Positions 1 through 52,679 of a stretch of 52,679 nucleotides of DNA are shown piece by piece. Location: positions 1 through 52,679 of the forward strand of contig CACYPU010000016.1 of assembly GCA_902776365.1 (NCBI GenBank). The letters run 5' to 3'. The translations under genes were made by a program, and so were the position numbers. The stretch is from an uncultured Bacteroidota bacterium. Lineage in GTDB: Bacteria; Bacteroidota; Bacteroidia; Bacteroidales; P3. The notes under the pieces are model-generated. The model was not told the DNA's origin. It searched no databases and saw only the letters and a program-made list of their open reading frames with translations. The number at the start of each line of letters is the position of its first letter. Position 1 is the stretch's first letter.

Positions 1-231
1 AAGGTGGCCTACACCCACTTCAACTACATCTGCCCGCTGCCGAAGAACACCGGCGACATCCTGCGCAAGTACAAGAAGATTGTGGTCTGCGAGCTGAACA
101 ACGGTCAGTTCTGCGGCTACCTGCGCACCCAGTTCCCCGAGTGCCCCATGACCCAGTACAACAAGGTGATGGGCCTGCCCTTCGAGGTTGGCGAGCTGAA
201 AGCTGAGTTTAACAGATTGTTGGAGAAATAA
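1..231 (+). CDS. korA: 2-oxoacid:ferredoxin oxidoreductase alpha subunit (C-terminal end, partial)
   Basis: The reading frame is open from the first base, so only the last 77 codons are seen. The residues (HFNYICPLPKNTGDIL, then VVCELNNGQF, ending FNRLLEK) match the C-terminal domain of KorA-type alpha subunits, which pair with a beta subunit to oxidise 2-oxoglutarate or a related 2-oxoacid to its acyl-CoA with reduction of ferredoxin. The gene stops 12 bases before korB, as expected of a two-gene cytoplasmic complex made from one mRNA. The substrate (2-oxoglutarate or branched-chain oxoacid) cannot be fixed from this fragment. Confidence 0.85.
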   Translation, partial: KVAYTHFNYICPLPKNTGDILRKYKKIVVCELNNGQFCGYLRTQFPECPMTQYNKVMGLPFEVGELKAEFNRLLEK

Positions 232-243
232 AAAAGCATAGAT

Positions 244-1278
244 ATGGAAAAGCATTTTGTTCCCAAAGCGGATAAAGAATATACCAAGGCTGATTTCCAG
301 AGCGACCAGATGGTGAAGTGGTGCCCGGGTTGTGGCGACCACGCCATCCTCGCCGCCCTGCTGGCCACCTTCCCCAAGACGGGTTACAAGAAAGAGAACG
401 TCTGCATGGTCTCCGGTATCGGCTGCTCCAGCCGTATCCCGTACTATGTCGACACCTACGGATTCCACAGCATCCACGGCCGCGCCTGCGCCATCGCCAC
501 GGGTGTGAAGCTCGCCAACCCCGCCCTGAGCGTGTGGGTGAACATGGGCGACGGTGACTCCATGGCCATCGGCGGCAACCACCTCATCCATGCCGTGCGC
601 CGCAACCAGGATCTGAACATCACCATCTTCAACAACGAGATTTACGGCCTTACGAAGGGTCAGTACAGCCCGACGACCAAGTTCGGCCAGGTCACCAAGA
701 CCTCGCCCTACGGCACCATCGACTATCCCTTCAATCCCGGCGAGCTGGTGATGGGCGCCCAAGGAACCTTCTTCGCCCGCACGCTCGACTGCGTGCCGCA
801 GCTGAGCACCGAGTGCATGACCCGCGCCGCCCAGCATGACGGCTGCTCGGTCACCGAGGTGCTGCAGAACTGCGTCATCTTCAACGACAAGACGCATGCC
901 GCCATCACCGACCGCGCCGTCCGCGACGACCGCACCATCGTGCTGGAGCACGGCAAACCCATGCTCTTCGGCAAGAACAAGGAGAAAGGTCTGCGCTTCA
1001 ACGGCCGCCAGCTGGAGGTGGTCACCCTCGGCGAGAACGGCATCACGCTGGACGACATCATGGTGCACGACGAGACCACCGAGGATACCGGCATCCACAT
1101 GATGCTGGCCCACATGGGTCCTGCCTCGAATCTGCCCGTGGCCCTCGGTGTCATCCGCAACGTGAAGAAAGTCAGCTACACCCAACTCTACGAGGAGCAG
1201 ATGGACGAGCAGATGACCACCGGCAAATACAAATGCATGGACGACCTGCTCAACAGCGGCGACACGTGGGAGGTGTAA
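244..1278 (+). CDS. korB: 2-oxoacid:ferredoxin oxidoreductase beta subunit
   Basis: A full-length (344 aa) thiamine-diphosphate-binding beta subunit. CPGCGDH at residues 27-33 and GIGCSSR near 58 supply cysteines expected in this family, and the GDGDSMAIGGNH stretch near residue 100 is the Mg/ThDP-binding motif, followed by NNEIYGLTKGQ. With KorA it forms the cytoplasmic 2-oxoacid:ferredoxin oxidoreductase that works in the anaerobic TCA branch, making or using reduced ferredoxin. It is followed by a short heptamer array and a strong terminator, so korAB appears to end the transcript. ATG at 244 fits the family N-terminus. Confidence 0.93.
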   Translation: MEKHFVPKADKEYTKADFQSDQMVKWCPGCGDHAILAALLATFPKTGYKKENVCMVSGIGCSSRIPYYVDTYGFHSIHGRACAIATGVKLANPALSVWVNMGDGDSMAIGGNHLIHAVRRNQDLNITIFNNEIYGLTKGQYSPTTKFGQVTKTSPYGTIDYPFNPGELVMGAQGTFFARTLDCVPQLSTECMTRAAQHDGCSVTEVLQNCVIFNDKTHAAITDRAVRDDRTIVLEHGKPMLFGKNKEKGLRFNGRQLEVVTLGENGITLDDIMVHDETTEDTGIHMMLAHMGPASNLPVALGVIRNVKKVSYTQLYEEQMDEQMTTGKYKCMDDLLNSGDTWEV

Positions 1279-1280
1279 CA

Positions 1281-1305
1281 AATTAAGAATTAAGAATTAA
1301 GAATT
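1281..1305. repeat. heptamer array, unit AATTAAG
   Basis: Three and a half perfect copies of AATTAAG lie just after the korB stop. The same unit, with variants, recurs at 7431-7451, so it is a dispersed word and not a local accident. Confidence 0.85.
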
Positions 1306-1319
1306 ATTAATTTCCACCC

Positions 1320-1356
1320 ACAAGGGGCTGTCGTCAGACGGCCTCTTGTATTTTTT
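1320..1356 (+). terminator. intrinsic terminator of korAB
   Basis: ACAAGGGGC at 1320-1328 pairs with GCCTCTTGT at 1341-1349 (one G-T pair), and is followed directly by a T-rich tail to 1356. It lies 41 bases after the korB stop. Confidence 0.85.
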
Positions 1357-1389
1357 ATAATTTTTAATCTTTTATATTCAATTTTTTTG

Positions 1390-1397
1390 TATCTTTG
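1390..1397 (+). promoter_or_regulatory. Bacteroidota -7 box of the S8 protease gene
   Basis: TATCTTTG matches the Bacteroidota TAnnTTTG -7 element and ends 24 bases before the chosen ATG at 1422. A clear TTTG -33 box at the right spacing is not seen. The box covers the alternative upstream TTG start at 1395, which argues against that start. Confidence 0.6.
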
Positions 1398-1421
1398 CAT
1401 TTAATATATATATACCGACTG

Positions 1422-3563
1422 ATGAAAAAGATAGTGTTTACCCTCTTAGCAATGAGCATCTTAATGGGTGCTATGGCACAGAACAAGAAATGTGGCATCG
1501 ACACGAAGGCCTTGGTGGCGGAGCAGATAGCCGCTGGCGCGACGCGCATCGACATGCTAGCGAAAGTAGCGCCGGATTTCGACCGAGGCTATTTCGAGAA
1601 AGCGGGCGTTGTGTTCGGCGCACAGGCTGGACAAATCGTGACGATGAGCGTGCCGGTGGAGGCTTTGCCGCTGCTGGAGAGCACAAAGGGGGTGATACAA
1701 TACAGCATTTCGCATCCCATCGCGGCGCCGGAGTGCAACCAGGTGCGCTTTGACACGCGCACGGACAGCGTGCACCAAGGGCTGGGCGTCACCGACAACA
1801 TGCCCTACGACGGCGAGGGTGTGTATATCGGCATCACCGACTGGGGCTTCGACTATTCGCACCCCAACTATAATGCCGGCACGGGCAATATGCGTCTGGA
1901 GATGGCCTGGGACCATTTCAAACTTTCGGGCCCCACGCCTGCCGACAAGGGTTACGGGGAAGGGCTGAACTACGGCACGCTGACGACCGAGCGCCTGAGG
2001 CTTGCGGAGGGCGACACGTCGAACCTCTACGGCTACGGCACGCACGGCACGCATGTGGCGGGTATCGCCGCGGGGCGTGGCGTGGACGGCGACCAGATGG
2101 GGCAGGCTCCGGGAGCGAAGCTGCTCTTCTGCTCCTTCGGGCTTGGTGAGAAGCCGTGGATGGACGCTGTGGCATGGATGAAGCAGGTGGCGCAGGACAG
2201 CTCGCGCCGCCTGGTGATCAACAGCAGCTGGGGCATGTACTCCTTCAGCACCATCGACGGCACGTCGCTGCTGAGCCAGGCCATCAACGCCTGGGCCGAT
2301 GAGGGCGTGGTGTTCTGCACGAGCGGTGGCAACAACGGACGCACGTCGATACCGTTCCATATCAGCCGCACGTTCCGCAGCGACACGGTGGACACCCTAC
2401 GTACGGTGGTGGTGCGCGCCAGCGACATCTACAGCATCCACGAGACGGGCCAGGTGCTCATTATGTGGGGCGAAGAGGGGAAGGATTTCAGCGCCTGCGT
2501 GCGTCTGCGGAAGAACGACAGCGTGACCTGGAGCACCCCGATGTTCTCCACCGCCGAGGGCGACACCGTCATTTACGACAGCATAGTGCACGAGGGCGGG
2601 AGCACGGGCTACCGCGTGCTCGTCGAGCATGCCAACCCCTTCGACAACCGTCCCCACATCCAGATTGATATCGCCAAGAATGATTACCAGACGCACCTCC
2701 TTTTCACCGCCACCGAGGGCACCGTGCATGCCTGGAATGTGGCCAACAAGGAGAACCATGCGGGCAATGAGGGCTGCTCCTTTTCGGTGGGAGGACGCGA
2801 CGGTTTCACGGCCGGCGATGCGATGTACGGTGTCGGCGAACCTGCCTGCGCAGCGAAGTGTATCAGCGTGGCCGCCCACAACGCGGACCGCTACAGCAGC
2901 TCCACCAGCACCTATCGTCCCGGCAGGCTGGCAGACTTCAGCAGTGCCGGTCCACTGATCAACGGTGTGAACAAACCCGAGATTTCGGCTCCGGGAGTGG
3001 ACATCGTGTCCTCCATCAGCTACTGGTCGGACCAAGCCTATACTACCTACCTCTACAAGTATATCACCGACAGGAAATACATCTGGTCTGCGATGAGCGG
3101 CACCTCGATGTCGAGTCCCGCGGTGACGGGGGTGGTGGCCCTGATGCTGCAGGCCAACCCGAGCCTGAGCGTGGACGAGATTCGCGAGATTATCTTCACC
3201 ACCGCCCGCAACGACAGCATCACGGGACCACTCGTGGCGAACGACAGCATGGATGTCCACTGGGGCTGGGGTAAGATTGACGCCCTCCGAGCGGTGAACG
3301 AATGTGTGCGCCGCGTGAGCGTCAACGAGGTTGAGGACCTCCGCACCCCGCTGAAAGTCTACCCCAATCCCGCCACGGGCATGGTTACCATCCACACGGG
3401 CTGCGGCGAACAGCAGACCCTCACGGTCTACACCATCGACGGCCGCCTCGTGCGCCAGATGCCTGTCAGCATCGAGACCACACTCGACGTCAGTTCCTGG
3501 GATATGGGCATCTATATCCTTCGTGTCGGCAGCAGAACAGAGAAGTTAATAGTTAATAGATAA
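1422..3563 (+). CDS. secreted subtilisin-like (S8) protease with T9SS sorting domain
   Basis: 713 aa. A signal peptide (residues 1-20, ending AMAQ) is followed by an S8 peptidase domain: Asp140 (ITDWG), His208 (in GTHGTHVAG), oxyanion Asn304 (SGGNNG) and Ser562 (GTSMSSPA). About 130 residues between the Asn and Ser motifs form an insert typical of Bacteroidota S8 enzymes. The C-terminus starts KVYPNPATG near 645 and ends in KLIVNR, a type A T9SS sorting domain, so the protein should cross the outer membrane and be released or anchored at the surface. ATG 1422 is preferred to TTG 1395 because it begins the signal peptide and the TTG lies in the -7 box. The final codons and stop are part of a heptamer array. 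Substrate unknown. Confidence 0.9.
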   Translation: MKKIVFTLLAMSILMGAMAQNKKCGIDTKALVAEQIAAGATRIDMLAKVAPDFDRGYFEKAGVVFGAQAGQIVTMSVPVEALPLLESTKGVIQYSISHPIAAPECNQVRFDTRTDSVHQGLGVTDNMPYDGEGVYIGITDWGFDYSHPNYNAGTGNMRLEMAWDHFKLSGPTPADKGYGEGLNYGTLTTERLRLAEGDTSNLYGYGTHGTHVAGIAAGRGVDGDQMGQAPGAKLLFCSFGLGEKPWMDAVAWMKQVAQDSSRRLVINSSWGMYSFSTIDGTSLLSQAINAWADEGVVFCTSGGNNGRTSIPFHISRTFRSDTVDTLRTVVVRASDIYSIHETGQVLIMWGEEGKDFSACVRLRKNDSVTWSTPMFSTAEGDTVIYDSIVHEGGSTGYRVLVEHANPFDNRPHIQIDIAKNDYQTHLLFTATEGTVHAWNVANKENHAGNEGCSFSVGGRDGFTAGDAMYGVGEPACAAKCISVAAHNADRYSSSTSTYRPGRLADFSSAGPLINGVNKPEISAPGVDIVSSISYWSDQAYTTYLYKYITDRKYIWSAMSGTSMSSPAVTGVVALMLQANPSLSVDEIREIIFTTARNDSITGPLVANDSMDVHWGWGKIDALRAVNECVRRVSVNEVEDLRTPLKVYPNPATGMVTIHTGCGEQQTLTVYTIDGRLVRQMPVSIETTLDVSSWDMGIYILRVGSRTEKLIVNR

Positions 3564-3577
3564 TAGATAATAGTTAG
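3544..3577. repeat. heptamer array AGTTAAT/AGATAAT spanning a gene end
   Basis: Units AGTTAAT, AGTTAAT, AGATAAT, AGATAAT, then AGTTAG. The array encodes the last residues (LIVNR) and the stop of the S8 protease and ends at the ATG of the next gene. Consensus AGnTAAT is shared with arrays at 5170, 12778, 18971 and 42143. Confidence 0.9.
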
Positions 3578-4582
3578 ATGCTGAAGCTGTTCGAGAGAAA
3601 CACGGTGTTCCAGATTGTCGTCATCCTCGTGGTGACGACGCTCCTCTGGTTGCCCCATCTCGCAGCTCCCCAGCCGATGACAGAGCCCAGTGCCTTCGCG
3701 CCACTCTACGGCCTCCTCTACAGCCTCTCGCTGTCGCCGCTGGCAGCTGTGATTATCGCCATCGTGCTGGTGATTGTGGGAGGCATCCTCCTCAACCTGA
3801 TGCTCGCCAACGCCGGCCTCGTCTCGCAGAACAGCCTCCTTCCCACCTTCTTCTACATCCTCTTTATGAGCGCCACCGCCGACACCCTCTCCCCCACCCT
3901 CATCGTCGGCATAGTGGCCATCGCCTTTGTCAATATGCTGCTCATCCACAGCACCCTGCTCACCATCCCCTCCAGCAAAATCTTCGGAGCCACCGCTCTC
4001 ATAGGCATCTGCTCGCTCTTCTACCTTCCCTCCCTGATGTTTCTCATCGCCTACCTGCTGGTGGCCATCAGCTATCGCCTCTATGGCTGGCGCGACTGGA
4101 TGGTCCTCCTGCTGGGTCTCCTTGCGCCCTATGTGTTGCTGTGGATAATACTCTATATGAACGGCACCCTAGCAGAAAGCTTCCCGGCAATGGCCGCCGT
4201 CCTCACCCCTCCCCATCTTTCGACTGTCAATTTCCAATTCTCACTTTCCCTTGTTGCCAACGCCATCCTTCTGCTGGTCTTCCTCGTGTCACTCTTCGTC
4301 CACTGGCGTCGTTTCGGCGAGAGAACCACCCACTGGCAGAAGAACGCCACCGCCGTGGTGATGCCCACCGTTGCTGCCTTGGGGCTGCTACTCTACAATC
4401 CCACGCTCCCTGTCAACCTCCAGTTCCTGGCCATTCCCTTTGCCTTCTGCGCCACCGTCCGTTTCACCCTCAACACACAACATTCCTCTTTCAGCGCCCG
4501 TCATTCCTTCCGCCACCAGTGGAGGAGCCACCTCAAAGACCTGCTTTTCGTCATTGTCATTGTTGCCGCCATAGTATGCTAG
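3578..4582 (+). CDS. polytopic inner-membrane protein, function unknown
   Basis: 334 aa, almost wholly hydrophobic, with about eight to ten predicted membrane segments (for example [13 protein letters not shown] near 12-24 and [17 protein letters not shown] near 67-83). It resembles the DUF6427-like membrane proteins found next to housekeeping genes in Bacteroidota, but I cannot prove that membership by eye. It overlaps rnhB by 7 bases, so the two are probably translationally coupled. The start directly follows a heptamer array. No catalytic motif is seen. Confidence 0.75.
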
Positions 4583-5175
4583 AACCCTGGAAAATAAAAG
4601 GCCGCTGCGAAGCGGGATGCGACGAGGCCGGACGCGGCCCCTTGGCGGGACCTGTCGTCGCCGCCGCCGTCATCCTGCCCCACGACTACCGCAACAGCCT
4701 CCTCAACGACTCCAAGCAACTCAGCGAGCGGCAACGCGACACCCTGCGCACCGAAATCGAGCGCGAAGCCGCCGCCTGGGCCGTCGCCGTCGTCGAGCCC
4801 GAGGAAATCGACCGTCTCAATATCCTCCACGCCTCCACTCACGCCATGTGTATGGCGGTGAAACAGCTCTCGCTGAAGCCCGACTTCCTACTCATCGACG
4901 GCAACCGCTTCTACAACGAGACCGATATACCCTACGAGTGCATCGTCAAAGGCGATGCCAAATACATGTCCATCGCCGCCGCCAGCATCCTCGCCAAGAC
5001 TCATCGCGACGAGCTGATGGTGCGACTCCACAACGAATACCCTCTCTACGGCTGGGACCGCAACAAAGGCTACCCCACGCTGGAACACTTCAACGCCATC
5101 GAACAATACGGCCCCACGCCCTACCACCGCCGCTCCTTCAACCTCTACCGACAACACACGCTCTTTGAGAGTTAA
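4576..5175 (+). CDS. rnhB: ribonuclease HII
   Basis: 199 aa, the usual family length. [13 protein letters not shown] holds the acidic pair Asp16-Glu17, LLNDSKQLS follows at 43-50, and Asp108 (LLIDGN) completes the catalytic acidic residues. The [17 protein letters not shown] segment is the conserved RNase HII signature. The enzyme cuts the RNA strand of RNA-DNA hybrids at single embedded ribonucleotides, in the cytoplasm. The ATG at 4576 overlaps the end of the upstream membrane protein gene, which fixes the start; longer forms in this frame are not supported. The stop lies in a heptamer array. Confidence 0.94.
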
Positions 5176-5204
5176 TAGATAATAGTTTATAGATAATAGT
5201 TATG
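5170..5204. repeat. heptamer array AGnTAAT supplying stop and start codons
   Basis: Five heptamers: AGTTAAT, AGATAAT, AGTTTAT, AGATAAT, AGTTATG. The rnhB stop (TAA) is in the first unit and the ATG of the next gene (5202-5204) is the end of the last unit. Confidence 0.92.
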
Positions 5205-5741
5205 CTGGAATTCATTAAAAACTTCAGACGTAAGAAAATCATCCGCGCCCTCAAGGCCGCCCCGCGCGACAAACGCATCGACAACATCCAAGAGGTGCGC
5301 TCCATCGGTGTCATCTGCCAGCTCGACACTGAGCAGAACTGGAACATCCTCTACCACTTCGCCAAAGTGATGGAGAACCAGGGCAAGAAAGTACACCTCA
5401 TCGCCCTCCAGGACCAGGACATCAACTTCGTCGTCACCCACCAATCCACTTCCATCTGCCGCTCCAAGACCGACATCAACTTCTGGGGACTCCCCTCCAA
5501 CAGCTCCATCGAGGACTTCACCTCCCGTTCCTACGACCTCCTCATCGATACCATCGGCGACGAGAACTTCTTCTCCCAGTACATAGCGCTGCGCACCACC
5601 GCCAGCCTCAAAATTGTCTACGCCACCCCCACCGAGGACCCCACCGAGGTCTTCGACCTCATCATCCGCGGCGACGGACACGTAGAGCTCAAGAGCTTCT
5701 TCAACAACATCATCGAATATTTAGGAATGATAAAGAAATAA
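5202..5741 (+). CDS. DUF6913-like Bacteroidota protein
   Basis: 179 aa, soluble, no signal peptide, beginning MLEFIKNFRRKKIIRAL. The layout (basic helix, IGVICQLDTEQNW, INFWGLPSN, YDLLIDTI) fits the small Bacteroidota family DUF6913, often found upstream of dapA as here. No known catalytic motif is seen and no function is established. The start codon is embedded in the last unit of a heptamer array, so translation signals are partly repeat-derived. Confidence 0.75.
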   Translation: MLEFIKNFRRKKIIRALKAAPRDKRIDNIQEVRSIGVICQLDTEQNWNILYHFAKVMENQGKKVHLIALQDQDINFVVTHQSTSICRSKTDINFWGLPSNSSIEDFTSRSYDLLIDTIGDENFFSQYIALRTTASLKIVYATPTEDPTEVFDLIIRGDGHVELKSFFNNIIEYLGMIKK

Positions 5742-5850
5742 TTAAAGTTAAAAAGGTTAAAAAGGGTCGCTTCGCTTGAAAGGTTAAAAAAGTGACAGTC
5801 CGAAAACCCCTGACCTTTTAAACCCTTTAAACCTTTAAAACCTCTTAAAC
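5742..5850. repeat. bipartite repeat element, inverted AGGTTAAAA-type units
   Basis: The spacer before dapA is made of short units related to AAAGGTTAAAAA (5742-5791), a unique core (about 5792-5813) and then units in the opposite sense (CCTTTTAAA, CCCTTTAAA, CCTTTAAAA, CCTCTTAAA; 5814-5850). The two halves can pair. No ORF or clear terminator lies here. Confidence 0.75.
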
Positions 5851-5859
5851 ATAAAATAG

Positions 5860-6750
5860 ATGAAACAACCTCTTTTCACCGGCACGGGAGTGGCCCTCAT
5901 CACTCCTTTTCGTAAACAACAGGAAACCGTCGACTTCACCAAACTCGAGCACCTCATCGAGTATATCGTCACATCGGGTGTAGATTATATTGTGGCCCTC
6001 GGCACCACCTCCGAAGCCGCCACCATGACCCCCAGCGAACGTTCCGCCGTGCAGGAATTCATCGTCGAGACCGTCAACGGCCGCTGCCCCATTATGCTGG
6101 GCCTCGGCGGCAACAACACCCTCGACGTCACCGACACCATCAACCGCACCAACTTCGACGGCATCAGCGGCATCCTCTCCGTCGCCCCCTACTACAACAA
6201 GCCCAACCAGCGCGGCCTTCAGCAGCACTTCCACAGCATCGCCGAAGCCTCGCCCGTGCCCGTCATCATCTACAACGTTCCGGGCCGCACCGGCGTCAAC
6301 ATCGCCGCCGAAACCACGCTGACCCTCGCCAACGAATGTCCCAACATCATCGGTATCAAAGAAGCCTCGGGCAATATGCAACAGGTCATGGAGATCCTGC
6401 GCCGCCGTCCCGCGGGATTCCGCGTCATCTCCGGCGACGACGCCCTCACCTGCCCCATGATAGCCATGGGCGCCGACGGCGTCATCTCCGTCATCGCCAA
6501 CGCCCTCCCCAAGGAGACCTCCGACATGGTGCGCTTCGCCCTCAAAGGCGACCTCAAAAAAGCCCTCCCGCTGCACTACCGCCTGCTGCCCCTGATGAAC
6601 GCCATCTTCGAGGAAGGCAACCCCACGGGTGTCAAATCACTCCTCGAGACCGAAGGCCTCATCACCAACATCCTGCGCCTGCCGCTCGTCAAAGCCTCCA
6701 AGCAACTCACCAACAAACTCGCCACGCTCTACAATGAATTTAGAGGATAA
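5860..6750 (+). CDS. dapA: 4-hydroxy-tetrahydrodipicolinate synthase
   Basis: 296 aa, normal for DapA. Thr49-Thr50 (LGTTSE), YYNKPNQRG at 111-119, Tyr138 (IIYNVPGRTG) and the Schiff-base Lys167 (GIKEASG) are the known active-site features. It condenses pyruvate with aspartate semialdehyde, the first committed step of lysine and meso-diaminopimelate synthesis, in the cytoplasm. The end overlaps the next gene by 17 bases. The usual GTTGE is GTTSE here, a mild and probably harmless change. Confidence 0.95.
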   Translation: MKQPLFTGTGVALITPFRKQQETVDFTKLEHLIEYIVTSGVDYIVALGTTSEAATMTPSERSAVQEFIVETVNGRCPIMLGLGGNNTLDVTDTINRTNFDGISGILSVAPYYNKPNQRGLQQHFHSIAEASPVPVIIYNVPGRTGVNIAAETTLTLANECPNIIGIKEASGNMQQVMEILRRRPAGFRVISGDDALTCPMIAMGADGVISVIANALPKETSDMVRFALKGDLKKALPLHYRLLPLMNAIFEEGNPTGVKSLLETEGLITNILRLPLVKASKQLTNKLATLYNEFRG

Positions 6751-7429
6751 CCTCAACGCTGTGCGCCAAGAATTCCTGTCGCGCATGACGCGCGGCAACG
6801 GAGCCCTCCTCCGCGAGGTCGAAGCCTTCGTCACCTCGCGGCCGGGCAAGATGCTGCGTCCGCAGCTCACCCTCCTCGCCGCCGACACCCTCGGCCAGGC
6901 TTCCTCGCGCCGCACCCTCCTCCTCGCCACCGCCGTCGAGATGCTCCACAACGCCTCTCTCCTCCACGACGACATCATCGACCATTCCGACACCCGCCGC
7001 GGACAGCCCTCTGTCAACGCCCGCTGGAACAACTCCGTGGCCGTCCTCGTCGGCGACTTCCTCCTGGCGCAAGTCATGCGTATCCTCCACGAAGTGGACG
7101 AACCCGACACCACACAGCGCGTCTACCAAACCGTCGAAGCGATGGTCGAAGCCGAACTTCTGGCCCAAGAAGAACTACCCACTACCCACTACTCACTACC
7201 CACTTACCTGAAAATCATCGACGGCAAGACCGCCCATCTCTTCGCCACCGCCTGCGCCCTCGGCAACCCCGAGTACGAGGAATTCGGCCTCCACTACGGA
7301 CGTCTCTTCCAGCTCCAGGACGACATCGCCGACGGCGAAGCCAACGAGCACACCGACGCCCTCGTCGAGCAGGAAAAAAACATCCTCCGTGCAATAAAAC
7401 CCTCCTTGACGATACCTAATCTTAAATAA
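6734..7429 (+). CDS. short polyprenyl diphosphate synthase homologue with heptad insertion
   Basis: 231 aa, starting MNLEDNLNAVRQEF inside the end of dapA. The first aspartate-rich motif is intact (LLHDDIIDHSD; Asp79, 80, 83) and a second is present (LQDDIAD; Asp196, 197, 200), as is DGKTAHLF at 163-170. Such enzymes chain isopentenyl units for quinone or undecaprenyl carriers. Two oddities: residues 148-158 (LPTTHYSLPTY) are encoded by a CTACCCA heptamer array at a site where relatives have a short loop; and only 31 residues follow the second motif, whereas members are usually near 320 aa. The missing C-terminal helices leave activity uncertain. Confidence 0.82.
   Translation: MNLEDNLNAVRQEFLSRMTRGNGALLREVEAFVTSRPGKMLRPQLTLLAADTLGQASSRRTLLLATAVEMLHNASLLHDDIIDHSDTRRGQPSVNARWNNSVAVLVGDFLLAQVMRILHEVDEPDTTQRVYQTVEAMVEAELLAQEELPTTHYSLPTYLKIIDGKTAHLFATACALGNPEYEEFGLHYGRLFQLQDDIADGEANEHTDALVEQEKNILRAIKPSLTIPNLK
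7175..7202 (+). repeat. in-frame heptamer array CTACCCA in the polyprenyl synthase gene
   Basis: Four units (CTACCCA, CTACCCA, CTACTCA, CTACCCA) encode PTTHYSLPT-type peptide just before the conserved YLKIIDGKTA segment. The same unit occurs inverted at 32202 and in the bipartite elements at 37688 and 39045. Confidence 0.92.
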
Positions 7430-7430
7430 G

Positions 7431-7452
7431 AATTAAGAGTTAAGAATTAAGA
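7431..7452. repeat. heptamer array AATTAAG/AGTTAAG
   Basis: Three units directly after the polyprenyl synthase stop and ending about 10 bases before the TlpA start. Same word family as 1281-1305. Confidence 0.85.
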
Positions 7453-7462
7453 AATCAATACC

Positions 7463-7972
7463 ATGAAAAAAATCCTTTTGGCAGTATTGCTGCTTTCACC
7501 TTTCACCTTTCACCTTTCACCTTTGATGGCTCAAAACGCCAAATTTCCTGAGAACATCACCCTGAAGGACATCAACGGCCAGAGCGTCCAGTCCTCCGTC
7601 ATCCAGAACGACGGCAAACCCGTCATCATCTCCTTCTGGGCCACCTGGTGCAAGCCCTGCAACCTCGAGCTCAACAACATCAAGGAAGTCTACGAAGAAT
7701 GGCAGGAAGAGACTGGCGTGAAGATTGTCGCCATCTCCATCGACGATGCCCGCAGCGCGGCCCGTGTAAAACCCCACGCCGAAGGCAACGACTGGCCCTA
7801 CGAGATCTACCTCGACCAGAACTCCGACCTCAAACGCGCCATGGGCGTGGTCAACGTGCCCCATACCTTCATCCTCAACGGCGAAGGTGAAATCGTATGG
7901 CAGCACACCGGCTATCAGGTCGGCGGCGAAGAGGAAGTCATCGAGAAGGTCCGCGAGCTGCTGGGAAACTGA
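7463..7972 (+). CDS. TlpA-like periplasmic thioredoxin
   Basis: 169 aa. A signal peptide (1-23, ending LMAQ) leads to a thioredoxin fold with FWATWCKPC (Cys63, Cys66) and the cis-Pro loop NVPHTFILNG near 133. Proteins of this group reduce periplasmic disulfides, for example in cytochrome c maturation or in redox defence; which one cannot be told here. The hydrophobic core of the signal peptide (LSPFTFHLSP) is encoded by four TTTCACC heptamers. The gene converges on a DUF6266 gene whose open frame runs back into the last 58 bases. Confidence 0.9.
   Translation: MKKILLAVLLLSPFTFHLSPLMAQNAKFPENITLKDINGQSVQSSVIQNDGKPVIISFWATWCKPCNLELNNIKEVYEEWQEETGVKIVAISIDDARSAARVKPHAEGNDWPYEIYLDQNSDLKRAMGVVNVPHTFILNGEGEIVWQHTGYQVGGEEEVIEKVRELLGN
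7494..7521 (+). repeat. heptamer array TTTCACC forming a signal-peptide core
   Basis: Four perfect TTTCACC copies within the first 20 codons of the TlpA-like gene. Read in this frame they give the repeating peptide SPFTFHL. Confidence 0.93.
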
Positions 7973-8679
7973 GAATTGAGCATTGAGTATTGAGAATTCG
8001 GCTGCCGCAAATCGCCTGCGTCAGCCGATTCTTCATTTTCATTTCTTAACTCTTCATTCATAGAGATATAGACAGTCTCCGAACACCTTCCCGCATTGTC
8101 CTGCACAAAGCCATAGAGGTGCACCTCCTCGCCCTCCCAATGCGTCGGCAGCTCCAACGTCACGCTCCCCATCCGTCGGTACACCGGCAACGAAAGCACC
8201 GCCTCCTGCCGCACGGCATTCACCGCCGCCACATACACACGGTCGTTCCCATTGCAATTCCGATGCTCGGGATTCTTCTCGAAGGAAAAGCTGAGCGTGG
8301 AAAACTCCTCATTCTCAAGACGGAACGCCACCGGCGCCACCGGTCCTTCGCTAAGTTTCAGATTCTCGTAGTCAACGGCCAATGTCTCGCCGTCCATGAC
8401 AAATCTCCCCTTGTTGACCATCAGGAAATAGTTGCACACCGTCTTGTGCACCTTCAGCGCCGGCTGCTCGAAGCCCATGCGTAAAATGTCTTTTAGGCGC
8501 CCGGCGAAGGCCACCGAGGCCTTGAACAAACTCCTCTGTTCCAGTTGTTTTTCCGTCTTGGCATCGTGAAACTCCTGCGGCAGCGCCCTCACGCACCACT
8601 GCCCCCGCCACATGTACCCCACAGCATTCCCCACTCTGCCCACAAACGGCCCGTTGATTCCTCCTAGTTGTCTTCCCAT
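7915..8679 (-). CDS. DUF6266 family protein
   Basis: About 254 aa from ATG 8679 (MGRQLGGINGP; an ATG 24 bases upstream is possible). GPFVGRVGNAVGYMWRGQW and the two-domain layout, with a C-terminal Ig-like half (VTLELPTHWEGEEVHLYGF), are characteristic of DUF6266, a Bacteroidota family of unknown role often present in many copies per genome. The conserved domain ends around residue 218 at VYISMNE. After that no stop occurs and the frame reads through a heptamer array and 58 bases antisense to tlpA, giving a low-complexity serine tail that is probably an accident of a lost stop. Not part of a visible operon. Confidence 0.82.
   Translation of the reverse strand: MGRQLGGINGPFVGRVGNAVGYMWRGQWCVRALPQEFHDAKTEKQLEQRSLFKASVAFAGRLKDILRMGFEQPALKVHKTVCNYFLMVNKGRFVMDGETLAVDYENLKLSEGPVAPVAFRLENEEFSTLSFSFEKNPEHRNCNGNDRVYVAAVNAVRQEAVLSLPVYRRMGSVTLELPTHWEGEEVHLYGFVQDNAGRCSETVYISMNEELRNENEESADAGDLRQPNSQYSMLNSQFPSSSRTFSMTSSSPPT
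7973..7998. repeat. heptamer array GAATTGA/GCATTGA/GTATTGA
   Basis: Units GAATTGA, GCATTGA, GTATTGA, GAATTC begin immediately after the TlpA stop. On the other strand the same bases are read as the tail (NSQYSMLNSQF) of the DUF6266 protein. Confidence 0.85.
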
Positions 8680-8719
8680 AACATTATGTTTTTTTCTTAT
8701 CATAACGTTATTCTCTTCT

Positions 8720-8756
8720 TATTATTGTTTACAAATTTAAAATTTAACAAAAAGAG
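8720..8756 (-). promoter_or_regulatory. candidate Bacteroidota promoter for the DUF6266 gene
   Basis: On the minus strand TTTTTG is followed 19 bases later by TAAATTTG, matching the Bacteroidota -33/-7 pattern, about 45 bases before the gene start. The remaining bases up to 8816 show no ORF or structure I trust. Confidence 0.45.
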
Positions 8757-8816
8757 GACAAAAAGAATAGTAAAAGAGGATAAGAAGAGGATACTGTGTT
8801 TTAGTCAGTTACAGAT

Positions 8817-8846
8817 ACAAAAAAAACAGCCGATTTTCGTCGGCTG
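8817..8846 (-). terminator. intrinsic terminator of the small secreted protein gene
   Basis: Minus-strand CAGCCGA, a six-base loop and TCGGCTG, followed by a run of eight T. It lies about 95 bases after the stop of the gene at 8942-9298, which it should end. Confidence 0.8.
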
Positions 8847-8941
8847 CTTGGGTTTTAGAGCATGTTTTATTCGGCTCTACAAATTAATTTACCAGAATAT
8901 CCTCTGGTATTTTGTCATAGAGTCAATATTTGTATTTTTTG

Positions 8942-9298
8942 CTAATCACACTTTTCTACGTATAGTGAGACGGAGCATTCGGATACTTCCACGTCTTTTT
9001 GTTCGCCCTTTACTTTTTTGGTCTTGAATTTTACTGTTTTATCCTTTTTACGTGCGGGGACAACAACTGTTTTCTGTCTTTGAACCTCATTACCTTCTGT
9101 GTCAACAACAGTAACATTTAATACAACGGTGACTTTATAGTCATTGGTATTTTCCAAATTTACTACAAGTTCACCATAAACACCTTTTGTGACGGTTGGT
9201 TCGACACCTCCTGTGGTTGTGCACATTGATCCTTTTACCTGGGCATTAGCAAAAAGGAACATTCCAGACATTGCAACGAACATTAAAAACTTTTTCAT
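8942..9298 (-). CDS. small secreted protein, unknown function
   Basis: 118 aa with a clear signal peptide (MKKFLMFVAMSGMFLFANA). The mature part is short, beta-rich and lysine-rich (VVVPARKKDKTVKFKTKKVKG) and has three cysteines after the leader. I recognise no family. The gene is AT-rich compared with its surroundings and shares a distinctive 5'-UTR element (CCGACGG-CCGATGG-TATATAAC) with the OmpA-like lipoprotein gene upstream, so the two are probably regulated alike. An autonomous role in the envelope is likely but not shown. Confidence 0.75.
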   Translation of the reverse strand: MKKFLMFVAMSGMFLFANAQVKGSMCTTTGGVEPTVTKGVYGELVVNLENTNDYKVTVVLNVTVVDTEGNEVQRQKTVVVPARKKDKTVKFKTKKVKGEQKDVEVSECSVSLYVEKCD

Positions 9299-9308
9299 AA
9301 AATAATGT

Positions 9309-9344
9309 GCCAGTTATATACCATCGGCCGTCGGTTTTTGTTAA
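9309..9344 (-). promoter_or_regulatory. shared 5'-UTR element, copy 1
   Basis: Minus strand reads ACAAAAACCGACGG-CCGATGGTATATAACTGGC and ends 10 bases before the ATG at 9298. A near-identical copy sits at the same distance from the ATG of the next gene upstream. GCCG near the middle can pair with TGGC at the end (one G-U), and CCGAYGG is directly repeated. Nature (leader hairpin, operator, translation control) is inference. Confidence 0.7.
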
Positions 9345-9363
9345 TACTGTTTTTAATAAAAAA

Positions 9364-10557
9364 TTATTTAACTACAAACGTTACTCTTCTATTTTGTTTT
9401 CGGTGTTCTTCATTATCATTATCCACCACAGGGTCAGAAAAGTCACGGCTTTCTGTTTGGATGCGAAGTTCAGAGATGCCTTTCCCTATCAAATAGTTTT
9501 TAGCTTCTATGGCACGAAGTTCACCAACATATTGGTTGTTCTTCTGAGAGCCAATATTGCAAGTGTGACCAATGATGGTGATTTCTGCTTTAGGCCATTT
9601 TTTCAAAAATGCTGCGATATCATCCAATTCTTGTTGCTGCTGTAAGGAGAGTTCTGTTTTATTAAAACCATACTTTGAGATAACAATTTTTGAAATGGCA
9701 TTTGCTTCGGACTGATAGTTGCCGTTGGCATCATCTCCTCCTGGATTATCTGAAACAGGATTGTTGGGGTTGGTCGGGTCGGGGTTAGTTGGATTGGGGT
9801 TGGTCGGATTAGGATTGGTTGGCGTTTCATCATCGCCACCGTCACTTTCATCGCTATCATCCTCGTCCTCATCCAATAGATCTAGTTTCATTAAGAGTTC
9901 TTTTGTTACATTGATGTCTCTTCCAATTCGCATATGAGCAAGGCATTCATCGGCGGGATTTTTAAGATGATAAGGGTTGCTTTCATCAACATACAGGCCA
10001 TCGTCATAATAGGTTTTTATTGCCTGATTTGCATCACTACTAGATAATCCAAATTTGGGTAATGCTTCTGAAAAAACTTGAATGCCTTCCTTATCGGTAC
10101 AACCATTAAGAAATAGTTCATTAAGGCAATCATCACAATCAAAAGAATAATCGGTGGTTTTAGGATATCTAGTTGACAAATATGGCACTTTAATGAGTTT
10201 TCCGTTTTGGAATGATTCGTTATAATCGATAGAACATTTGCGTAGTTTTTTTGCAATTTTTTCAGCTTCATCTCCGGAATACCCCCATGCCATAAGTACA
10301 CTTGTCTGATATTTCTCGCAATTGTCAATTTCTTTTTCGGCATTTACGACATTCTCATGTCTGTCATTCTCCTCGTCCATAGCTTGCTGATAGCGAGTTT
10401 CGCAAGCTTCTTTTTCTTCGTCTGATGTCGCTTTTTCTAAACAACTTTTGTGCTCTCGTTCGATTAAATAACAATTTATTGCATGTCTACCAGCTTCACA
10501 AGAAGATAGTGTTATTACAAAAAGGCAAGAAAAAAATAGTAAGAGATATTTTTTCAT
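9364..10557 (-). CDS. OmpA-family lipoprotein
   Basis: 397 aa. Lipobox TLSSC puts the lipidated Cys at residue 20. Residues 21-230 are charged and cysteine-containing with no family I know; an acidic stretch (DEDEDDSDESDGGDDE) is followed by a TNPNP-type linker made of repeated PTNPN units (about 245-275). The C-terminal domain (about 285-397) is OmpA-like, peptidoglycan-binding: ITIIGHTCNIGS, LRAIEAKNYLIGKGI, NRRVTFVV. It should tether the outer membrane to the wall. The gene is AT-rich, unlike most of the window, and carries the shared 5'-UTR element plus a long possible leader. Possibly acquired. Confidence 0.85.
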   Translation of the reverse strand: MKKYLLLFFSCLFVITLSSCEAGRHAINCYLIEREHKSCLEKATSDEEKEACETRYQQAMDEENDRHENVVNAEKEIDNCEKYQTSVLMAWGYSGDEAEKIAKKLRKCSIDYNESFQNGKLIKVPYLSTRYPKTTDYSFDCDDCLNELFLNGCTDKEGIQVFSEALPKFGLSSSDANQAIKTYYDDGLYVDESNPYHLKNPADECLAHMRIGRDINVTKELLMKLDLLDEDEDDSDESDGGDDETPTNPNPTNPNPTNPDPTNPNNPVSDNPGGDDANGNYQSEANAISKIVISKYGFNKTELSLQQQQELDDIAAFLKKWPKAEITIIGHTCNIGSQKNNQYVGELRAIEAKNYLIGKGISELRIQTESRDFSDPVVDNDNEEHRKQNRRVTFVVK

Positions 10558-10565
10558 TCATTTTT

Positions 10566-10602
10566 TGCCGGTTATATACCATCGGCGCGTCGGTTTTTTG
10601 TG
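10566..10602 (-). promoter_or_regulatory. shared 5'-UTR element, copy 2
   Basis: Minus strand reads ACAAAAAACCGACGCG-CCGATGGTATATAACCGGC and ends about 8 bases before the ATG at 10557. Compared with copy 1 the terminal stem base T is C here, turning a G-U pair into G-C, so the small stem GCCG/CGGC is kept. Confidence 0.7.
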
Positions 10603-10668
10603 AAAAGTTGTTTTGTAGTGCCGGAAGGATATGCACATAAAAAGAGCGTGGCCCTTTCGCTTTCATCG

Positions 10669-10795
10669 GAATCCTTGAGGTCTTCGACTACCTGATACTT
10701 CCCAATTACAACGTTAAAGCCCACGCCATCGGCGGGAGCGTCGCTGCTTTACACTTGGAAGTATCATTTGAAGTTGTCGAAGTTTCAAAGATTCC
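10669..10795. repeat. imperfect long inverted repeat (MITE-like or structured leader)
   Basis: The arm at 10669-10702 (GGAATC.TTGA..CTTCGAC.AC..TGATACTTCC) is matched in reverse complement by 10757-10795, with a 54-base loop. Identity between arms is high except for a small insertion in the right arm. No transposase or target duplication is seen. It sits in a 554-base gene-free stretch (10558-11111), inside the predicted leader of the OmpA-like gene. Confidence 0.65.
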
Positions 10796-10997
10796 AGAGT
10801 TTAGCTACTTCGCTTTTTCCTATTCTATGATGTGCATACTAGTCTATGCGCTATGCTTCATTGGCAGATTTGTTTTAGTTTCTATTCTATTAATTATTTC
10901 AATATTTTTCCAGCACTATATTAATAATGTAACGACTGTGCTGAGCGATATTTTTATATCCACACTGCTCATACCATTATATTCTTTTTTGACGGTG

Positions 10998-11027
10998 CAA
11001 AGATACGAAATGTTTTTGAAACGGCAA
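10998..11027 (-). promoter_or_regulatory. canonical Bacteroidota promoter, minus strand
   Basis: Minus strand TTTTG, exactly 19 bases, then TATCTTTG (plus-strand CAAAGATA at 10998-11005). It would start RNA near 10990, about 430 bases before the OmpA-like gene, crossing the inverted repeat and 5'-UTR element copy 2. Either a long leader or a separate small RNA. Confidence 0.65.
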
Positions 11028-11076
11028 AATAAAATTGCGAAAAAAAGGAAAATTTCGTCATGTCGTTTTTTTTTCG

Positions 11077-11084
11077 TACTTTTG
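11077..11084 (+). promoter_or_regulatory. -7 box of the outer-membrane barrel gene
   Basis: TACTTTTG fits TAnnTTTG and lies 27 bases before the ATG at 11112. No clear -33 box. Divergent from the minus promoter at 10998. Confidence 0.55.
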
Positions 11085-11111
11085 CATTTTATTATAGGAA
11101 CCAATATTTTT

Positions 11112-12779
11112 ATGATGATAAAGAGAATCTTTACACTAGGCCTTGCGGTGATACTATGGAATGCGGTGTCGGCGCAGGGGATTATGGGAGGCCATGTGAC
11201 GGGGAATGTGCAGCTGGACGGCCAGATGTCGAGTGCCGACAGCGTGATTGGTGCGCAGGATGTGCCGGAGAATCTGCTGATGAACGCCCGTGCCGACGTG
11301 CTGTACACCAATGGTGACTTCAGCGCCGGCCTGCGCTTCGAGATGTACCAGAACCCGCTGCTGGGCTTCGACGCCCGCTACAAGGGGCAAGGGCTGGCCA
11401 ACTATTTTGTGGCCTACAACGGCGAGAAACTGAGCATCACGGCGGGTCACTTCTATGAGCAGTTCGGCAGCGGCATGATCCTGCGAGCCTATGAGGACCG
11501 CTACCTGGGATTGGACAATGCGCTGCTGGGTATGAACGTGCAGCTGCGTCCGGTGCCGGGCGTGACGATAAAGGGTGTCATCGGCCGCCAGAAGATTTTC
11601 TGGGAGTACGGCGAGGGTCTGGTGCGCGGCATCGACGGCGAGGTGAACCTCAACAGCGTGCTGGGCTTCATGAAGGAGTGCAAATTCCGTGCCACGCTGG
11701 GTGCGGGATTCGTGAGCAAATACGAGGATGACGAGGTGATAACCTCGGCGGTGAATCCGGAGTACCGGCTGAACCTGCCGCTCAACGTGGGTGCCACGTC
11801 GCTGAGGGCCGACTTGGGCTACGGCAACTGGAGCCTGCAGGCGGAGTATGTGATGAAAGGGCAGGACCCCAACGCCATCAATGGCTATGTGTACCATCCC
11901 GGCCAGGCGTTGCTGATGAACCTCGTCTATTCGCAGCGCGGCTTCAGCGCCAGCCTCCAGGCGAAGCGGATTGATAACATGGGCTTCAAAAGTGTGCGCT
12001 CGCAGAGCGGCGAGATGCTGTATATCAACTACCTGCCGGCCATCACGAAGAACCACACGTATGCCTTCCTGTCGATGTATCCCTATGCCACGCAGGTGAA
12101 CGGCGAGCAGGGGCTGCAGGCCGACGTGATGTATAAGTTCAAGAAAGGTACCTTCCTGGGTGGCGAGTACGGCACCGACATCCACCTGAACAGCTCGGTG
12201 GTCTATGGCCTCGACACCACGGTGACCGGCGGCGCCGGCACCGAGGGCTACACCGTGAACGGCGGCTTGGGCCAGACGCTCTACGGCGACGTGTCGGTGG
12301 AGGTAGCCAAGAAACTTTCGAAGAGCGTGAAGCTGACCGCCACCTACGCCTACCAGGTGTTCAACCCCGTGGTGGAGAACGAGCCTGGAAGCCTGCACCA
12401 CAACAATATCGTGGTGGCCGACCTGCAATGGAAGGTGAACAAGCAGCATGCGCTGCGCTTCGAGGCGGAATGGATGGGCAGCGACAGCCACTATGACGCC
12501 AACGACCCGGAACACAGCGACCGCCGTGCGGGCGACTGGATTATGGGTCTCGTGGAGTGGAATATCGGCACCCACTGGTTTGTGTCGGCCAGCGACCAGT
12601 ATGCCTACAACGACGGCGTGGGCAACTACTACAACCTCTCGGTGGGCTACACCAGCGGCGCCACGAGGCTGCAAGTGGGCTACGGCAAGCAGCGGGAGGG
12701 CCTGCTGTGTATCGGCGGCGTGTGCCGCACGGTGCCGGCGAGCAACGGATTGACATTCAGTTTGACAACGAGTTTTTAG
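11112..12779 (+). CDS. outer-membrane beta-barrel protein, DUF6029-like
   Basis: 555 aa. Signal peptide MMIKRIFTLGLAVILWNAVSA, then about 530 residues of alternating amphipathic strands (SAGLRFEMYQNPLLGFDARY, FVAYNGEKLSITAGHFYEQFGSG and so on) ending in LTFSLTTSF, a C-terminal Phe as in integral outer-membrane barrels. It resembles the Bacteroidota family DUF6029. The open frame continues 119 codons upstream, but that part covers the promoter and has no coding character, so ATG 11112 is chosen. It shares a repeat-filled 23-base junction with an Omp28-like gene, a pair often seen together in this phylum. Confidence 0.82.
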   Translation: MMIKRIFTLGLAVILWNAVSAQGIMGGHVTGNVQLDGQMSSADSVIGAQDVPENLLMNARADVLYTNGDFSAGLRFEMYQNPLLGFDARYKGQGLANYFVAYNGEKLSITAGHFYEQFGSGMILRAYEDRYLGLDNALLGMNVQLRPVPGVTIKGVIGRQKIFWEYGEGLVRGIDGEVNLNSVLGFMKECKFRATLGAGFVSKYEDDEVITSAVNPEYRLNLPLNVGATSLRADLGYGNWSLQAEYVMKGQDPNAINGYVYHPGQALLMNLVYSQRGFSASLQAKRIDNMGFKSVRSQSGEMLYINYLPAITKNHTYAFLSMYPYATQVNGEQGLQADVMYKFKKGTFLGGEYGTDIHLNSSVVYGLDTTVTGGAGTEGYTVNGGLGQTLYGDVSVEVAKKLSKSVKLTATYAYQVFNPVVENEPGSLHHNNIVVADLQWKVNKQHALRFEAEWMGSDSHYDANDPEHSDRRAGDWIMGLVEWNIGTHWFVSASDQYAYNDGVGNYYNLSVGYTSGATRLQVGYGKQREGLLCIGGVCRTVPASNGLTFSLTTSF

Positions 12780-12805
12780 TTAATAGATAAGAGATAATAG
12801 TTATG
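12778..12805. repeat. heptamer array AGnTAAT joining stop and start codons
   Basis: Four units AGTTAAT, AGATAAG, AGATAAT, AGTTATG. The upstream stop TAG (12777-12779) runs into the first unit and the ATG of the next gene (12803) is the end of the last, exactly as at 5170-5204. Confidence 0.93.
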
Positions 12806-13639
12806 AAAAAGATATTTTTAGGGCTTATAGGACTTATAGGACTCATGGGACTTATAAGTTGCGATAAGATTGAGGAGGGGGAGTATACGGTATATGACGG
12901 GGCGAAGGTGTCTTGGATGAGTTCCAGTGCATCGCTCACGGCGGTGCAGAGGGTTTATGTGGAGAAATACACGGGGCCGCGCTGCAGCAACTGTCCGCTG
13001 GCCGACGCCACGCTGTCGGGCATCCACGACGAGCGTGTGGTGATGGTATCAATCAACCACCCGACGGGACAAGGGACTCCCTACCCCGGACAGCCTGATA
13101 TGAGGACCGACGGCGGTACGGTGTGGGATAACTGGTTCGGCATCAACGCCATCCCGGCGGCCTACATCAACCGCGACCGCAGCACACAGTATCTGGGCGA
13201 GATGAGCAACATCATCGGGGACATCAACCAGGCGCTGACGGTGGAACCCGTCATTGCATTGGAAGCCTCCGCCTATGGCGGTCTCAGCGAGCTGGATGTC
13301 CTTGTGAACCTGGAGTTCGTGAAAGAATATACCCGCCCGTTGACCATAACGGTGGCGCTGGTGGAGGACTCGCTGGTATACCGCCAGCTGTTGCCCGACA
13401 ACAGCACCGACGACAACTATGTTCATAACCACATGCTTCGCAAAGTGGCAACAAGCTACTGGGGTGCTGATGTGGAAGCTTCAGGCGCGGTGGGAGAAGC
13501 GTTGATGGGCACGGTGAATTTCTCCGTCGACAGCGACGTGAACCTGGAGAACAGCCATGTGGTTGTTTTCATCAGCGACAAAGCCAGCCGCAAAGTGTTG
13601 AACTGCGCGCAATGCAAGATTATATTTGAAGAAGAATGA
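12803..13639 (+). CDS. Omp28-like outer-membrane lipoprotein
   Basis: 278 aa. Lipobox GLISC gives Cys20 as the lipid site. YVEKYTGPRCSNCP (Cys61, Cys64) opens a thioredoxin-like fold, and INAIPAAYINRD is the cis-Pro region, as in the Omp28 family of Bacteroidota outer-membrane proteins. The role is not established; redox or binding functions have been proposed for such folds. The signal peptide core (LGLIGLIGLMGLI) is encoded by four 9-bp repeats. It overlaps the MATE gene by 4 bases (ATGA). Confidence 0.87.
   Translation: MKKIFLGLIGLIGLMGLISCDKIEEGEYTVYDGAKVSWMSSSASLTAVQRVYVEKYTGPRCSNCPLADATLSGIHDERVVMVSINHPTGQGTPYPGQPDMRTDGGTVWDNWFGINAIPAAYINRDRSTQYLGEMSNIIGDINQALTVEPVIALEASAYGGLSELDVLVNLEFVKEYTRPLTITVALVEDSLVYRQLLPDNSTDDNYVHNHMLRKVATSYWGADVEASGAVGEALMGTVNFSVDSDVNLENSHVVVFISDKASRKVLNCAQCKIIFEEE
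12821..12856 (+). repeat. 9-bp tandem repeat forming a lipoprotein signal peptide
   Basis: GGGCTTATA, GGACTTATA, GGACTCATG, GGACTTATA: four 9-mers, each encoding Gly-Leu-Ile or Gly-Leu-Met, just before the lipobox Cys codon. Confidence 0.92.
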
Positions 13640-14976
13640 ACCGAAGGATTCTGGGGCTGGCGTTGCCCAACATCGTGACCAATATCACCGTGCCGCTGCT
13701 CGGTATGGTGGATATGGCCATTGTGGGGCACCTCTCGAGCGACCATATTGGCGCCATCGCCATCGGCACCCAGATCTTCAACCTCATCTATTGGAACTTC
13801 GGATTCCTGAGGATGGGCACCAGTGGCCTCACGGCACAGGCTTTCGGCGCCGAGCAGTGGGCCGAGTCGGTGAAGATACTCATCCGCGCCTGCGCCATTG
13901 CGCTGGGTATCGCCCTGCTGATTATCCTGCTGCAGTGGCCTATCTCGCTGGCGGTACCCCATATCTTCGAGGGTAGCAGCCATGTGATAAACCTGGCGCT
14001 GACCTATTTCTTCGTGCGCATCTGGGCGGCACCTGCCACGCTGGGGCTTTACGCCATCAAAGGCTGGTTCATCGGCATGCAGGACTCGAAGACACCGATG
14101 TGGATAGCCATCGCGCTGAACTGCGTGAACATCGTGGCGTCGCTGCTCTTCGTGCTGGTGCTGGAGTGGGACATTTTCGGCGTGGCGCTGGGAACGGTCA
14201 TTGCCAACTATTCGGGTTTGGTGATGGGCATCCTCCTTCTGCGCCGCAAGTTCCACCGCTTCCATCCACTTTCAAGTTTCAGGTTTCAGGTTTCAGGTTT
14301 CAAGGAGGCATTGCACTGGCGAGAGATGAAGCTCTTCTTCAAGGTGAACAGCGACATTTTCCTCCGCACACTCTGCCTCTCGGGCGTCTTTACCTTTATC
14401 ACGGCAGCCTCGAGCCACATGGGCGACCAGATTCTGGCCGTCGACGCGCTGCTGCTGCAGTTCTTCACGCTGTTCAGTTACATCATGGACGGCTTCGCCT
14501 ATGCCGGCGAAAGTCTGGTGGGTCGCCACATCGGTGCCCGACAGCTGCGGCATCTGAAGCTCGCCGTGAGGCTACTCATCGCCTGGGGACTGGCGCTGAC
14601 GGTGCTTTTCACGGGCCTTTACGCCGCCTTCGGCGACCAGTTCCTGCACATCTTCACCGACAAACAGGATGTCATCGCCGCCACCGGCGAGTATATGGGC
14701 TGGGTGCTGGCTATCCCTGTCTGCGGCTTCGCGGCCTTCCTTTTCGACGGCATCTTCATCGGTGCCACCGCCACACGGACGATGCGCAACGCTATGTTCG
14801 TGGCCACCGCTGCCTTCTTCGCCGTCTACTATGGGCTGAAAGAATACTTCGGCACCGCCAACATCCACACTTGGAACAACATCCTCTGGATTGCCTTCAT
14901 GGTCTTCCTGACGCTGAGGGGATTGATACAAGCATTGCGAGTACGGAAAGATGTGTATGGAAAAGTTGCAAATTGA
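13636..14976 (+). CDS. MATE-family efflux transporter
   Basis: 446 aa with about 12 membrane helices; the opening (LALPNIVTNITVPLLGMVDMAIVGHLS) is typical of the DinF branch of MATE exporters, which use Na+ or H+ gradients to expel organic cations and drugs across the inner membrane. In the loop between the two six-helix halves, residues 212-223 (LSSFRFQVSGFK) are encoded by five TTTCAGG-like heptamers; relatives simply have a short polar loop there. It overlaps the Omp28-like gene by 4 bases and is followed within 5 bases by the patatin gene. Substrate unknown. Confidence 0.9.
   Translation: MNRRILGLALPNIVTNITVPLLGMVDMAIVGHLSSDHIGAIAIGTQIFNLIYWNFGFLRMGTSGLTAQAFGAEQWAESVKILIRACAIALGIALLIILLQWPISLAVPHIFEGSSHVINLALTYFFVRIWAAPATLGLYAIKGWFIGMQDSKTPMWIAIALNCVNIVASLLFVLVLEWDIFGVALGTVIANYSGLVMGILLLRRKFHRFHPLSSFRFQVSGFKEALHWREMKLFFKVNSDIFLRTLCLSGVFTFITAASSHMGDQILAVDALLLQFFTLFSYIMDGFAYAGESLVGRHIGARQLRHLKLAVRLLIAWGLALTVLFTGLYAAFGDQFLHIFTDKQDVIAATGEYMGWVLAIPVCGFAAFLFDGIFIGATATRTMRNAMFVATAAFFAVYYGLKEYFGTANIHTWNNILWIAFMVFLTLRGLIQALRVRKDVYGKVAN
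14270..14304 (+). repeat. in-frame heptamer array TTTCAGG in the MATE gene
   Basis: Five units TTTCAAG, TTTCAGG x3, TTTCAAG. The reading is stop-free in all three frames of this strand (repeating peptide FQVSGFR). Confidence 0.93.
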
Positions 14977-14980
14977 AGAA

Positions 14981-17287
14981 ATGAAAGTAGTCAGTAAACA
15001 GTGGTCAGTGTTCAGCAAGCTGTGTAAGATTCTATGCACCGCCATATTTTTCAATTTTCAATTTTCAATTTTCAATTCTCTTCAGGCCCAGAGTGTCGGC
15101 TACACCGACCATCAAGGCCGGGTGGTGGATGCGACGACGGGCAAGCCGCTGCCCAATGCCACCGTAACACATGGCTATCGTAGTGAACAAACTGACGCCA
15201 AGGGGCGTTTCACGGTGCGCTACTATGACACTGAGAGCGACCTACGAGTTTTTGTGTCGCATCCGGGTTACAAGACCGACACTTTCAGTTATGTGCCCAC
15301 TTTCGTTAGCCTGCACCGTCTCACTGCCGCCTCGCAAAAGGACCGTCCCAAAGTAGGCGTGGTCCTCAGCGGCGGCGGAGCCAAGGGTGTGGCACATATC
15401 TCGGCGCTGCGTGTCATCGAGCAGGCCGGCATCCCCATTGATTACATCTGTGGCACTTCGATGGGCTCCCTGGTTGGCGGCCTCTATGCCATAGGCTGGT
15501 CGGTCGACGAACTGGATTCCATCGTGCAGCACCAGGACTGGTCCTACCTGCTGACAGACCGCCCGAAACCCGACATCGTGGACTTGGACACCCGGCAGCT
15601 GATGACGACCTATCCGCTGTGGTATGCCTTCACCAGCGGACGCCGCAACGAGAGCGCCGGATTCATCCGTGGTTCGAACCTCGACAAGCTCTTCGACCAG
15701 CTGCTGGTGGGCTACACCGACTCCCTTTCCTTCGACTCGCTCCCCATCCCCTTCGCCTGCGTGGCGACCGACGTGGTGACCAACTCCGAAGTGGACTTCC
15801 GCAGCGGCCATCTGAAGCAGGCCATGCGTGCCTCAATGGCTATTCCCGGTGTGTTCTCCCCCGTGAGGATGAACGACAAAGTGCTGGTAGACGGAGGAGT
15901 GGTGAACAACTACCCTGCCGATCTCCTGCGAGAAATGGGGGCCGACATCATCATTGGTGTGACCGTGCAAGGCGATACCCTGACAGCCGACGACTTCGGC
16001 AACGCGCTCGACATCATTATACAGGTGATGGACGTGAAGGGCAAGGATAAATACAATGACAATATCAGCAACAGCGACCTGGTTATGAAAGTGGATGTGA
16101 GCGGCTTCAGCGGTGCAAGCTTCTCGTCGGGTTCCATCAAAACCTTGCTGCAGCGAGGTGCCGAGGAGGCCCACAGCCATTGGAACGAACTGCTGGCACT
16201 GCGCCGCGAGCACCATATCGACTCGGTGCCGGTGCCCACACGTTCCCGCACCCAAGCAATCAAGCAATCTCGCAATCAGGCCGTCCAGCACACGCCGGTG
16301 GCCTCATCGCCCATTGTCGGTGTCGCCTTCCGCTTCGACAACGAGGAGACTGGCGCGCTGCAAGTGGGAACGCTCCTACCCTATCGTTTCGCTGGAATGC
16401 CTATGGAACTCTACGGCCACTTGCGACTCGGCGATTGCATACAGGTATTCGTCGAGAACCGCACCTTCCCCCACGGTATCACCTCGCCGACGGTGAGTTA
16501 CTCCTTCCGCAAGGACAATCTGGACATTTACGCCGAAGGCGTGCGCAGCTACAATGTGAAATACTACCGACACACCTTCGAGGCCATACCTATCAACTCC
16601 ACCTTCCGCCGCTATAGGCTGCGGGCAGGACTGCGCTACGACTACTACGACTTCTACTCGCCGATACTCTCGGCAGGCACCTCGGCCATCCACATGGACG
16701 ACCACCAGCTCGTGTCGTATTTCTTCCAGTCGGAAATCAACACCGAGGACCATCCCTACCTCCCCACCTCGGGTGTCCACATGCTCAGCTCCTTCACCTA
16801 TCACACCGACAATTTCTTGGGCTATGACGGCACCCACGGCATCAGCGACATCAAAGCCCTGTGGAGCGTCTCTCTCGCCGCCTCCTCGAAACTCACCTTC
16901 AGGCCCTCGCTCTACGGACGCCTCCTGCTCCACGAAGGCGACGTCCCCTTGACGCTCTCCAACGCCCTGGGAAGCCCTAATCAGATTGTCGAACAGCAGA
17001 TTTACTTCCCCGGAGTCCGGAGCCTCACCTTCACCGAGCGATGCTTCGTCTCGTTCCAAATACGGATGCAATTCAACATCACCGGCAGCCACTACCTGTT
17101 GCTGGATGGCGGAATAGCCCGCGCCACACTAAACCTTAAGGATATCGCTAACGACTGGCCCAACCTCTGGGGAGCCTCTATCGGCTACTGCTACTACACC
17201 TTCCTCGGCCCCATAGAAGCATTGCTGGGCTATTCCTCGCTGGCTCCCGGCATGAACTTCTATCTCAGCCTAGGACACCGTTTCTAA
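14981..17287 (+). CDS. patatin-like phospholipase fused to an outer-membrane barrel
   Basis: 768 aa from ATG 14981, just past the MATE stop (earlier ATGs lie inside MATE). After the signal peptide (to about 37) comes a carboxypeptidase-regulatory-like domain (about 38-112), then a patatin domain with GGGAKG (131-136), GTSMG with Ser160 and DGG with Asp304, the catalytic dyad. From about 455 the sequence is a BamA/surface-antigen-like beta barrel (YSFRKDNLDIYAEGV, ending FYLSLGHRF). This is the layout of PlpD-type type Vd autotransporters, here with an N-terminal extra domain. Two heptamer arrays occupy the first 35 codons and an 8-bp array encodes part of the linker (QAIKQSRNQAVQ) before the barrel. 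Confidence 0.9.
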   Translation: MKVVSKQWSVFSKLCKILCTAIFFNFQFSIFNSLQAQSVGYTDHQGRVVDATTGKPLPNATVTHGYRSEQTDAKGRFTVRYYDTESDLRVFVSHPGYKTDTFSYVPTFVSLHRLTAASQKDRPKVGVVLSGGGAKGVAHISALRVIEQAGIPIDYICGTSMGSLVGGLYAIGWSVDELDSIVQHQDWSYLLTDRPKPDIVDLDTRQLMTTYPLWYAFTSGRRNESAGFIRGSNLDKLFDQLLVGYTDSLSFDSLPIPFACVATDVVTNSEVDFRSGHLKQAMRASMAIPGVFSPVRMNDKVLVDGGVVNNYPADLLREMGADIIIGVTVQGDTLTADDFGNALDIIIQVMDVKGKDKYNDNISNSDLVMKVDVSGFSGASFSSGSIKTLLQRGAEEAHSHWNELLALRREHHIDSVPVPTRSRTQAIKQSRNQAVQHTPVASSPIVGVAFRFDNEETGALQVGTLLPYRFAGMPMELYGHLRLGDCIQVFVENRTFPHGITSPTVSYSFRKDNLDIYAEGVRSYNVKYYRHTFEAIPINSTFRRYRLRAGLRYDYYDFYSPILSAGTSAIHMDDHQLVSYFFQSEINTEDHPYLPTSGVHMLSSFTYHTDNFLGYDGTHGISDIKALWSVSLAASSKLTFRPSLYGRLLLHEGDVPLTLSNALGSPNQIVEQQIYFPGVRSLTFTERCFVSFQIRMQFNITGSHYLLLDGGIARATLNLKDIANDWPNLWGASIGYCYYTFLGPIEALLGYSSLAPGMNFYLSLGHRF
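14986..15019 (+). repeat. heptamer array AGTnnnC at the patatin gene start
   Basis: AGTAGTC, AGTAAAC, AGTGGTC, AGTGTTC, AGCAAG encode VVSKQWSVFSK directly after the start codon. A reverse-strand relative with the same QWSV peptide is in the DUF4254 gene (18853-18887). Confidence 0.85.
15052..15079 (+). repeat. heptamer array CAATTTT forming a signal-peptide core
   Basis: Four CAATTTT-type units encode FNFQFSIFNS, the hydrophobic stretch just before the LQAQ cleavage region. The same word occurs on the other strand in the GT9 gene at 17845-17883. Confidence 0.93.
16254..16277 (+). repeat. 8-bp array AAGCAATC in the patatin-barrel linker
   Basis: AAGCAATC, AAGCAATC, TCGCAATC encode QAIKQSRNQ, a polar linker between enzyme and barrel. 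Confidence 0.75.
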
Positions 17288-17294
17288 ATTATCC

Positions 17295-17335
17295 CTAGAC
17301 CTCGATTATCCTAGAACCTCCTAGGACCTCCTAAA
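17295..17335. repeat. short repeats CCTAGAACCT / CCTAGGACCT between convergent genes
   Basis: Imperfect 9-10 bp units (CTAGACCT, CCTAGAACCT, CCTAGGACCT, CCTAAAAT) fill the space between the patatin gene and the convergent GT9 gene. No terminator hairpin stands out. Confidence 0.65.
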
Positions 17336-18314
17336 ATTGCTTGAGTATTTTTTCCATCACCATCTCCGGTGTGATTGCCCGGAGACATCTGTAATCCCCG
17401 TAACGACAGGCCTTCTCTCCGAAAGCGGAACACGGCTGGCAACGCAGATTGGCGCAGAGGGCGTTGGCACGGTTCTGTCCATAGCCGTAGAATCCGAAAT
17501 CAGGATGTGTGGCTCCCCAAACGGAAACCACAGGGACACCCATCGCGCTGGCAAAATGCATGTTGGCGCTGTCCATCGAGACCATCAGGCTCAGACCCCT
17601 GATAATCTCCAACTCCTCGGCAAACGACTGTTTCCCCGCCACAGAGCTAACCATCTCATTCCCCTCCGCCAATGCCTCCAATCGTGGAGCCTCCTCCTTG
17701 CTTCCAAAGAGAATCACCCTGTAGCCCTTCTCGCTCAGCATCTCCACCAGCCGCTCCACATTCTCCCACGGCCACACCTTCCCCTCGTGCTGCGAAAACG
17801 GCGCCACCCCGACGATGAATTGAGTATTACGTGTTGTGTCAGCTGAATTTTCAATTTTCAATTTTGAATTTTCAATTTTTTTCAACCCTGCCCTCCGGAA
17901 CACATCGTCATAGCGCTCGTATTGATGTTTTCTTGGCCGTTGGCTCCAATGGTGCAGGAACAGCCAACGCGAAAGACGCCCCTTGCGCAGCGCATAAATA
18001 TGGAAACCGAAATTTAACAAATGGCGCAGGCGCAGAACCATCAGCGCCATACCCACGCGGTTCACCTTGTGAAGGTCCACCACCGTGTAGGCACCCACAG
18101 CCTCCAGCGCCCTGTATATCTTCACGAAGCTCTGCTTCTTCTTCAGCCCAAGGAACTCCACATTCGGCATCCCCTCAAACAGCGGCTGCAGCATCGGCGG
18201 CGCCGCCACCGTGAACCTCACCTCGGGATTGCCCTCAGCATACCCCTTCAGCACAGGCACCATCAGGGCCACATCCCCCAACGCCGACAACCTTATGACC
18301 AACACATGTCGCAT
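17331..18314 (-). CDS. GT9 family glycosyltransferase (ADP-heptose:LPS type)
   Basis: 327 aa. MRHVLVIRLSALGDVALMVPVL is the N-terminal nucleotide-sugar fold start of GT9 enzymes, and FGSKEEAPRLEAL, SMDSANMHFASAMGVPVVSVWGATHP and the cysteine-rich C-terminus (CANLRCQPCSAFGEKACRYGDYRC) complete the family. It probably adds heptose or a related sugar to LPS core on the cytoplasmic face. Residues about 145-160 (KKIENSKLKIENSAD) come from a CAATTTT-type array and sit at the junction of the two Rossmann halves, so the insertion is in a flexible connector. It is followed upstream by DUF4254, its usual partner in this phylum. Confidence 0.9.
   Translation of the reverse strand: MRHVLVIRLSALGDVALMVPVLKGYAEGNPEVRFTVAAPPMLQPLFEGMPNVEFLGLKKKQSFVKIYRALEAVGAYTVVDLHKVNRVGMALMVLRLRHLLNFGFHIYALRKGRLSRWLFLHHWSQRPRKHQYERYDDVFRRAGLKKIENSKLKIENSADTTRNTQFIVGVAPFSQHEGKVWPWENVERLVEMLSEKGYRVILFGSKEEAPRLEALAEGNEMVSSVAGKQSFAEELEIIRGLSLMVSMDSANMHFASAMGVPVVSVWGATHPDFGFYGYGQNRANALCANLRCQPCSAFGEKACRYGDYRCLRAITPEMVMEKILKQF
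17845..17883 (-). repeat. in-frame heptamer array (CAATTTT reversed) in the GT9 gene
   Basis: Five units of CAATTTT or GAATTTT on the plus strand. The gene reads the opposite sense, where one unit variant (GAATTTT) avoids the TGA stop that perfect copies would create. Confidence 0.9.
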
Positions 18315-18318
18315 TTGT

Positions 18319-18355
18319 CTTGAACTCCTTGAACTCCCAGAACTCCTTGAACTAC
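18319..18355. repeat. 9-bp array GAACTCCTT between GT9 and DUF4254
   Basis: GAACTCCTT, GAACTCCCA, GAACTCCTT, GAACTACTT. The stop codon of the DUF4254 gene is at its edge. Confidence 0.85.
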
Positions 18356-18969
18356 TTCTTATACAGCATCGGATTCAGACTCGGGTCGTTATACATCTTC
18401 ATCTGGCGATACAGCTTCATCACACGCCGTCCCGCTGCCAAATCGTCCAGCAGCTGGTCGATAGCCGTCGTCAGGTCCTCGCGCTGCGTCAGCAGCGTAT
18501 CCAGCTTCGCCTGGCACTTCGCCCGGTGCTCCTCGTCGCCTCGGTTTGCCTCAATCTCGAAATGATAAATCTTCAGCGCCAGAATCGACAGCCTATCGAT
18601 AGCCCATGCCGGCGTCTCCGTGTTCAACCTCGCGTCGGCCTGCCGCACCACATCCTTGAACTGCATATAATAATGGTCGTCTATACGCTCCACCAAATCC
18701 GTGCGGTGCTGGTTCGAGCGGTCGATGCGTCGTTTCAGCTTCAGCGCCTCCTCCGGGTTCACATCCTCCGGACGCACCAAATCCTCCAGATGCCACTGCA
18801 CCGTATCCACCCACGACTTCTCCCACAGCAGCTGCACATATTCAGCGTCAGCACCACTGACCACCGACCACTGACCACTAATCACTGGCATTTCGGCATC
18901 CACCGAGTCAGTCTTGTGATATTCCACTATCTGTTGGGCAAACAGCCCATAAAGATCCATTGCTTTCAT
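18352..18969 (-). CDS. DUF4254 protein
   Basis: 205 aa, soluble and helical. WVDTVQWHLEDLVRP, EALKLKRRIDRSNQHRTDLVE, INTETPAWAIDRLSILALKIYH-like text (here LNTETPAWAIDRLSILALK) and MKMYNDPSLNPML are the family hallmarks. Function unknown, but the gene is commonly beside GT9 glycosyltransferases in Bacteroidota, as here, hinting at a role in LPS assembly. Residues 27-39 (MPVISGQWSVVSG) are encoded by five heptamers and fall in the loop between the first helix and the first conserved block. Confidence 0.88.
   Translation of the reverse strand: MKAMDLYGLFAQQIVEYHKTDSVDAEMPVISGQWSVVSGADAEYVQLLWEKSWVDTVQWHLEDLVRPEDVNPEEALKLKRRIDRSNQHRTDLVERIDDHYYMQFKDVVRQADARLNTETPAWAIDRLSILALKIYHFEIEANRGDEEHRAKCQAKLDTLLTQREDLTTAIDQLLDDLAAGRRVMKLYRQMKMYNDPSLNPMLYKK
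18853..18887 (-). repeat. in-frame heptamer array ACCACTG in the DUF4254 gene
   Basis: Five units ACCACTG, ACCACCG, ACCACTG, ACCACTA, ATCACTG (plus strand). On the coding strand they give VISGQWSVVSG. Confidence 0.92.
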
Positions 18970-18970
18970 A

Positions 18971-19011
18971 TAACTATTATCTATTATCTCTTAACTATTA
19001 TCTCTTAACAG
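18971..19011. repeat. heptamer array ATTATCT/CTTAACT supplying a stop codon
   Basis: Reverse complement of the AGnTAAT family. Read on the minus strand it encodes the last six residues (LLRDNS) and the TAA of the DUF4105 gene, and ends 2 bases before the DUF4254 ATG. Confidence 0.9.
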
Positions 19012-20130
19012 TATTCCCGTACAAAGCGCAAGGGTAAAGATGATGGGGATGAAGGCCACGCTCAAGTGACACCACACCACCCATACCAACGCCACAGCGA
19101 ACATCGCCAGCTGCAGCCATAGTTCAAACCTAGGCGTGCGACCCATAAAAATGGCGATGTGTAGCAGCAGCGGCGACGCCCACAAAATATTCAGGTTCCA
19201 TTGTGTACAGTAATGGTCCGTCCCAAACCACATGAAGAGTAGGAACAAGCCGATGAGCCCTGCAACAACAAAAAGCACCCTTGTCAGCAAATTAAACAGC
19301 GAAAAACGCAACTGGAACCGCCTGTCGCACATCCACGCCGCAACCACCACCGCAAACAGCAGCGCAAACACCACCAACGGCGGGAAACTATCCTCCACCT
19401 CGCCCCTTCTCTCCTCCAGCAGCGTTACCGTCGGTCCCACCAGAGGCTTCCCCTCACGCTCAGCCTCGCCAAACTCCTCCTCCATCACCAGCGGGTAGAA
19501 CATCGCCTCGTCGGCCGTGCAACAGTGGTCCGCAGGCAAACCCAACAGCAGGTCCACACCCAGCGCCCACCACTCCAGCTTATTTTTCATCGCCAGATGC
19601 AAGTAGTCGCGATAGCTCATCGTCTCTCTCACGCTGTATTCAGCCCTTTTGTGGCCACAAACCTCCAGCACCCTGTCCCTCACCTCCGTGGCACAGTTCC
19701 TCGTAAAAAAATCGTAATTGTATACGCGGTTCTCAGGCAGCGCGTTCCATTGAAGCTTTAGGTAAAGGTTGTTCACCTCCTCGGGCGTGAAATTCAACTC
19801 CTGCTCCCACACCGCACGTCCCTCTCTCCGGTAGTCCTCCAAAAAAAATATCGTAGCCGTACTGTCAACCCAATAATGCAACCGTCCCCGCATAAAATGC
19901 CAGTAAAAATTCGGCTCCCCGAAATCGAACATGCCGTAATTGAACACCACATCGCGCCCCGTCGCACTGTCGCATATCCTTATCGCACTATGCCCGAAAC
20001 TCGTATAGAAATCATCACCCGCACCGCACGTAATCACACTCGCCCTCGCGCCCTCGCCCAGCGGCAAACCCTGCCCCCGAGCGCTGAACATCAAACAAAA
20101 CGAAAAAAACAAAAAAAACGCTCTTCTCAT
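18991..20130 (-). CDS. DUF4105 (Lnb-like) membrane protein
   Basis: 379 aa: signal peptide to about 19 (MRRAFFLFFSFCLMFSARG), a periplasmic DUF4105 domain with the conserved SFGHSAIRI (about 44-52), NYGMFDF and FFTRNCATEVRDRV (catalytic-type Cys in RNCAT), then about five membrane helices from residue 253. DUF4105 is related to Lnb-type lipoprotein N-acyltransferases, cysteine-histidine enzymes, so a role in lipid or lipoprotein acyl transfer at the periplasmic side is plausible but not shown. It reads together with DUF4254 and GT9, joined by heptamer arrays. Its last residues are repeat-encoded. Confidence 0.85.
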   Translation of the reverse strand: MRRAFFLFFSFCLMFSARGQGLPLGEGARASVITCGAGDDFYTSFGHSAIRICDSATGRDVVFNYGMFDFGEPNFYWHFMRGRLHYWVDSTATIFFLEDYRREGRAVWEQELNFTPEEVNNLYLKLQWNALPENRVYNYDFFTRNCATEVRDRVLEVCGHKRAEYSVRETMSYRDYLHLAMKNKLEWWALGVDLLLGLPADHCCTADEAMFYPLVMEEEFGEAEREGKPLVGPTVTLLEERRGEVEDSFPPLVVFALLFAVVVAAWMCDRRFQLRFSLFNLLTRVLFVVAGLIGLFLLFMWFGTDHYCTQWNLNILWASPLLLHIAIFMGRTPRFELWLQLAMFAVALVWVVWCHLSVAFIPIIFTLALCTGILLRDNS

Positions 20131-20135
20131 TAGCC

Positions 20136-20177
20136 GTTAATCATTAATCGTTAACCGTTAACCATTAACCATTATTA
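20136..20177. repeat. six-unit heptamer array GTTAACC/ATTAACC
   Basis: GTTAATC, ATTAATC, GTTAACC, GTTAACC, ATTAACC, ATTATTA lie between the MscS and DUF4105 genes. The stop codon of the MscS gene is the last three bases. The same word is inverted on itself at 24291-24352. Confidence 0.92.
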
Positions 20178-21245
20178 GTTCCCCGTTCCAATCTTCTCTC
20201 CTTCCACCTCCGCCGGGCGGTCCACCACCGTGCGGTGCTCCATGTGGATAGGCTCTTCCGCCTTCCCTTGGTGTATCGTGACCTGCGGGAACGGAATCTC
20301 CACACCCGCATTGTTGAACGCAATATAGATATCCTCGCGGATATGCTTCCATACCTCCCAGTAATCCTCCACCGTCACCCACAGCCACACACTCAGGTCC
20401 ACCGAACTGTTGTTCAGCTCGCTCACCGCTATCACCGGCGCCTTTGGCTCCCACTTCACCAGCGGCTCCGCCTTGATCACCTCCCACAACACCTCCTTCA
20501 CCTTCGCCAGGTCGCTCCCGTACGCCACACTCGCCACCACATCAAGCCTGATCAGCGGCTCCTTCGTGTGGTTAATCAGGCTCTTCGTCGCCAACTCGCT
20601 GTTCGGGATAATAATCGTCCGCCCGTTAAACGGACGCATAATCGTATGGAAAATCCTAATCTCCTTAATATAACCCTTATAGTTTCCGCACTCTATGTAG
20701 TCGTCCACCTTGAACGGCTTCATCAGCAGGATAATCACACCTCCGGCGAAATTCTGAAGCGTCCCCTGCAACGCCATGCCGATGGCCAAACCCATGGCAC
20801 CCAACAGGGCGATGAACGATGTGGCCTTGATGCCTATCACATCCATCGCCATAATCACTATCATGGCCTTCATCAGCACATCCACCAGGCTCCCAAGGAA
20901 CGTTTTCAGGCTCGGCTCAGCACCCCTCTTCTCCAACGCCTTGATGATCACCCTCTTCAGCATCTTGCACAACTTCATGCCCACCCACAATATCACTATC
21001 GCTATCAGCAGCTTAGGCACAAACTCCACCGTCAACCCCACCAACGCCTTCAGGCCGTCCGCCAGAATCGTATTCTCTCCCGTCACCACATCCTTCAGGT
21101 CTCCCAAATCCATATTCTTCACACTGTCCATCACAGTCGTCACCGTGCTGTCCACTGCCTTCACACCCTCCGGCACCGCCACATCGGGCTTCCCCTGCGC
21201 CGCCGCCACAACCAGCGCGGCATTATTATCGTCCAATAATAACAT
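20175..21245 (-). CDS. MscS-family mechanosensitive channel
   Basis: 356 aa. A soluble N-terminal stretch (1-75) precedes three membrane helices; the pore helix carries the glycine/alanine pattern SFIALLGAMGLAIGMALQGTLQNFAGG, then VDDYIECGNYKGYIKEIRIFHT and IIIPNSELATKSLINHT form the beta domain. It releases solutes on osmotic down-shock at the inner membrane. Small-conductance MscS is usually near 286 aa; the extra N-terminus here and an acidic tail are modest additions. It has its own promoter region divergent from the AlkZ-related gene. Confidence 0.93.
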   Translation of the reverse strand: MLLLDDNNAALVVAAAQGKPDVAVPEGVKAVDSTVTTVMDSVKNMDLGDLKDVVTGENTILADGLKALVGLTVEFVPKLLIAIVILWVGMKLCKMLKRVIIKALEKRGAEPSLKTFLGSLVDVLMKAMIVIMAMDVIGIKATSFIALLGAMGLAIGMALQGTLQNFAGGVIILLMKPFKVDDYIECGNYKGYIKEIRIFHTIMRPFNGRTIIIPNSELATKSLINHTKEPLIRLDVVASVAYGSDLAKVKEVLWEVIKAEPLVKWEPKAPVIAVSELNNSSVDLSVWLWVTVEDYWEVWKHIREDIYIAFNNAGVEIPFPQVTIHQGKAEEPIHMEHRTVVDRPAEVEGEKIGTGN

Positions 21246-21320
21246 TTTTTTACGTTTTTAATTTCTAACTATTTCGAAGACACACACTTTCCATCGCCTC
21301 ACTTTGGAGCGGTAGAAGTG

Positions 21321-21328
21321 CAAAGATA
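21321..21328 (-). promoter_or_regulatory. -7 box of the MscS gene
   Basis: TATCTTTG on the minus strand, 76 bases before the MscS ATG. Sits back to back with the plus-strand box at 21381. Confidence 0.6.
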
Positions 21329-21380
21329 CGAAAAATATCGGGCTTGAGAAGTTTTTTTTATGCTTATCAGAAAATATTCG

Positions 21381-21388
21381 TACTTTTG
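21381..21388 (+). promoter_or_regulatory. -7 box of the AlkZ-related gene
   Basis: TACTTTTG on the plus strand, 35 bases before ATG 21424. Confidence 0.6.
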
Positions 21389-21423
21389 CAACCAAATTCA
21401 GTGCGTTCATACAACCATTGACA

Positions 21424-22083
21424 ATGAAAAAAAGAATCAGCAGTTGTCCTGAACTCATGGAAGCCATCCAGCAGATAGGCCTCGTGCCGCTATTGGACAG
21501 CGGCATCCCCGGCTTCTCCGCCGACGAACTCGTCGCTCCCGAATGCCGCTACGTCCGCACCGACGACGGCTGGAACTGGCCACTCTGGGACTGGAAAGGC
21601 CCCATCGTCACCGAAGGCCACTTCGCCTACGGCAAATTTTTCAACGCCAAAGCCGGCTTCGTCTCCATGGAATGGTGGCCCGACCTCTGCAACTACCGGC
21701 GCGCCAAATACCCAGAGCCTAATGAAGAGAGCATCGAGGGCGCCATCCTGGAGGTGCTGCGCGTCAACGGCAACATGATCACAAGGGAGCTGCGCACGGC
21801 CTGTGGCTTCGACGGTCCCAAGATGCGCAGCCGCTTCGACAGCTATGTCACACGCCTGCAGATGGCCTGCCGCGTGGTGACGGAAGACTTTGTGTATCCG
21901 CATGATAAGCATGGCAACCGTTATGGATGGGGCTGGGCATTGCTCAACACGCCCGAGCACCTGTTCGGCCGCGACGCATGCCATTGCGACCGCTCGCCCG
22001 AAGAGAGCCGCCAGCGGCTGCTGGCGCACCTGCTGACATTCTTGCCTAAGGCTTCAGCAAAGCAGCTGGAGCGATTGATATAA
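21424..22083 (+). CDS. AlkZ-related (YcaQ-like) protein
   Basis: 219 aa from ATG 21424 (a TTG 6 bases upstream is unlikely). WDWKGPIVTEGHFAYGKFFNAKAGFVS, then a winged-helix part (ELRTACGFDGPKMRSRFDSYVTRLQM) and GWGWALLNTPEHLFG fit the short AlkZ-related family, distant kin of the glycosylase AlkZ that unhooks interstrand cross-links. The catalytic motif of AlkZ is not visible, so DNA-repair activity is not assured. The 3' end overlaps the convergent DUF3089 gene by 38 bases. Confidence 0.72.
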   Translation: MKKRISSCPELMEAIQQIGLVPLLDSGIPGFSADELVAPECRYVRTDDGWNWPLWDWKGPIVTEGHFAYGKFFNAKAGFVSMEWWPDLCNYRRAKYPEPNEESIEGAILEVLRVNGNMITRELRTACGFDGPKMRSRFDSYVTRLQMACRVVTEDFVYPHDKHGNRYGWGWALLNTPEHLFGRDACHCDRSPEESRQRLLAHLLTFLPKASAKQLERLI

Positions 22084-22984
22084 AATGATTTGCGCGTAGC
22101 GCCATGTTGCGGCGGAGGCAATCGCTAAAGAGCGATATCTCAAGACAGTGGTAGTTGCCCTCGCAGCCGATGAGCGGCAGCATGTAGTCGTCGTGGGTGT
22201 AGCCACCGATATGCAGCAGTAGGCTCGTGGTGTCGAGCGTGACGGTGAGGGTGTCACCATAGCGCGGGTCGATGAGTGTGGCCGGCGTGGCATCGGTGCT
22301 CCAGTTGACGGGGTTGATGCTCATAAGGTTGCCTTCGCTGAGGATTGGAATGGCATTGCTGTTGTCGCGCACCGAGTTGTAGCAGATGGTCACACCCAGG
22401 TCGGCGCTGTCTTTTGCCGGACGTATATGGGCATTGGTGTCGGTCACCTTGTAGCCGAGGACATAGGCTGCCACCAAGCGGCTGTAGATGCTGTCGTCCA
22501 TGGTCTTCAGCAGGTCGACGACAGCCATAGCCCCTTGGCTGAAGCCTGCAAGGATAAAAGGCCTGCCATTGTTATAGTGCTCCAGATAATAGTCGAAAGC
22601 CTTGCGCACGTCGCCATAAGCCAGTGGCATACGGGCATCGACAAGGCTGTCGCTGGTATATGTCTCCATGGTCACCTGACGGTAGTAGGGCGAGTAATAG
22701 TTGAGCTCACCGGCCAACAAGCGGTCCACGCCCACCATCTCACCGAAGAGGAGAGCACGGATGCTGTCGTTGCGGGTGTCGGCATAATGCATAGGCTTGC
22801 CGCCCAGCGTGTAGTCGTCGCACTCGGTGGAGACGATATAGAACACATCCACTGCCGCACCGCGGTCGGCGATATACCACTGCGCGGTGTCGCCATAGTC
22901 GGGTTCGTCGGGAATAATGTCGTCCTTAGGCGCACAGCACACTAACAAGGCTGCCGCAAAGAACAATATGCTAATCTTTCTCAT
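22046..22984 (-). CDS. DUF3089 alpha/beta-hydrolase lipoprotein
   Basis: 312 aa. Lipobox LVCC gives Cys17 (or 16) as the lipid anchor. DVFYIVSTE and FILAGFSQGAMAVVDLL (nucleophile Ser149) match DUF3089, a serine-hydrolase-like family. The likely product is an outer-membrane-facing or periplasmic esterase of unknown substrate. It is the last of a tight minus-strand group (cupin, lipoprotein, YdeI, DUF3089) with overlaps of 10-14 bases. Confidence 0.85.
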   Translation of the reverse strand: MRKISILFFAAALLVCCAPKDDIIPDEPDYGDTAQWYIADRGAAVDVFYIVSTECDDYTLGGKPMHYADTRNDSIRALLFGEMVGVDRLLAGELNYYSPYYRQVTMETYTSDSLVDARMPLAYGDVRKAFDYYLEHYNNGRPFILAGFSQGAMAVVDLLKTMDDSIYSRLVAAYVLGYKVTDTNAHIRPAKDSADLGVTICYNSVRDNSNAIPILSEGNLMSINPVNWSTDATPATLIDPRYGDTLTVTLDTTSLLLHIGGYTHDDYMLPLIGCEGNYHCLEISLFSDCLRRNMALRANHFISIAPAALLKP

Positions 22985-23315
22985 ATCTTAACTTCTTTAG
23001 TCCTGCTGGCGTCATCATCCCGCGGGCTTCGAGAGCGTGCACGCGAGCGATGTTGCGCTCTGTCCAGTGGCTTTTCGTGCGGCGCGGCGAGAGACGCTGC
23101 GCCAAGCGACCGTCCTTCATGCGCTTCACCGTAGAGTCAATCCATCCGAAACATAGCGCCTCCTCCACCACCTCAATGTAGGGCAACGCGTCGTGCATCG
23201 TTACCTTGCCACGGTAGGTGGCCACCCAGCAGTGGTCAGCCTCGGCGTGGTGCTTTTCGAGCCATTGGCGCAACTGCTTACGCTCGCAATATTCCAAAAG
23301 TATGTCTATTTCCAT
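22971..23315 (-). CDS. YdeI/OmpD-associated family protein
   Basis: 114 aa, cytoplasmic. YIEVVEEALCFGWIDSTVKRMKDGR and QRLSPRRTKSHWTERNIARVHALEARGMMTPAG are the two conserved blocks of the YdeI family. Some members are linked to resistance to cationic peptides or bacteriocins; the biochemical role is unknown. It overlaps the genes on both sides (14 and 10 bases), so it is probably co-translated with the neighbouring lipoproteins. Confidence 0.87.
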   Translation of the reverse strand: MEIDILLEYCERKQLRQWLEKHHAEADHCWVATYRGKVTMHDALPYIEVVEEALCFGWIDSTVKRMKDGRLAQRLSPRRTKSHWTERNIARVHALEARGMMTPAGLKKLRYEKD

Positions 23316-23887
23316 AGCTCCACTGCCGGCCAGCCATAATCCTGCAGGCAGGTAACCTTCAGCCCATGCTCGCGGACATACTCGCTCACCACTTCGAGGC
23401 GCACACTGTCGCGAATCCCCTCATTGCTGTTCACGGCATGGAAATCCTCGTAGTGTTTGCCGAAGATACGCTCCGCGCTCGGTTGGCAACGCGAGCCGTC
23501 CTCCACCTGATCGAACACGTCGACCCTGTAGCCGTCAGCCTCCTTCACCAGCACGAACATACCCGGATGGCTGCCGCCAGAAACACACTTCAGCGTATCG
23601 CCCACCAGGTCAAAATTGTCCACCCACCAGTCGCCCCACACACGGACCGTATCCAATCCTTCCCCCTCCACTACAATGAAACCGCTGTAGGGAATACACA
23701 CCTCTCCCCATGCGTAACGGCCTCCTATGCTGTCCACCAGATAGCTCTCTATGGCCATCTGCAACGGCTCCGCCTGCTCCATGCCGACGGAATCTTCCCC
23801 ATTCTGCCGCTCAGCGGACTGCTGTCCGCAACCGCCCATGACGAACGCACAAACGGCGAGAGCAATGAAAAACTTTCTCTGATTCAT
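23306..23887 (-). CDS. hypothetical lipoprotein
   Basis: 193 aa from ATG 23887. Lipobox VMGGC puts the lipid at Cys20, followed by a polar linker (QQSAERQNGEDSVGMEQ). The body has strand-rich, acidic text (YLVDSIGGRYAWGEVCIPYSGFIVVEGEG) with no family I can name. Operon position suggests an envelope role with DUF3089. Confidence 0.72.
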   Translation of the reverse strand: MNQRKFFIALAVCAFVMGGCGQQSAERQNGEDSVGMEQAEPLQMAIESYLVDSIGGRYAWGEVCIPYSGFIVVEGEGLDTVRVWGDWWVDNFDLVGDTLKCVSGGSHPGMFVLVKEADGYRVDVFDQVEDGSRCQPSAERIFGKHYEDFHAVNSNEGIRDSVRLEVVSEYVREHGLKVTCLQDYGWPAVELWK

Positions 23888-23899
23888 TGTCAATCTGTT

Positions 23900-24238
23900 T
23901 TATGATTTTAATTCCGGAACTACTGCGAAAAACGTCAGCGGCTCGGTAGCGCTGGCGTTGATAAGCGAATGCGCGTGGCCGCAGGGACAATAGTGGCACT
24001 CTCCGGCGCCGAGCCGCTCCTCCCCGTCGTCGTAGAGGCAGCGCGCCGAGCCGCTCAGGATAAAGATAACCTCGCTGTTGCTCTCATGACGGTGAAAACC
24101 GATGGAACATCCAGGCTCCAGCCTTCCACGCATAACCTTGTGAGTCCCATCGTTGAACATGCGGAACCACGTCTCTCCTTCCCCACCCTTGAACTGCGGA
24201 TGGGCGACCTCCTCAATCTTATTGAAATCTATAACCAT
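23900..24238 (-). CDS. cupin-domain protein
   Basis: 112 aa single cupin. Motif 1 is GCSIGFHRHESNSEVIFILSG (His-His-Glu metal ligands) and motif 2 includes CGHAHSLINAS (third His). The metal site is complete, so a metal-dependent sugar or small-molecule binding or isomerase role is possible, but nothing identifies a substrate. First gene of the compact group running down to DUF3089. Confidence 0.85.
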   Translation of the reverse strand: MVIDFNKIEEVAHPQFKGGEGETWFRMFNDGTHKVMRGRLEPGCSIGFHRHESNSEVIFILSGSARCLYDDGEERLGAGECHYCPCGHAHSLINASATEPLTFFAVVPELKS

Positions 24239-24290
24239 AACAAAACTTTTTCCGACTGCAAAGTTTCATAAATTTGGGGTTGCAAAAGGT

Positions 24291-24352
24291 AAACGGTTAA
24301 TGGTTACACCAGCGTTAGGCGCCGTTAACCATTAACCGTTAACCATTAAACT
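24291..24352. repeat. bipartite inverted element of GTTAACC/ATTAACC heptamers
   Basis: AACGGTTAATGGTTA (24292-24306) is the exact reverse complement of 24326-24340, with a 19-base core (CACCAGCGTTAGGCGCCGT). Further heptamers follow to 24352. It lies between the cupin gene and the DUF1015 gene and may act as a terminator-like hairpin for neither strand in particular. Confidence 0.88.
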
Positions 24353-24360
24353 TTACTGAC

Positions 24361-25626
24361 TTAGCAAAGCTCGTGGATTACGAGACCGGAGCGGAGCTTG
24401 GGCTCGAACCAGGTGGTCTTCGGGGGCATGATGTTGCCGGTGTCGGCAATGTCGATGATCTGCTTCATGCTGACGGGATAGAGGGCGAAGGCGACCTTCA
24501 TCTCGCCGTTGTCGACGCGACGCTTCAGCTCGCCGAGTCCGCGGATGCCGCCGACGAAGTCGATGCGCTTGTCGGTGCGGAGGTCCTTGATGCCGAGAAC
24601 CTTGTCGAGCACGAGGTTGCTGAGGATGGTGACGTCAAGAACGCCGATGGGGTCGTTGTCGTTGTAGGTGCCAGGCTTGGCGGTCATCTTGTACCAGTGG
24701 CCGTCGAGGTACATGCTGTGTTCATGCAGCTTGGCGGGCTTGTAGATGTCGGTGCCCATGTCGGTGAGGTCGTAGCTCTCGCCGACGGCTTTGAGGAACT
24801 GCTCCTTGGTGAGGCCGTTGAGGTCTTTCACCACGCGGTTGTAGTCGATGACGTTCAGCTGGTTGTCGGGGAAGATAACGGTCATGAAGTAGTTGTACTC
24901 CTCCTTGCCGGTGTGGTGGGGGTTCTGTTCCTTCTTCTCCTGTCCCACGAGGGCGGCGGCGGCGCTGCGGTGGTGACCGTCGGCGATGTACATGGCGGGA
25001 ACCTGCTTGTCAAAGATGTCGACGAGCTCGGCGATGGTCTTCTTGTCGTCGATGACCCAGAAGCGGTGGCCGAAGCCGTCTTCCTTGGCGATGAAGTCAT
25101 AGATGGGCTTCTTGGCGGTGATGCCGGCCACAATCTCGTCGATACGGGCGATGGCGGGATAGGCGAAGAAGACGGGCTCCACATTGGCGTTGGTGATGCG
25201 GACGTGTTTCATGCGGTCCTCTTCCTTGTCCTTGCGGGTCAGCTCATGTTTCTTGATGACCTTGTTGACATAGTCCTCGCTGTAGGCGCAGGCCACGATG
25301 CCGTACTGCCACTTGGCGTCTTTGTCCTTGGGGTTCATGCTCTGGGCATAGATGTAGAGTTTTTCCTCCTCATCCTTCACCAGCCAGCCGAGGTCCTTGA
25401 ACAGGTTGTAGTTCTTCACGACCTGGAGGTACACTTCGGGCGAGTGCTCGTCGGTGCCTTTGGGGAGGTCGATCTCAGCCTTGGTGACGTGCAGCAGGCT
25501 GTAGGGGTTGCCCTCGCATTCCACGCGGGCCTCTTCGCTGTTCAGTACGTCGTAGGGACGCGAAGCCAGTTTCTCGACGATGTCGACGGGCGGGCGAAAG
25601 CCCTTGAAAGGTTTAATGATTGACAT
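24361..25626 (-). CDS. DUF1015 family protein
   Basis: 421 aa, cytoplasmic. Starts MSIIKPFKGFRPP and contains SRPYDVLNSEEAR, NPYSLLHVTKAEID, YIADGHHRSAAA and the C-terminal TTWFEPKLRSGLVIHEL, all hallmarks of DUF1015. The DGHHR motif suggests metal or phosphate chemistry, but the function is not known. It is commonly found near serine biosynthesis genes in Bacteroidota; they are not seen here. Ordinary length, no repeat insertions. Confidence 0.92.
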   Translation of the reverse strand: MSIIKPFKGFRPPVDIVEKLASRPYDVLNSEEARVECEGNPYSLLHVTKAEIDLPKGTDEHSPEVYLQVVKNYNLFKDLGWLVKDEEEKLYIYAQSMNPKDKDAKWQYGIVACAYSEDYVNKVIKKHELTRKDKEEDRMKHVRITNANVEPVFFAYPAIARIDEIVAGITAKKPIYDFIAKEDGFGHRFWVIDDKKTIAELVDIFDKQVPAMYIADGHHRSAAAALVGQEKKEQNPHHTGKEEYNYFMTVIFPDNQLNVIDYNRVVKDLNGLTKEQFLKAVGESYDLTDMGTDIYKPAKLHEHSMYLDGHWYKMTAKPGTYNDNDPIGVLDVTILSNLVLDKVLGIKDLRTDKRIDFVGGIRGLGELKRRVDNGEMKVAFALYPVSMKQIIDIADTGNIMPPKTTWFEPKLRSGLVIHELC

Positions 25627-25650
25627 AGTGTGTTCTAAATTTATTGTTGA

Positions 25651-25866
25651 TTATTTTATTGGTACGAAATATTCAAAACAGAGGTCTTCGTTCAGCGTAC
25701 GCCAACTGATGCCGAAGCGGTCGGTCTCGTAATCTTGGAGTTCTTTGTCAGAAGCCTGGCGCAGACGCGGATAGTCGGCAATGCGCTCGCACAACTCCTG
25801 CCCGCCATCGGTGAGGATATGCACAAAGTTGCTGTCAACCCATACTTTTCTTACGTTCATTTCCAT
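25651..25866 (-). CDS. DUF2442 protein (possible antitoxin)
   Basis: 71 aa. VWVDSNFVHILTDGGQELCERIADYPRLRQAS followed by RFGISWRTLNEDLCFE fits DUF2442. This small family lies next to DUF4160 genes in many genomes, and the pair has been suggested to be a toxin-antitoxin-like module. Here it begins 13 bases after the DUF4160 gene. No direct evidence of toxicity is possible from sequence. Confidence 0.85.
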   Translation of the reverse strand: MEMNVRKVWVDSNFVHILTDGGQELCERIADYPRLRQASDKELQDYETDRFGISWRTLNEDLCFEYFVPIK

Positions 25867-25879
25867 GGTCTTTCCCCTT

Positions 25880-26128
25880 TCATTTACCGAAAAACGTATG
25901 CCACTGCTGGATGATAATCTCGCGGTTCTCTTCTATCACCATCTCGGCTATCTTTAGCTCGTTTGCCTTCAATCCATCGTTCTCCTCAAGGCTGATTTCT
26001 GGCACGACATTGAACTTAGCCTTGCGCGCCGACGGTCCTTTCCCTGCCACGACATGAACGTGAATTGGCTCATGGTCGTTGGAGTAAAACTGGAACCTCA
26101 GTCCGAAAAATATGAACAACAGCGGCAT
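25880..26128 (-). CDS. DUF4160 protein (possible toxin partner)
   Basis: 82 aa. The NDHEPIHVHVVAGKGPSARKAKF segment is the core of DUF4160 (His-x-His motif) and is followed by EENDGLKANELKIAEMVIEENREII. Together with the downstream DUF2442 gene it forms a two-gene unit with its own promoter (TATTTTTG at 26151-26158). Confidence 0.85.
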   Translation of the reverse strand: MPLLFIFFGLRFQFYSNDHEPIHVHVVAGKGPSARKAKFNVVPEISLEENDGLKANELKIAEMVIEENREIIIQQWHTFFGK

Positions 26129-26150
26129 TTTTTTTGCATATTTGAGACTG

Positions 26151-26158
26151 CAAAAATA
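26151..26158 (-). promoter_or_regulatory. -7 box of the DUF4160-DUF2442 pair
   Basis: TATTTTTG on the minus strand, 23 bases before the DUF4160 ATG; it lies between that gene and the end of nhaC, so the pair is transcribed separately from nhaC. Confidence 0.6.
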
Positions 26159-26183
26159 CGAATTAATTTTGACGTGGACAAAA

Positions 26184-27614
26184 TTATTTTTTATCCACGC
26201 GGAAAATCTTGTAGCCCAGCATGGCGATGGTGACGGACATCAGGGGCGAGATGATGTTGAAGAAGCAGTATGGCAGGTAGGTGAGCGTGGGGACATGCAG
26301 CACCAGCGACTGGGTCATTCCGCAGGTGTTCCACGGGACGAGGACCGAGGTGACGGTAGCCGAGTCCTCCGTCGAGCGGCTGAGGAGGCGACCCTCAAAG
26401 CCTTTTTCTTTATAAAGTTTCTTGTAGATATTGCCCGTGAGGACGATACTCAGGTACTGGTCGCCGGTGACAATGTTGGCGAAGAGACCTGTTCCCACGG
26501 TGGTGGAAACCAGCGAGCGGCGGCCGCTGATGCCCTTGGCCAGCGCCGCGGTGAGGCTTTGCAGCATCCCCGTCCCCGTCAGCGCACCGCCGAAGGCGGC
26601 GGCACAGAAGATGAGGAACACCGTGCTCAGCATCCCGCGCATGCCGCGGGTCTGCACCAAGTTATTCAGCACCTCGTTGCCGGTATCCAGCGACGTGCCG
26701 CCGTAGTAGGTCGTCATCAAGCCGCGGAAGCCATTCCCCTCCCCTATCTGCGACACGATGTCGGGCTGCGCCACCAGCATCACCACACCCGCAAGGAATG
26801 CCGAGAGGAACAGCACGATGGCCGCCGGCAGGCGCAAGGCGATAAGCACAGCCGTCACCAGCGGCACCAAGAGCAGCCAGCCATTGATATGGAAGACGCC
26901 CTGCAGCCCTTCGGCGAACTCGGCCGACTGGACACTAGCGCTGTCGGCGTGACAGAGGCTCGCCACCAGGAAAATAATCAGGGCGATGGTGAACGACGGC
27001 ACCGTGGTGATAAGCATATACCTGATATGCTTGAACAGCGGCACCTCGCCCACCGACGAGGCCAGCACCGTGGTGTCGGAGAGGGGCGAAATCTTGTCAC
27101 CGAAATAGGCACCCGAAATAATGGCGCCCGCCGTCCACCCCACGCCGTAGCCGTGTGCCGCACCTATTCCCATCAGCGCGATGCCAATGGTGGCGATGGT
27201 GGTCCACGAGCTGCCCGTCACCAGCGACACCAGCGCGCTGATGAGGCAAGCGATGAAGAGGAACACCGACGGGTCGACCACCTGCATGCCGTAGTATATC
27301 ATCGTCGGCACCACGCCGCTCAGCATCCAGCTGCCCGACACCGCGCCGATGAGGAACAGTATCAGTATGGCACCGCCGATGGTCTTCACGTTGTCCGAGA
27401 TGGCGTGGTCGATGTTTTTCCACGGCACCTTGAAGAACACCATCCCCATCGTCACCGCCACCGCCGCCGCCACGAGCAGCGCCGTCTGGCTCGCCCCGTC
27501 GAGGGCGTCGGAGCCGAACTCACGGATGACGAGCACCTGCAACACCACCAGCACCGCCAGCGGTATCAGCGCCAGAGTCCAATGGATGCGAGGGGAGGAT
27601 GGGGAATCATTCAT
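26184..27614 (-). CDS. nhaC: NhaC-type Na+/H+ antiporter
   Basis: 476 aa with about 11-12 membrane helices. GSSWTTIATIGIALMGIG, GAIISGAYFGDKISPLSDTTVLAS and the second-half SVLVPWNTCGMTQ motif are the conserved ion-path elements of the NhaC family. It exchanges cytoplasmic Na+ (or another cation, or an amino-acid pair in some relatives) for H+ at the inner membrane. It overlaps the upstream secreted-protein gene by 4 bases, so the two share an mRNA. Confidence 0.92.
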   Translation of the reverse strand: MNDSPSSPRIHWTLALIPLAVLVVLQVLVIREFGSDALDGASQTALLVAAAVAVTMGMVFFKVPWKNIDHAISDNVKTIGGAILILFLIGAVSGSWMLSGVVPTMIYYGMQVVDPSVFLFIACLISALVSLVTGSSWTTIATIGIALMGIGAAHGYGVGWTAGAIISGAYFGDKISPLSDTTVLASSVGEVPLFKHIRYMLITTVPSFTIALIIFLVASLCHADSASVQSAEFAEGLQGVFHINGWLLLVPLVTAVLIALRLPAAIVLFLSAFLAGVVMLVAQPDIVSQIGEGNGFRGLMTTYYGGTSLDTGNEVLNNLVQTRGMRGMLSTVFLIFCAAAFGGALTGTGMLQSLTAALAKGISGRRSLVSTTVGTGLFANIVTGDQYLSIVLTGNIYKKLYKEKGFEGRLLSRSTEDSATVTSVLVPWNTCGMTQSLVLHVPTLTYLPYCFFNIISPLMSVTIAMLGYKIFRVDKK

Positions 27615-28213
27615 TCTGTGCGGAGAAGGAAGTAAGTGACCTTACTCTCGGGGGCGAAGTCGCCGACGACGAGTTTCATCGGGGTGATGCTGCTCTCGGG
27701 ATTGAGATAATTGGTCTGTGTGGTCTCTACTAAATCGTCAAATTTCTCCTGGCCCGAGGACGACAGCTGCTCGTCGGTATAAATCTCGATGTCGCCGAAC
27801 TTGATGTCGAAAAGGAACTCGTCGCTCTCGTAATCCGGGCGCACCATAGAGGGAGTGGTAATCCGCTTGAGCATCTCGTTGGAGGACATGCCGACATGCA
27901 CCCCGTTGCCGAGCACGACTGCGTCGGAGAATATCATCATATAATTGACCCCTTCCGTGGAGCTCTCGACCACCATGCCTACGGTGTCGCCCTTCATCTT
28001 CAGGGTGTAGACGACATAGGCCCCATTGCTGGCGACCTCGGCCTCAACGCGGTCGTAGAAGCCGGCAGCCGGCGGCGTGGTGACCATCTTTTTGTGCAGC
28101 TGGATAACACCCACGCCCTTATCGGTGAGCAGACAGTTTTTCTTGGAATTCTGCGCCGACAACGGAGCGCATATCATCGCCACCGTCATTAAAAAAGGAA
28201 TAAGATATCTCAT
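27611..28213 (-). CDS. secreted protein of unknown function, coupled to nhaC
   Basis: 200 aa from ATG 28213 (an upstream ATG lies near the promoter). Signal peptide MRYLIPFLMTVAMICAPLSA, then a soluble mature part (NCLLTDKGVGVIQLHKKM, DRVEAEVASNGAYVVYTL, VGMSSNEMLKRI). No family recognised. The 4-base overlap with nhaC implies co-translation. Confidence 0.75.
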   Translation of the reverse strand: MRYLIPFLMTVAMICAPLSAQNSKKNCLLTDKGVGVIQLHKKMVTTPPAAGFYDRVEAEVASNGAYVVYTLKMKGDTVGMVVESSTEGVNYMMIFSDAVVLGNGVHVGMSSNEMLKRITTPSMVRPDYESDEFLFDIKFGDIEIYTDEQLSSSGQEKFDDLVETTQTNYLNPESSITPMKLVVGDFAPESKVTYFLLRTE

Positions 28214-28234
28214 AACTTTGTTTCTTTTAAAATG

Positions 28235-28242
28235 CAAAATTA
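28235..28242 (-). promoter_or_regulatory. -7 box of the secreted protein-nhaC operon
   Basis: TAATTTTG on the minus strand, 22 bases before the ATG at 28213; divergent from the small-RNA promoter at 28274. Confidence 0.55.
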
Positions 28243-28273
28243 CTCACTTTTCCCGACATAGAGAAAATATTTT

Positions 28274-28303
28274 TTGCAGAATGAAAAAAAATGCGTATTT
28301 TTG
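28274..28303 (+). promoter_or_regulatory. canonical Bacteroidota promoter of the small RNA
   Basis: TTG at 28274-28276 (within TTTTTTG), exactly 19 bases, then TATTTTTG at 28296-28303. Predicted start of RNA is near 28310. This is the best promoter match in the window. Confidence 0.8.
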
Positions 28304-28309
28304 CAGTCG

Positions 28310-28498
28310 ATTTCACAAGGAAATCACGAAGCGTTGTATCTTCGTCTTGCGAATGGAAACTTGAGAAACTTCTATGAAAAGCAAGAATGGTATGACGGCT
28401 TCGCGCGTATAGCGTGGGCTGTTCCCGTTTCTTCTTTTCAGGGTAATTCTCAAGACCTCCATTCGGAGAAGTGGTACACGGCGCCACGCTTCTTTTAT
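28310..28498 (+). ncRNA. ssrS: rod-shaped small RNA, probable 6S RNA
   Basis: No protein-coding gene fits here, but a single long nested hairpin does. GAAGCGT (28329-28335) pairs with ACGCTTC (28486-28492); TGTA with TACA; CTTC with GAAG; CGAATGG (28350-28356) with CCATTCG (28459-28465); CTTGAGAA (28360-28367) with TTCTCAAG (28447-28454); GAAAAG (28376-28381) with CTTTTC; ACGG with CCGT; CGC with GCG at the tip. Bulges separate the helices. It starts after a canonical promoter and ends in a T-rich tail after the closing helix. Length (about 185) and architecture fit 6S RNA, which binds the RNA polymerase holoenzyme. The identity is inference from structure; a different structured RNA is possible. 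Confidence 0.65.
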
Positions 28499-28552
28499 TA
28501 ATTATTAATGCTCAACGAGGCGCGAGAGAGCATAGAGTAAAAAAAACATACC

Positions 28553-28951
28553 ATGTTCAAACAAATCAAAAAAGTGGCGATGCTGTTCTTTGTGGCAGCC
28601 ACAATGTTCACCGCCTCGTCCTGCAGTAAGGATGATGGGTATTCCGAAAGCGACATCATCGGTGTCTGGTATTTCCCGACGAGTGTCGGCTATGACCAGC
28701 TGCGCGGTGCGAAACTCGACATCAAGGCCGACCACACCGTCACAATCAACGCTACCACTGGCACGATGACTTTCGATTGGACGTTCAAGGACAACCAGTT
28801 CACAGCCACCCGTACATCAGGGCAATACACTGGCGTTCTGTCATTCAACGTCAAGGAGGTTACCTCGGACTACATGACTGAGGAGGGAGACTACCGAATG
28901 AATGGTAATGTCCTCGGCAGCGTAAGTGGGACGATGCGGCATTCTTTGTAG
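28553..28951 (+). CDS. small lipocalin-like lipoprotein
   Basis: 132 aa. Lipobox ASSC gives Cys24. The mature part starts KDDGYSESDIIGVWYFPTS and alternates short strands (AKLDIKADHTVTINATTGTMTFDWTF), like the lipocalin-type small lipoproteins common in Bacteroidales; a similar one is at 43029-43445. Function unknown. It is preceded by the small RNA and followed by a strong terminator. Confidence 0.82.
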   Translation: MFKQIKKVAMLFFVAATMFTASSCSKDDGYSESDIIGVWYFPTSVGYDQLRGAKLDIKADHTVTINATTGTMTFDWTFKDNQFTATRTSGQYTGVLSFNVKEVTSDYMTEEGDYRMNGNVLGSVSGTMRHSL

Positions 28952-28980
28952 TCCATCCCATTAAATAGAAGGAATAGAAA

Positions 28981-29020
28981 AGAGGCTTGTGCATATTGGC
29001 GCAAGCCTCTTTCTTTTTCG
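28981..29020. terminator. bidirectional terminator between the lipoprotein and gcvT
   Basis: AGAGGCTTGTGC (28981-28992) and GCGCAAGCCTCT (28999-29010) form a stem with a 6-base loop, followed by TTCTTTTT on the plus strand; the minus strand has a shorter T run. It serves both convergent genes. Confidence 0.88.
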
Positions 29021-29032
29021 AAACTTCAAAGA

Positions 29033-30115
29033 TTAGCCTTCGTAGAAGGGCATCTTGACGGTGACGGCCTTGAGGAGTTTCTCGCGGATCTTGATGTAGA
29101 TCTCGGTGCCGGTCTTGGCATAGGCGGCCTCGATGAGGGCGGTGCCGATGTTCTTGCCGGTGCTGGGGCTGGGCGAGCCGCTGCGCACCTCACCAATCTT
29201 CTTGCCTTCGGCGTTGCAGACCTCGTAGCCGTTGCGGGCGATACCGCGGTCGATCATCTCGAAGCCAGCCACTTTGCGCTTGAAGCCGGCGGCTTTCTGG
29301 GCGAGGAGGAGCTCCTTGTTGATGAAGTTGTTGTTCTCGGCTTTCAGCTTGACGATGAAGGCCAGCGGAGCCTCCAGCGGGCTGACGGTGTCGTCCATCT
29401 CGTGGCCGTAGAGGGCGAAGCCCTTCTCCAGACGCAGGGTGTCGCGGCAGCCCAGACCTGCGGGCATGATGCCGAACTCCTTGCCAGCCTCGAAGACCTT
29501 GTCCCACACCTCGAGGGCTTTCTCCTTGGGGATGTAGATTTCGCATCCGCCGGCGCCGGTGTAGCCGGTGGTGGAGAGGATGATGTTGGGGATGCCGGCG
29601 AAGGTGAGGATCTTGAAGGTGTAGTACTCCATGTCGACGATGTTCTCGGAGGTAAGTTTCTGCATGGCCTTGAGGGCGTTGGGGCCCTGGACGGCGAGCT
29701 GAGCCCACTGCTCGCTCTCGTTGACGAAGTCCTTGCCGAGTTCCATACCCATCTTGTCGGCGATCTGGCTCATCCAGTTCCAGTCCTTGTCGATGTTGGC
29801 GGCGTTGGGGACCATGAAGTATTCGTCGTCATGGACGCGGTAGACGAGCATGTCGTCGACGACGCCACCCTGGCCGTTGGGGAGACAGGTGTACTGCACC
29901 TTGCCGTCGAAGAGGTCCTCGACGTTGTTGGTGGTAACATACTGCATGAAGTGCTTGGCGATGGGGCCTTTGGCGCGGAACTCGCCCATGTGGCTCACGT
30001 CGAACACGCCCACGTTGTTGCGCACGTTGTTGTGCTCCTCGATGAGGGTGGTGTACTGGATAGGCATGTTGTAGCCGGCGAATTCGGCCATCTTTGCACC
30101 AAGTTTGATGTGCAA
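29033..30115 (-). CDS. gcvT: glycine cleavage system T protein (aminomethyltransferase), 5' frameshift
   Basis: 360 aa in frame. GAKMAEFAGYNMPIQY, VFDVSHMGEF, FMVPNAANIDKDWNW, LSTTGYTGAGGCEIY and IGEVRSGSPSPSTGKNIG are the GcvT signatures. The enzyme moves the methylene group of glycine-bound lipoyl H protein to tetrahydrofolate. Homologues begin a few residues earlier; here MKTTPYTDLHIKL starts at ATG 30152, but a perfect 13-bp tandem duplication (30100-30125) shifts the frame, so the main frame has only a TTG (30115) or an internal ATG (30091) as start. The enzyme would lack its first residues or be poorly expressed, unless the duplication is an assembly error or phase-variable. Confidence 0.88.
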   Translation of the reverse strand: MHIKLGAKMAEFAGYNMPIQYTTLIEEHNNVRNNVGVFDVSHMGEFRAKGPIAKHFMQYVTTNNVEDLFDGKVQYTCLPNGQGGVVDDMLVYRVHDDEYFMVPNAANIDKDWNWMSQIADKMGMELGKDFVNESEQWAQLAVQGPNALKAMQKLTSENIVDMEYYTFKILTFAGIPNIILSTTGYTGAGGCEIYIPKEKALEVWDKVFEAGKEFGIMPAGLGCRDTLRLEKGFALYGHEMDDTVSPLEAPLAFIVKLKAENNNFINKELLLAQKAAGFKRKVAGFEMIDRGIARNGYEVCNAEGKKIGEVRSGSPSPSTGKNIGTALIEAAYAKTGTEIYIKIREKLLKAVTVKMPFYEG

Positions 30116-30125
30116 GTTTGATGTG
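30100..30125. repeat. perfect 13-bp tandem duplication shifting the gcvT frame
   Basis: CAAGTTTGATGTG occurs twice with no spacer. Deleting one copy joins MKTTPYTDLHIKL to GAKMAEFAG, the expected N-terminus. Confidence 0.93.
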
Positions 30126-30269
30126 TAAATCGGTGTACGGTGTGGTTTTCATTATATTACGTATTTGTTAATAATTTATTTCCAAATCCCTATCAAAACG
30201 AAAAAAACAAGAAAAAATTGTGCATCGGGGAGAAAATTTTGCAACCTGCTCAGAATTAATATTTTCGAC

Positions 30270-30342
30270 CATTGTTCTTTCATTGTTCTTTCATTGTTCT
30301 TTCATTTTAATGGAAGAACAATGGTTAAACAATGGTTAAACA
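30270..30342. repeat. bipartite inverted element with 11-bp units CATTGTTCTTT
   Basis: Three tandem CATTGTTCTTT units (30270-30302) are followed by inverted copies (GGAAGAACAATGG, then AACAATGG). CCATTGTTCTTTCAT pairs with ATGGAAGAACAATGG with one mismatch. It fills the space upstream of gcvT and just after hflX; the AT-rich bases 30153-30269 before it show no ORF. Confidence 0.85.
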
Positions 30343-30357
30343 GAGGGCGAAGGGGCT

Positions 30358-31629
30358 TTAGTAGAGGAAGTTATTGTAGGGGTAGCGGATGGCGTGGATG
30401 CGGGCGATTTCGTCGTAGAGGAGATTACGGAGGGCGTCGATATTTTGCTTCTTGGAGGCACTGATGAATATTTGGGGGAGTGCTGAGGAGTGCAAGGGAG
30501 TGCTAGGAGTACAAGACAATTGCTCCGATGTGGTATTGTCCTCGCACTCCTTGCACTCCTCCGTACTCCCTTGCACTCCTATATTATCAATCTTGTTATA
30601 GACCATGATGACGGGTTTGTCGGCGGCGTGGATGTCGGCGAGGGTTTTGTTGACGGCGTCGATTTGCGACTGGTGGTCGGGGTGGGAGATGTCGACGACA
30701 TGGAGGAGGAGGTCGGCTTCGGCGACTTCGTCGAGGGTGGATTTGAAGGATTCAACGAGCTGTGTGGGGAGCTTGCGGATGAAGCCTACGGTGTCGGTGA
30801 GGAGGAAGGGGAGATTGCCGATGACGACCTTGCGGACGGTGGTGTCGAGGGTGGCGAAGAGTTTGTTTTCGGCGAGTACGTCGGATTTTGCGAGGAGGTT
30901 GAGGATGGTGCTTTTGCCGACATTGGTGTAGCCGACGAGTGCCACGCGGACGAGGGATTCGCGGTTTTTGCGCTGGAGGGTTTTCTGTGTGTCGAGTTTG
31001 GCGAGTTGGATTTTGAGTGCAGAGATTTTCTCTTTGATGAGGCGTCGGTCGGTCTCGATCTGAGTTTCGCCGGGACCGCGCATGCCGATGCCGCCGCGCT
31101 GGCGTTCGAGGTGTGTCCAGAGTCGTGTGAGGCGCGGGAGCATGTATTGGAGCTGAGCGAGCTCGACCTGAGTGCGTGCGGTGGCTGTGCGTGCGTGGCG
31201 TGCGAAGATGTCGAGGATGAGTGTGGTGCGGTCGAGGATGCGGCATTCCATTTCTTTCTCGAGGTTGCGGAGCTGTGCGGGCGAGAGTTCGTCGTCGACG
31301 ACGATGATGTCGGCGTCGAGGGCGTTCTTGTATTCGCGTATTTCGTCGAGTTTGCCGGAGCCCACGTAGGTGCGGGTGTCGGGTCGGTCGAGTTTCTGGA
31401 TGACCTTGTAGACGGTGACGCCGCCGGCGGTGCGGAGGAGGAATTCGAGTTCGTCGAGGTATTCCTCGGTGCGTTTGAGGGTTTGTCCGTTGGGGCAGAC
31501 GGAGACGAGGATGGCTTTTTCGGGGATTTCTTCGTTTACAAAGGTGTTGCGCTCCTGTGGCGAGGGACGTTTGCCTTCCTCTCCGAGAGAGTTACGGAAT
31601 TTGCCTTTCTTGTTTGGGGCGTAGTGCAC
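30358..31629 (-). CDS. hflX: HflX GTPase with palindromic insertion
   Basis: 423 aa (GTG start). The N-terminal HflX domain includes GSGKLDEIREY and ERQRGGIGMRGPGETQIETDRR; the G domain has VGYTNVGKST (G1), DTVGFIRKLP (G3), NKID (G4) and ISASK (G5). HflX splits stalled or hibernating 70S ribosomes. Between G4 and G5 about 38 residues (VQGSTEECKECEDN through LHSSALP) are extra and are encoded by a 110-bp palindromic repeat element. The loop lies near the guanine base, so an effect on GTP binding is possible. Confidence 0.92.
   Translation of the reverse strand: MHYAPNKKGKFRNSLGEEGKRPSPQERNTFVNEEIPEKAILVSVCPNGQTLKRTEEYLDELEFLLRTAGGVTVYKVIQKLDRPDTRTYVGSGKLDEIREYKNALDADIIVVDDELSPAQLRNLEKEMECRILDRTTLILDIFARHARTATARTQVELAQLQYMLPRLTRLWTHLERQRGGIGMRGPGETQIETDRRLIKEKISALKIQLAKLDTQKTLQRKNRESLVRVALVGYTNVGKSTILNLLAKSDVLAENKLFATLDTTVRKVVIGNLPFLLTDTVGFIRKLPTQLVESFKSTLDEVAEADLLLHVVDISHPDHQSQIDAVNKTLADIHAADKPVIMVYNKIDNIGVQGSTEECKECEDNTTSEQLSCTPSTPLHSSALPQIFISASKKQNIDALRNLLYDEIARIHAIRYPYNNFLY
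30478..30587 (-). repeat. in-frame nested palindrome in hflX (GCACTCCTT-type units)
   Basis: AGGAGTGCAAGGGAGT (30486-30501) is the exact reverse complement of 30565-30580, and inside it GACAAT (30515-30520) pairs with ATTGTC (30535-30540). Outer parts are 9-10 bp repeats (GGAGTGCAA, GGAGTGCT / GCACTCCTT, GTACTCCCTT). No stop codon occurs in the hflX frame. Confidence 0.93.
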
Positions 31630-31649
31630 GGTAATGATAAATGATGAAT

Positions 31650-31678
31650 GGTTAGTGGTTAGTGGTTAGTGGGTAGTG
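31650..31678. repeat. heptamer array GGTTAGT/GGGTAGT at a gene end
   Basis: GGTTAGT x3, GGGTAGT. On the minus strand it encodes the last residues (LPTNH) and TAA stop of the glycosyltransferase. Confidence 0.9.
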
Positions 31679-32855
31679 ATTGGAGGATTTGTTCGAGGGG
31701 TTGGACGGCGGCGGGCCAGGAGTAACGTTCACGGACGAAACGATAGCCTTCCTCAGCAATGCGAGTACGCTCATCTTCGGTACCAAGAAGCAAACATATC
31801 CAGTGGGCCAAATCTTCCTTGCTGTCGCCGACAAACAGCTGGTCGCCCGATGTTGCACCAAGGGCGGCATTGGCCAGGCTTGTTGTGACACAGGGCTTCT
31901 GCATAGCCATTGCTTCGAGGAGCTTATTCTGGAGGCCGGAGCCTATGCGCATGGGTGCGACAAAGACCTGCGAGGAGACGTAGGCGGAGCGTATGTCGGG
32001 TATGCGTCCGCTAACCGTTACTTTCTCGGGTTTCAATGCCTTGGAAGCCAACGCCCGTACTGCGGGCTTGGGGTCGGCGCCGGCAATCAGCACAGTGGCA
32101 GAGGGACAATACTCCCACACCAAGGGCATGACCTCGTTAACGAGGAAGCAGGCGGCGTCAACGTTGGGGGCGTAGGACATGTTGCCGCAGAAGCAAATTG
32201 AGTGGGTAGTGGGTAGTTGATAGTGGGTAGTATTGAAGTAGTCGAGGTCGACGCCGTTGGGGATGATGTGGATTTCGCCGTTTCTCTTGTGGGGGATGGC
32301 GTCGGAGTCGACGTCGGAGATGATGGTGAGGGCGTCGAAGATGGAGAAGGCTTTGTATTCGGACGACCGCAGCATCTTGAACTCGTAGTGCAGGAGGTAG
32401 TGCCAGAAGCCGTGTGTGGTCTCCATGCGTCGCTCAGTATTCATGGATAGGGCGTCCTGGAAGTCCATGACTTTGGGGAAAGGCAGGCGTGCGACGAGGG
32501 GCATGGTGCGCACCATCTGGTTGTAGACAACATCGGGCTGCACCTCGCGGGCGAAGGCCTTGCAGGCGCGTTTGGAGCGCTTGGTGTTCCAGTAGCCCAT
32601 CTGGAGGGATTTGGAGGCGAACCAGTTGCGGAGTATGTTGAGGGCACAGACGAAGCGGTTGAGGCGGAAGAGGCGAATCTGGCGGCAGTAGGGTTCGAGG
32701 GCTTTGAGGTGCTCGGGTTCGACGCGCTGGTGGCTGACGGCGAAGAGGTAGATGTCGTGGTGCTTGGAGAGCTCGACAATCTGGTGGTAGGCGCGGAGCT
32801 TGTCGCCCTTGTCGAGGGGCCAGGGGAAGCGAGGGAGAACGACCAAAATCTTCAT
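31659..32855 (-). CDS. GT4-type glycosyltransferase with heptad insertion
   Basis: 398 aa, GT-B fold. Start KILVVLPRFPWPLDKGDKLRAYHQI is the donor of the N-terminal domain; VFVAPMRIGSGLQNKLLEAMAMQKP carries the conserved C-terminal E-x7-E-like sugar-nucleotide site. This type acts in surface polysaccharide or exopolysaccharide assembly on the cytoplasmic face. Residues about 207-219 (YFNTTHYQLPTTH) are repeat-encoded and fall at the hinge between domains, just before ICFCGNMSYAPN. The last five residues are repeat-encoded too. Confidence 0.87.
   Translation of the reverse strand: MKILVVLPRFPWPLDKGDKLRAYHQIVELSKHHDIYLFAVSHQRVEPEHLKALEPYCRQIRLFRLNRFVCALNILRNWFASKSLQMGYWNTKRSKRACKAFAREVQPDVVYNQMVRTMPLVARLPFPKVMDFQDALSMNTERRMETTHGFWHYLLHYEFKMLRSSEYKAFSIFDALTIISDVDSDAIPHKRNGEIHIIPNGVDLDYFNTTHYQLPTTHSICFCGNMSYAPNVDAACFLVNEVMPLVWEYCPSATVLIAGADPKPAVRALASKALKPEKVTVSGRIPDIRSAYVSSQVFVAPMRIGSGLQNKLLEAMAMQKPCVTTSLANAALGATSGDQLFVGDSKEDLAHWICLLLGTEDERTRIAEEGYRFVRERYSWPAAVQPLEQILQSLPTNH
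32202..32236 (-). repeat. in-frame heptamer array GTGGGTA in a glycosyltransferase gene
   Basis: GTGGGTA, GTGGGTA, GTTGATA, GTGGGTA, GTATTGA (plus strand). The gene reads the CTACCCA sense, stop-free in every frame. Confidence 0.92.
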
Positions 32856-32864
32856 AATGCGTGA

Positions 32865-32888
32865 ATGGGTTAATGGGTTAATGGGCTA
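32865..32888. repeat. 8-bp array ATGGGTTA between glycosyltransferase and parC
   Basis: ATGGGTTA, ATGGGTTA, ATGGGCTA. The TAG stop of parC (minus strand) is the last three bases. Confidence 0.88.
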
Positions 32889-35549
32889 GAAGAGTTGGGT
32901 TTGGGTACCTTCGGCGAAGCCCATGCGTTCGTCGGCGTCGACGGGAGCGTTTTCATCGTCTGTGTCGTCGACTTCGAGGGGTTCGGGGTCAGGTTTGAGG
33001 GGTTCGAGCCAGTTGAAATGGTCAACGGCGAAGGTGGTGATACGTTTGCCTTTGGCCTTGAAGCCCTTGACGGCGATGAAGTCGTCGACGTCGATGATTT
33101 CGGAGGCTATTTTCTTGCCGGAGTCGGGGTTGTAGACCACCTCGAGGCGAGGATAGCAGTCGAAAGCCACCGAGAGGAGCTGGGAGCCGTCGTCGTCGAG
33201 GAAGGGGGTCTTGCGGTCGGAGAGTTCTGGGACGAAGCGTTTGAGGTAGGGATAGCCGTCGGCGGAGCGGTAGAGGACGGTGAGGACAGGGTTGTCGGCA
33301 GTGCCCACGGTGGTCTTGGGGTTGAACTTGCGGAGGTGGAGGAGGTCGTCGTCGAAGTGGGTGGCGAGGTCGAAGCCGGTGAGGCGGTAGCAGGCGGACT
33401 GCATGACGGCCAGCAGCTTGTCGTTTCCGTGGAATTCGCCAAGATAGCGTCCGGCTTCGTTTACGTTGAGACGCTTGACGCTTTCGTCGAACCATATCTT
33501 GCGGGCGGAGAGGGTGGAGACGCCGGAGTCCTTGAGGTTGATGGAGCGGACGGCGTTGCGGGTGAGGATGTTGCCGATGGATTGGCGTCCTTTGATGGCG
33601 AGAGTCTTGAAGTCGAAGTCGAAGGAGGTCTTCTTGAGTTTGGGTTTGGAGACGTGATGGACGGTGACGACCTCGGCCTCGCCGTTGGGGTTGGCGGTGA
33701 AATAGAGCACCTTGCTTCCCTTCGTACCTTTGGTGAGGAGGTAGTCCTTGTCGCGGGTGATGGAGGTGACGGAGAAGCGCTTGACCATGACGTAGCCGTC
33801 GGGACCGCCGTCGCGGTAGATGAGGTTGTAGACGGTGCGCTCGTCGCGTTTGCGGAAGACGGAGATGAAGAGTATCTCGGGGCATTCCTGGGTGCCGACG
33901 AAGCCTTTTTCCTGGATTTTGGTGACCATGAAAGAGCCGTCGCGGCGGAAGACGATGATGTCGTCCATCTTAGAGCATTCGCAGGCCACCTCGACGCCTT
34001 CCTCGCGTTTGAGGCCCCAGCCGGCGAAGCCTGTGGAGTAATTGACGTAGAGCTTCTCGTTGGCGAGGGCGACGGTGGTGCCTTCGATGTCCTCGAAGTT
34101 GCGTATTTCAGTGCGGCGCTCACGGCCTTTGCCGAATTTCTTGAGGATGTCCTGGAAGTAGCGGACGGCGTAGTCGGTGAGGTGGGCGAGGTGGTTGCGC
34201 ACCTCGTCGATGTTCATCTCGATGTTTTCCAGTTCCTCGATAGCCTTCTTAATGTCGAACTTGGAGATTTTGCGGACGGGCTTCTCGCAGAGCTTGAGGA
34301 TATCGTCGCGGGTGATTTCTTTCTTGAACTGGTCGCGGTAGGGGTCGAAGGCGCGCTCCATCTGCTTCACCTGGTCGTCCCAGGACTTGGAGCGGTCGTT
34401 CTCCATGATTTTGTAGATGCGCTTCTCGAAGAAGATCTTTTCCAGCGAGACCCAATGCCAGCGGTCCTCGAGTTCGGCGAGTTGGATTTCGAGTTCCTGC
34501 CTGAGGAGGTCCTTGGTGCGGAAGGTGTTGTGGCGCAGGATTTCGGAGGCGGTCATGAAGACGGGCTTGTCGTCGACGATGACGCAGGTCTGGGGGGAGA
34601 AGGAGATTTGGCAGTTGGTGAAGGCGTAGAGGGCGTCGATGGTTTGGTCGGGGGAGACGCCGGTGGGGAGGTAGACGACAATCTCGACTTGTGCGGCGGT
34701 GTTGTCGTCGACCTTCTTGATTTTAATCTTGCCTTTCTCGTTGGCTTTGAGGATGGAGTCGATGAGGACGTCGGTAGTGACGGTGTAGGGCAGCTCGGTG
34801 ATAACGATGGCTTTGCGCTTCTCGTCATAGTGCATCTTGGCGCGTATGCGGAGGCGACCGCCGAGGGCGGCGTCGTTGTAGCGGGAGACGTCGATGAGGC
34901 CACCGGTGGGGAAATCGGGGAAGATCTCGAAGGGTTCGTCGCGGAGGATTTTCACGCTGCTTTCGAGGAGTTCGCAGAAGTTATAGGGCAGGATGACGCT
35001 GGTCAGCGTGACGGCGATGCCCTTGGTGCCCTGTGCCAGCAGCAGGGGGAACTTGACCGGCAGGGTGACGGGTTCCTGCTTGCGGCCGTCGTAGGAGGGT
35101 TTCCACTGGGTGGTTTTGGGATTGAAGACCACCTCTTTGGCGAACTTTGAGAGGCGTGCTTCGATGTAGCGGCCGGCGGCGGCATCGTCGCCGGTGAGGA
35201 TATTGCCCCAGTTTCCCTGGCAGTCGATGAGGAGGTCTTTCTGACCCATGTTGACAAGGGCGTCCTTGATGCTCATGTCGCCGTGGGGATGGTACTGCAT
35301 GGTGTTACCCACGATGTTGGCCACCTTAGTGAAGCGTCCGTCGTCGGTTTCATCCATCGCGTGGAGGATGCGGCGCTGCACAGGTTTGAGGCCGTCGTCG
35401 ATATCGGGCACCGAGCGGTCGAGGATGACGTCGGAGGCGTAATCAACCCAGTAGTCCTTGAACATGCCGCTGAGGGACATGGTGCCGCCCTCGGCGGGCT
35501 CTGTGCTGTCGTTCAACTGTTGATTGCTAATATTTTCGTTTTCTTCCAT
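32886..35549 (-). CDS. parC: DNA topoisomerase IV subunit A (ParC-type)
   Basis: 887 aa. DGLKPVQRRILHAMDE, YHPHGDMSIKDALVNMGQ and AAAGRYIEARLSKFA (catalytic Tyr128) are the breakage-reunion domain; the rest includes the tower and coiled coil, then a C-terminal beta-pinwheel (for example YVMVKRFSVTSITRDKDYLL). With ParE it decatenates daughter chromosomes. The length and diverged C-terminal domain are typical for the Bacteroidota ParC/GyrA-like subunit. parE is not in the window. No repeat insertions despite flanking arrays at both ends. Confidence 0.92.
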   Translation of the reverse strand: MEENENISNQQLNDSTEPAEGGTMSLSGMFKDYWVDYASDVILDRSVPDIDDGLKPVQRRILHAMDETDDGRFTKVANIVGNTMQYHPHGDMSIKDALVNMGQKDLLIDCQGNWGNILTGDDAAAGRYIEARLSKFAKEVVFNPKTTQWKPSYDGRKQEPVTLPVKFPLLLAQGTKGIAVTLTSVILPYNFCELLESSVKILRDEPFEIFPDFPTGGLIDVSRYNDAALGGRLRIRAKMHYDEKRKAIVITELPYTVTTDVLIDSILKANEKGKIKIKKVDDNTAAQVEIVVYLPTGVSPDQTIDALYAFTNCQISFSPQTCVIVDDKPVFMTASEILRHNTFRTKDLLRQELEIQLAELEDRWHWVSLEKIFFEKRIYKIMENDRSKSWDDQVKQMERAFDPYRDQFKKEITRDDILKLCEKPVRKISKFDIKKAIEELENIEMNIDEVRNHLAHLTDYAVRYFQDILKKFGKGRERRTEIRNFEDIEGTTVALANEKLYVNYSTGFAGWGLKREEGVEVACECSKMDDIIVFRRDGSFMVTKIQEKGFVGTQECPEILFISVFRKRDERTVYNLIYRDGGPDGYVMVKRFSVTSITRDKDYLLTKGTKGSKVLYFTANPNGEAEVVTVHHVSKPKLKKTSFDFDFKTLAIKGRQSIGNILTRNAVRSINLKDSGVSTLSARKIWFDESVKRLNVNEAGRYLGEFHGNDKLLAVMQSACYRLTGFDLATHFDDDLLHLRKFNPKTTVGTADNPVLTVLYRSADGYPYLKRFVPELSDRKTPFLDDDGSQLLSVAFDCYPRLEVVYNPDSGKKIASEIIDVDDFIAVKGFKAKGKRITTFAVDHFNWLEPLKPDPEPLEVDDTDDENAPVDADERMGFAEGTQTQLF

Positions 35550-35550
35550 A

Positions 35551-35578
35551 AAAGGGTCTAAAAGTCTAAAAGGTCTTA
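35551..35578. repeat. 8-bp array TCTAAAAG between parC and lepB
   Basis: TCTAAAAG, TCTAAAAG, GTCTTA. The lepB stop (TAA, minus strand) lies at its edge, and the parC ATG begins two bases to the left. Confidence 0.8.
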
Positions 35579-37150
35579 GTGGTTATTGGCATTGATGAAG
35601 AACCTGTCCCAACGCAAGCGGCCGTGGTCGCTGTCCCAACTGAAGAGCACCCACTTGGCCTGGCCGACGATGTGGTCCTCGGGCACAAAGCCCCAGAAGC
35701 GGCTGTCCTGGCTGTTGTGGCGGTTGTCGCCCATCATCCAGTAGTAGTCCTGCTGGAAGGTGTAGCTGTCGGTGGCCTTGCCGTTGATGTATATCTGTCC
35801 GTTCTTCACCTCGAGGGTGTTGTGCTCGTAGGCGGTGATGACGCGGCGGTACCAGGGGAGGTTCTCCAGCGTGAGTTTCATCGTCGCACCTTTGGCAGGG
35901 ATATAGACGGGACCGTAGTTGTCGACGGCATTGACGATACCGGGGACATTGGGATAGAGGTCGCCCACGCTGTCGGCGGGGAAATAGTAGGGGTCGATAC
36001 TCTTCACATAGCCGGAGACCCTGAGGCCAGCAGCCACCTCCTCGGACAGCGACATAGCGAGGCATAGGTTGCCTTCTGCGTCATAGCCGCAATCCAGAAT
36101 GCCTGCCATATCCTCCTGGGTCATTCCGCACTCGTCGAGCACCTCCTCGGAGATATAATTCCCAGCCAACGTAACCTTGCGGTAGAGTTGGATATTCTCA
36201 GGACTTTCCACCGCTTCGCCGTTGATATAAACCACGCTGTTCTTTATCTCCAACGTCTCTCCCGGCAAGCCCATGCAGCGTTTGATATAATTCTCACGTT
36301 TGTCGATGGGGCGAACGAGGATGTTGCCCACCGGCAGCGGGCGTCCGTGAACATTCGCCACCGCCAGGCCCGTGAGTACCGAATCGCGGCCACATTCACG
36401 TATGGCTTCATAGTAGGTATACTTGCCGTCGAGGAAATTTGTCAGCACCGTATCGCCCGCTGGGAAGTTGAACACCACAGCGTCGTAGCGCTTCACATGC
36501 GAGTAACCGGGGAAACGGTAGTAGGGCAGCTGCGGCCAATCGAGATACGACTGAATCTTGGTGCCCACAATGGTGTTGTGCATCAGCGGCAGCGCCAAGG
36601 GAGTCATTATCACCCGAGGGCCATAGGAGAGCTTGCTGACCATCAGATGGTCGCCCACACGCAGGCTGCGTTCCATACTCGACGAGGGGATGGAATACAG
36701 CTCGAAAACGAAGCCACGGATAATCACCGCCGCAATGAGGGCAAAGACGATGGCCTCGGCCCATTCGCGAAGCTGCGAGGCGTTCTTCTCAGCCTCCTTC
36801 TTCTCCGCTTTCGTCAGTTTCTTCGGCTTGCAATACTGCCATTTGCCCAAGCCCACTATCGGCAGATAGATGAATGGCACGAGCACCGCCGCCGTCTGTT
36901 CCAGGAAGCTATTGCGCTGGAACACCTTGGCTGTCTCGTCCACCAACAGGAGGAACATAAAAATGTTGATACCGGGAATCAGCAGAAAGATGTACCACGG
37001 CCACGGCTTGCCACACACCTGCACCCACACAAACATGTTGTACACCGGCACCACTGCTTTCCACGGCGCCACTCCGGCTTTCTTGAACACAAACCACAAA
37101 CCAGCGATTGTGCCCAAAACATAGATCATCAACAGAATTTCGTATACCAT
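35576..37150 (-). CDS. lepB: signal peptidase I (long Bacteroidota type)
   Basis: 524 aa. Three N-terminal membrane helices (residues 5-100) precede a fourth before the active site. SIPSSSM gives the nucleophile Ser158, YIKRCMGLPGETLEI the general base Lys290, and GDNRHNSQDSRFWGFV the C-terminal box. It cleaves leaders of exported proteins in the periplasm-facing membrane. The insert of about 170 residues between the Lys box and the last box is typical for this phylum and makes the protein much longer than E. coli LepB (324 aa). Confidence 0.93.
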   Translation of the reverse strand: MVYEILLMIYVLGTIAGLWFVFKKAGVAPWKAVVPVYNMFVWVQVCGKPWPWYIFLLIPGINIFMFLLLVDETAKVFQRNSFLEQTAAVLVPFIYLPIVGLGKWQYCKPKKLTKAEKKEAEKNASQLREWAEAIVFALIAAVIIRGFVFELYSIPSSSMERSLRVGDHLMVSKLSYGPRVIMTPLALPLMHNTIVGTKIQSYLDWPQLPYYRFPGYSHVKRYDAVVFNFPAGDTVLTNFLDGKYTYYEAIRECGRDSVLTGLAVANVHGRPLPVGNILVRPIDKRENYIKRCMGLPGETLEIKNSVVYINGEAVESPENIQLYRKVTLAGNYISEEVLDECGMTQEDMAGILDCGYDAEGNLCLAMSLSEEVAAGLRVSGYVKSIDPYYFPADSVGDLYPNVPGIVNAVDNYGPVYIPAKGATMKLTLENLPWYRRVITAYEHNTLEVKNGQIYINGKATDSYTFQQDYYWMMGDNRHNSQDSRFWGFVPEDHIVGQAKWVLFSWDSDHGRLRWDRFFINANNH

Positions 37151-37164
37151 AATCTTATTTTTAC

Positions 37165-38247
37165 TTACACATTAACGCATTCAATCAGTTTCTTTTTCTC
37201 CTTGTTCCAATCCATATCCTTGCGAGCCTCGGCGAAATCGGCGTCGGTCCACTCTCTCGACAACACCTTCCTCACAGCCTCCGCCAACGCTCGTGCGCCC
37301 ACATCTTCCATAATGGTGCCGATATGGAATCGGTGCACCACTGCCGCCATTTCGGGAAGGTCGCTCACCACTATCGGGACTCCTGCGGCAATAAAATCGC
37401 CTATTCTGTTCGGTAGCGCAAAGTGGTAGCTCTGTCCCATATCCTCCAGCATCACCAGTCCTACGCTCGCCTGTCGTGTCAGCGGTTCCAACTCTTCCGG
37501 TTTCAAACGTCCGAGGAACTCGATGCGATCCTTCCAAGGCTTACTCTCTGCGTATTTCTTCATATCCTCCAGCAGGTCGCCGATGCCGGCAATCACCAGT
37601 CGGCAGTCCTCCAACCATTCCAGCGCATCAATCGCCCAATCCACCCCTCGACCCAAATTCACCGCTCCTTGATAGAGCAGCATTTTAGTGGGTAGTGGAT
37701 AGTGGATAGTGGATAGTGTTTGGTCCTGCGTGCTACCCACTACACACTCCCCACTACACACTCCAATATTCCTCACCACCGTCATCTTCACACCGTATTT
37801 CTCCCTATAGTAGTCGGCAATACTCTGGCACACAGTAATCAGCGCATCGCATTTGGGCATCAGCCTCCGCTCAAGCCTCTCCCACATCTTCTTCACTTTC
37901 TCTCTCCCCACCAACTCAGGCACTTCGGGAAACAACTCGTGGGCATCCATCACCAACCTCTTCATCTTCATCTTCGCCGCCACATAACTCGCCAGCAGCG
38001 TGTCCGTGTCGTTGGCCCACACAATGTCGCATTTTGTCCGCAGCAGGCGCCACCACAACCGCAGGTTGTACTCGGCATAGAACTTCCACGTCTTCTTGCT
38101 CTTCACCCGCAGCTCATTCCGCCCTATAAGAATCACTTCACATCCTGCCTCACGAAGAGCCTCCGCATGGCGCATCACCCTCCGGTCGGTCACCAAATCG
38201 TTGGTCACCGCCATCACTATCCTTATCTTTCTACCACTGACGCTCAA
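37165..38247 (-). CDS. GT4-type glycosyltransferase carrying a bipartite repeat element
   Basis: 360 aa, GT-B fold. RIVMAVTNDLVTDRRVMRHAEALREAG starts the N-terminal half, CDALITVCQSIADYYREKYG ends it, and VSVGLVMLEDMG-like text (ASVGLVMLEDMGQSYHFALPN) with RIGDFIAAGVPIVVSDLPEM is the C-terminal donor site. The probable role is surface polysaccharide synthesis. The start is a TTG; GTG 38217 or ATG 38214 are alternatives. Residues about 167-192 (GVCSGECVVG through YPLPTK) are encoded by a 76-bp element and sit at the interdomain hinge. The same element, in opposite orientation, is in the NUDIX gene 1.3 kb away. Confidence 0.85.
   Translation of the reverse strand: MSVSGRKIRIVMAVTNDLVTDRRVMRHAEALREAGCEVILIGRNELRVKSKKTWKFYAEYNLRLWWRLLRTKCDIVWANDTDTLLASYVAAKMKMKRLVMDAHELFPEVPELVGREKVKKMWERLERRLMPKCDALITVCQSIADYYREKYGVKMTVVRNIGVCSGECVVGSTQDQTLSTIHYPLPTKMLLYQGAVNLGRGVDWAIDALEWLEDCRLVIAGIGDLLEDMKKYAESKPWKDRIEFLGRLKPEELEPLTRQASVGLVMLEDMGQSYHFALPNRIGDFIAAGVPIVVSDLPEMAAVVHRFHIGTIMEDVGARALAEAVRKVLSREWTDADFAEARKDMDWNKEKKKLIECVNV
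37688..37763 (-). repeat. bipartite heptamer element, copy A (in GT4 gene)
   Basis: Plus strand: GTGGGTA, GTGGATA x3, GTG, a core of 14 bases (TTTGGTCCTGCGTG), then CTACCCA, CTACACA, CTCCCCA, CTACACA, CTCC. Read on the minus strand it has four GTGnnTA-like units, core GCACGCAGGACCAAACA and four CTATCCA-like units: same order and core as copy B. Confidence 0.95.
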
Positions 38248-38320
38248 TACCTTATCCTAAAATTTCAACTATCAATTTTAAATTAAAATATATTAAGTAA
38301 CGAATTACAAAAAAAAATCG

Positions 38321-38328
38321 TATTTTTG
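38321..38328 (+). promoter_or_regulatory. -7 box of the META lipoprotein operon
   Basis: TATTTTTG, 27 bases before the GTG start at 38356. The TTG inside it (38326) is therefore not a start. Confidence 0.6.
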
Positions 38329-38355
38329 CAGTCGAAAATTTTATCAACAAACCCT

Positions 38356-38814
38356 GTGAAAAACCTCACCAACACACTCTTGTCCCTCTTTGCCTTGTGT
38401 ACCCTTGCCGCTTGCGCCAGTTCGCGGCCGGCCAACAAATCGGCACTCGAAATCCCTGTCTTCGACAAAGACCAGGTCTGGCAACTCACAGACATGCGTG
38501 GGAAGCCTGTCGACACACAAGGGAAAACCTTTACCCTCCAACTCTACCCCGACGCTGGCATCGTCCGCGGATACATGGCATGCAACATGTATTTTGGCCA
38601 TTACACCTGCCATCCCGGCGACCCGCAGACAGGCCGTTACCCCATTGAAATCGTCCTCGAGGGCTCGGGTTCTCTCGGGTGTCCCGAAGCCGACATGAAT
38701 GCCGACAGCCGCTACTATGCCCTCCTGCTCAAAGCCACCCACTTCTCCTACACCTCCACCACCCTCACCCTCTACCAAAACGATAAAGAGATTCTCCGTT
38801 ACGAATTGCAATGA
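38356..38814 (+). CDS. META-domain lipoprotein
   Basis: 152 aa from GTG 38356, which begins a lipoprotein leader (Val/[22 protein letters not shown], lipid at Cys20). The mature part [31 protein letters not shown], and [18 protein letters not shown] fits the META fold of heat-shock HslJ type envelope proteins. The exact role is unknown. It overlaps the NUDIX gene by 4 bases. Confidence 0.82.
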
Positions 38815-39323
38815 AACTTAGTTATAAATACCACTCCTTCAACATCCCCCTATGCCTGCTGCGCCTCCTGAAGCGTCGCATGCGGTGGGTACGTGCCGCC
38901 GGTGGCATCGTCACCGCCCCCGATGGTACCATGCTCCTCATACAGCGCAACGGCCGCTGGGACCTCCCAAAAGGCAAGGTCGAGCCCGGCGAAACCCTCC
39001 TCCAAGCAGCCCTCCGCGAAGTAGAGGAAGAAACTGGCATTAAAGTGGATAGTGGACAGTGGATAGTGGGTAGCACTCAGGTCCAAATGCTATCCACTAC
39101 CCACTACCCACTACCCACTAAAACCTACCACATCTTCAATCTCTACGGCGGCTGGCACCTCAAACAAACCTCCTGGTTCCCCATGAGCGCCGAAAAACAA
39201 GCCGGCACCGCCCAGCAGGAAGAAGGCATCACCGCCGTCGTTTGGGTCTCCCCCGACGAATGGCACCGCCGTCTCTCCTCCTCCTACGGCACCCTTAGAA
39301 CCCTCGAAAAACAGATTCGTTAA
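38811..39323 (+). CDS. NUDIX hydrolase carrying a bipartite repeat element
   Basis: 170 aa. The NUDIX box is complete ([22 protein letters not shown], matching Gx5Ex7REUxEExG), preceded by [26 protein letters not shown]. Such enzymes hydrolyse nucleoside diphosphates linked to another group. Right after the box, about 25 residues ([13 protein letters not shown], then [11 protein letters not shown]) are encoded by a repeat element and replace the loop leading to the next strand ([10 protein letters not shown]). The catalytic helix itself is intact. Followed 25 bases later by dprA. Confidence 0.88.
39045..39117 (+). repeat. bipartite heptamer element, copy B (in NUDIX gene)
   Basis: GTGGATA, GTGGACA, GTGGATA, GTGGGTA; 17-base core GCACTCAGGTCCAAATG; CTATCCA, CTACCCA x3. 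That is 28 + 17 + 28 = 73 bases. The left and right halves are reverse complements, so a hairpin with the core as loop is possible. Confidence 0.95.
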
Positions 39324-39348
39324 AATTCGTATCATTCGCCAACGAACA

Positions 39349-40452
39349 ATGCAAACAATCTCGCAGATAGCCCTCACCTTCACTCCCGGACTCGGCAACA
39401 CCTCCATCCGCCGCCTCATTGAGCTCTACCCCGACGAGGACATCTTCTCCTTGCCCAAATCCGAACTCAAAACCGCCTTCGGCACACACCAAAGCATCGT
39501 CGACAACATACTGAACAAAAATGGTTTCCCTCGTGCCGAGGAAGAACTCCGCTTCTGCGAGCAGAACCATATCCGCCCTCTCTTCTTCACCTCGCCCGAC
39601 TATCCCGAGCGCCTCAACCGCCCCGAAGCCGACGACTGTCCTGCCCTGCTCTATGTCCTCGGCAGCGCCGACCTCAACTCCGAACGCGCAGTGTCCATTG
39701 TCGGCACCCGCCGCGCCACTGCCTACGGCCGCGACAATACCGACCGTCTCGTCCGCGAACTCAAACCCTACAACACCCCTATAGTCAGTGGATTGGCCTA
39801 CGGCATCGACACCGCCGCCCACACCGCTGCCCTCGAGCACCAGTTGCCCACTGTTGCCGTCCTCGGACATGGCCTCGACCAAATCTACCCTGCCGAGAAC
39901 CGTCCCTTGGCCAAACGAATCCTCGAGGCCGGCGGTGCCCTCGTCACCGAATATCCCTCCGGCACCGCCATCAACCCTCGATTCTTCCCCGCACGCAACC
40001 GCATCATTGCCGCCCTCAGCGATGCTTCTGTCGTTGTGGAGGCTTCCGAGAAAGGTGGCGCCCTCATCACCGCCGCCATTGCCGCCTCCTACCAGCGCGA
40101 AGTCTTCGCCCTCCCCGGACGCATCACCGATACCTACTCCCGAGGCACCAACAACCTCATCGCCTCCAACCGTGCCCTCCTCCTCCGCAATGCCGACGAC
40201 ATCGCTTTCCAACTCGGATGGCCCATCCAGGGACAACAAACCTCGATGAATGAAATAAAAGAAACGCCGAAACTCAGTTCCGACGAACAAAAAATCGTCA
40301 ACATCCTGAAAGCCAACAACCACATGACTCTCGACGAAATAGCCACAGCCGTCTCATTCTCGCTCCCGAAAACCGCCTCGCACCTCTTCAACCTCGAAAT
40401 GAACAAAGTCGTCCACACCCTCCCCGGCCACCTCTACCAAATAATATCATGA
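39349..40452 (+). CDS. dprA: DNA-processing protein DprA
   Basis: 367 aa. The Rossmann-like core has SIVGTRRATAYGRDNTDRLV, IVSGLAYGIDTAAHTAAL, AVLGHGLDQIYPAENRPLAKRI, LVTEYPSGTAINPRFFPARNRIIAALSDASVVVEA and EVFALPGRITD. A C-terminal winged helix (EQKIVNILKANNHMTLDEIATAV) is the DML1-like domain. It loads RecA on incoming single-stranded DNA during transformation. No repeat insertion. Confidence 0.94.
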   Translation: MQTISQIALTFTPGLGNTSIRRLIELYPDEDIFSLPKSELKTAFGTHQSIVDNILNKNGFPRAEEELRFCEQNHIRPLFFTSPDYPERLNRPEADDCPALLYVLGSADLNSERAVSIVGTRRATAYGRDNTDRLVRELKPYNTPIVSGLAYGIDTAAHTAALEHQLPTVAVLGHGLDQIYPAENRPLAKRILEAGGALVTEYPSGTAINPRFFPARNRIIAALSDASVVVEASEKGGALITAAIAASYQREVFALPGRITDTYSRGTNNLIASNRALLLRNADDIAFQLGWPIQGQQTSMNEIKETPKLSSDEQKIVNILKANNHMTLDEIATAVSFSLPKTASHLFNLEMNKVVHTLPGHLYQIIS

Positions 40453-40457
40453 GGAAC

Positions 40458-40473
40458 AGGCTTGCCCAAGCCT
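40458..40473. terminator. hairpin after dprA, no T tract
   Basis: AGGCTTG CC CAAGCCT forms a perfect 7-bp stem between the convergent dprA and methyltransferase genes. It lacks a T run, so terminator function is doubtful. Confidence 0.35.
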
Positions 40474-40487
40474 ACTGCAGCAGCCAA

Positions 40488-40514
40488 ATTCTTAATTTTT
40501 AACTCTTAACTCCC
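40488..40514. repeat. short repeats TCTTAAT/TCTTAAC at the methyltransferase end
   Basis: ATTCTTAATTTTTAACTCTTAACTCC reads on the minus strand as GGAGTTAAGAGTTAAAAATTAAGAAT, units GAGTTAA and AATTAAG. It covers the last codons (ELRVKN) and stop. Confidence 0.75.
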
Positions 40515-41292
40515 AAAATGCCACACTCGCCGCAGCGGCCACATTCAGCGAATCCACTCCCCGCTGCATCGGTATCTTCGCTACATAGTCGCATTGTTGC
40601 AACACACTGTCGCTCAACCCATCACCTTCCGTTCCCATAACAATGGCCAACTGTTCAGGCTCCTTCAGCACAGGGTCGCCGATACTCACCGAACGGTCGG
40701 TCAATGCCAGCGCCACTGTCTGGAATCCCAGTTCCCTGAGCGTCTCCGGATAATTTTTAGTTTCTTCAATCCAAGTCCAGGGAACCTGAAAAACAGTCCC
40801 CATACTCACACGGCAAGCTCTGCGGTTCAACGGGTCGCAGCAAGTTCTCGTAAGCAACAGTGCGTCAATGCCCAACGCCGCTGCTGCTCGGAAAATGGCT
40901 CCGGTATTCTCCGAATTGACCACCGAATCCATCACAGCCACACGTCGAGCACCCTCACACACCTCTCCTACCCCGCGCATCTTTGGTCGACGCATACAGC
41001 TCAACACCCCCCTACTCAGCTCATATCCTGTCAACTTCGCCAATACTTCCCGCCGACCCGTATACACCGGCACCTCCGCACCCAACGCTTCCACCTGCCC
41101 AAGGAACTTCTCCTCGCACAAGAACGACACAGGTTCCACGCCGTGCTCCAACGCCACCCTGATCACCTTCTCACTCTCACAGATAAACACACCCTCCTCC
41201 GGATGCAGACGGTTCCTCAGCTGACCCTCCGTCAGCCGCGAATACGGGGCCATCTCTGGCGCAGCCAACGATTCTATATATCTAATATTCAT
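40492..41292 (-). CDS. SpoU/TrmH-family RNA 2'-O-methyltransferase
   Basis: 266 aa. RVAVMDSVVNSENTGAIFRAAAALG (motif 1), AIVMGTEGDGLSDSVL (motif 2) and IPMQRGVDSLNVAAAASVAFWEL (motif 3) are the SPOUT knot motifs. The N-terminal substrate-binding domain (ESEKVIRVALEHG) fits rRNA or tRNA 2'-O-ribose methylation by S-adenosylmethionine. The exact site cannot be told. The final codons are repeat-encoded. Confidence 0.9.
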   Translation of the reverse strand: MNIRYIESLAAPEMAPYSRLTEGQLRNRLHPEEGVFICESEKVIRVALEHGVEPVSFLCEEKFLGQVEALGAEVPVYTGRREVLAKLTGYELSRGVLSCMRRPKMRGVGEVCEGARRVAVMDSVVNSENTGAIFRAAAALGIDALLLTRTCCDPLNRRACRVSMGTVFQVPWTWIEETKNYPETLRELGFQTVALALTDRSVSIGDPVLKEPEQLAIVMGTEGDGLSDSVLQQCDYVAKIPMQRGVDSLNVAAAASVAFWELRVKN

Positions 41293-41306
41293 CTTCTACT
41301 CTTTTT

Positions 41307-41972
41307 TCAACGTATCCAGTATCCTAGCGTGAGGCTGAGAAATCCCTGCCCGTAGCCCTCGAGGGTGGGTTGCGAGTAGCGAACACCGTTTTCAATCGCG
41401 CCCGTTCCCGCTGGCAGAGGAGCGCCACCGCTGGTAAAGGGATTGCCTAAAGCCAGATAGCTCATTCCAAGGCTGAAACGTCCGTCATAGACAATATCGA
41501 ACCCCACCTTCCAGGCGAAACCCCAGCCGTGCTCCTCCATCTCGTCCATCACCCCGGGAGCCGCCATGCGCCTGCAGGTAATGTTGCGCCAATAGCCTCC
41601 CACGGCACCATAAACCACGATGTCCCAATCGTCGCCCATGCCCCAAACGGGCATCAAAAGACCCGCCGTGAAGGGAAAATGCAGGGAGCGGTTGACGTAG
41701 AGGCTCTCGTCCATAGGCGCCGCCTCGCGGTCGGGACTTTCGGACTTCAGCCAGTGAACGCCATCGAGCATCACCACGACAATACCCGGCCAGGTCTTTG
41801 GAGAATACATGGCTCGGATGCCCGCCGTGAAACTCGTCGAGAGCACGGGAGCATTGTCCGTGGCGCCGGCAGGGACGGCTCCTCCAACAGTGACACTGCC
41901 CCACCACTGAGAACGTCCCGACGGAACCCCTATACATAGGGCAACAATTATGGTCAGAAAATATTTCCTCAT
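41307..41972 (-). CDS. outer-membrane beta-barrel protein
   Basis: 221 aa from ATG 41972 (MRKYFLTIIVALCIG; an ATG 21 bases upstream is possible). After the signal peptide come glycine-rich strands (WWGSVTVGGAVPAGATDNAPVL, FSLGMSYLALGNPF), ending FLSLTLGYWIR, a small barrel. No named family recognised. It lies 14 bases upstream of the methyltransferase on the same strand, so may be co-transcribed. Confidence 0.72.
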   Translation of the reverse strand: MRKYFLTIIVALCIGVPSGRSQWWGSVTVGGAVPAGATDNAPVLSTSFTAGIRAMYSPKTWPGIVVVMLDGVHWLKSESPDREAAPMDESLYVNRSLHFPFTAGLLMPVWGMGDDWDIVVYGAVGGYWRNITCRRMAAPGVMDEMEEHGWGFAWKVGFDIVYDGRFSLGMSYLALGNPFTSGGAPLPAGTGAIENGVRYSQPTLEGYGQGFLSLTLGYWIR

Positions 41973-42094
41973 CTTTCTTTTCTCTTCCATCATTACACTT
42001 TCATAATAACGTCACCGATAAAAAAAAATTGTATCATCTCGCCGTTTCTTCGCGCCACTCAATAATGGAATTAACTTTTCTTTAAGAAAAAAAA

Positions 42095-42126
42095 TTTGGC
42101 CATTCCAAAAACAATTCCTAATTTTG
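42095..42126 (+). promoter_or_regulatory. Bacteroidota promoter of the gene at 42180
   Basis: TTTG at 42095-42098, a 20-base spacer and TAATTTTG at 42119-42126, 54 bases before the ATG. Confidence 0.7.
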
Positions 42127-42142
42127 CACTTCGAAAAAGAAC

Positions 42143-42179
42143 TATAATCTATTATCTATAAACTATTATCTATATTATT
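42143..42179. repeat. heptamer array ATTATCT/ATAAACT before a start codon
   Basis: Units CTATTATCT, ATAAACT, ATTATCT, ATATTATT in the 5'-UTR, directly before ATG 42180. It is the reverse complement of the AGnTAAT family. Confidence 0.85.
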
Positions 42180-42950
42180 ATGACCTACCGAGAACAAGAG
42201 GAGAAACTCTTCCAGCGCTGGGCCCAGCGTGCCCGCAAGCTCCATGACGCCGACCTCATCACCAAGGATGGCCTGCTCTTCCGCGGCGACGTGGAATGGG
42301 ACGGCTTCTGCCAAATCCACCGCCCCGCCAACGAGGAACAGCTCTGGAACGATGCAGGCATGCGCCTCCTCGTCCTCACCAAGGAACTCTATGAGGAAGA
42401 CTGCTGGGACATCCGCACCGAAACCGGCCGTGTGCCCTCTCCGCGCCTCACCGTCCGCACCGCCATGCGCTTCTTCCCCAATCTCGAACTCTGGGCCTAT
42501 GGCCTTCTCACCATCCCCGACCGCAAGGTCATCCCCTTCTCCAAGGCCGACAACGCCACGCGCCTGCAGGGCTTCTACGAAAACGCACCCATCGCACGCA
42601 TCAACTGTAAGAAACAATCCGACACGAAATCCGCCAGCAACACCGTGCTGCAGAAATACATGGACAACTATGCCGACCTCCTCGGCGAACAAATCAACAT
42701 GTACAAGGCCGACATCATCCTCTGTCTCGGTGGACAAGGCATCATGGTCAACTTTATCAGAAAAAACGTCTACACCGACCTCATGGACATCAACCCCCAC
42801 TGCTTCTACTCACCTTCGGCCAACGTACTGGTCGTCAAGCAATACCACCCCACCTACAATGTCTACAGCCGCAAGGAGATGTACACCGCCATGATTCAAG
42901 ACTACCAAGCCTTCCTCAAAGCCACACCGCATTTCCCCACAGTCAGATAA
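42180..42950 (+). CDS. protein of unknown function, possibly uracil-DNA-glycosylase-like
   Basis: 256 aa, soluble. GLLFRGDVEWDGFCQIHRP, MRLLVLTKELYEEDCWDIRTE and a C-terminal PSANVLVVKQYHPTYNVYSRKEMY. The HP-T motif near the end and the early hydrophobic strand followed by a charged turn recall the uracil-DNA-glycosylase superfamily, but this is weak and I do not claim it. It stands alone with its own promoter and terminator. Confidence 0.7.
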   Translation: MTYREQEEKLFQRWAQRARKLHDADLITKDGLLFRGDVEWDGFCQIHRPANEEQLWNDAGMRLLVLTKELYEEDCWDIRTETGRVPSPRLTVRTAMRFFPNLELWAYGLLTIPDRKVIPFSKADNATRLQGFYENAPIARINCKKQSDTKSASNTVLQKYMDNYADLLGEQINMYKADIILCLGGQGIMVNFIRKNVYTDLMDINPHCFYSPSANVLVVKQYHPTYNVYSRKEMYTAMIQDYQAFLKATPHFPTVR

Positions 42951-42973
42951 CAGATATCAATGTTCCAATAACA

Positions 42974-43022
42974 ATTAACGGGGCCCACAAAAACGCGGAC
43001 CCCGTTAATTAATAATTTTTAA
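42974..43022. terminator. bidirectional terminator
   Basis: ATTAACGGGG (42974-42983) pairs with CCCCGTTAAT (43000-43009); TTTTTT follows on the plus strand. Serves the convergent genes on both sides. Confidence 0.88.
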
Positions 43023-43028
43023 TTATTC

Positions 43029-43445
43029 TCATCTTTTAGTCAAAATGAACTGGGTTTGCCCACCGGCCATCGAGGCAATCGAACTGGGCAGGTTGTACAC
43101 CATCGTGTTGCCCTGATACTCGAGCGTCATGTCGCCCACCAGATTGTTGTTGGTCTTCACCACAACCATCTTCTTTCCGTCGAAGGTGTAGTCAAACTCA
43201 CCCTGCGGCAGGTCAATACCCAAATCGGGCACGAGAGAGACGGCAGCGTTGCACTTGGTCTCGCTGGTGAATGTAAGGTCGGCGGTGATAGCAATCGAGC
43301 CAATCATAGGAATGTTGTTGAAGGTCTCGGTGCCCACCCAATGGGTACCCACGAGGCTCACCGCTTCCTCCTCTTTGTCCTTCGAGCACGAAACCATAGC
43401 CAGCATGGCGGCGGAAACGAAGGCCATCATAAGAATTTTCTTCAT
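43029..43445 (-). CDS. small lipocalin-like lipoprotein
   Basis: 138 aa. Lipobox AMVSC gives Cys20, followed by SKDKEEEAVSLVGTHWVGTE. Strand-rich body (SIAITADLTFTSETKCNAAVSL, FDYTFDGKKMVVVKTNNN) like the lipoprotein at 28553-28951. Function unknown. Own promoter (TATATTTG at 43499-43506, minus). Confidence 0.82.
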   Translation of the reverse strand: MKKILMMAFVSAAMLAMVSCSKDKEEEAVSLVGTHWVGTETFNNIPMIGSIAITADLTFTSETKCNAAVSLVPDLGIDLPQGEFDYTFDGKKMVVVKTNNNLVGDMTLEYQGNTMVYNLPSSIASMAGGQTQFILTKR

Positions 43446-43498
43446 AACAATAAGGTATTTAATTATTTACAATAATATTTATTTATCGATCAACAATG

Positions 43499-43506
43499 CA
43501 AATATA
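43499..43506 (-). promoter_or_regulatory. -7 box of the lipoprotein gene
   Basis: TATATTTG on the minus strand, 54 bases before ATG 43445. Confidence 0.55.
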
Positions 43507-43539
43507 CATCTTTTTTTGATACCGACGACATAAAAAATA

Positions 43540-44577
43540 TCATTTTACAACGAATTTGGTTGTTCTCATCTGTTTTTTGCCCTCTATTTGCAACAGGTAG
43601 ATGCCCTTCCCCAACTCCGCAACGGGAATGGTCCCCAGGGTGGAACCCTCTTTCACCTTCTGGCCCATCACATTGAAAATGGTATAACCCACCGCCTCAC
43701 AAGAAAGCCCTTTCAGATAAAGGATATCGGTGGCCGGATTGGGATACACCTCAAGCGGCTGCGGCTCTGAGGCTTCGCGAACAGCAATTGGCGGCGTCGA
43801 GGGAATGATATTCACGATAAGCCCCTCTATCTTTGTCCATCCGTTAGAAAAGCCATTAGGGTCGGGGAGCTTGTACCAGTTGTCCTTGTAACCGCCCCAG
43901 CCAAAGTTGATATGGAACTTCCCGTCACTCTCGCGATAGCCGTCGACCACGACATTGTGACCCGAGGTTCCCGCAGCATTCTCAACGGCCAGATGGGCAG
44001 GATAGCCGGCTTGCAGATTGGAAATTAGGGTAGCGTACATCGCCGAATCGGGTTCCCGAAGCAGCTGACAATTCTCGAAACCAAACCTCTGGTAGGCGTC
44101 GAACGCCTGGTCTACGGAAAAGGTGCCGGAGCCATAAGAATCCGACGCTGAATAGACCTGCTTGCAAGCCACTCCACAAGCAAAAATCACGGCAGCAGCC
44201 AACGAGCCGGAAAGCTCCTCGTCACGCTGGAATCTGGCATCGGCGGAATCTAGCATCTCGTTCAGCTGCGGAAACGAGGGGAAATCATAAGTCTCCCAAT
44301 CGTCATCGATATGGAACTGCCGACCAAAATAATTACCAGTGTAATAATCGTCGAAATCGTTGAAGCGGGTACCTTGCGTCGTCCGCAGATAATTAAGAAT
44401 CTGACCCATAACAACAGCAGGACATCCAGCGTAGCTATGTTTGTTATTCTCCAACGGATCTGCCGGACAAGATTGATTGTAGGGGGGTCCCTGTGTCCAC
44501 CGTGTGGTAAGGAGAGGCTGTTGCGCCCAGCCAGTCATAGCGCAAAACGAAAACAGTACAATAAAAATCTTTTTCAT
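43540..44577 (-). CDS. C10-family cysteine protease with T9SS sorting domain
   Basis: 345 aa. Signal peptide to about residue 19 (MKKIFIVLFSFCAMTGWAQ), then directly the peptidase: HSYAGCPAVVMGQIL gives nucleophile Cys52, TSGHNVVVDGY gives His207, and NFGWGGYKDNWY follows. C10 enzymes are streptopain relatives. Most have a long inhibitory propeptide of about 100 residues; here the catalytic domain begins within about 10 residues of the leader. The C-terminus, LEVYPNPATDILYL to RTTKFVVK, is a type A T9SS sorting signal, so the protein is sent to the surface. Confidence 0.9.
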   Translation of the reverse strand: MKKIFIVLFSFCAMTGWAQQPLLTTRWTQGPPYNQSCPADPLENNKHSYAGCPAVVMGQILNYLRTTQGTRFNDFDDYYTGNYFGRQFHIDDDWETYDFPSFPQLNEMLDSADARFQRDEELSGSLAAAVIFACGVACKQVYSASDSYGSGTFSVDQAFDAYQRFGFENCQLLREPDSAMYATLISNLQAGYPAHLAVENAAGTSGHNVVVDGYRESDGKFHINFGWGGYKDNWYKLPDPNGFSNGWTKIEGLIVNIIPSTPPIAVREASEPQPLEVYPNPATDILYLKGLSCEAVGYTIFNVMGQKVKEGSTLGTIPVAELGKGIYLLQIEGKKQMRTTKFVVK

Positions 44578-44607
44578 ATTTTAGAATAGTATTTTCAATT
44601 CGCGGGG

Positions 44608-44615
44608 CAAAAATA
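44608..44615 (-). promoter_or_regulatory. -7 box of the C10 protease gene
   Basis: TATTTTTG on the minus strand, 31 bases before ATG 44577. Confidence 0.5.
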
Positions 44616-44649
44616 CAAATAAATCTTGAAAAGACAGAAAGACTGTTCC

Positions 44650-47600
44650 CTATTTACTATTATTTTTCAGCAGACGAACAGTGTGTCGCCCACCGTCGGC
44701 GGTAATGATGGTAAGTAGATATACTGCAGGGGAACAAGAGGTGACATCCAAGAGATAATCACCACTTCCTGCTGCCGTGAATTTCAAATCTTCTCGGCGA
44801 CCCAACATATCAGTGAGATATGCTGCAACAAGATGGTCGGAAGTGACGACTATCACCTTTCCATCCGTCGGGTTCGGGTATACCTTACAGTCAACCAAAT
44901 GTGCCACATCAATGGACTCTGCCTGCTGGAAGATAGCCATCAGCGAAGTGTCGCCAGTTACAATCAAACTTCTCGGATTGGTTGTGTCACCATCGTTCCA
45001 TTGAGCAAAGAGATAGTTCTCGTGAGGTGTAGCCGTCAAGGTGGCGGTGTCTCCACGGTAGTAAAGACCACCACCCGTCACTGTACCATATTCGGCGTTG
45101 TTGGAAACGACGGTAATGATGTGGAAGGGTCTTGGCAGCTCCCCATTGCTGGGTTCGATGATAATGTTATCGATGGCAGCAGGTGTTTGGTGGTAACCTC
45201 CCAAGTTGTTGTGCCACATGAAAACCAACAGATAATTACCGGGAGTGGCAATATGGAAGGTGCCAGACTGGTTCTGCCAGGTTGTACACAGGTTTAGTTG
45301 ATTATGGTTATCGAGGTCGATGCCGCCTTCCGGCACCTCGTTCTCGTCGAAGCCGCTAAGATGGCCTGGCGTGAGGACAGTGTATGCCGGCACAATTGCT
45401 GCTCGAAGGTAATCGAAGTGCACCTCCCCATTACATTTCCAATCGAAACCATAGGCATAGTCGCCCACAGTATCGAAGCGAAGAGCATAGGAGGCAAACA
45501 CCGTGGAGGCCGAACCACTGTAGTTATTGCTGGCGCCATTGTCGCTGATATAGAGCGAGCGGCCAGGATGGCCCGTGGCACTTCCTATCATCCAACGGTT
45601 GTGCTGGTCGCCATTGACGAGGGTCCATCGGTCGGAGTAGTCGTCATCAAACCCACCGGAGCAGGGCAGCGTGTCGGGAGCGACGGAAAGAGTAGCCGCA
45701 ACTACACGCTGTGCCACTACCGAATCCAGGCAGCTGGGGTAAACGTAGATGTGATAGACGGTGCCGGAAGCGAGTCCCGTCAAGGTGAGTGACGTATGAT
45801 GCCTGACGAGCGAGGAGCTGTCAATCTCGCCTTCGCCGCAGGCTACCGTCATCATTCCGCCAGCCCCCGAGCGGCTGGAAGTGCCAGGGATGAAGTCGGC
45901 AGTGTCGTACTCGACATGCCAGAGGGTGCTACTCCGGCTGGTATCGCTCCACGCGATGGTGAGGCTGTCGAGGCTCGCATAGACGGCACGCAACTCCTCA
46001 GCCGGGGCGCAGGGAAGCTCGTCGAGGACGATGTCGTCGATATAGGGCCGGTTCGTTTGCGGAATGTCATGCGGAGCCATGAAGGCCACATGGCCGTGGG
46101 GACCGAAGTAGCGGTTCAGCCGCACGATGTGGTGCGAGTAGTCGCTGAGGGAAACGATACGGGCGGTATCGACAGCTACGAAGGAGGCCGTGTCGGTGGG
46201 GTCGCTCATCACGCCCACCACGATAAACGAGTTGTAATAGAAGTGGGCCGTGCGCATCCAGAACGACACCTGCAGGCTCGACACAGGGTACCGCGTCGAG
46301 TCGGTGAGGGGCATGATGGCCAGCTGGTCTGAAGATGAACAGGGAGCATGGAAGCGCATAGCGTTGGTGCCGCCATGGGCGTAGGTGGCGTCGTTGTGCA
46401 CCCAGGGACCACGGCCATAACAGTCGTTGTAATACAGCCAGCATTCAGGCAGTGTGTTCTCGGGCGAGTATGTAGCGTACGAGGGAATGCCATTGACGCT
46501 TTCAAAGTCCTCCACAAAGGGCAGTGCGGCAAGTGGGCTGCAGAGGGTGTGGAACGGTTCTGGGTAAGAGGAATAACCCTCGCTACCACCACAGCTGGCG
46601 ACCACCACCAGCTCGTAGTCGCTGTTGGGGTTGAGACCTCCAATGAAGGCATTGTTGTCATAGAAGATTTGAGGCTCAACGCTGCCGATGTCGAATCCCG
46701 GTGCGCCGACATATACCAGCCACTGGTCGGGGTTGGCGTTGCCATCGGCTCCACAAGGATGCAGACCGCAATCCCAAGTGGCGAAGACGCTGTCGGCAGT
46801 GACGTGCGTCACGCGGACATGCTCGGGTGTGGGACAGGGCCTCGACAGCCTCAGTTCGATATTGTCGAGGTCGAAACCGTTGTTGGGCATAGTATCGCTT
46901 TCGGGCGAAGGGGTATAGAAGACAATGTACCGGCCGCTGCCCGTATAGTTCACGAACCGTACCGTGACAGAATGGAGCGAGGCGACAGGTTCATCGCTGA
47001 GGTCAACGGTGTCGACAGGCACAAAGCCGGAATAGGTGTAGGCATGCGAGGGAACGGAATGCTCCATGCTGGCTGCAGGCAAGTACCCCGAGAACCAGGT
47101 GACATCCTCGGCGACACCTACAATCAGGCGCGAGTACGGAATCGGACTAACACCACTGCCGGGACGCTCGATAAGAAAGTTCACCTCCAATTCGGTGATG
47201 TCTATCGAGGTATCCAGGCGTGGCAGGGCTGCCCAGCGGTAGTTATTCGAACCGGAACTCATATTGAATCCTACGGTGTCCTCGCCGATATACGTATGTG
47301 TGGCGTGCGGCCTGCTCGAAATGCGGGATGGCACCGAGCCCCTGCGCCAGCAGGGATTGATATCTTCCTCGTAGCCATACGCGTAGCTCTCGAAGTCCTC
47401 TCTAAATGGCAGGTCGTCGTAGGTCAGCGGCGGGCACTCCGTCTGGATACTCCCTGTCTGGAAGATGCTGCTGAGACTTGTACATTCGGCAGCGACGGCA
47501 TAGTTGTAGAGGGTGTTGCTTGCAAGCGGATGGAAGGTGTAGAAGGTGTCGGTGATTCCACTTACAGTGTCGCCGCCCAGGACGGCAGTGAAGCTGTTGT

Positions 47601-50600
47601 TGCCCTCAGGGCTCCATACAAGTGTCACCGAAGTGTCGGTACATGAGGCTCTCAGGTGCGAGATGGGGTAGCACAGCTGGTTGGTGAGCACAAGATCGTC
47701 GAGCAGCAGCTCGCGACCGTAAGTAGGTACAGAACCGCGAATGGCGATATAGTTGCCCGTGCCGCTATAGTTGGCGAAGTTGACCGTATAGAGCGTGACG
47801 TCGATTGTGGGAGTGATGGTGTCGACGGGGATGAAATTGGCGGTGTCGCCGTCGTGGTCCATCACACCGATGATATAGGAACCTCTCATGTCGCTGTTGC
47901 TCAATGTCCGGGCGTAGAACATCAGGTAGAGGTCACGGGTATTGTAGGCACCCTTGTCGACCGGAGGCAGCACAACGTATAAGTTTTTATATTCGGTGGT
48001 CAACTCCCAATACATACTGTTGTCGCCGTGGATGCCGCTGGTGCCGTTATTCCTGTTGTAGGGGCGGCCGTTGTAACTATTGTTGGAGGGAATGTCGTTG
48101 ACACGCTTCCAGCAGGCGGGGAAGGCCTCGACGTAGGAGGTGTTGTGCAGAGAGTAGTAAGGCGTATTCTCGAAGTCGTTGATAAGAGGCAGCGTGCTGA
48201 GAAGGTAGCAGGGGGTATGGAACGAATTCGACCAAAAGCTGCTGGTGTCGCCTGCGCCGCAGATGGCACGGATGCTAACGGTATACACCGTGTCGGCTTC
48301 AAGTCCGTGGATATTAAATACGGTGTCGGTGAGATAGTATATGCTGTCGCCTATGGTGAGTTCCCACGCCGTCTCGCTGCCGCCCCTTGACCAGTAGACG
48401 GTGGCGCTGTCGGGGGTAACGTCGCGGAAGCGGATGTTGGCCACACGGCGGCACATGGGCTCGTAGCTGACGGTGATGTCGTCGATGGTGACGGACCAAT
48501 CGGCCAATGAGGGCCGGTTGGCGCGGATGGCAATATACTGTCCGTCGCTGTTGTAGTTCTCGAACGAGACTTCATACCTGTCCCATACGCGAATGGCGGG
48601 GTCGATAAAGACGGAGTCTACCGTCTGGAAGGTGTTGATGTCGTTCGGATTGGTCATCACGCCCACAATGAGCACCGGGTCGTCATTGCGGGTCGAAGAC
48701 CTCGCCCAGAAGTTGAGATACAATGCGTTGATTGCATCTATGCTGGTATCTACCGGAGGCAGGACGATGGCCTGGTAGTTGCAGAAATAGGTGCTTGCAG
48801 AGACACCGAAGCCCAGTCCCCGGTTACCCGTGTGGGCACCGGAAGAGATGACGGGGTGGGCGTGTTGGAAGGAGACATCGTTGAGATGGTGCCAGCAATG
48901 TATATTGGCAGGCACTGAGCCGCCGCCGACGGGCAGACCTTCGAACCCGTAATGGAAGGGGATGCTGAGGGGTATGCAAGGAGTGGTGACGGTGACCGAC
49001 GAGGATAGTAGGGTGTCGGTACAGTTGGCCGTGACACGGAGCTCATAGATGGAGCCCGGTTCCAGGTCGGCAATGGAAAAGAGGTACTCGGTGGCGGTGG
49101 TCTCGGTGGCGACATTGACCCACTCGCCGGTATCGGCCGGATTGGCTAGGCGATAGTCGACATCCCATGACGCTTCATGATAGCCGGGAATCCACAAAAG
49201 CCTGACGATGCCCGTGACGCTCGTGTCGACAAGTGTGACTGGAGGGATACAGGTGGCCCTAGCGGTGCAATATACATCTTGGCCACCGGTGATGAGGCGT
49301 GTGTTGCTGCGCATATCGAGATTGGTGGTGCCCAACCCGTATGGCACATTGCGATTGGGCCGACCAGCCCATCGGGTCATAATGCGATCCGGGGTATTCT
49401 CCTGGCGGAATGAACGGGGCGTAGGGATAGCCACTCCGTTGTTTTTGGTAATTACCACACTTAGGTTGCTGACACCGTCGTATTCGAAGGCTCCCTGGTT
49501 GAATGGGATGTAGTTCCAGCCTTCGGTGGTAAAACTAAGAGTGCCGCTAAAGACCAACTCTCCTCCGCCGATAAGGTTAGGGTTGGTGACACCCGACAAA
49601 TCGGCATTTGGGCTGTGAGACAGATAGATTTCGCAGTTGCCGACTTGGTATGGCTGATTGTCGGCATAGTCGAATCCTATGCCGGTTATCGTTGTCGGGC
49701 CCGTGGCGGGGATCTCCGACGCCAAGAAGAGATGCTGCACTATGGAGAACGGAGCACCTGCGTAGACAGGATACATGGCGCTGGTCGCTGTCCCGGGGAT
49801 GCCCAGCACAATGGTGTCGACCGCCCGGGCGATGGTATCCCAGCTGATGCAGGGCAGCTCCTGGGTCCTGATGACAATGGTGTCTGCCCCACCATTCAGA
49901 CCTCCGCATTCGGCGGAAACCGACACCCAATAGGAGCTGTTTGGGGCAAGTCCTGTAATCAGAAACTCCGGCTCGTAGGTAACGACGGTGGTGAGCGTGG
50001 TGTCTTCAACATGGCGGTAGCTGACCTCGAAGCTTGTGGGAGTGCCGAATTCCGTGTTGAAATCCCACGTCAGCCGTGCTGCCGAGGCGGTGGCTATGGT
50101 GTGTATGGCGCTGATAGAAGGGCATCGGTTGGGTATCTCCTCGAGGACGACGTCGTCGAAAACGAACATGGCGGACGACTCCGACTTGAACGCCACATGA
50201 CCGTGAGGCCCGTCGTAATTGGCAAATCCTATCGTGAAACGCTCAAAGAGCATAGACCCTGAGATGGTGACGCGCCTTATCGGCACAAAGGTGCTGGTGT
50301 CTCTGGGGTCGCTCATCACGCCCACGGTGACATACGCTGTGCGTCCTGTGTTGTTGACGCGGAGACTCTTTGTCCAAAACGACACTTGCAAAGAAGAAAG
50401 AGGATATGTGGATGCGTCGGTGAGCGGCATGATAGCGTATTGGTTCATACCGTTGAACAACATGGAGTTGACGCCGTTGTATACATACGACTGATCGGCG
50501 TACACAGTGTACGGATTATCGGTGTACACAATAGGACCGCCGCTGACGTTTAAGGGGTATCCGGTGTTGTAGTACAGCCAGCAGGGAGGCAGATTGTTGA

Positions 50601-52326
50601 CCCTCGAGTAGTTGCCGTCGATGCCCACGACGCTTTCGAAGTCCTCCATAAAAGGCAGTGTGTTGAGAGGGGAGCACAGCGTGTGGAACCGCACAGGATA
50701 GGAGGGGTCGCTCAAGCCGCTTTCACAGTCGGCTTGCACCATCAGTGCGTACTCGGTATTGGGAGTCAGGCTGTAGAAAGTGCCACTGTTGCCCTGCACA
50801 TAATACGGAGTGAATGTACTGATATCCGCCCCGGGGGTGCCGATCAACACAAGGCAGCTGTCGGCCTCGACACCGTCCCATGTGGCCGAAACGTTGTTGT
50901 GTGTGATGTGCGTTATGCGGACGTGCTGCGGTGTCGGGCAGGGATTTGCCACCTTGAGGACGACATTGTCGATGATGAAACTGTTGTAAGTCGACGATGG
51001 CAAACTGTCGGACAGTTGTGGAGCAAGGAAGGTGATGTATTTGCCGCTGCCCGTATAGTTTTCAAACCTCACGGCGACGGGGTGTATGGAGTTGATTGCC
51101 TCGCTGCTGACATCGATGGTGTCGACGGGGACGAATGTCTGTAAACCGGATTGTTCGAAGGCTAGGATGTCGGAGACGACGCCCACGATGAGACGGCTTA
51201 TGGTGTTTGTCTGGGTGCTGCGTACGATGAGGAAGTCGAGCTCCAGGTTCTCGACCTGCACGTCGTCGTCCACCCGCTGCAGCGCGGCCCACTCGTAGGC
51301 TGTGCTCGAGGAGCCCATACTAAGACCCACAGTGTCGTTGTCGACTACGCAATTTACTGGGTATGGGTAGTTGACCGTCGGGCGGGAGTCACCTTTGCGC
51401 CAGCAGGGACTGATGTCATAAACATGGTAGCCGTAACTATATGCCTCGAAGTCCTCGGTGTAAGGCATATCCACATAGCTAAGCGGGCGGCATTCGGTCC
51501 GTATGCTGCCCCTCAACCAGGGGCTGGTTGTTCCCCCACACTCGGCAGCCACAGTAAAATCGTACACCGTGTTTTCCGTTAGACCCGAAAATGTATAGAA
51601 TGTGTCAGTAACTCCAGCGACTGTATTGTTGTTTATTACGATGGTGAAACTGCTGGCCCCGTTCCCTTCCCAGCTCAACGATACCTCGTTGTGAGAGGCG
51701 GTAGCTGTCAAGTTAGCAGGAGGTTCGCACCATTGATGGGTCAGATAGACATCGTCGAGAAACGCACCGAATTGTGAAGGGATACGCGGACAGCGGAAAG
51801 CGACATATCTGCCCGTGCCGGTATAGTTGGCGAAACTGACAGAATATAACGTGGCATTTAGGGTTAGATATACCGTGTCTATAGGCACGAATGTGGAGGT
51901 GTCGTCAGGAGTGTCCATCACTCCCACGATAAACATGGGAAACGGCGCCGACAAGACCGTCCCCTTTGCGTAAAATGAGATGTGGAGGTTAGCCATCGGG
52001 CCGAGTAAGTCCGTCTCCACAGCTGGCAGCACGGCATACTCATTGTTTGCGTAGCCGTAATGCTGAAAACACATACTCTTGCTGCCATTGATAACAAACT
52101 CTCTCTCGTTGGTAATATAAGGGTAATAGGCGCTTGACGTGCCGTCGTTGATACTTGTCCAGCATTCGGGGAAAGCATCCCACCTCGACGTCCCACCTAT
52201 CGAGTAGTGGGGCTCGTTCTCGAAATCATTATAATAAGGAAGGCTACTGATAGCGTCGCACCCCGACTGTGCTTTCGCCACCTGCACTACCATCATCAAT
52301 ATCAAAGGCAACAATAATCTTTTCAT
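44650..52326 (-). CDS. giant T9SS-sorted adhesin-like protein (2558 aa)
   Basis: Signal peptide 1-19, then a series of choice-of-anchor-J/MAM-like jelly-roll modules (each opening LP-x-x-x-DFE, with FPECW-type turn, then VGVM-D-DTSTFVP and YVAFR) at about 24, 279, 554, 1120, 1377, 1632 and 1932, separated by fibronectin-III-like domains. A different domain with PYQVGNCEIYLSHSPNAD occupies about 823-1020. Near 2215-2400 is a last jelly-roll, 2405-2465 an InlB-like repeat (YGTVTGGGLYYRGDTATLTATP), and 2479-2558 a type A T9SS sorting domain (KVYPNPTDGK). The blocks at 24, 279 and 554 recur at 1377, 1632 and 1932, an internal duplication. Likely surface adhesin or glycan binder; ligand unknown. 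Confidence 0.9.
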   Translation of the reverse strand: MKRLLLPLILMMVVQVAKAQSGCDAISSLPYYNDFENEPHYSIGGTSRWDAFPECWTSINDGTSSAYYPYITNEREFVINGSKSMCFQHYGYANNEYAVLPAVETDLLGPMANLHISFYAKGTVLSAPFPMFIVGVMDTPDDTSTFVPIDTVYLTLNATLYSVSFANYTGTGRYVAFRCPRIPSQFGAFLDDVYLTHQWCEPPANLTATASHNEVSLSWEGNGASSFTIVINNNTVAGVTDTFYTFSGLTENTVYDFTVAAECGGTTSPWLRGSIRTECRPLSYVDMPYTEDFEAYSYGYHVYDISPCWRKGDSRPTVNYPYPVNCVVDNDTVGLSMGSSSTAYEWAALQRVDDDVQVENLELDFLIVRSTQTNTISRLIVGVVSDILAFEQSGLQTFVPVDTIDVSSEAINSIHPVAVRFENYTGSGKYITFLAPQLSDSLPSSTYNSFIIDNVVLKVANPCPTPQHVRITHITHNNVSATWDGVEADSCLVLIGTPGADISTFTPYYVQGNSGTFYSLTPNTEYALMVQADCESGLSDPSYPVRFHTLCSPLNTLPFMEDFESVVGIDGNYSRVNNLPPCWLYYNTGYPLNVSGGPIVYTDNPYTVYADQSYVYNGVNSMLFNGMNQYAIMPLTDASTYPLSSLQVSFWTKSLRVNNTGRTAYVTVGVMSDPRDTSTFVPIRRVTISGSMLFERFTIGFANYDGPHGHVAFKSESSAMFVFDDVVLEEIPNRCPSISAIHTIATASAARLTWDFNTEFGTPTSFEVSYRHVEDTTLTTVVTYEPEFLITGLAPNSSYWVSVSAECGGLNGGADTIVIRTQELPCISWDTIARAVDTIVLGIPGTATSAMYPVYAGAPFSIVQHLFLASEIPATGPTTITGIGFDYADNQPYQVGNCEIYLSHSPNADLSGVTNPNLIGGGELVFSGTLSFTTEGWNYIPFNQGAFEYDGVSNLSVVITKNNGVAIPTPRSFRQENTPDRIMTRWAGRPNRNVPYGLGTTNLDMRSNTRLITGGQDVYCTARATCIPPVTLVDTSVTGIVRLLWIPGYHEASWDVDYRLANPADTGEWVNVATETTATEYLFSIADLEPGSIYELRVTANCTDTLLSSSVTVTTPCIPLSIPFHYGFEGLPVGGGSVPANIHCWHHLNDVSFQHAHPVISSGAHTGNRGLGFGVSASTYFCNYQAIVLPPVDTSIDAINALYLNFWARSSTRNDDPVLIVGVMTNPNDINTFQTVDSVFIDPAIRVWDRYEVSFENYNSDGQYIAIRANRPSLADWSVTIDDITVSYEPMCRRVANIRFRDVTPDSATVYWSRGGSETAWELTIGDSIYYLTDTVFNIHGLEADTVYTVSIRAICGAGDTSSFWSNSFHTPCYLLSTLPLINDFENTPYYSLHNTSYVEAFPACWKRVNDIPSNNSYNGRPYNRNNGTSGIHGDNSMYWELTTEYKNLYVVLPPVDKGAYNTRDLYLMFYARTLSNSDMRGSYIIGVMDHDGDTANFIPVDTITPTIDVTLYTVNFANYSGTGNYIAIRGSVPTYGRELLLDDLVLTNQLCYPISHLRASCTDTSVTLVWSPEGNNSFTAVLGGDTVSGITDTFYTFHPLASNTLYNYAVAAECTSLSSIFQTGSIQTECPPLTYDDLPFREDFESYAYGYEEDINPCWRRGSVPSRISSRPHATHTYIGEDTVGFNMSSGSNNYRWAALPRLDTSIDITELEVNFLIERPGSGVSPIPYSRLIVGVAEDVTWFSGYLPAASMEHSVPSHAYTYSGFVPVDTVDLSDEPVASLHSVTVRFVNYTGSGRYIVFYTPSPESDTMPNNGFDLDNIELRLSRPCPTPEHVRVTHVTADSVFATWDCGLHPCGADGNANPDQWLVYVGAPGFDIGSVEPQIFYDNNAFIGGLNPNSDYELVVVASCGGSEGYSSYPEPFHTLCSPLAALPFVEDFESVNGIPSYATYSPENTLPECWLYYNDCYGRGPWVHNDATYAHGGTNAMRFHAPCSSSDQLAIMPLTDSTRYPVSSLQVSFWMRTAHFYYNSFIVVGVMSDPTDTASFVAVDTARIVSLSDYSHHIVRLNRYFGPHGHVAFMAPHDIPQTNRPYIDDIVLDELPCAPAEELRAVYASLDSLTIAWSDTSRSSTLWHVEYDTADFIPGTSSRSGAGGMMTVACGEGEIDSSSLVRHHTSLTLTGLASGTVYHIYVYPSCLDSVVAQRVVAATLSVAPDTLPCSGGFDDDYSDRWTLVNGDQHNRWMIGSATGHPGRSLYISDNGASNNYSGSASTVFASYALRFDTVGDYAYGFDWKCNGEVHFDYLRAAIVPAYTVLTPGHLSGFDENEVPEGGIDLDNHNQLNLCTTWQNQSGTFHIATPGNYLLVFMWHNNLGGYHQTPAAIDNIIIEPSNGELPRPFHIITVVSNNAEYGTVTGGGLYYRGDTATLTATPHENYLFAQWNDGDTTNPRSLIVTGDTSLMAIFQQAESIDVAHLVDCKVYPNPTDGKVIVVTSDHLVAAYLTDMLGRREDLKFTAAGSGDYLLDVTSCSPAVYLLTIITADGGRHTVRLLKNNSK

Positions 52327-52519
52327 GGTTTTGGACTTAATATTACAATTTCATTATATATTAAACTGCCTTGAGCGGAAAAATCATTTCGTTCTCAGCG
52401 CAAATTAGGTTGTTTTTAGCAAAATAGAGAGTACAAGGACTCGTTGTGGGAGGTAATAGTGTTGATACTCAACTAATTATGAATACTCAGGGTTCTAAAA
52501 ACACAAATAATTACATGTG

Positions 52520-52548
52520 CAAATATACAAAAATATTTATACATACAA
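52520..52548 (-). promoter_or_regulatory. Bacteroidota promoter of the giant adhesin gene
   Basis: Minus strand TTTTG, an 18-base spacer and TATATTTG (plus CAAATATA at 52520-52527). RNA would start near 52513, giving a leader of about 185 bases. The leader (52327-52512) shows no ORF or strong hairpin. The promoter touches the rRNA terminator. Confidence 0.65.
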
Positions 52549-52577
52549 AAAAAAGGAGTCCCTACTAGGAACTCCTT
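52547..52577 (-). terminator. rRNA operon terminator
   Basis: Minus strand AAGGAGT-TCC ... GGACTCCTT-type stem (AAGGAGT 52571-52577 with ACTCCTT 52553-52559) followed by a run of eight T, just after the 5S rRNA. Confidence 0.85.
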
Positions 52578-52585
52578 ATAAAAGA

Positions 52586-52679
<94 letters not shown>

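Follow-up and report, generated by a model that had tools for sequence, protein, structure and literature searches.

The best-known examples of palindromic DNA elements carried in frame within protein-coding genes come from Rickettsia and Wolbachia. The Rickettsia palindromic elements (RPEs) are palindromes of 105–146 bp that lie both within genes and between them; the available part of the same source also cites Wolbachia for coding palindromes, and Neisseria, Yersinia and archaea for small repeats fused into coding sequence (PMC2229807). Among heptad repeats, TAACTGA arrays occur in Beggiatoaceae, Cyanobacteria and some Bacteroidetes, according to an excerpt of PMC4679880. Here, in-frame coding palindromes are spread across a genus of uncultured Bacteroidales, in enough copies and species for rules to be read: one strand is used, the frame is kept, one stop is removed and loops are reused. 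Very probably these copies represent a family of non-autonomous palindromic DNA elements that spread within this one genus and are tolerated in permissive loops of proteins.

The window, the whole stretch of DNA that was analysed, is one entire contig of 52,679 nt from a 2.23-Mb genome in 18 contigs with ~90% completeness. Two copies in it, one in a NUDIX hydrolase gene and one in a GT4 glycosyltransferase gene, have the same layout of a four-heptad arm, an 18-nt core and an arm of inverted heptads (Table 1). Both had been reported in the initial annotation and are present as described, open in frame, with 18 of the 24 residues from SG to K identical when counted on the translations. Their limits required small corrections: the locations were right, but the GT4 copy exceeds 37688–37763 by a few bases and the NUDIX copy reaches 39120, and the 17-base core sequences quoted there are found in both copies as part of a core one base longer. 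The two hosts, described as sharing no ancestry, indeed belong to different Pfam families (NUDIX versus Glyco_transf_4 with Glyco_trans_1_4).

Table 1. Coordinates of the element copies, their host genes and related single-arm arrays in the window.
Feature	Position	Strand	Remarks
NUDIX hydrolase host gene	38811..39323	+	element between EETGI and KTYH
NUDIX copy, left arm	39045..39072	+	four heptads GTGG(A/G)(T/C)A; unit 2 is CAG where TAG would stop
NUDIX copy, core	39073..39090	+	18 nt, GCACTCAGGTCCAAATGC
NUDIX copy, right arm	39091..39120	+	four inverted heptads, TATCCAC / TACCCAC
GT4 host gene, family 4 / group 1 glycosyltransferase	37165..38247	-	insert between VVRN and MLLYQG
GT4 copy, first arm (coding sense)	37734..37764	-	GAG form of unit 2
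GT4 copy, core	37716..37733	-	18 nt
GT4 copy, second arm (coding sense)	37686..37715	-	
Single-arm array, same heptad	7172..7205	+	in-frame LPTTHYSLPT in ORF 6629-7429, strong coding score
Single-arm array	32201..32233	-	in-frame NTTHYQLPT in ORF 31659-32855

The repeats of the window are not due to chance: when up to 3 mismatches are allowed, the window holds 20 hits to an 18-base arm pattern (overlapping ones counted), versus 0.06 expected from shuffles. Folding of the NUDIX element as a hairpin gives z scores of -7.0 as RNA and -6.2 as DNA, and an Rfam search with this hairpin returned only five miRNA hairpin matches, far under gathering scores. Structure prediction for the NUDIX protein alone gave a mean pLDDT of 38, too low for use. 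What appears to be the counterpart of ORF 31659-32855 in genome G039 (L224) has, at the equivalent position, a two-arm copy whose first arm is shortened, as judged by eye. The window also holds a single ORF of 2558 codons at 44650-52326 (-).

A search of the window's own genome with the NUDIX copy as query gave 82 matching pieces, which, once both strands of each palindrome were merged, correspond to at least 23 two-arm copies and many single-arm matches. Twenty-two two-arm copies, some with a shortened arm, were examined, and a further one is located at C4:82436-82504. Sixteen of the 22 are in frame in a long ORF, four have no spanning frame, and two (L018, L023) have an open frame yet look intergenic. 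Pfam families were assigned to 14 of the 16 in-gene host proteins: NUDIX, NTP_transferase, APH/RapZ C-terminal, a GH20-related protein, MraW, glycosyltransferase, peptidase M28, SAM methyltransferase with PUA, tRNA pseudouridine synthase, PIF1 helicase, amidohydrolase, FAD-dependent oxidoreductase, poly-A polymerase/CCA type, and a protein with AIRS_C and GATase_5 (the host names RsmH, TruA and ManC used below are taken from Pfam families and solved homologues). The presence of the element in frame in 14 genes beyond the two in the window supports the earlier proposal that the DNA, not the protein, was copied.

Within the genus, 38 of 120 genomes contain a match, own included, some to one arm only; genome G037 seems to hold more copies than the seven examined from it, including one in a TruA gene (C7:73607-73711). 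Across the order, matches occur in 13 of 393 genomes, namely the window's own and 12 others with 24–32-base stretches that correspond to one arm; this search scored at most two candidates per genome and drew few genomes of the same family, and two-arm copies may exist elsewhere. The exact pattern was found 12 times among named genomes, in seven uncultured Bacteroidetes/Bacteroidales MAGs, one of them titled roe deer reticulum, and no match was found in plasmid and phage records.

The behavior of the element in genes was read from 82 copies in 11 genomes, comprising the 22 own copies and 60 from ten other genomes of the genus, with at most seven per genome; the 60 foreign copies are the best similarity matches to a coding copy, a choice that favours the coding form. 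Copies are 56–83 bp long, or ~76–80 bp when complete, and the inverted heptad arms form terminal inverted repeats, as in a MITE. Each 150-base flank of a copy was scored independently, using a hexamer model that had been trained on sequence of the own genome, and agreement of frame was not assumed. In 49 of the 82 copies, both flanks are in the same frame with no stop. Thirty copies are without two coding flanks; three of these (L003, L005, L013) are in frame by open frame only, which brings the in-gene copies to 52 in total. The other three copies have discordant frames or stops: L198 and L232, which are probably between genes, and L213 in G082.

Three regularities mark the in-gene copies. 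First, all 52 read one and the same element strand, as judged by eye, a few of them being shortened or having a 16-base core. Second, the coding frame encounters TAG within unit 2 of the first arm, and the first base of this triplet reads C or G in 49 of the 51 copies in genes versus 6 of 29 others (p 1.7e-12; one gapped copy left out per group, the 52nd in-gene copy and one other). This count includes copies that share descent and so are not independent, and a copy had to be free of stops to be labelled in-gene, a requirement on which only three copies failed. The corresponding base in units 1, 3 and 4 is T in most copies, in-gene and other alike, and the partner of the unit-2 base in the opposite arm is A in most copies. 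The first arm comes in two linked forms, in which the changed base and the one preceding it are mostly A-C or G-G; the forms are associated with C or T in the opposite arm (20 to 4 versus 6 to 17). Third, the core in genes is 18 bases (49 copies) or 16 bases (3 copies) long, and elsewhere 15–22. In the examined genes, the direction of insertion is always that which adds ~25 amino acids without a stop.

The strong hairpin might recall inserts that are taken out by RNA splicing or translational bypass; in that case, however, neither the frame nor the absence of stops would need to be kept, and both are, which leaves such removal hardly credible. The insert is presumably translated in the cell. 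As a mobile DNA element, the unit, ~76–80 bp when complete, would have an 18-bp core set between inverted arms that each contain about four TAGTGGG-type heptads, and its insertions would reach both genes and intergenic DNA. Those surviving in genes would be the ones that met a permissive loop, kept the frame and lay on the strand whose sole TAG, in unit 2 of the first arm, had turned to CAG or GAG. The translated insert, approximately V-G-S-G-(Q/E)-(W/C) followed by 19 protein letters not shown here, would be tolerated and not used.

Comparison of orthologous copies bears on whether the DNA or the peptide is maintained. Eleven orthologue sets were named by eye, and nine yielded 20 pairs, which are not independent, with flanks of up to 60 codons per side; the sets L001/L208 and L008/L197 had one parsed member each and were left uncounted. 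The ratio pN/pS is 0.64 in the element versus 0.21 in the flanks, and changes by codon position are near even in the element (62/65/83), whereas the third position dominates in the flanks (281/225/841). Codon-level constraint on the inserts is thus weak across the 20 pairs. Silent divergence is also lower in the element, with a pS of 0.185 versus 0.48 in the flanks. Because a high pN/pS is combined with fewer silent changes, it seems to be the DNA rather than the peptide that spreads. A selected peptide module, such as a loop or binding segment shuffled among proteins, would account for the single element strand in 52 of 52 in-gene copies and for the conserved peptide. It is nonetheless very improbable, given a pN/pS threefold that of the flanks, the near-even codon positions, the unrelated functions of the hosts, and the unrelated peptides that fill the same loops in sister species. 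The low silent divergence counts against the favored interpretation of a tolerated mobile element in its simplest form, since a single insertion followed by simple neutral decay would not produce it; it would fit DNA-level constraint, later re-insertion or conversion alike.

Orthologous filled and empty loops make the conversion of selfish DNA into protein directly testable. Among the 30 best-matching NUDIX loci, window included, the two-arm element is found only in the window, G082 and G108. The other loci have a short loop (L097, L106 and L114 among them), a single-arm remnant, or another array, the flavors including GTGATGA/TCATCAC (L120), CAGTGTT/AACACTA (L109) and GGAGAA-type/TTCTCAG (L110). 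In the GT4 loop, parsed at 16 of 20 loci, the two-arm element occurs in the window copy only, and GTGGAAA, GTGATGA, ATTCAAG-type and further arrays are found. These comparisons, made within the genus, agree with the initial view that the segment was inserted and is not an old part of either protein.

Several individual loops merit description. The NUDIX orthologue L120 (G087) has a second heptad-like array upstream of the NUDIX box (NSSLITHHSSL), such that one gene seems to hold two. In the GT4 orthologues L149, L162 and L163 (G009, G094, G084), a different REP-like, palindrome-like repeat lies in frame in the same loop and reads LTPSPSPRGEG / LTPGPSPAGEG, and about a dozen GTGGAAA-type heptads run through this loop in L161 (G089). 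Whether the NUDIX and GT4 flavors match within a species was compared by eye; some species agree and others differ.

Loop reuse was scored by a fixed criterion of at least 17/21 matches at lag 7, with the window excluded and best-matching loci only, at four sites picked for carrying the element in the window genome. For NUDIX, GT4, TruA and RsmH, 29, 19, 29 and 29 loci were given and 29, 17, 15 and 18 parsed, and the target loop contains an array in 12/29, 8/17, 2/15 and 0/18, respectively. Outside the loops, arrays number 1 in 17,475 bases, 2 in 18,447, 0 in 11,367 and 1 in 17,121. With a looser cut of 15/21 and the window species included, arrays are seen in 4/16 TruA and 3/19 RsmH parsed loci. 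NUDIX and GT4 show strong reuse of the loop and TruA weak reuse; for RsmH, none is seen by the fixed criterion.

At the insertion sites, the solved homologue and the host have 11 versus 30 residues in TruA, 1 versus 27 in the ManC type and 17 versus 37 in NUDIX; RsmH solved homologues have gaps at the element site, and the best solved homologue of the poly-A polymerase/CCA host aligns across the site with no evident insertion. The positions are probably surface loops, where the insert may be neutral to the host protein. In RsmH, the empty state is seen at 12 of the 19 parsed loci, where the loop has 9 residues versus 29 in the own genome. Empty orthologues appear to point to loss of native loop residues instead of a clean insertion, which counts against the favored interpretation. 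A clean insertion point is thus not apparent.

The main rival to an element moved in trans is conversion between arrays. In this view, slippage and hairpin-associated strand switching would create and alter heptad arrays in place, and recombination or conversion between arrays would spread them together with the core, without transposition. Many heptad flavors do coexist within one genome, sister species hold other flavors in these NUDIX, GT4 and TruA loops, single-arm forms are common, flanks are not clearly duplicated, and orthologous inserts have low silent divergence. However, an 18-bp core of identical type recurs in unrelated genes without common flanks, and ongoing homogenisation of copies within a genome was looked for and not seen: similarity is 0.864 at orthologous sites (23 pairs), only slightly above the 0.836 between copies in other genes of the same genome (191) and the 0.832 between copies in other genes of different genomes (1112). 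In-place origin of the arrays is thus possible, though unlikely. Paired changes that would uphold the hairpin are also absent; complementarity is slightly lower between the arms of one copy than between swapped arms (0.807 versus 0.825), which counts against hairpin maintenance.

No transposase linked to the element was found, which counts against the favored interpretation. Among the 82 copies, target-site duplications of 4–9 bases show no excess over swapped flanks, the element ends being uncertain by a few bases. Duplications of 4, 5 and 6 bases flank 17, 8 and 3 copies, versus swapped means of 12.8, 4.1 and 1.2 and maxima of 22, 10 and 5; the duplicated flanks raised in the initial annotation as a possible trace of insertion are therefore not evident beyond this level.

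Mobilisation as a REP/BIME-type element by a RAYT (Y1 transposase) was considered, as the element is palindromic and dispersed, REPs are known inside genes, in the available text of PMC3733652, and one Y1 domain is present in the own genome and in 73 of 119 genus genomes. The own Y1 match, however, spans only positions 40-121 of 121, and the 3.2 kb around it (L031) are without an array of the element's heptad, the only array there being a weak one of another type ~430 bases downstream (15/21 matches). In addition, no Y1 match was found in two carriers, G082 with 14 matching pieces and G078 with 10, both being incomplete MAGs (81 and 88%). RAYT was rejected as mobiliser for its inconsistent presence among carriers, and this origin is improbable. 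A reverse transcriptase (PF00078) was likewise rejected: it matches 45 of 119 genomes, is weak in the own genome, and lacks a match in the carriers G087, G078, G068 and G039. Because both enzymes are inconsistent among carriers, no target duplication stands out and the arms do not covary, the copies are best read as a non-autonomous element that would be moved by an enzyme acting in trans and is passively tolerated in proteins.

The two-arm element belongs, as one flavor, to a broader system of heptad repeats. Across 452,679 bases of the own genome (20 sampled stretches plus the window), there are 87 period-7 arrays, about one per 5 kb, whereas any other period from 4 to 15 gives at most 27. 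Forty-five lie inside ORFs, 20 across a gene edge and 22 between genes, a rough split given that the crude gene caller missed at least one ORF (6629-7429). With ~91% coding sequence, the arrays are frequent in ORFs yet still under-represented there. The sampled sequence contains at least nine two-arm pairs, several of other heptads (the script missed at least the GT4 copy and that of L003, which is within a sampled stretch). A core shared across heptad flavors was looked for by eye, and no claim was upheld. This wider system, the reuse of the same loops with other heptads, and the stop-removing base of in-gene copies were overlooked in the initial annotation.

Intergenic and gene-edge regions often have about four heptad copies, mostly of a different heptad at each, for example at window positions 1281-1306, 3544-3576, 5173-5202, 7427-7453, 20128-20174 and 24322-24349. 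About a dozen arrays with a period of 7 (of units such as CTTTCAC and TTTTCAA) seem to encode the hydrophobic core of N-terminal signal peptides, as in MKKILLAV-LLLSPFTFHLSPL-MAQN. Such arrays lie in the window at 7487-7528 and 15044-15082, and in L127, L129, L130, L131, L132, L133, L136, L139, L142 and L144; they suggest that part of the heptad DNA has been put to use. It is conceivable, if rather doubtful, that an ongoing process in the genus repeatedly places palindromes of 7-bp units, varying in sequence, in the same protein loops and in signal peptides, with coding-competent masters as donors, which would make mobile heptad DNA a source of loop and secretion-signal diversity.

A literature search for the peptide, the arm sequence, elements of this type and heptad repeats, covering few subscription papers, gave no report of the present element. 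Suyama and colleagues in 2005 reportedly described palindromic repeats with coding potential in archaea, M. jannaschii among them, whose open frames are fused into protein genes; the present element resembles them in this fusion and differs from them in its bacterial host. The GGGAATC and GGGGATT arrays of Xanthomonas and Nostoc also have 7-bp units, with four preferred and, in Xanthomonas, frequent inverted pairs, but in the part of that source available they are rich in G, interpreted as forming G-quadruplexes and under-represented within ORFs (PMC4692102). The element described here has the unit GTGGGTA and a core common to its copies, many flavors of the wider system are not G-rich or are AT-rich, and 52 of 82 examined two-arm copies are in frame, in a sample that favours coding-like copies. 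TAACTGA arrays are also heptad direct repeats with Bacteroidetes among their hosts and some copies in ORFs. They differ, as far as the excerpt describes them, in consisting of a single heptad in nearly always direct orientation, mostly just upstream of start codons, with forward arrays that put stops in all three frames (PMC4679880). REPs and BIMEs tagged with GTAG/CGTC are palindromic and lie in part within genes, including tRNA pseudouridine synthases, in several species; the available sections of that work describe them as 20–40 bp, tagged and often accompanied by a RAYT, in contrast to the present element with no consistent RAYT (PMC3733652).

The closest likeness is to RPEs, which, in the portion of the report cited, are likewise palindromic, genic and intergenic, in frame in conserved unrelated proteins, and without a transposase of their own (PMC2229807). 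The present element differs in its length of ~76–80 bp versus 105–146 bp, in arms of 7-bp tandem units and in its phylum, and stop removal is visible between its in-gene and other copies. The analogy with RPEs drawn in the initial annotation is supported by this shared behavior as one of features, and the element would be placed beside RPEs, not classed among them.
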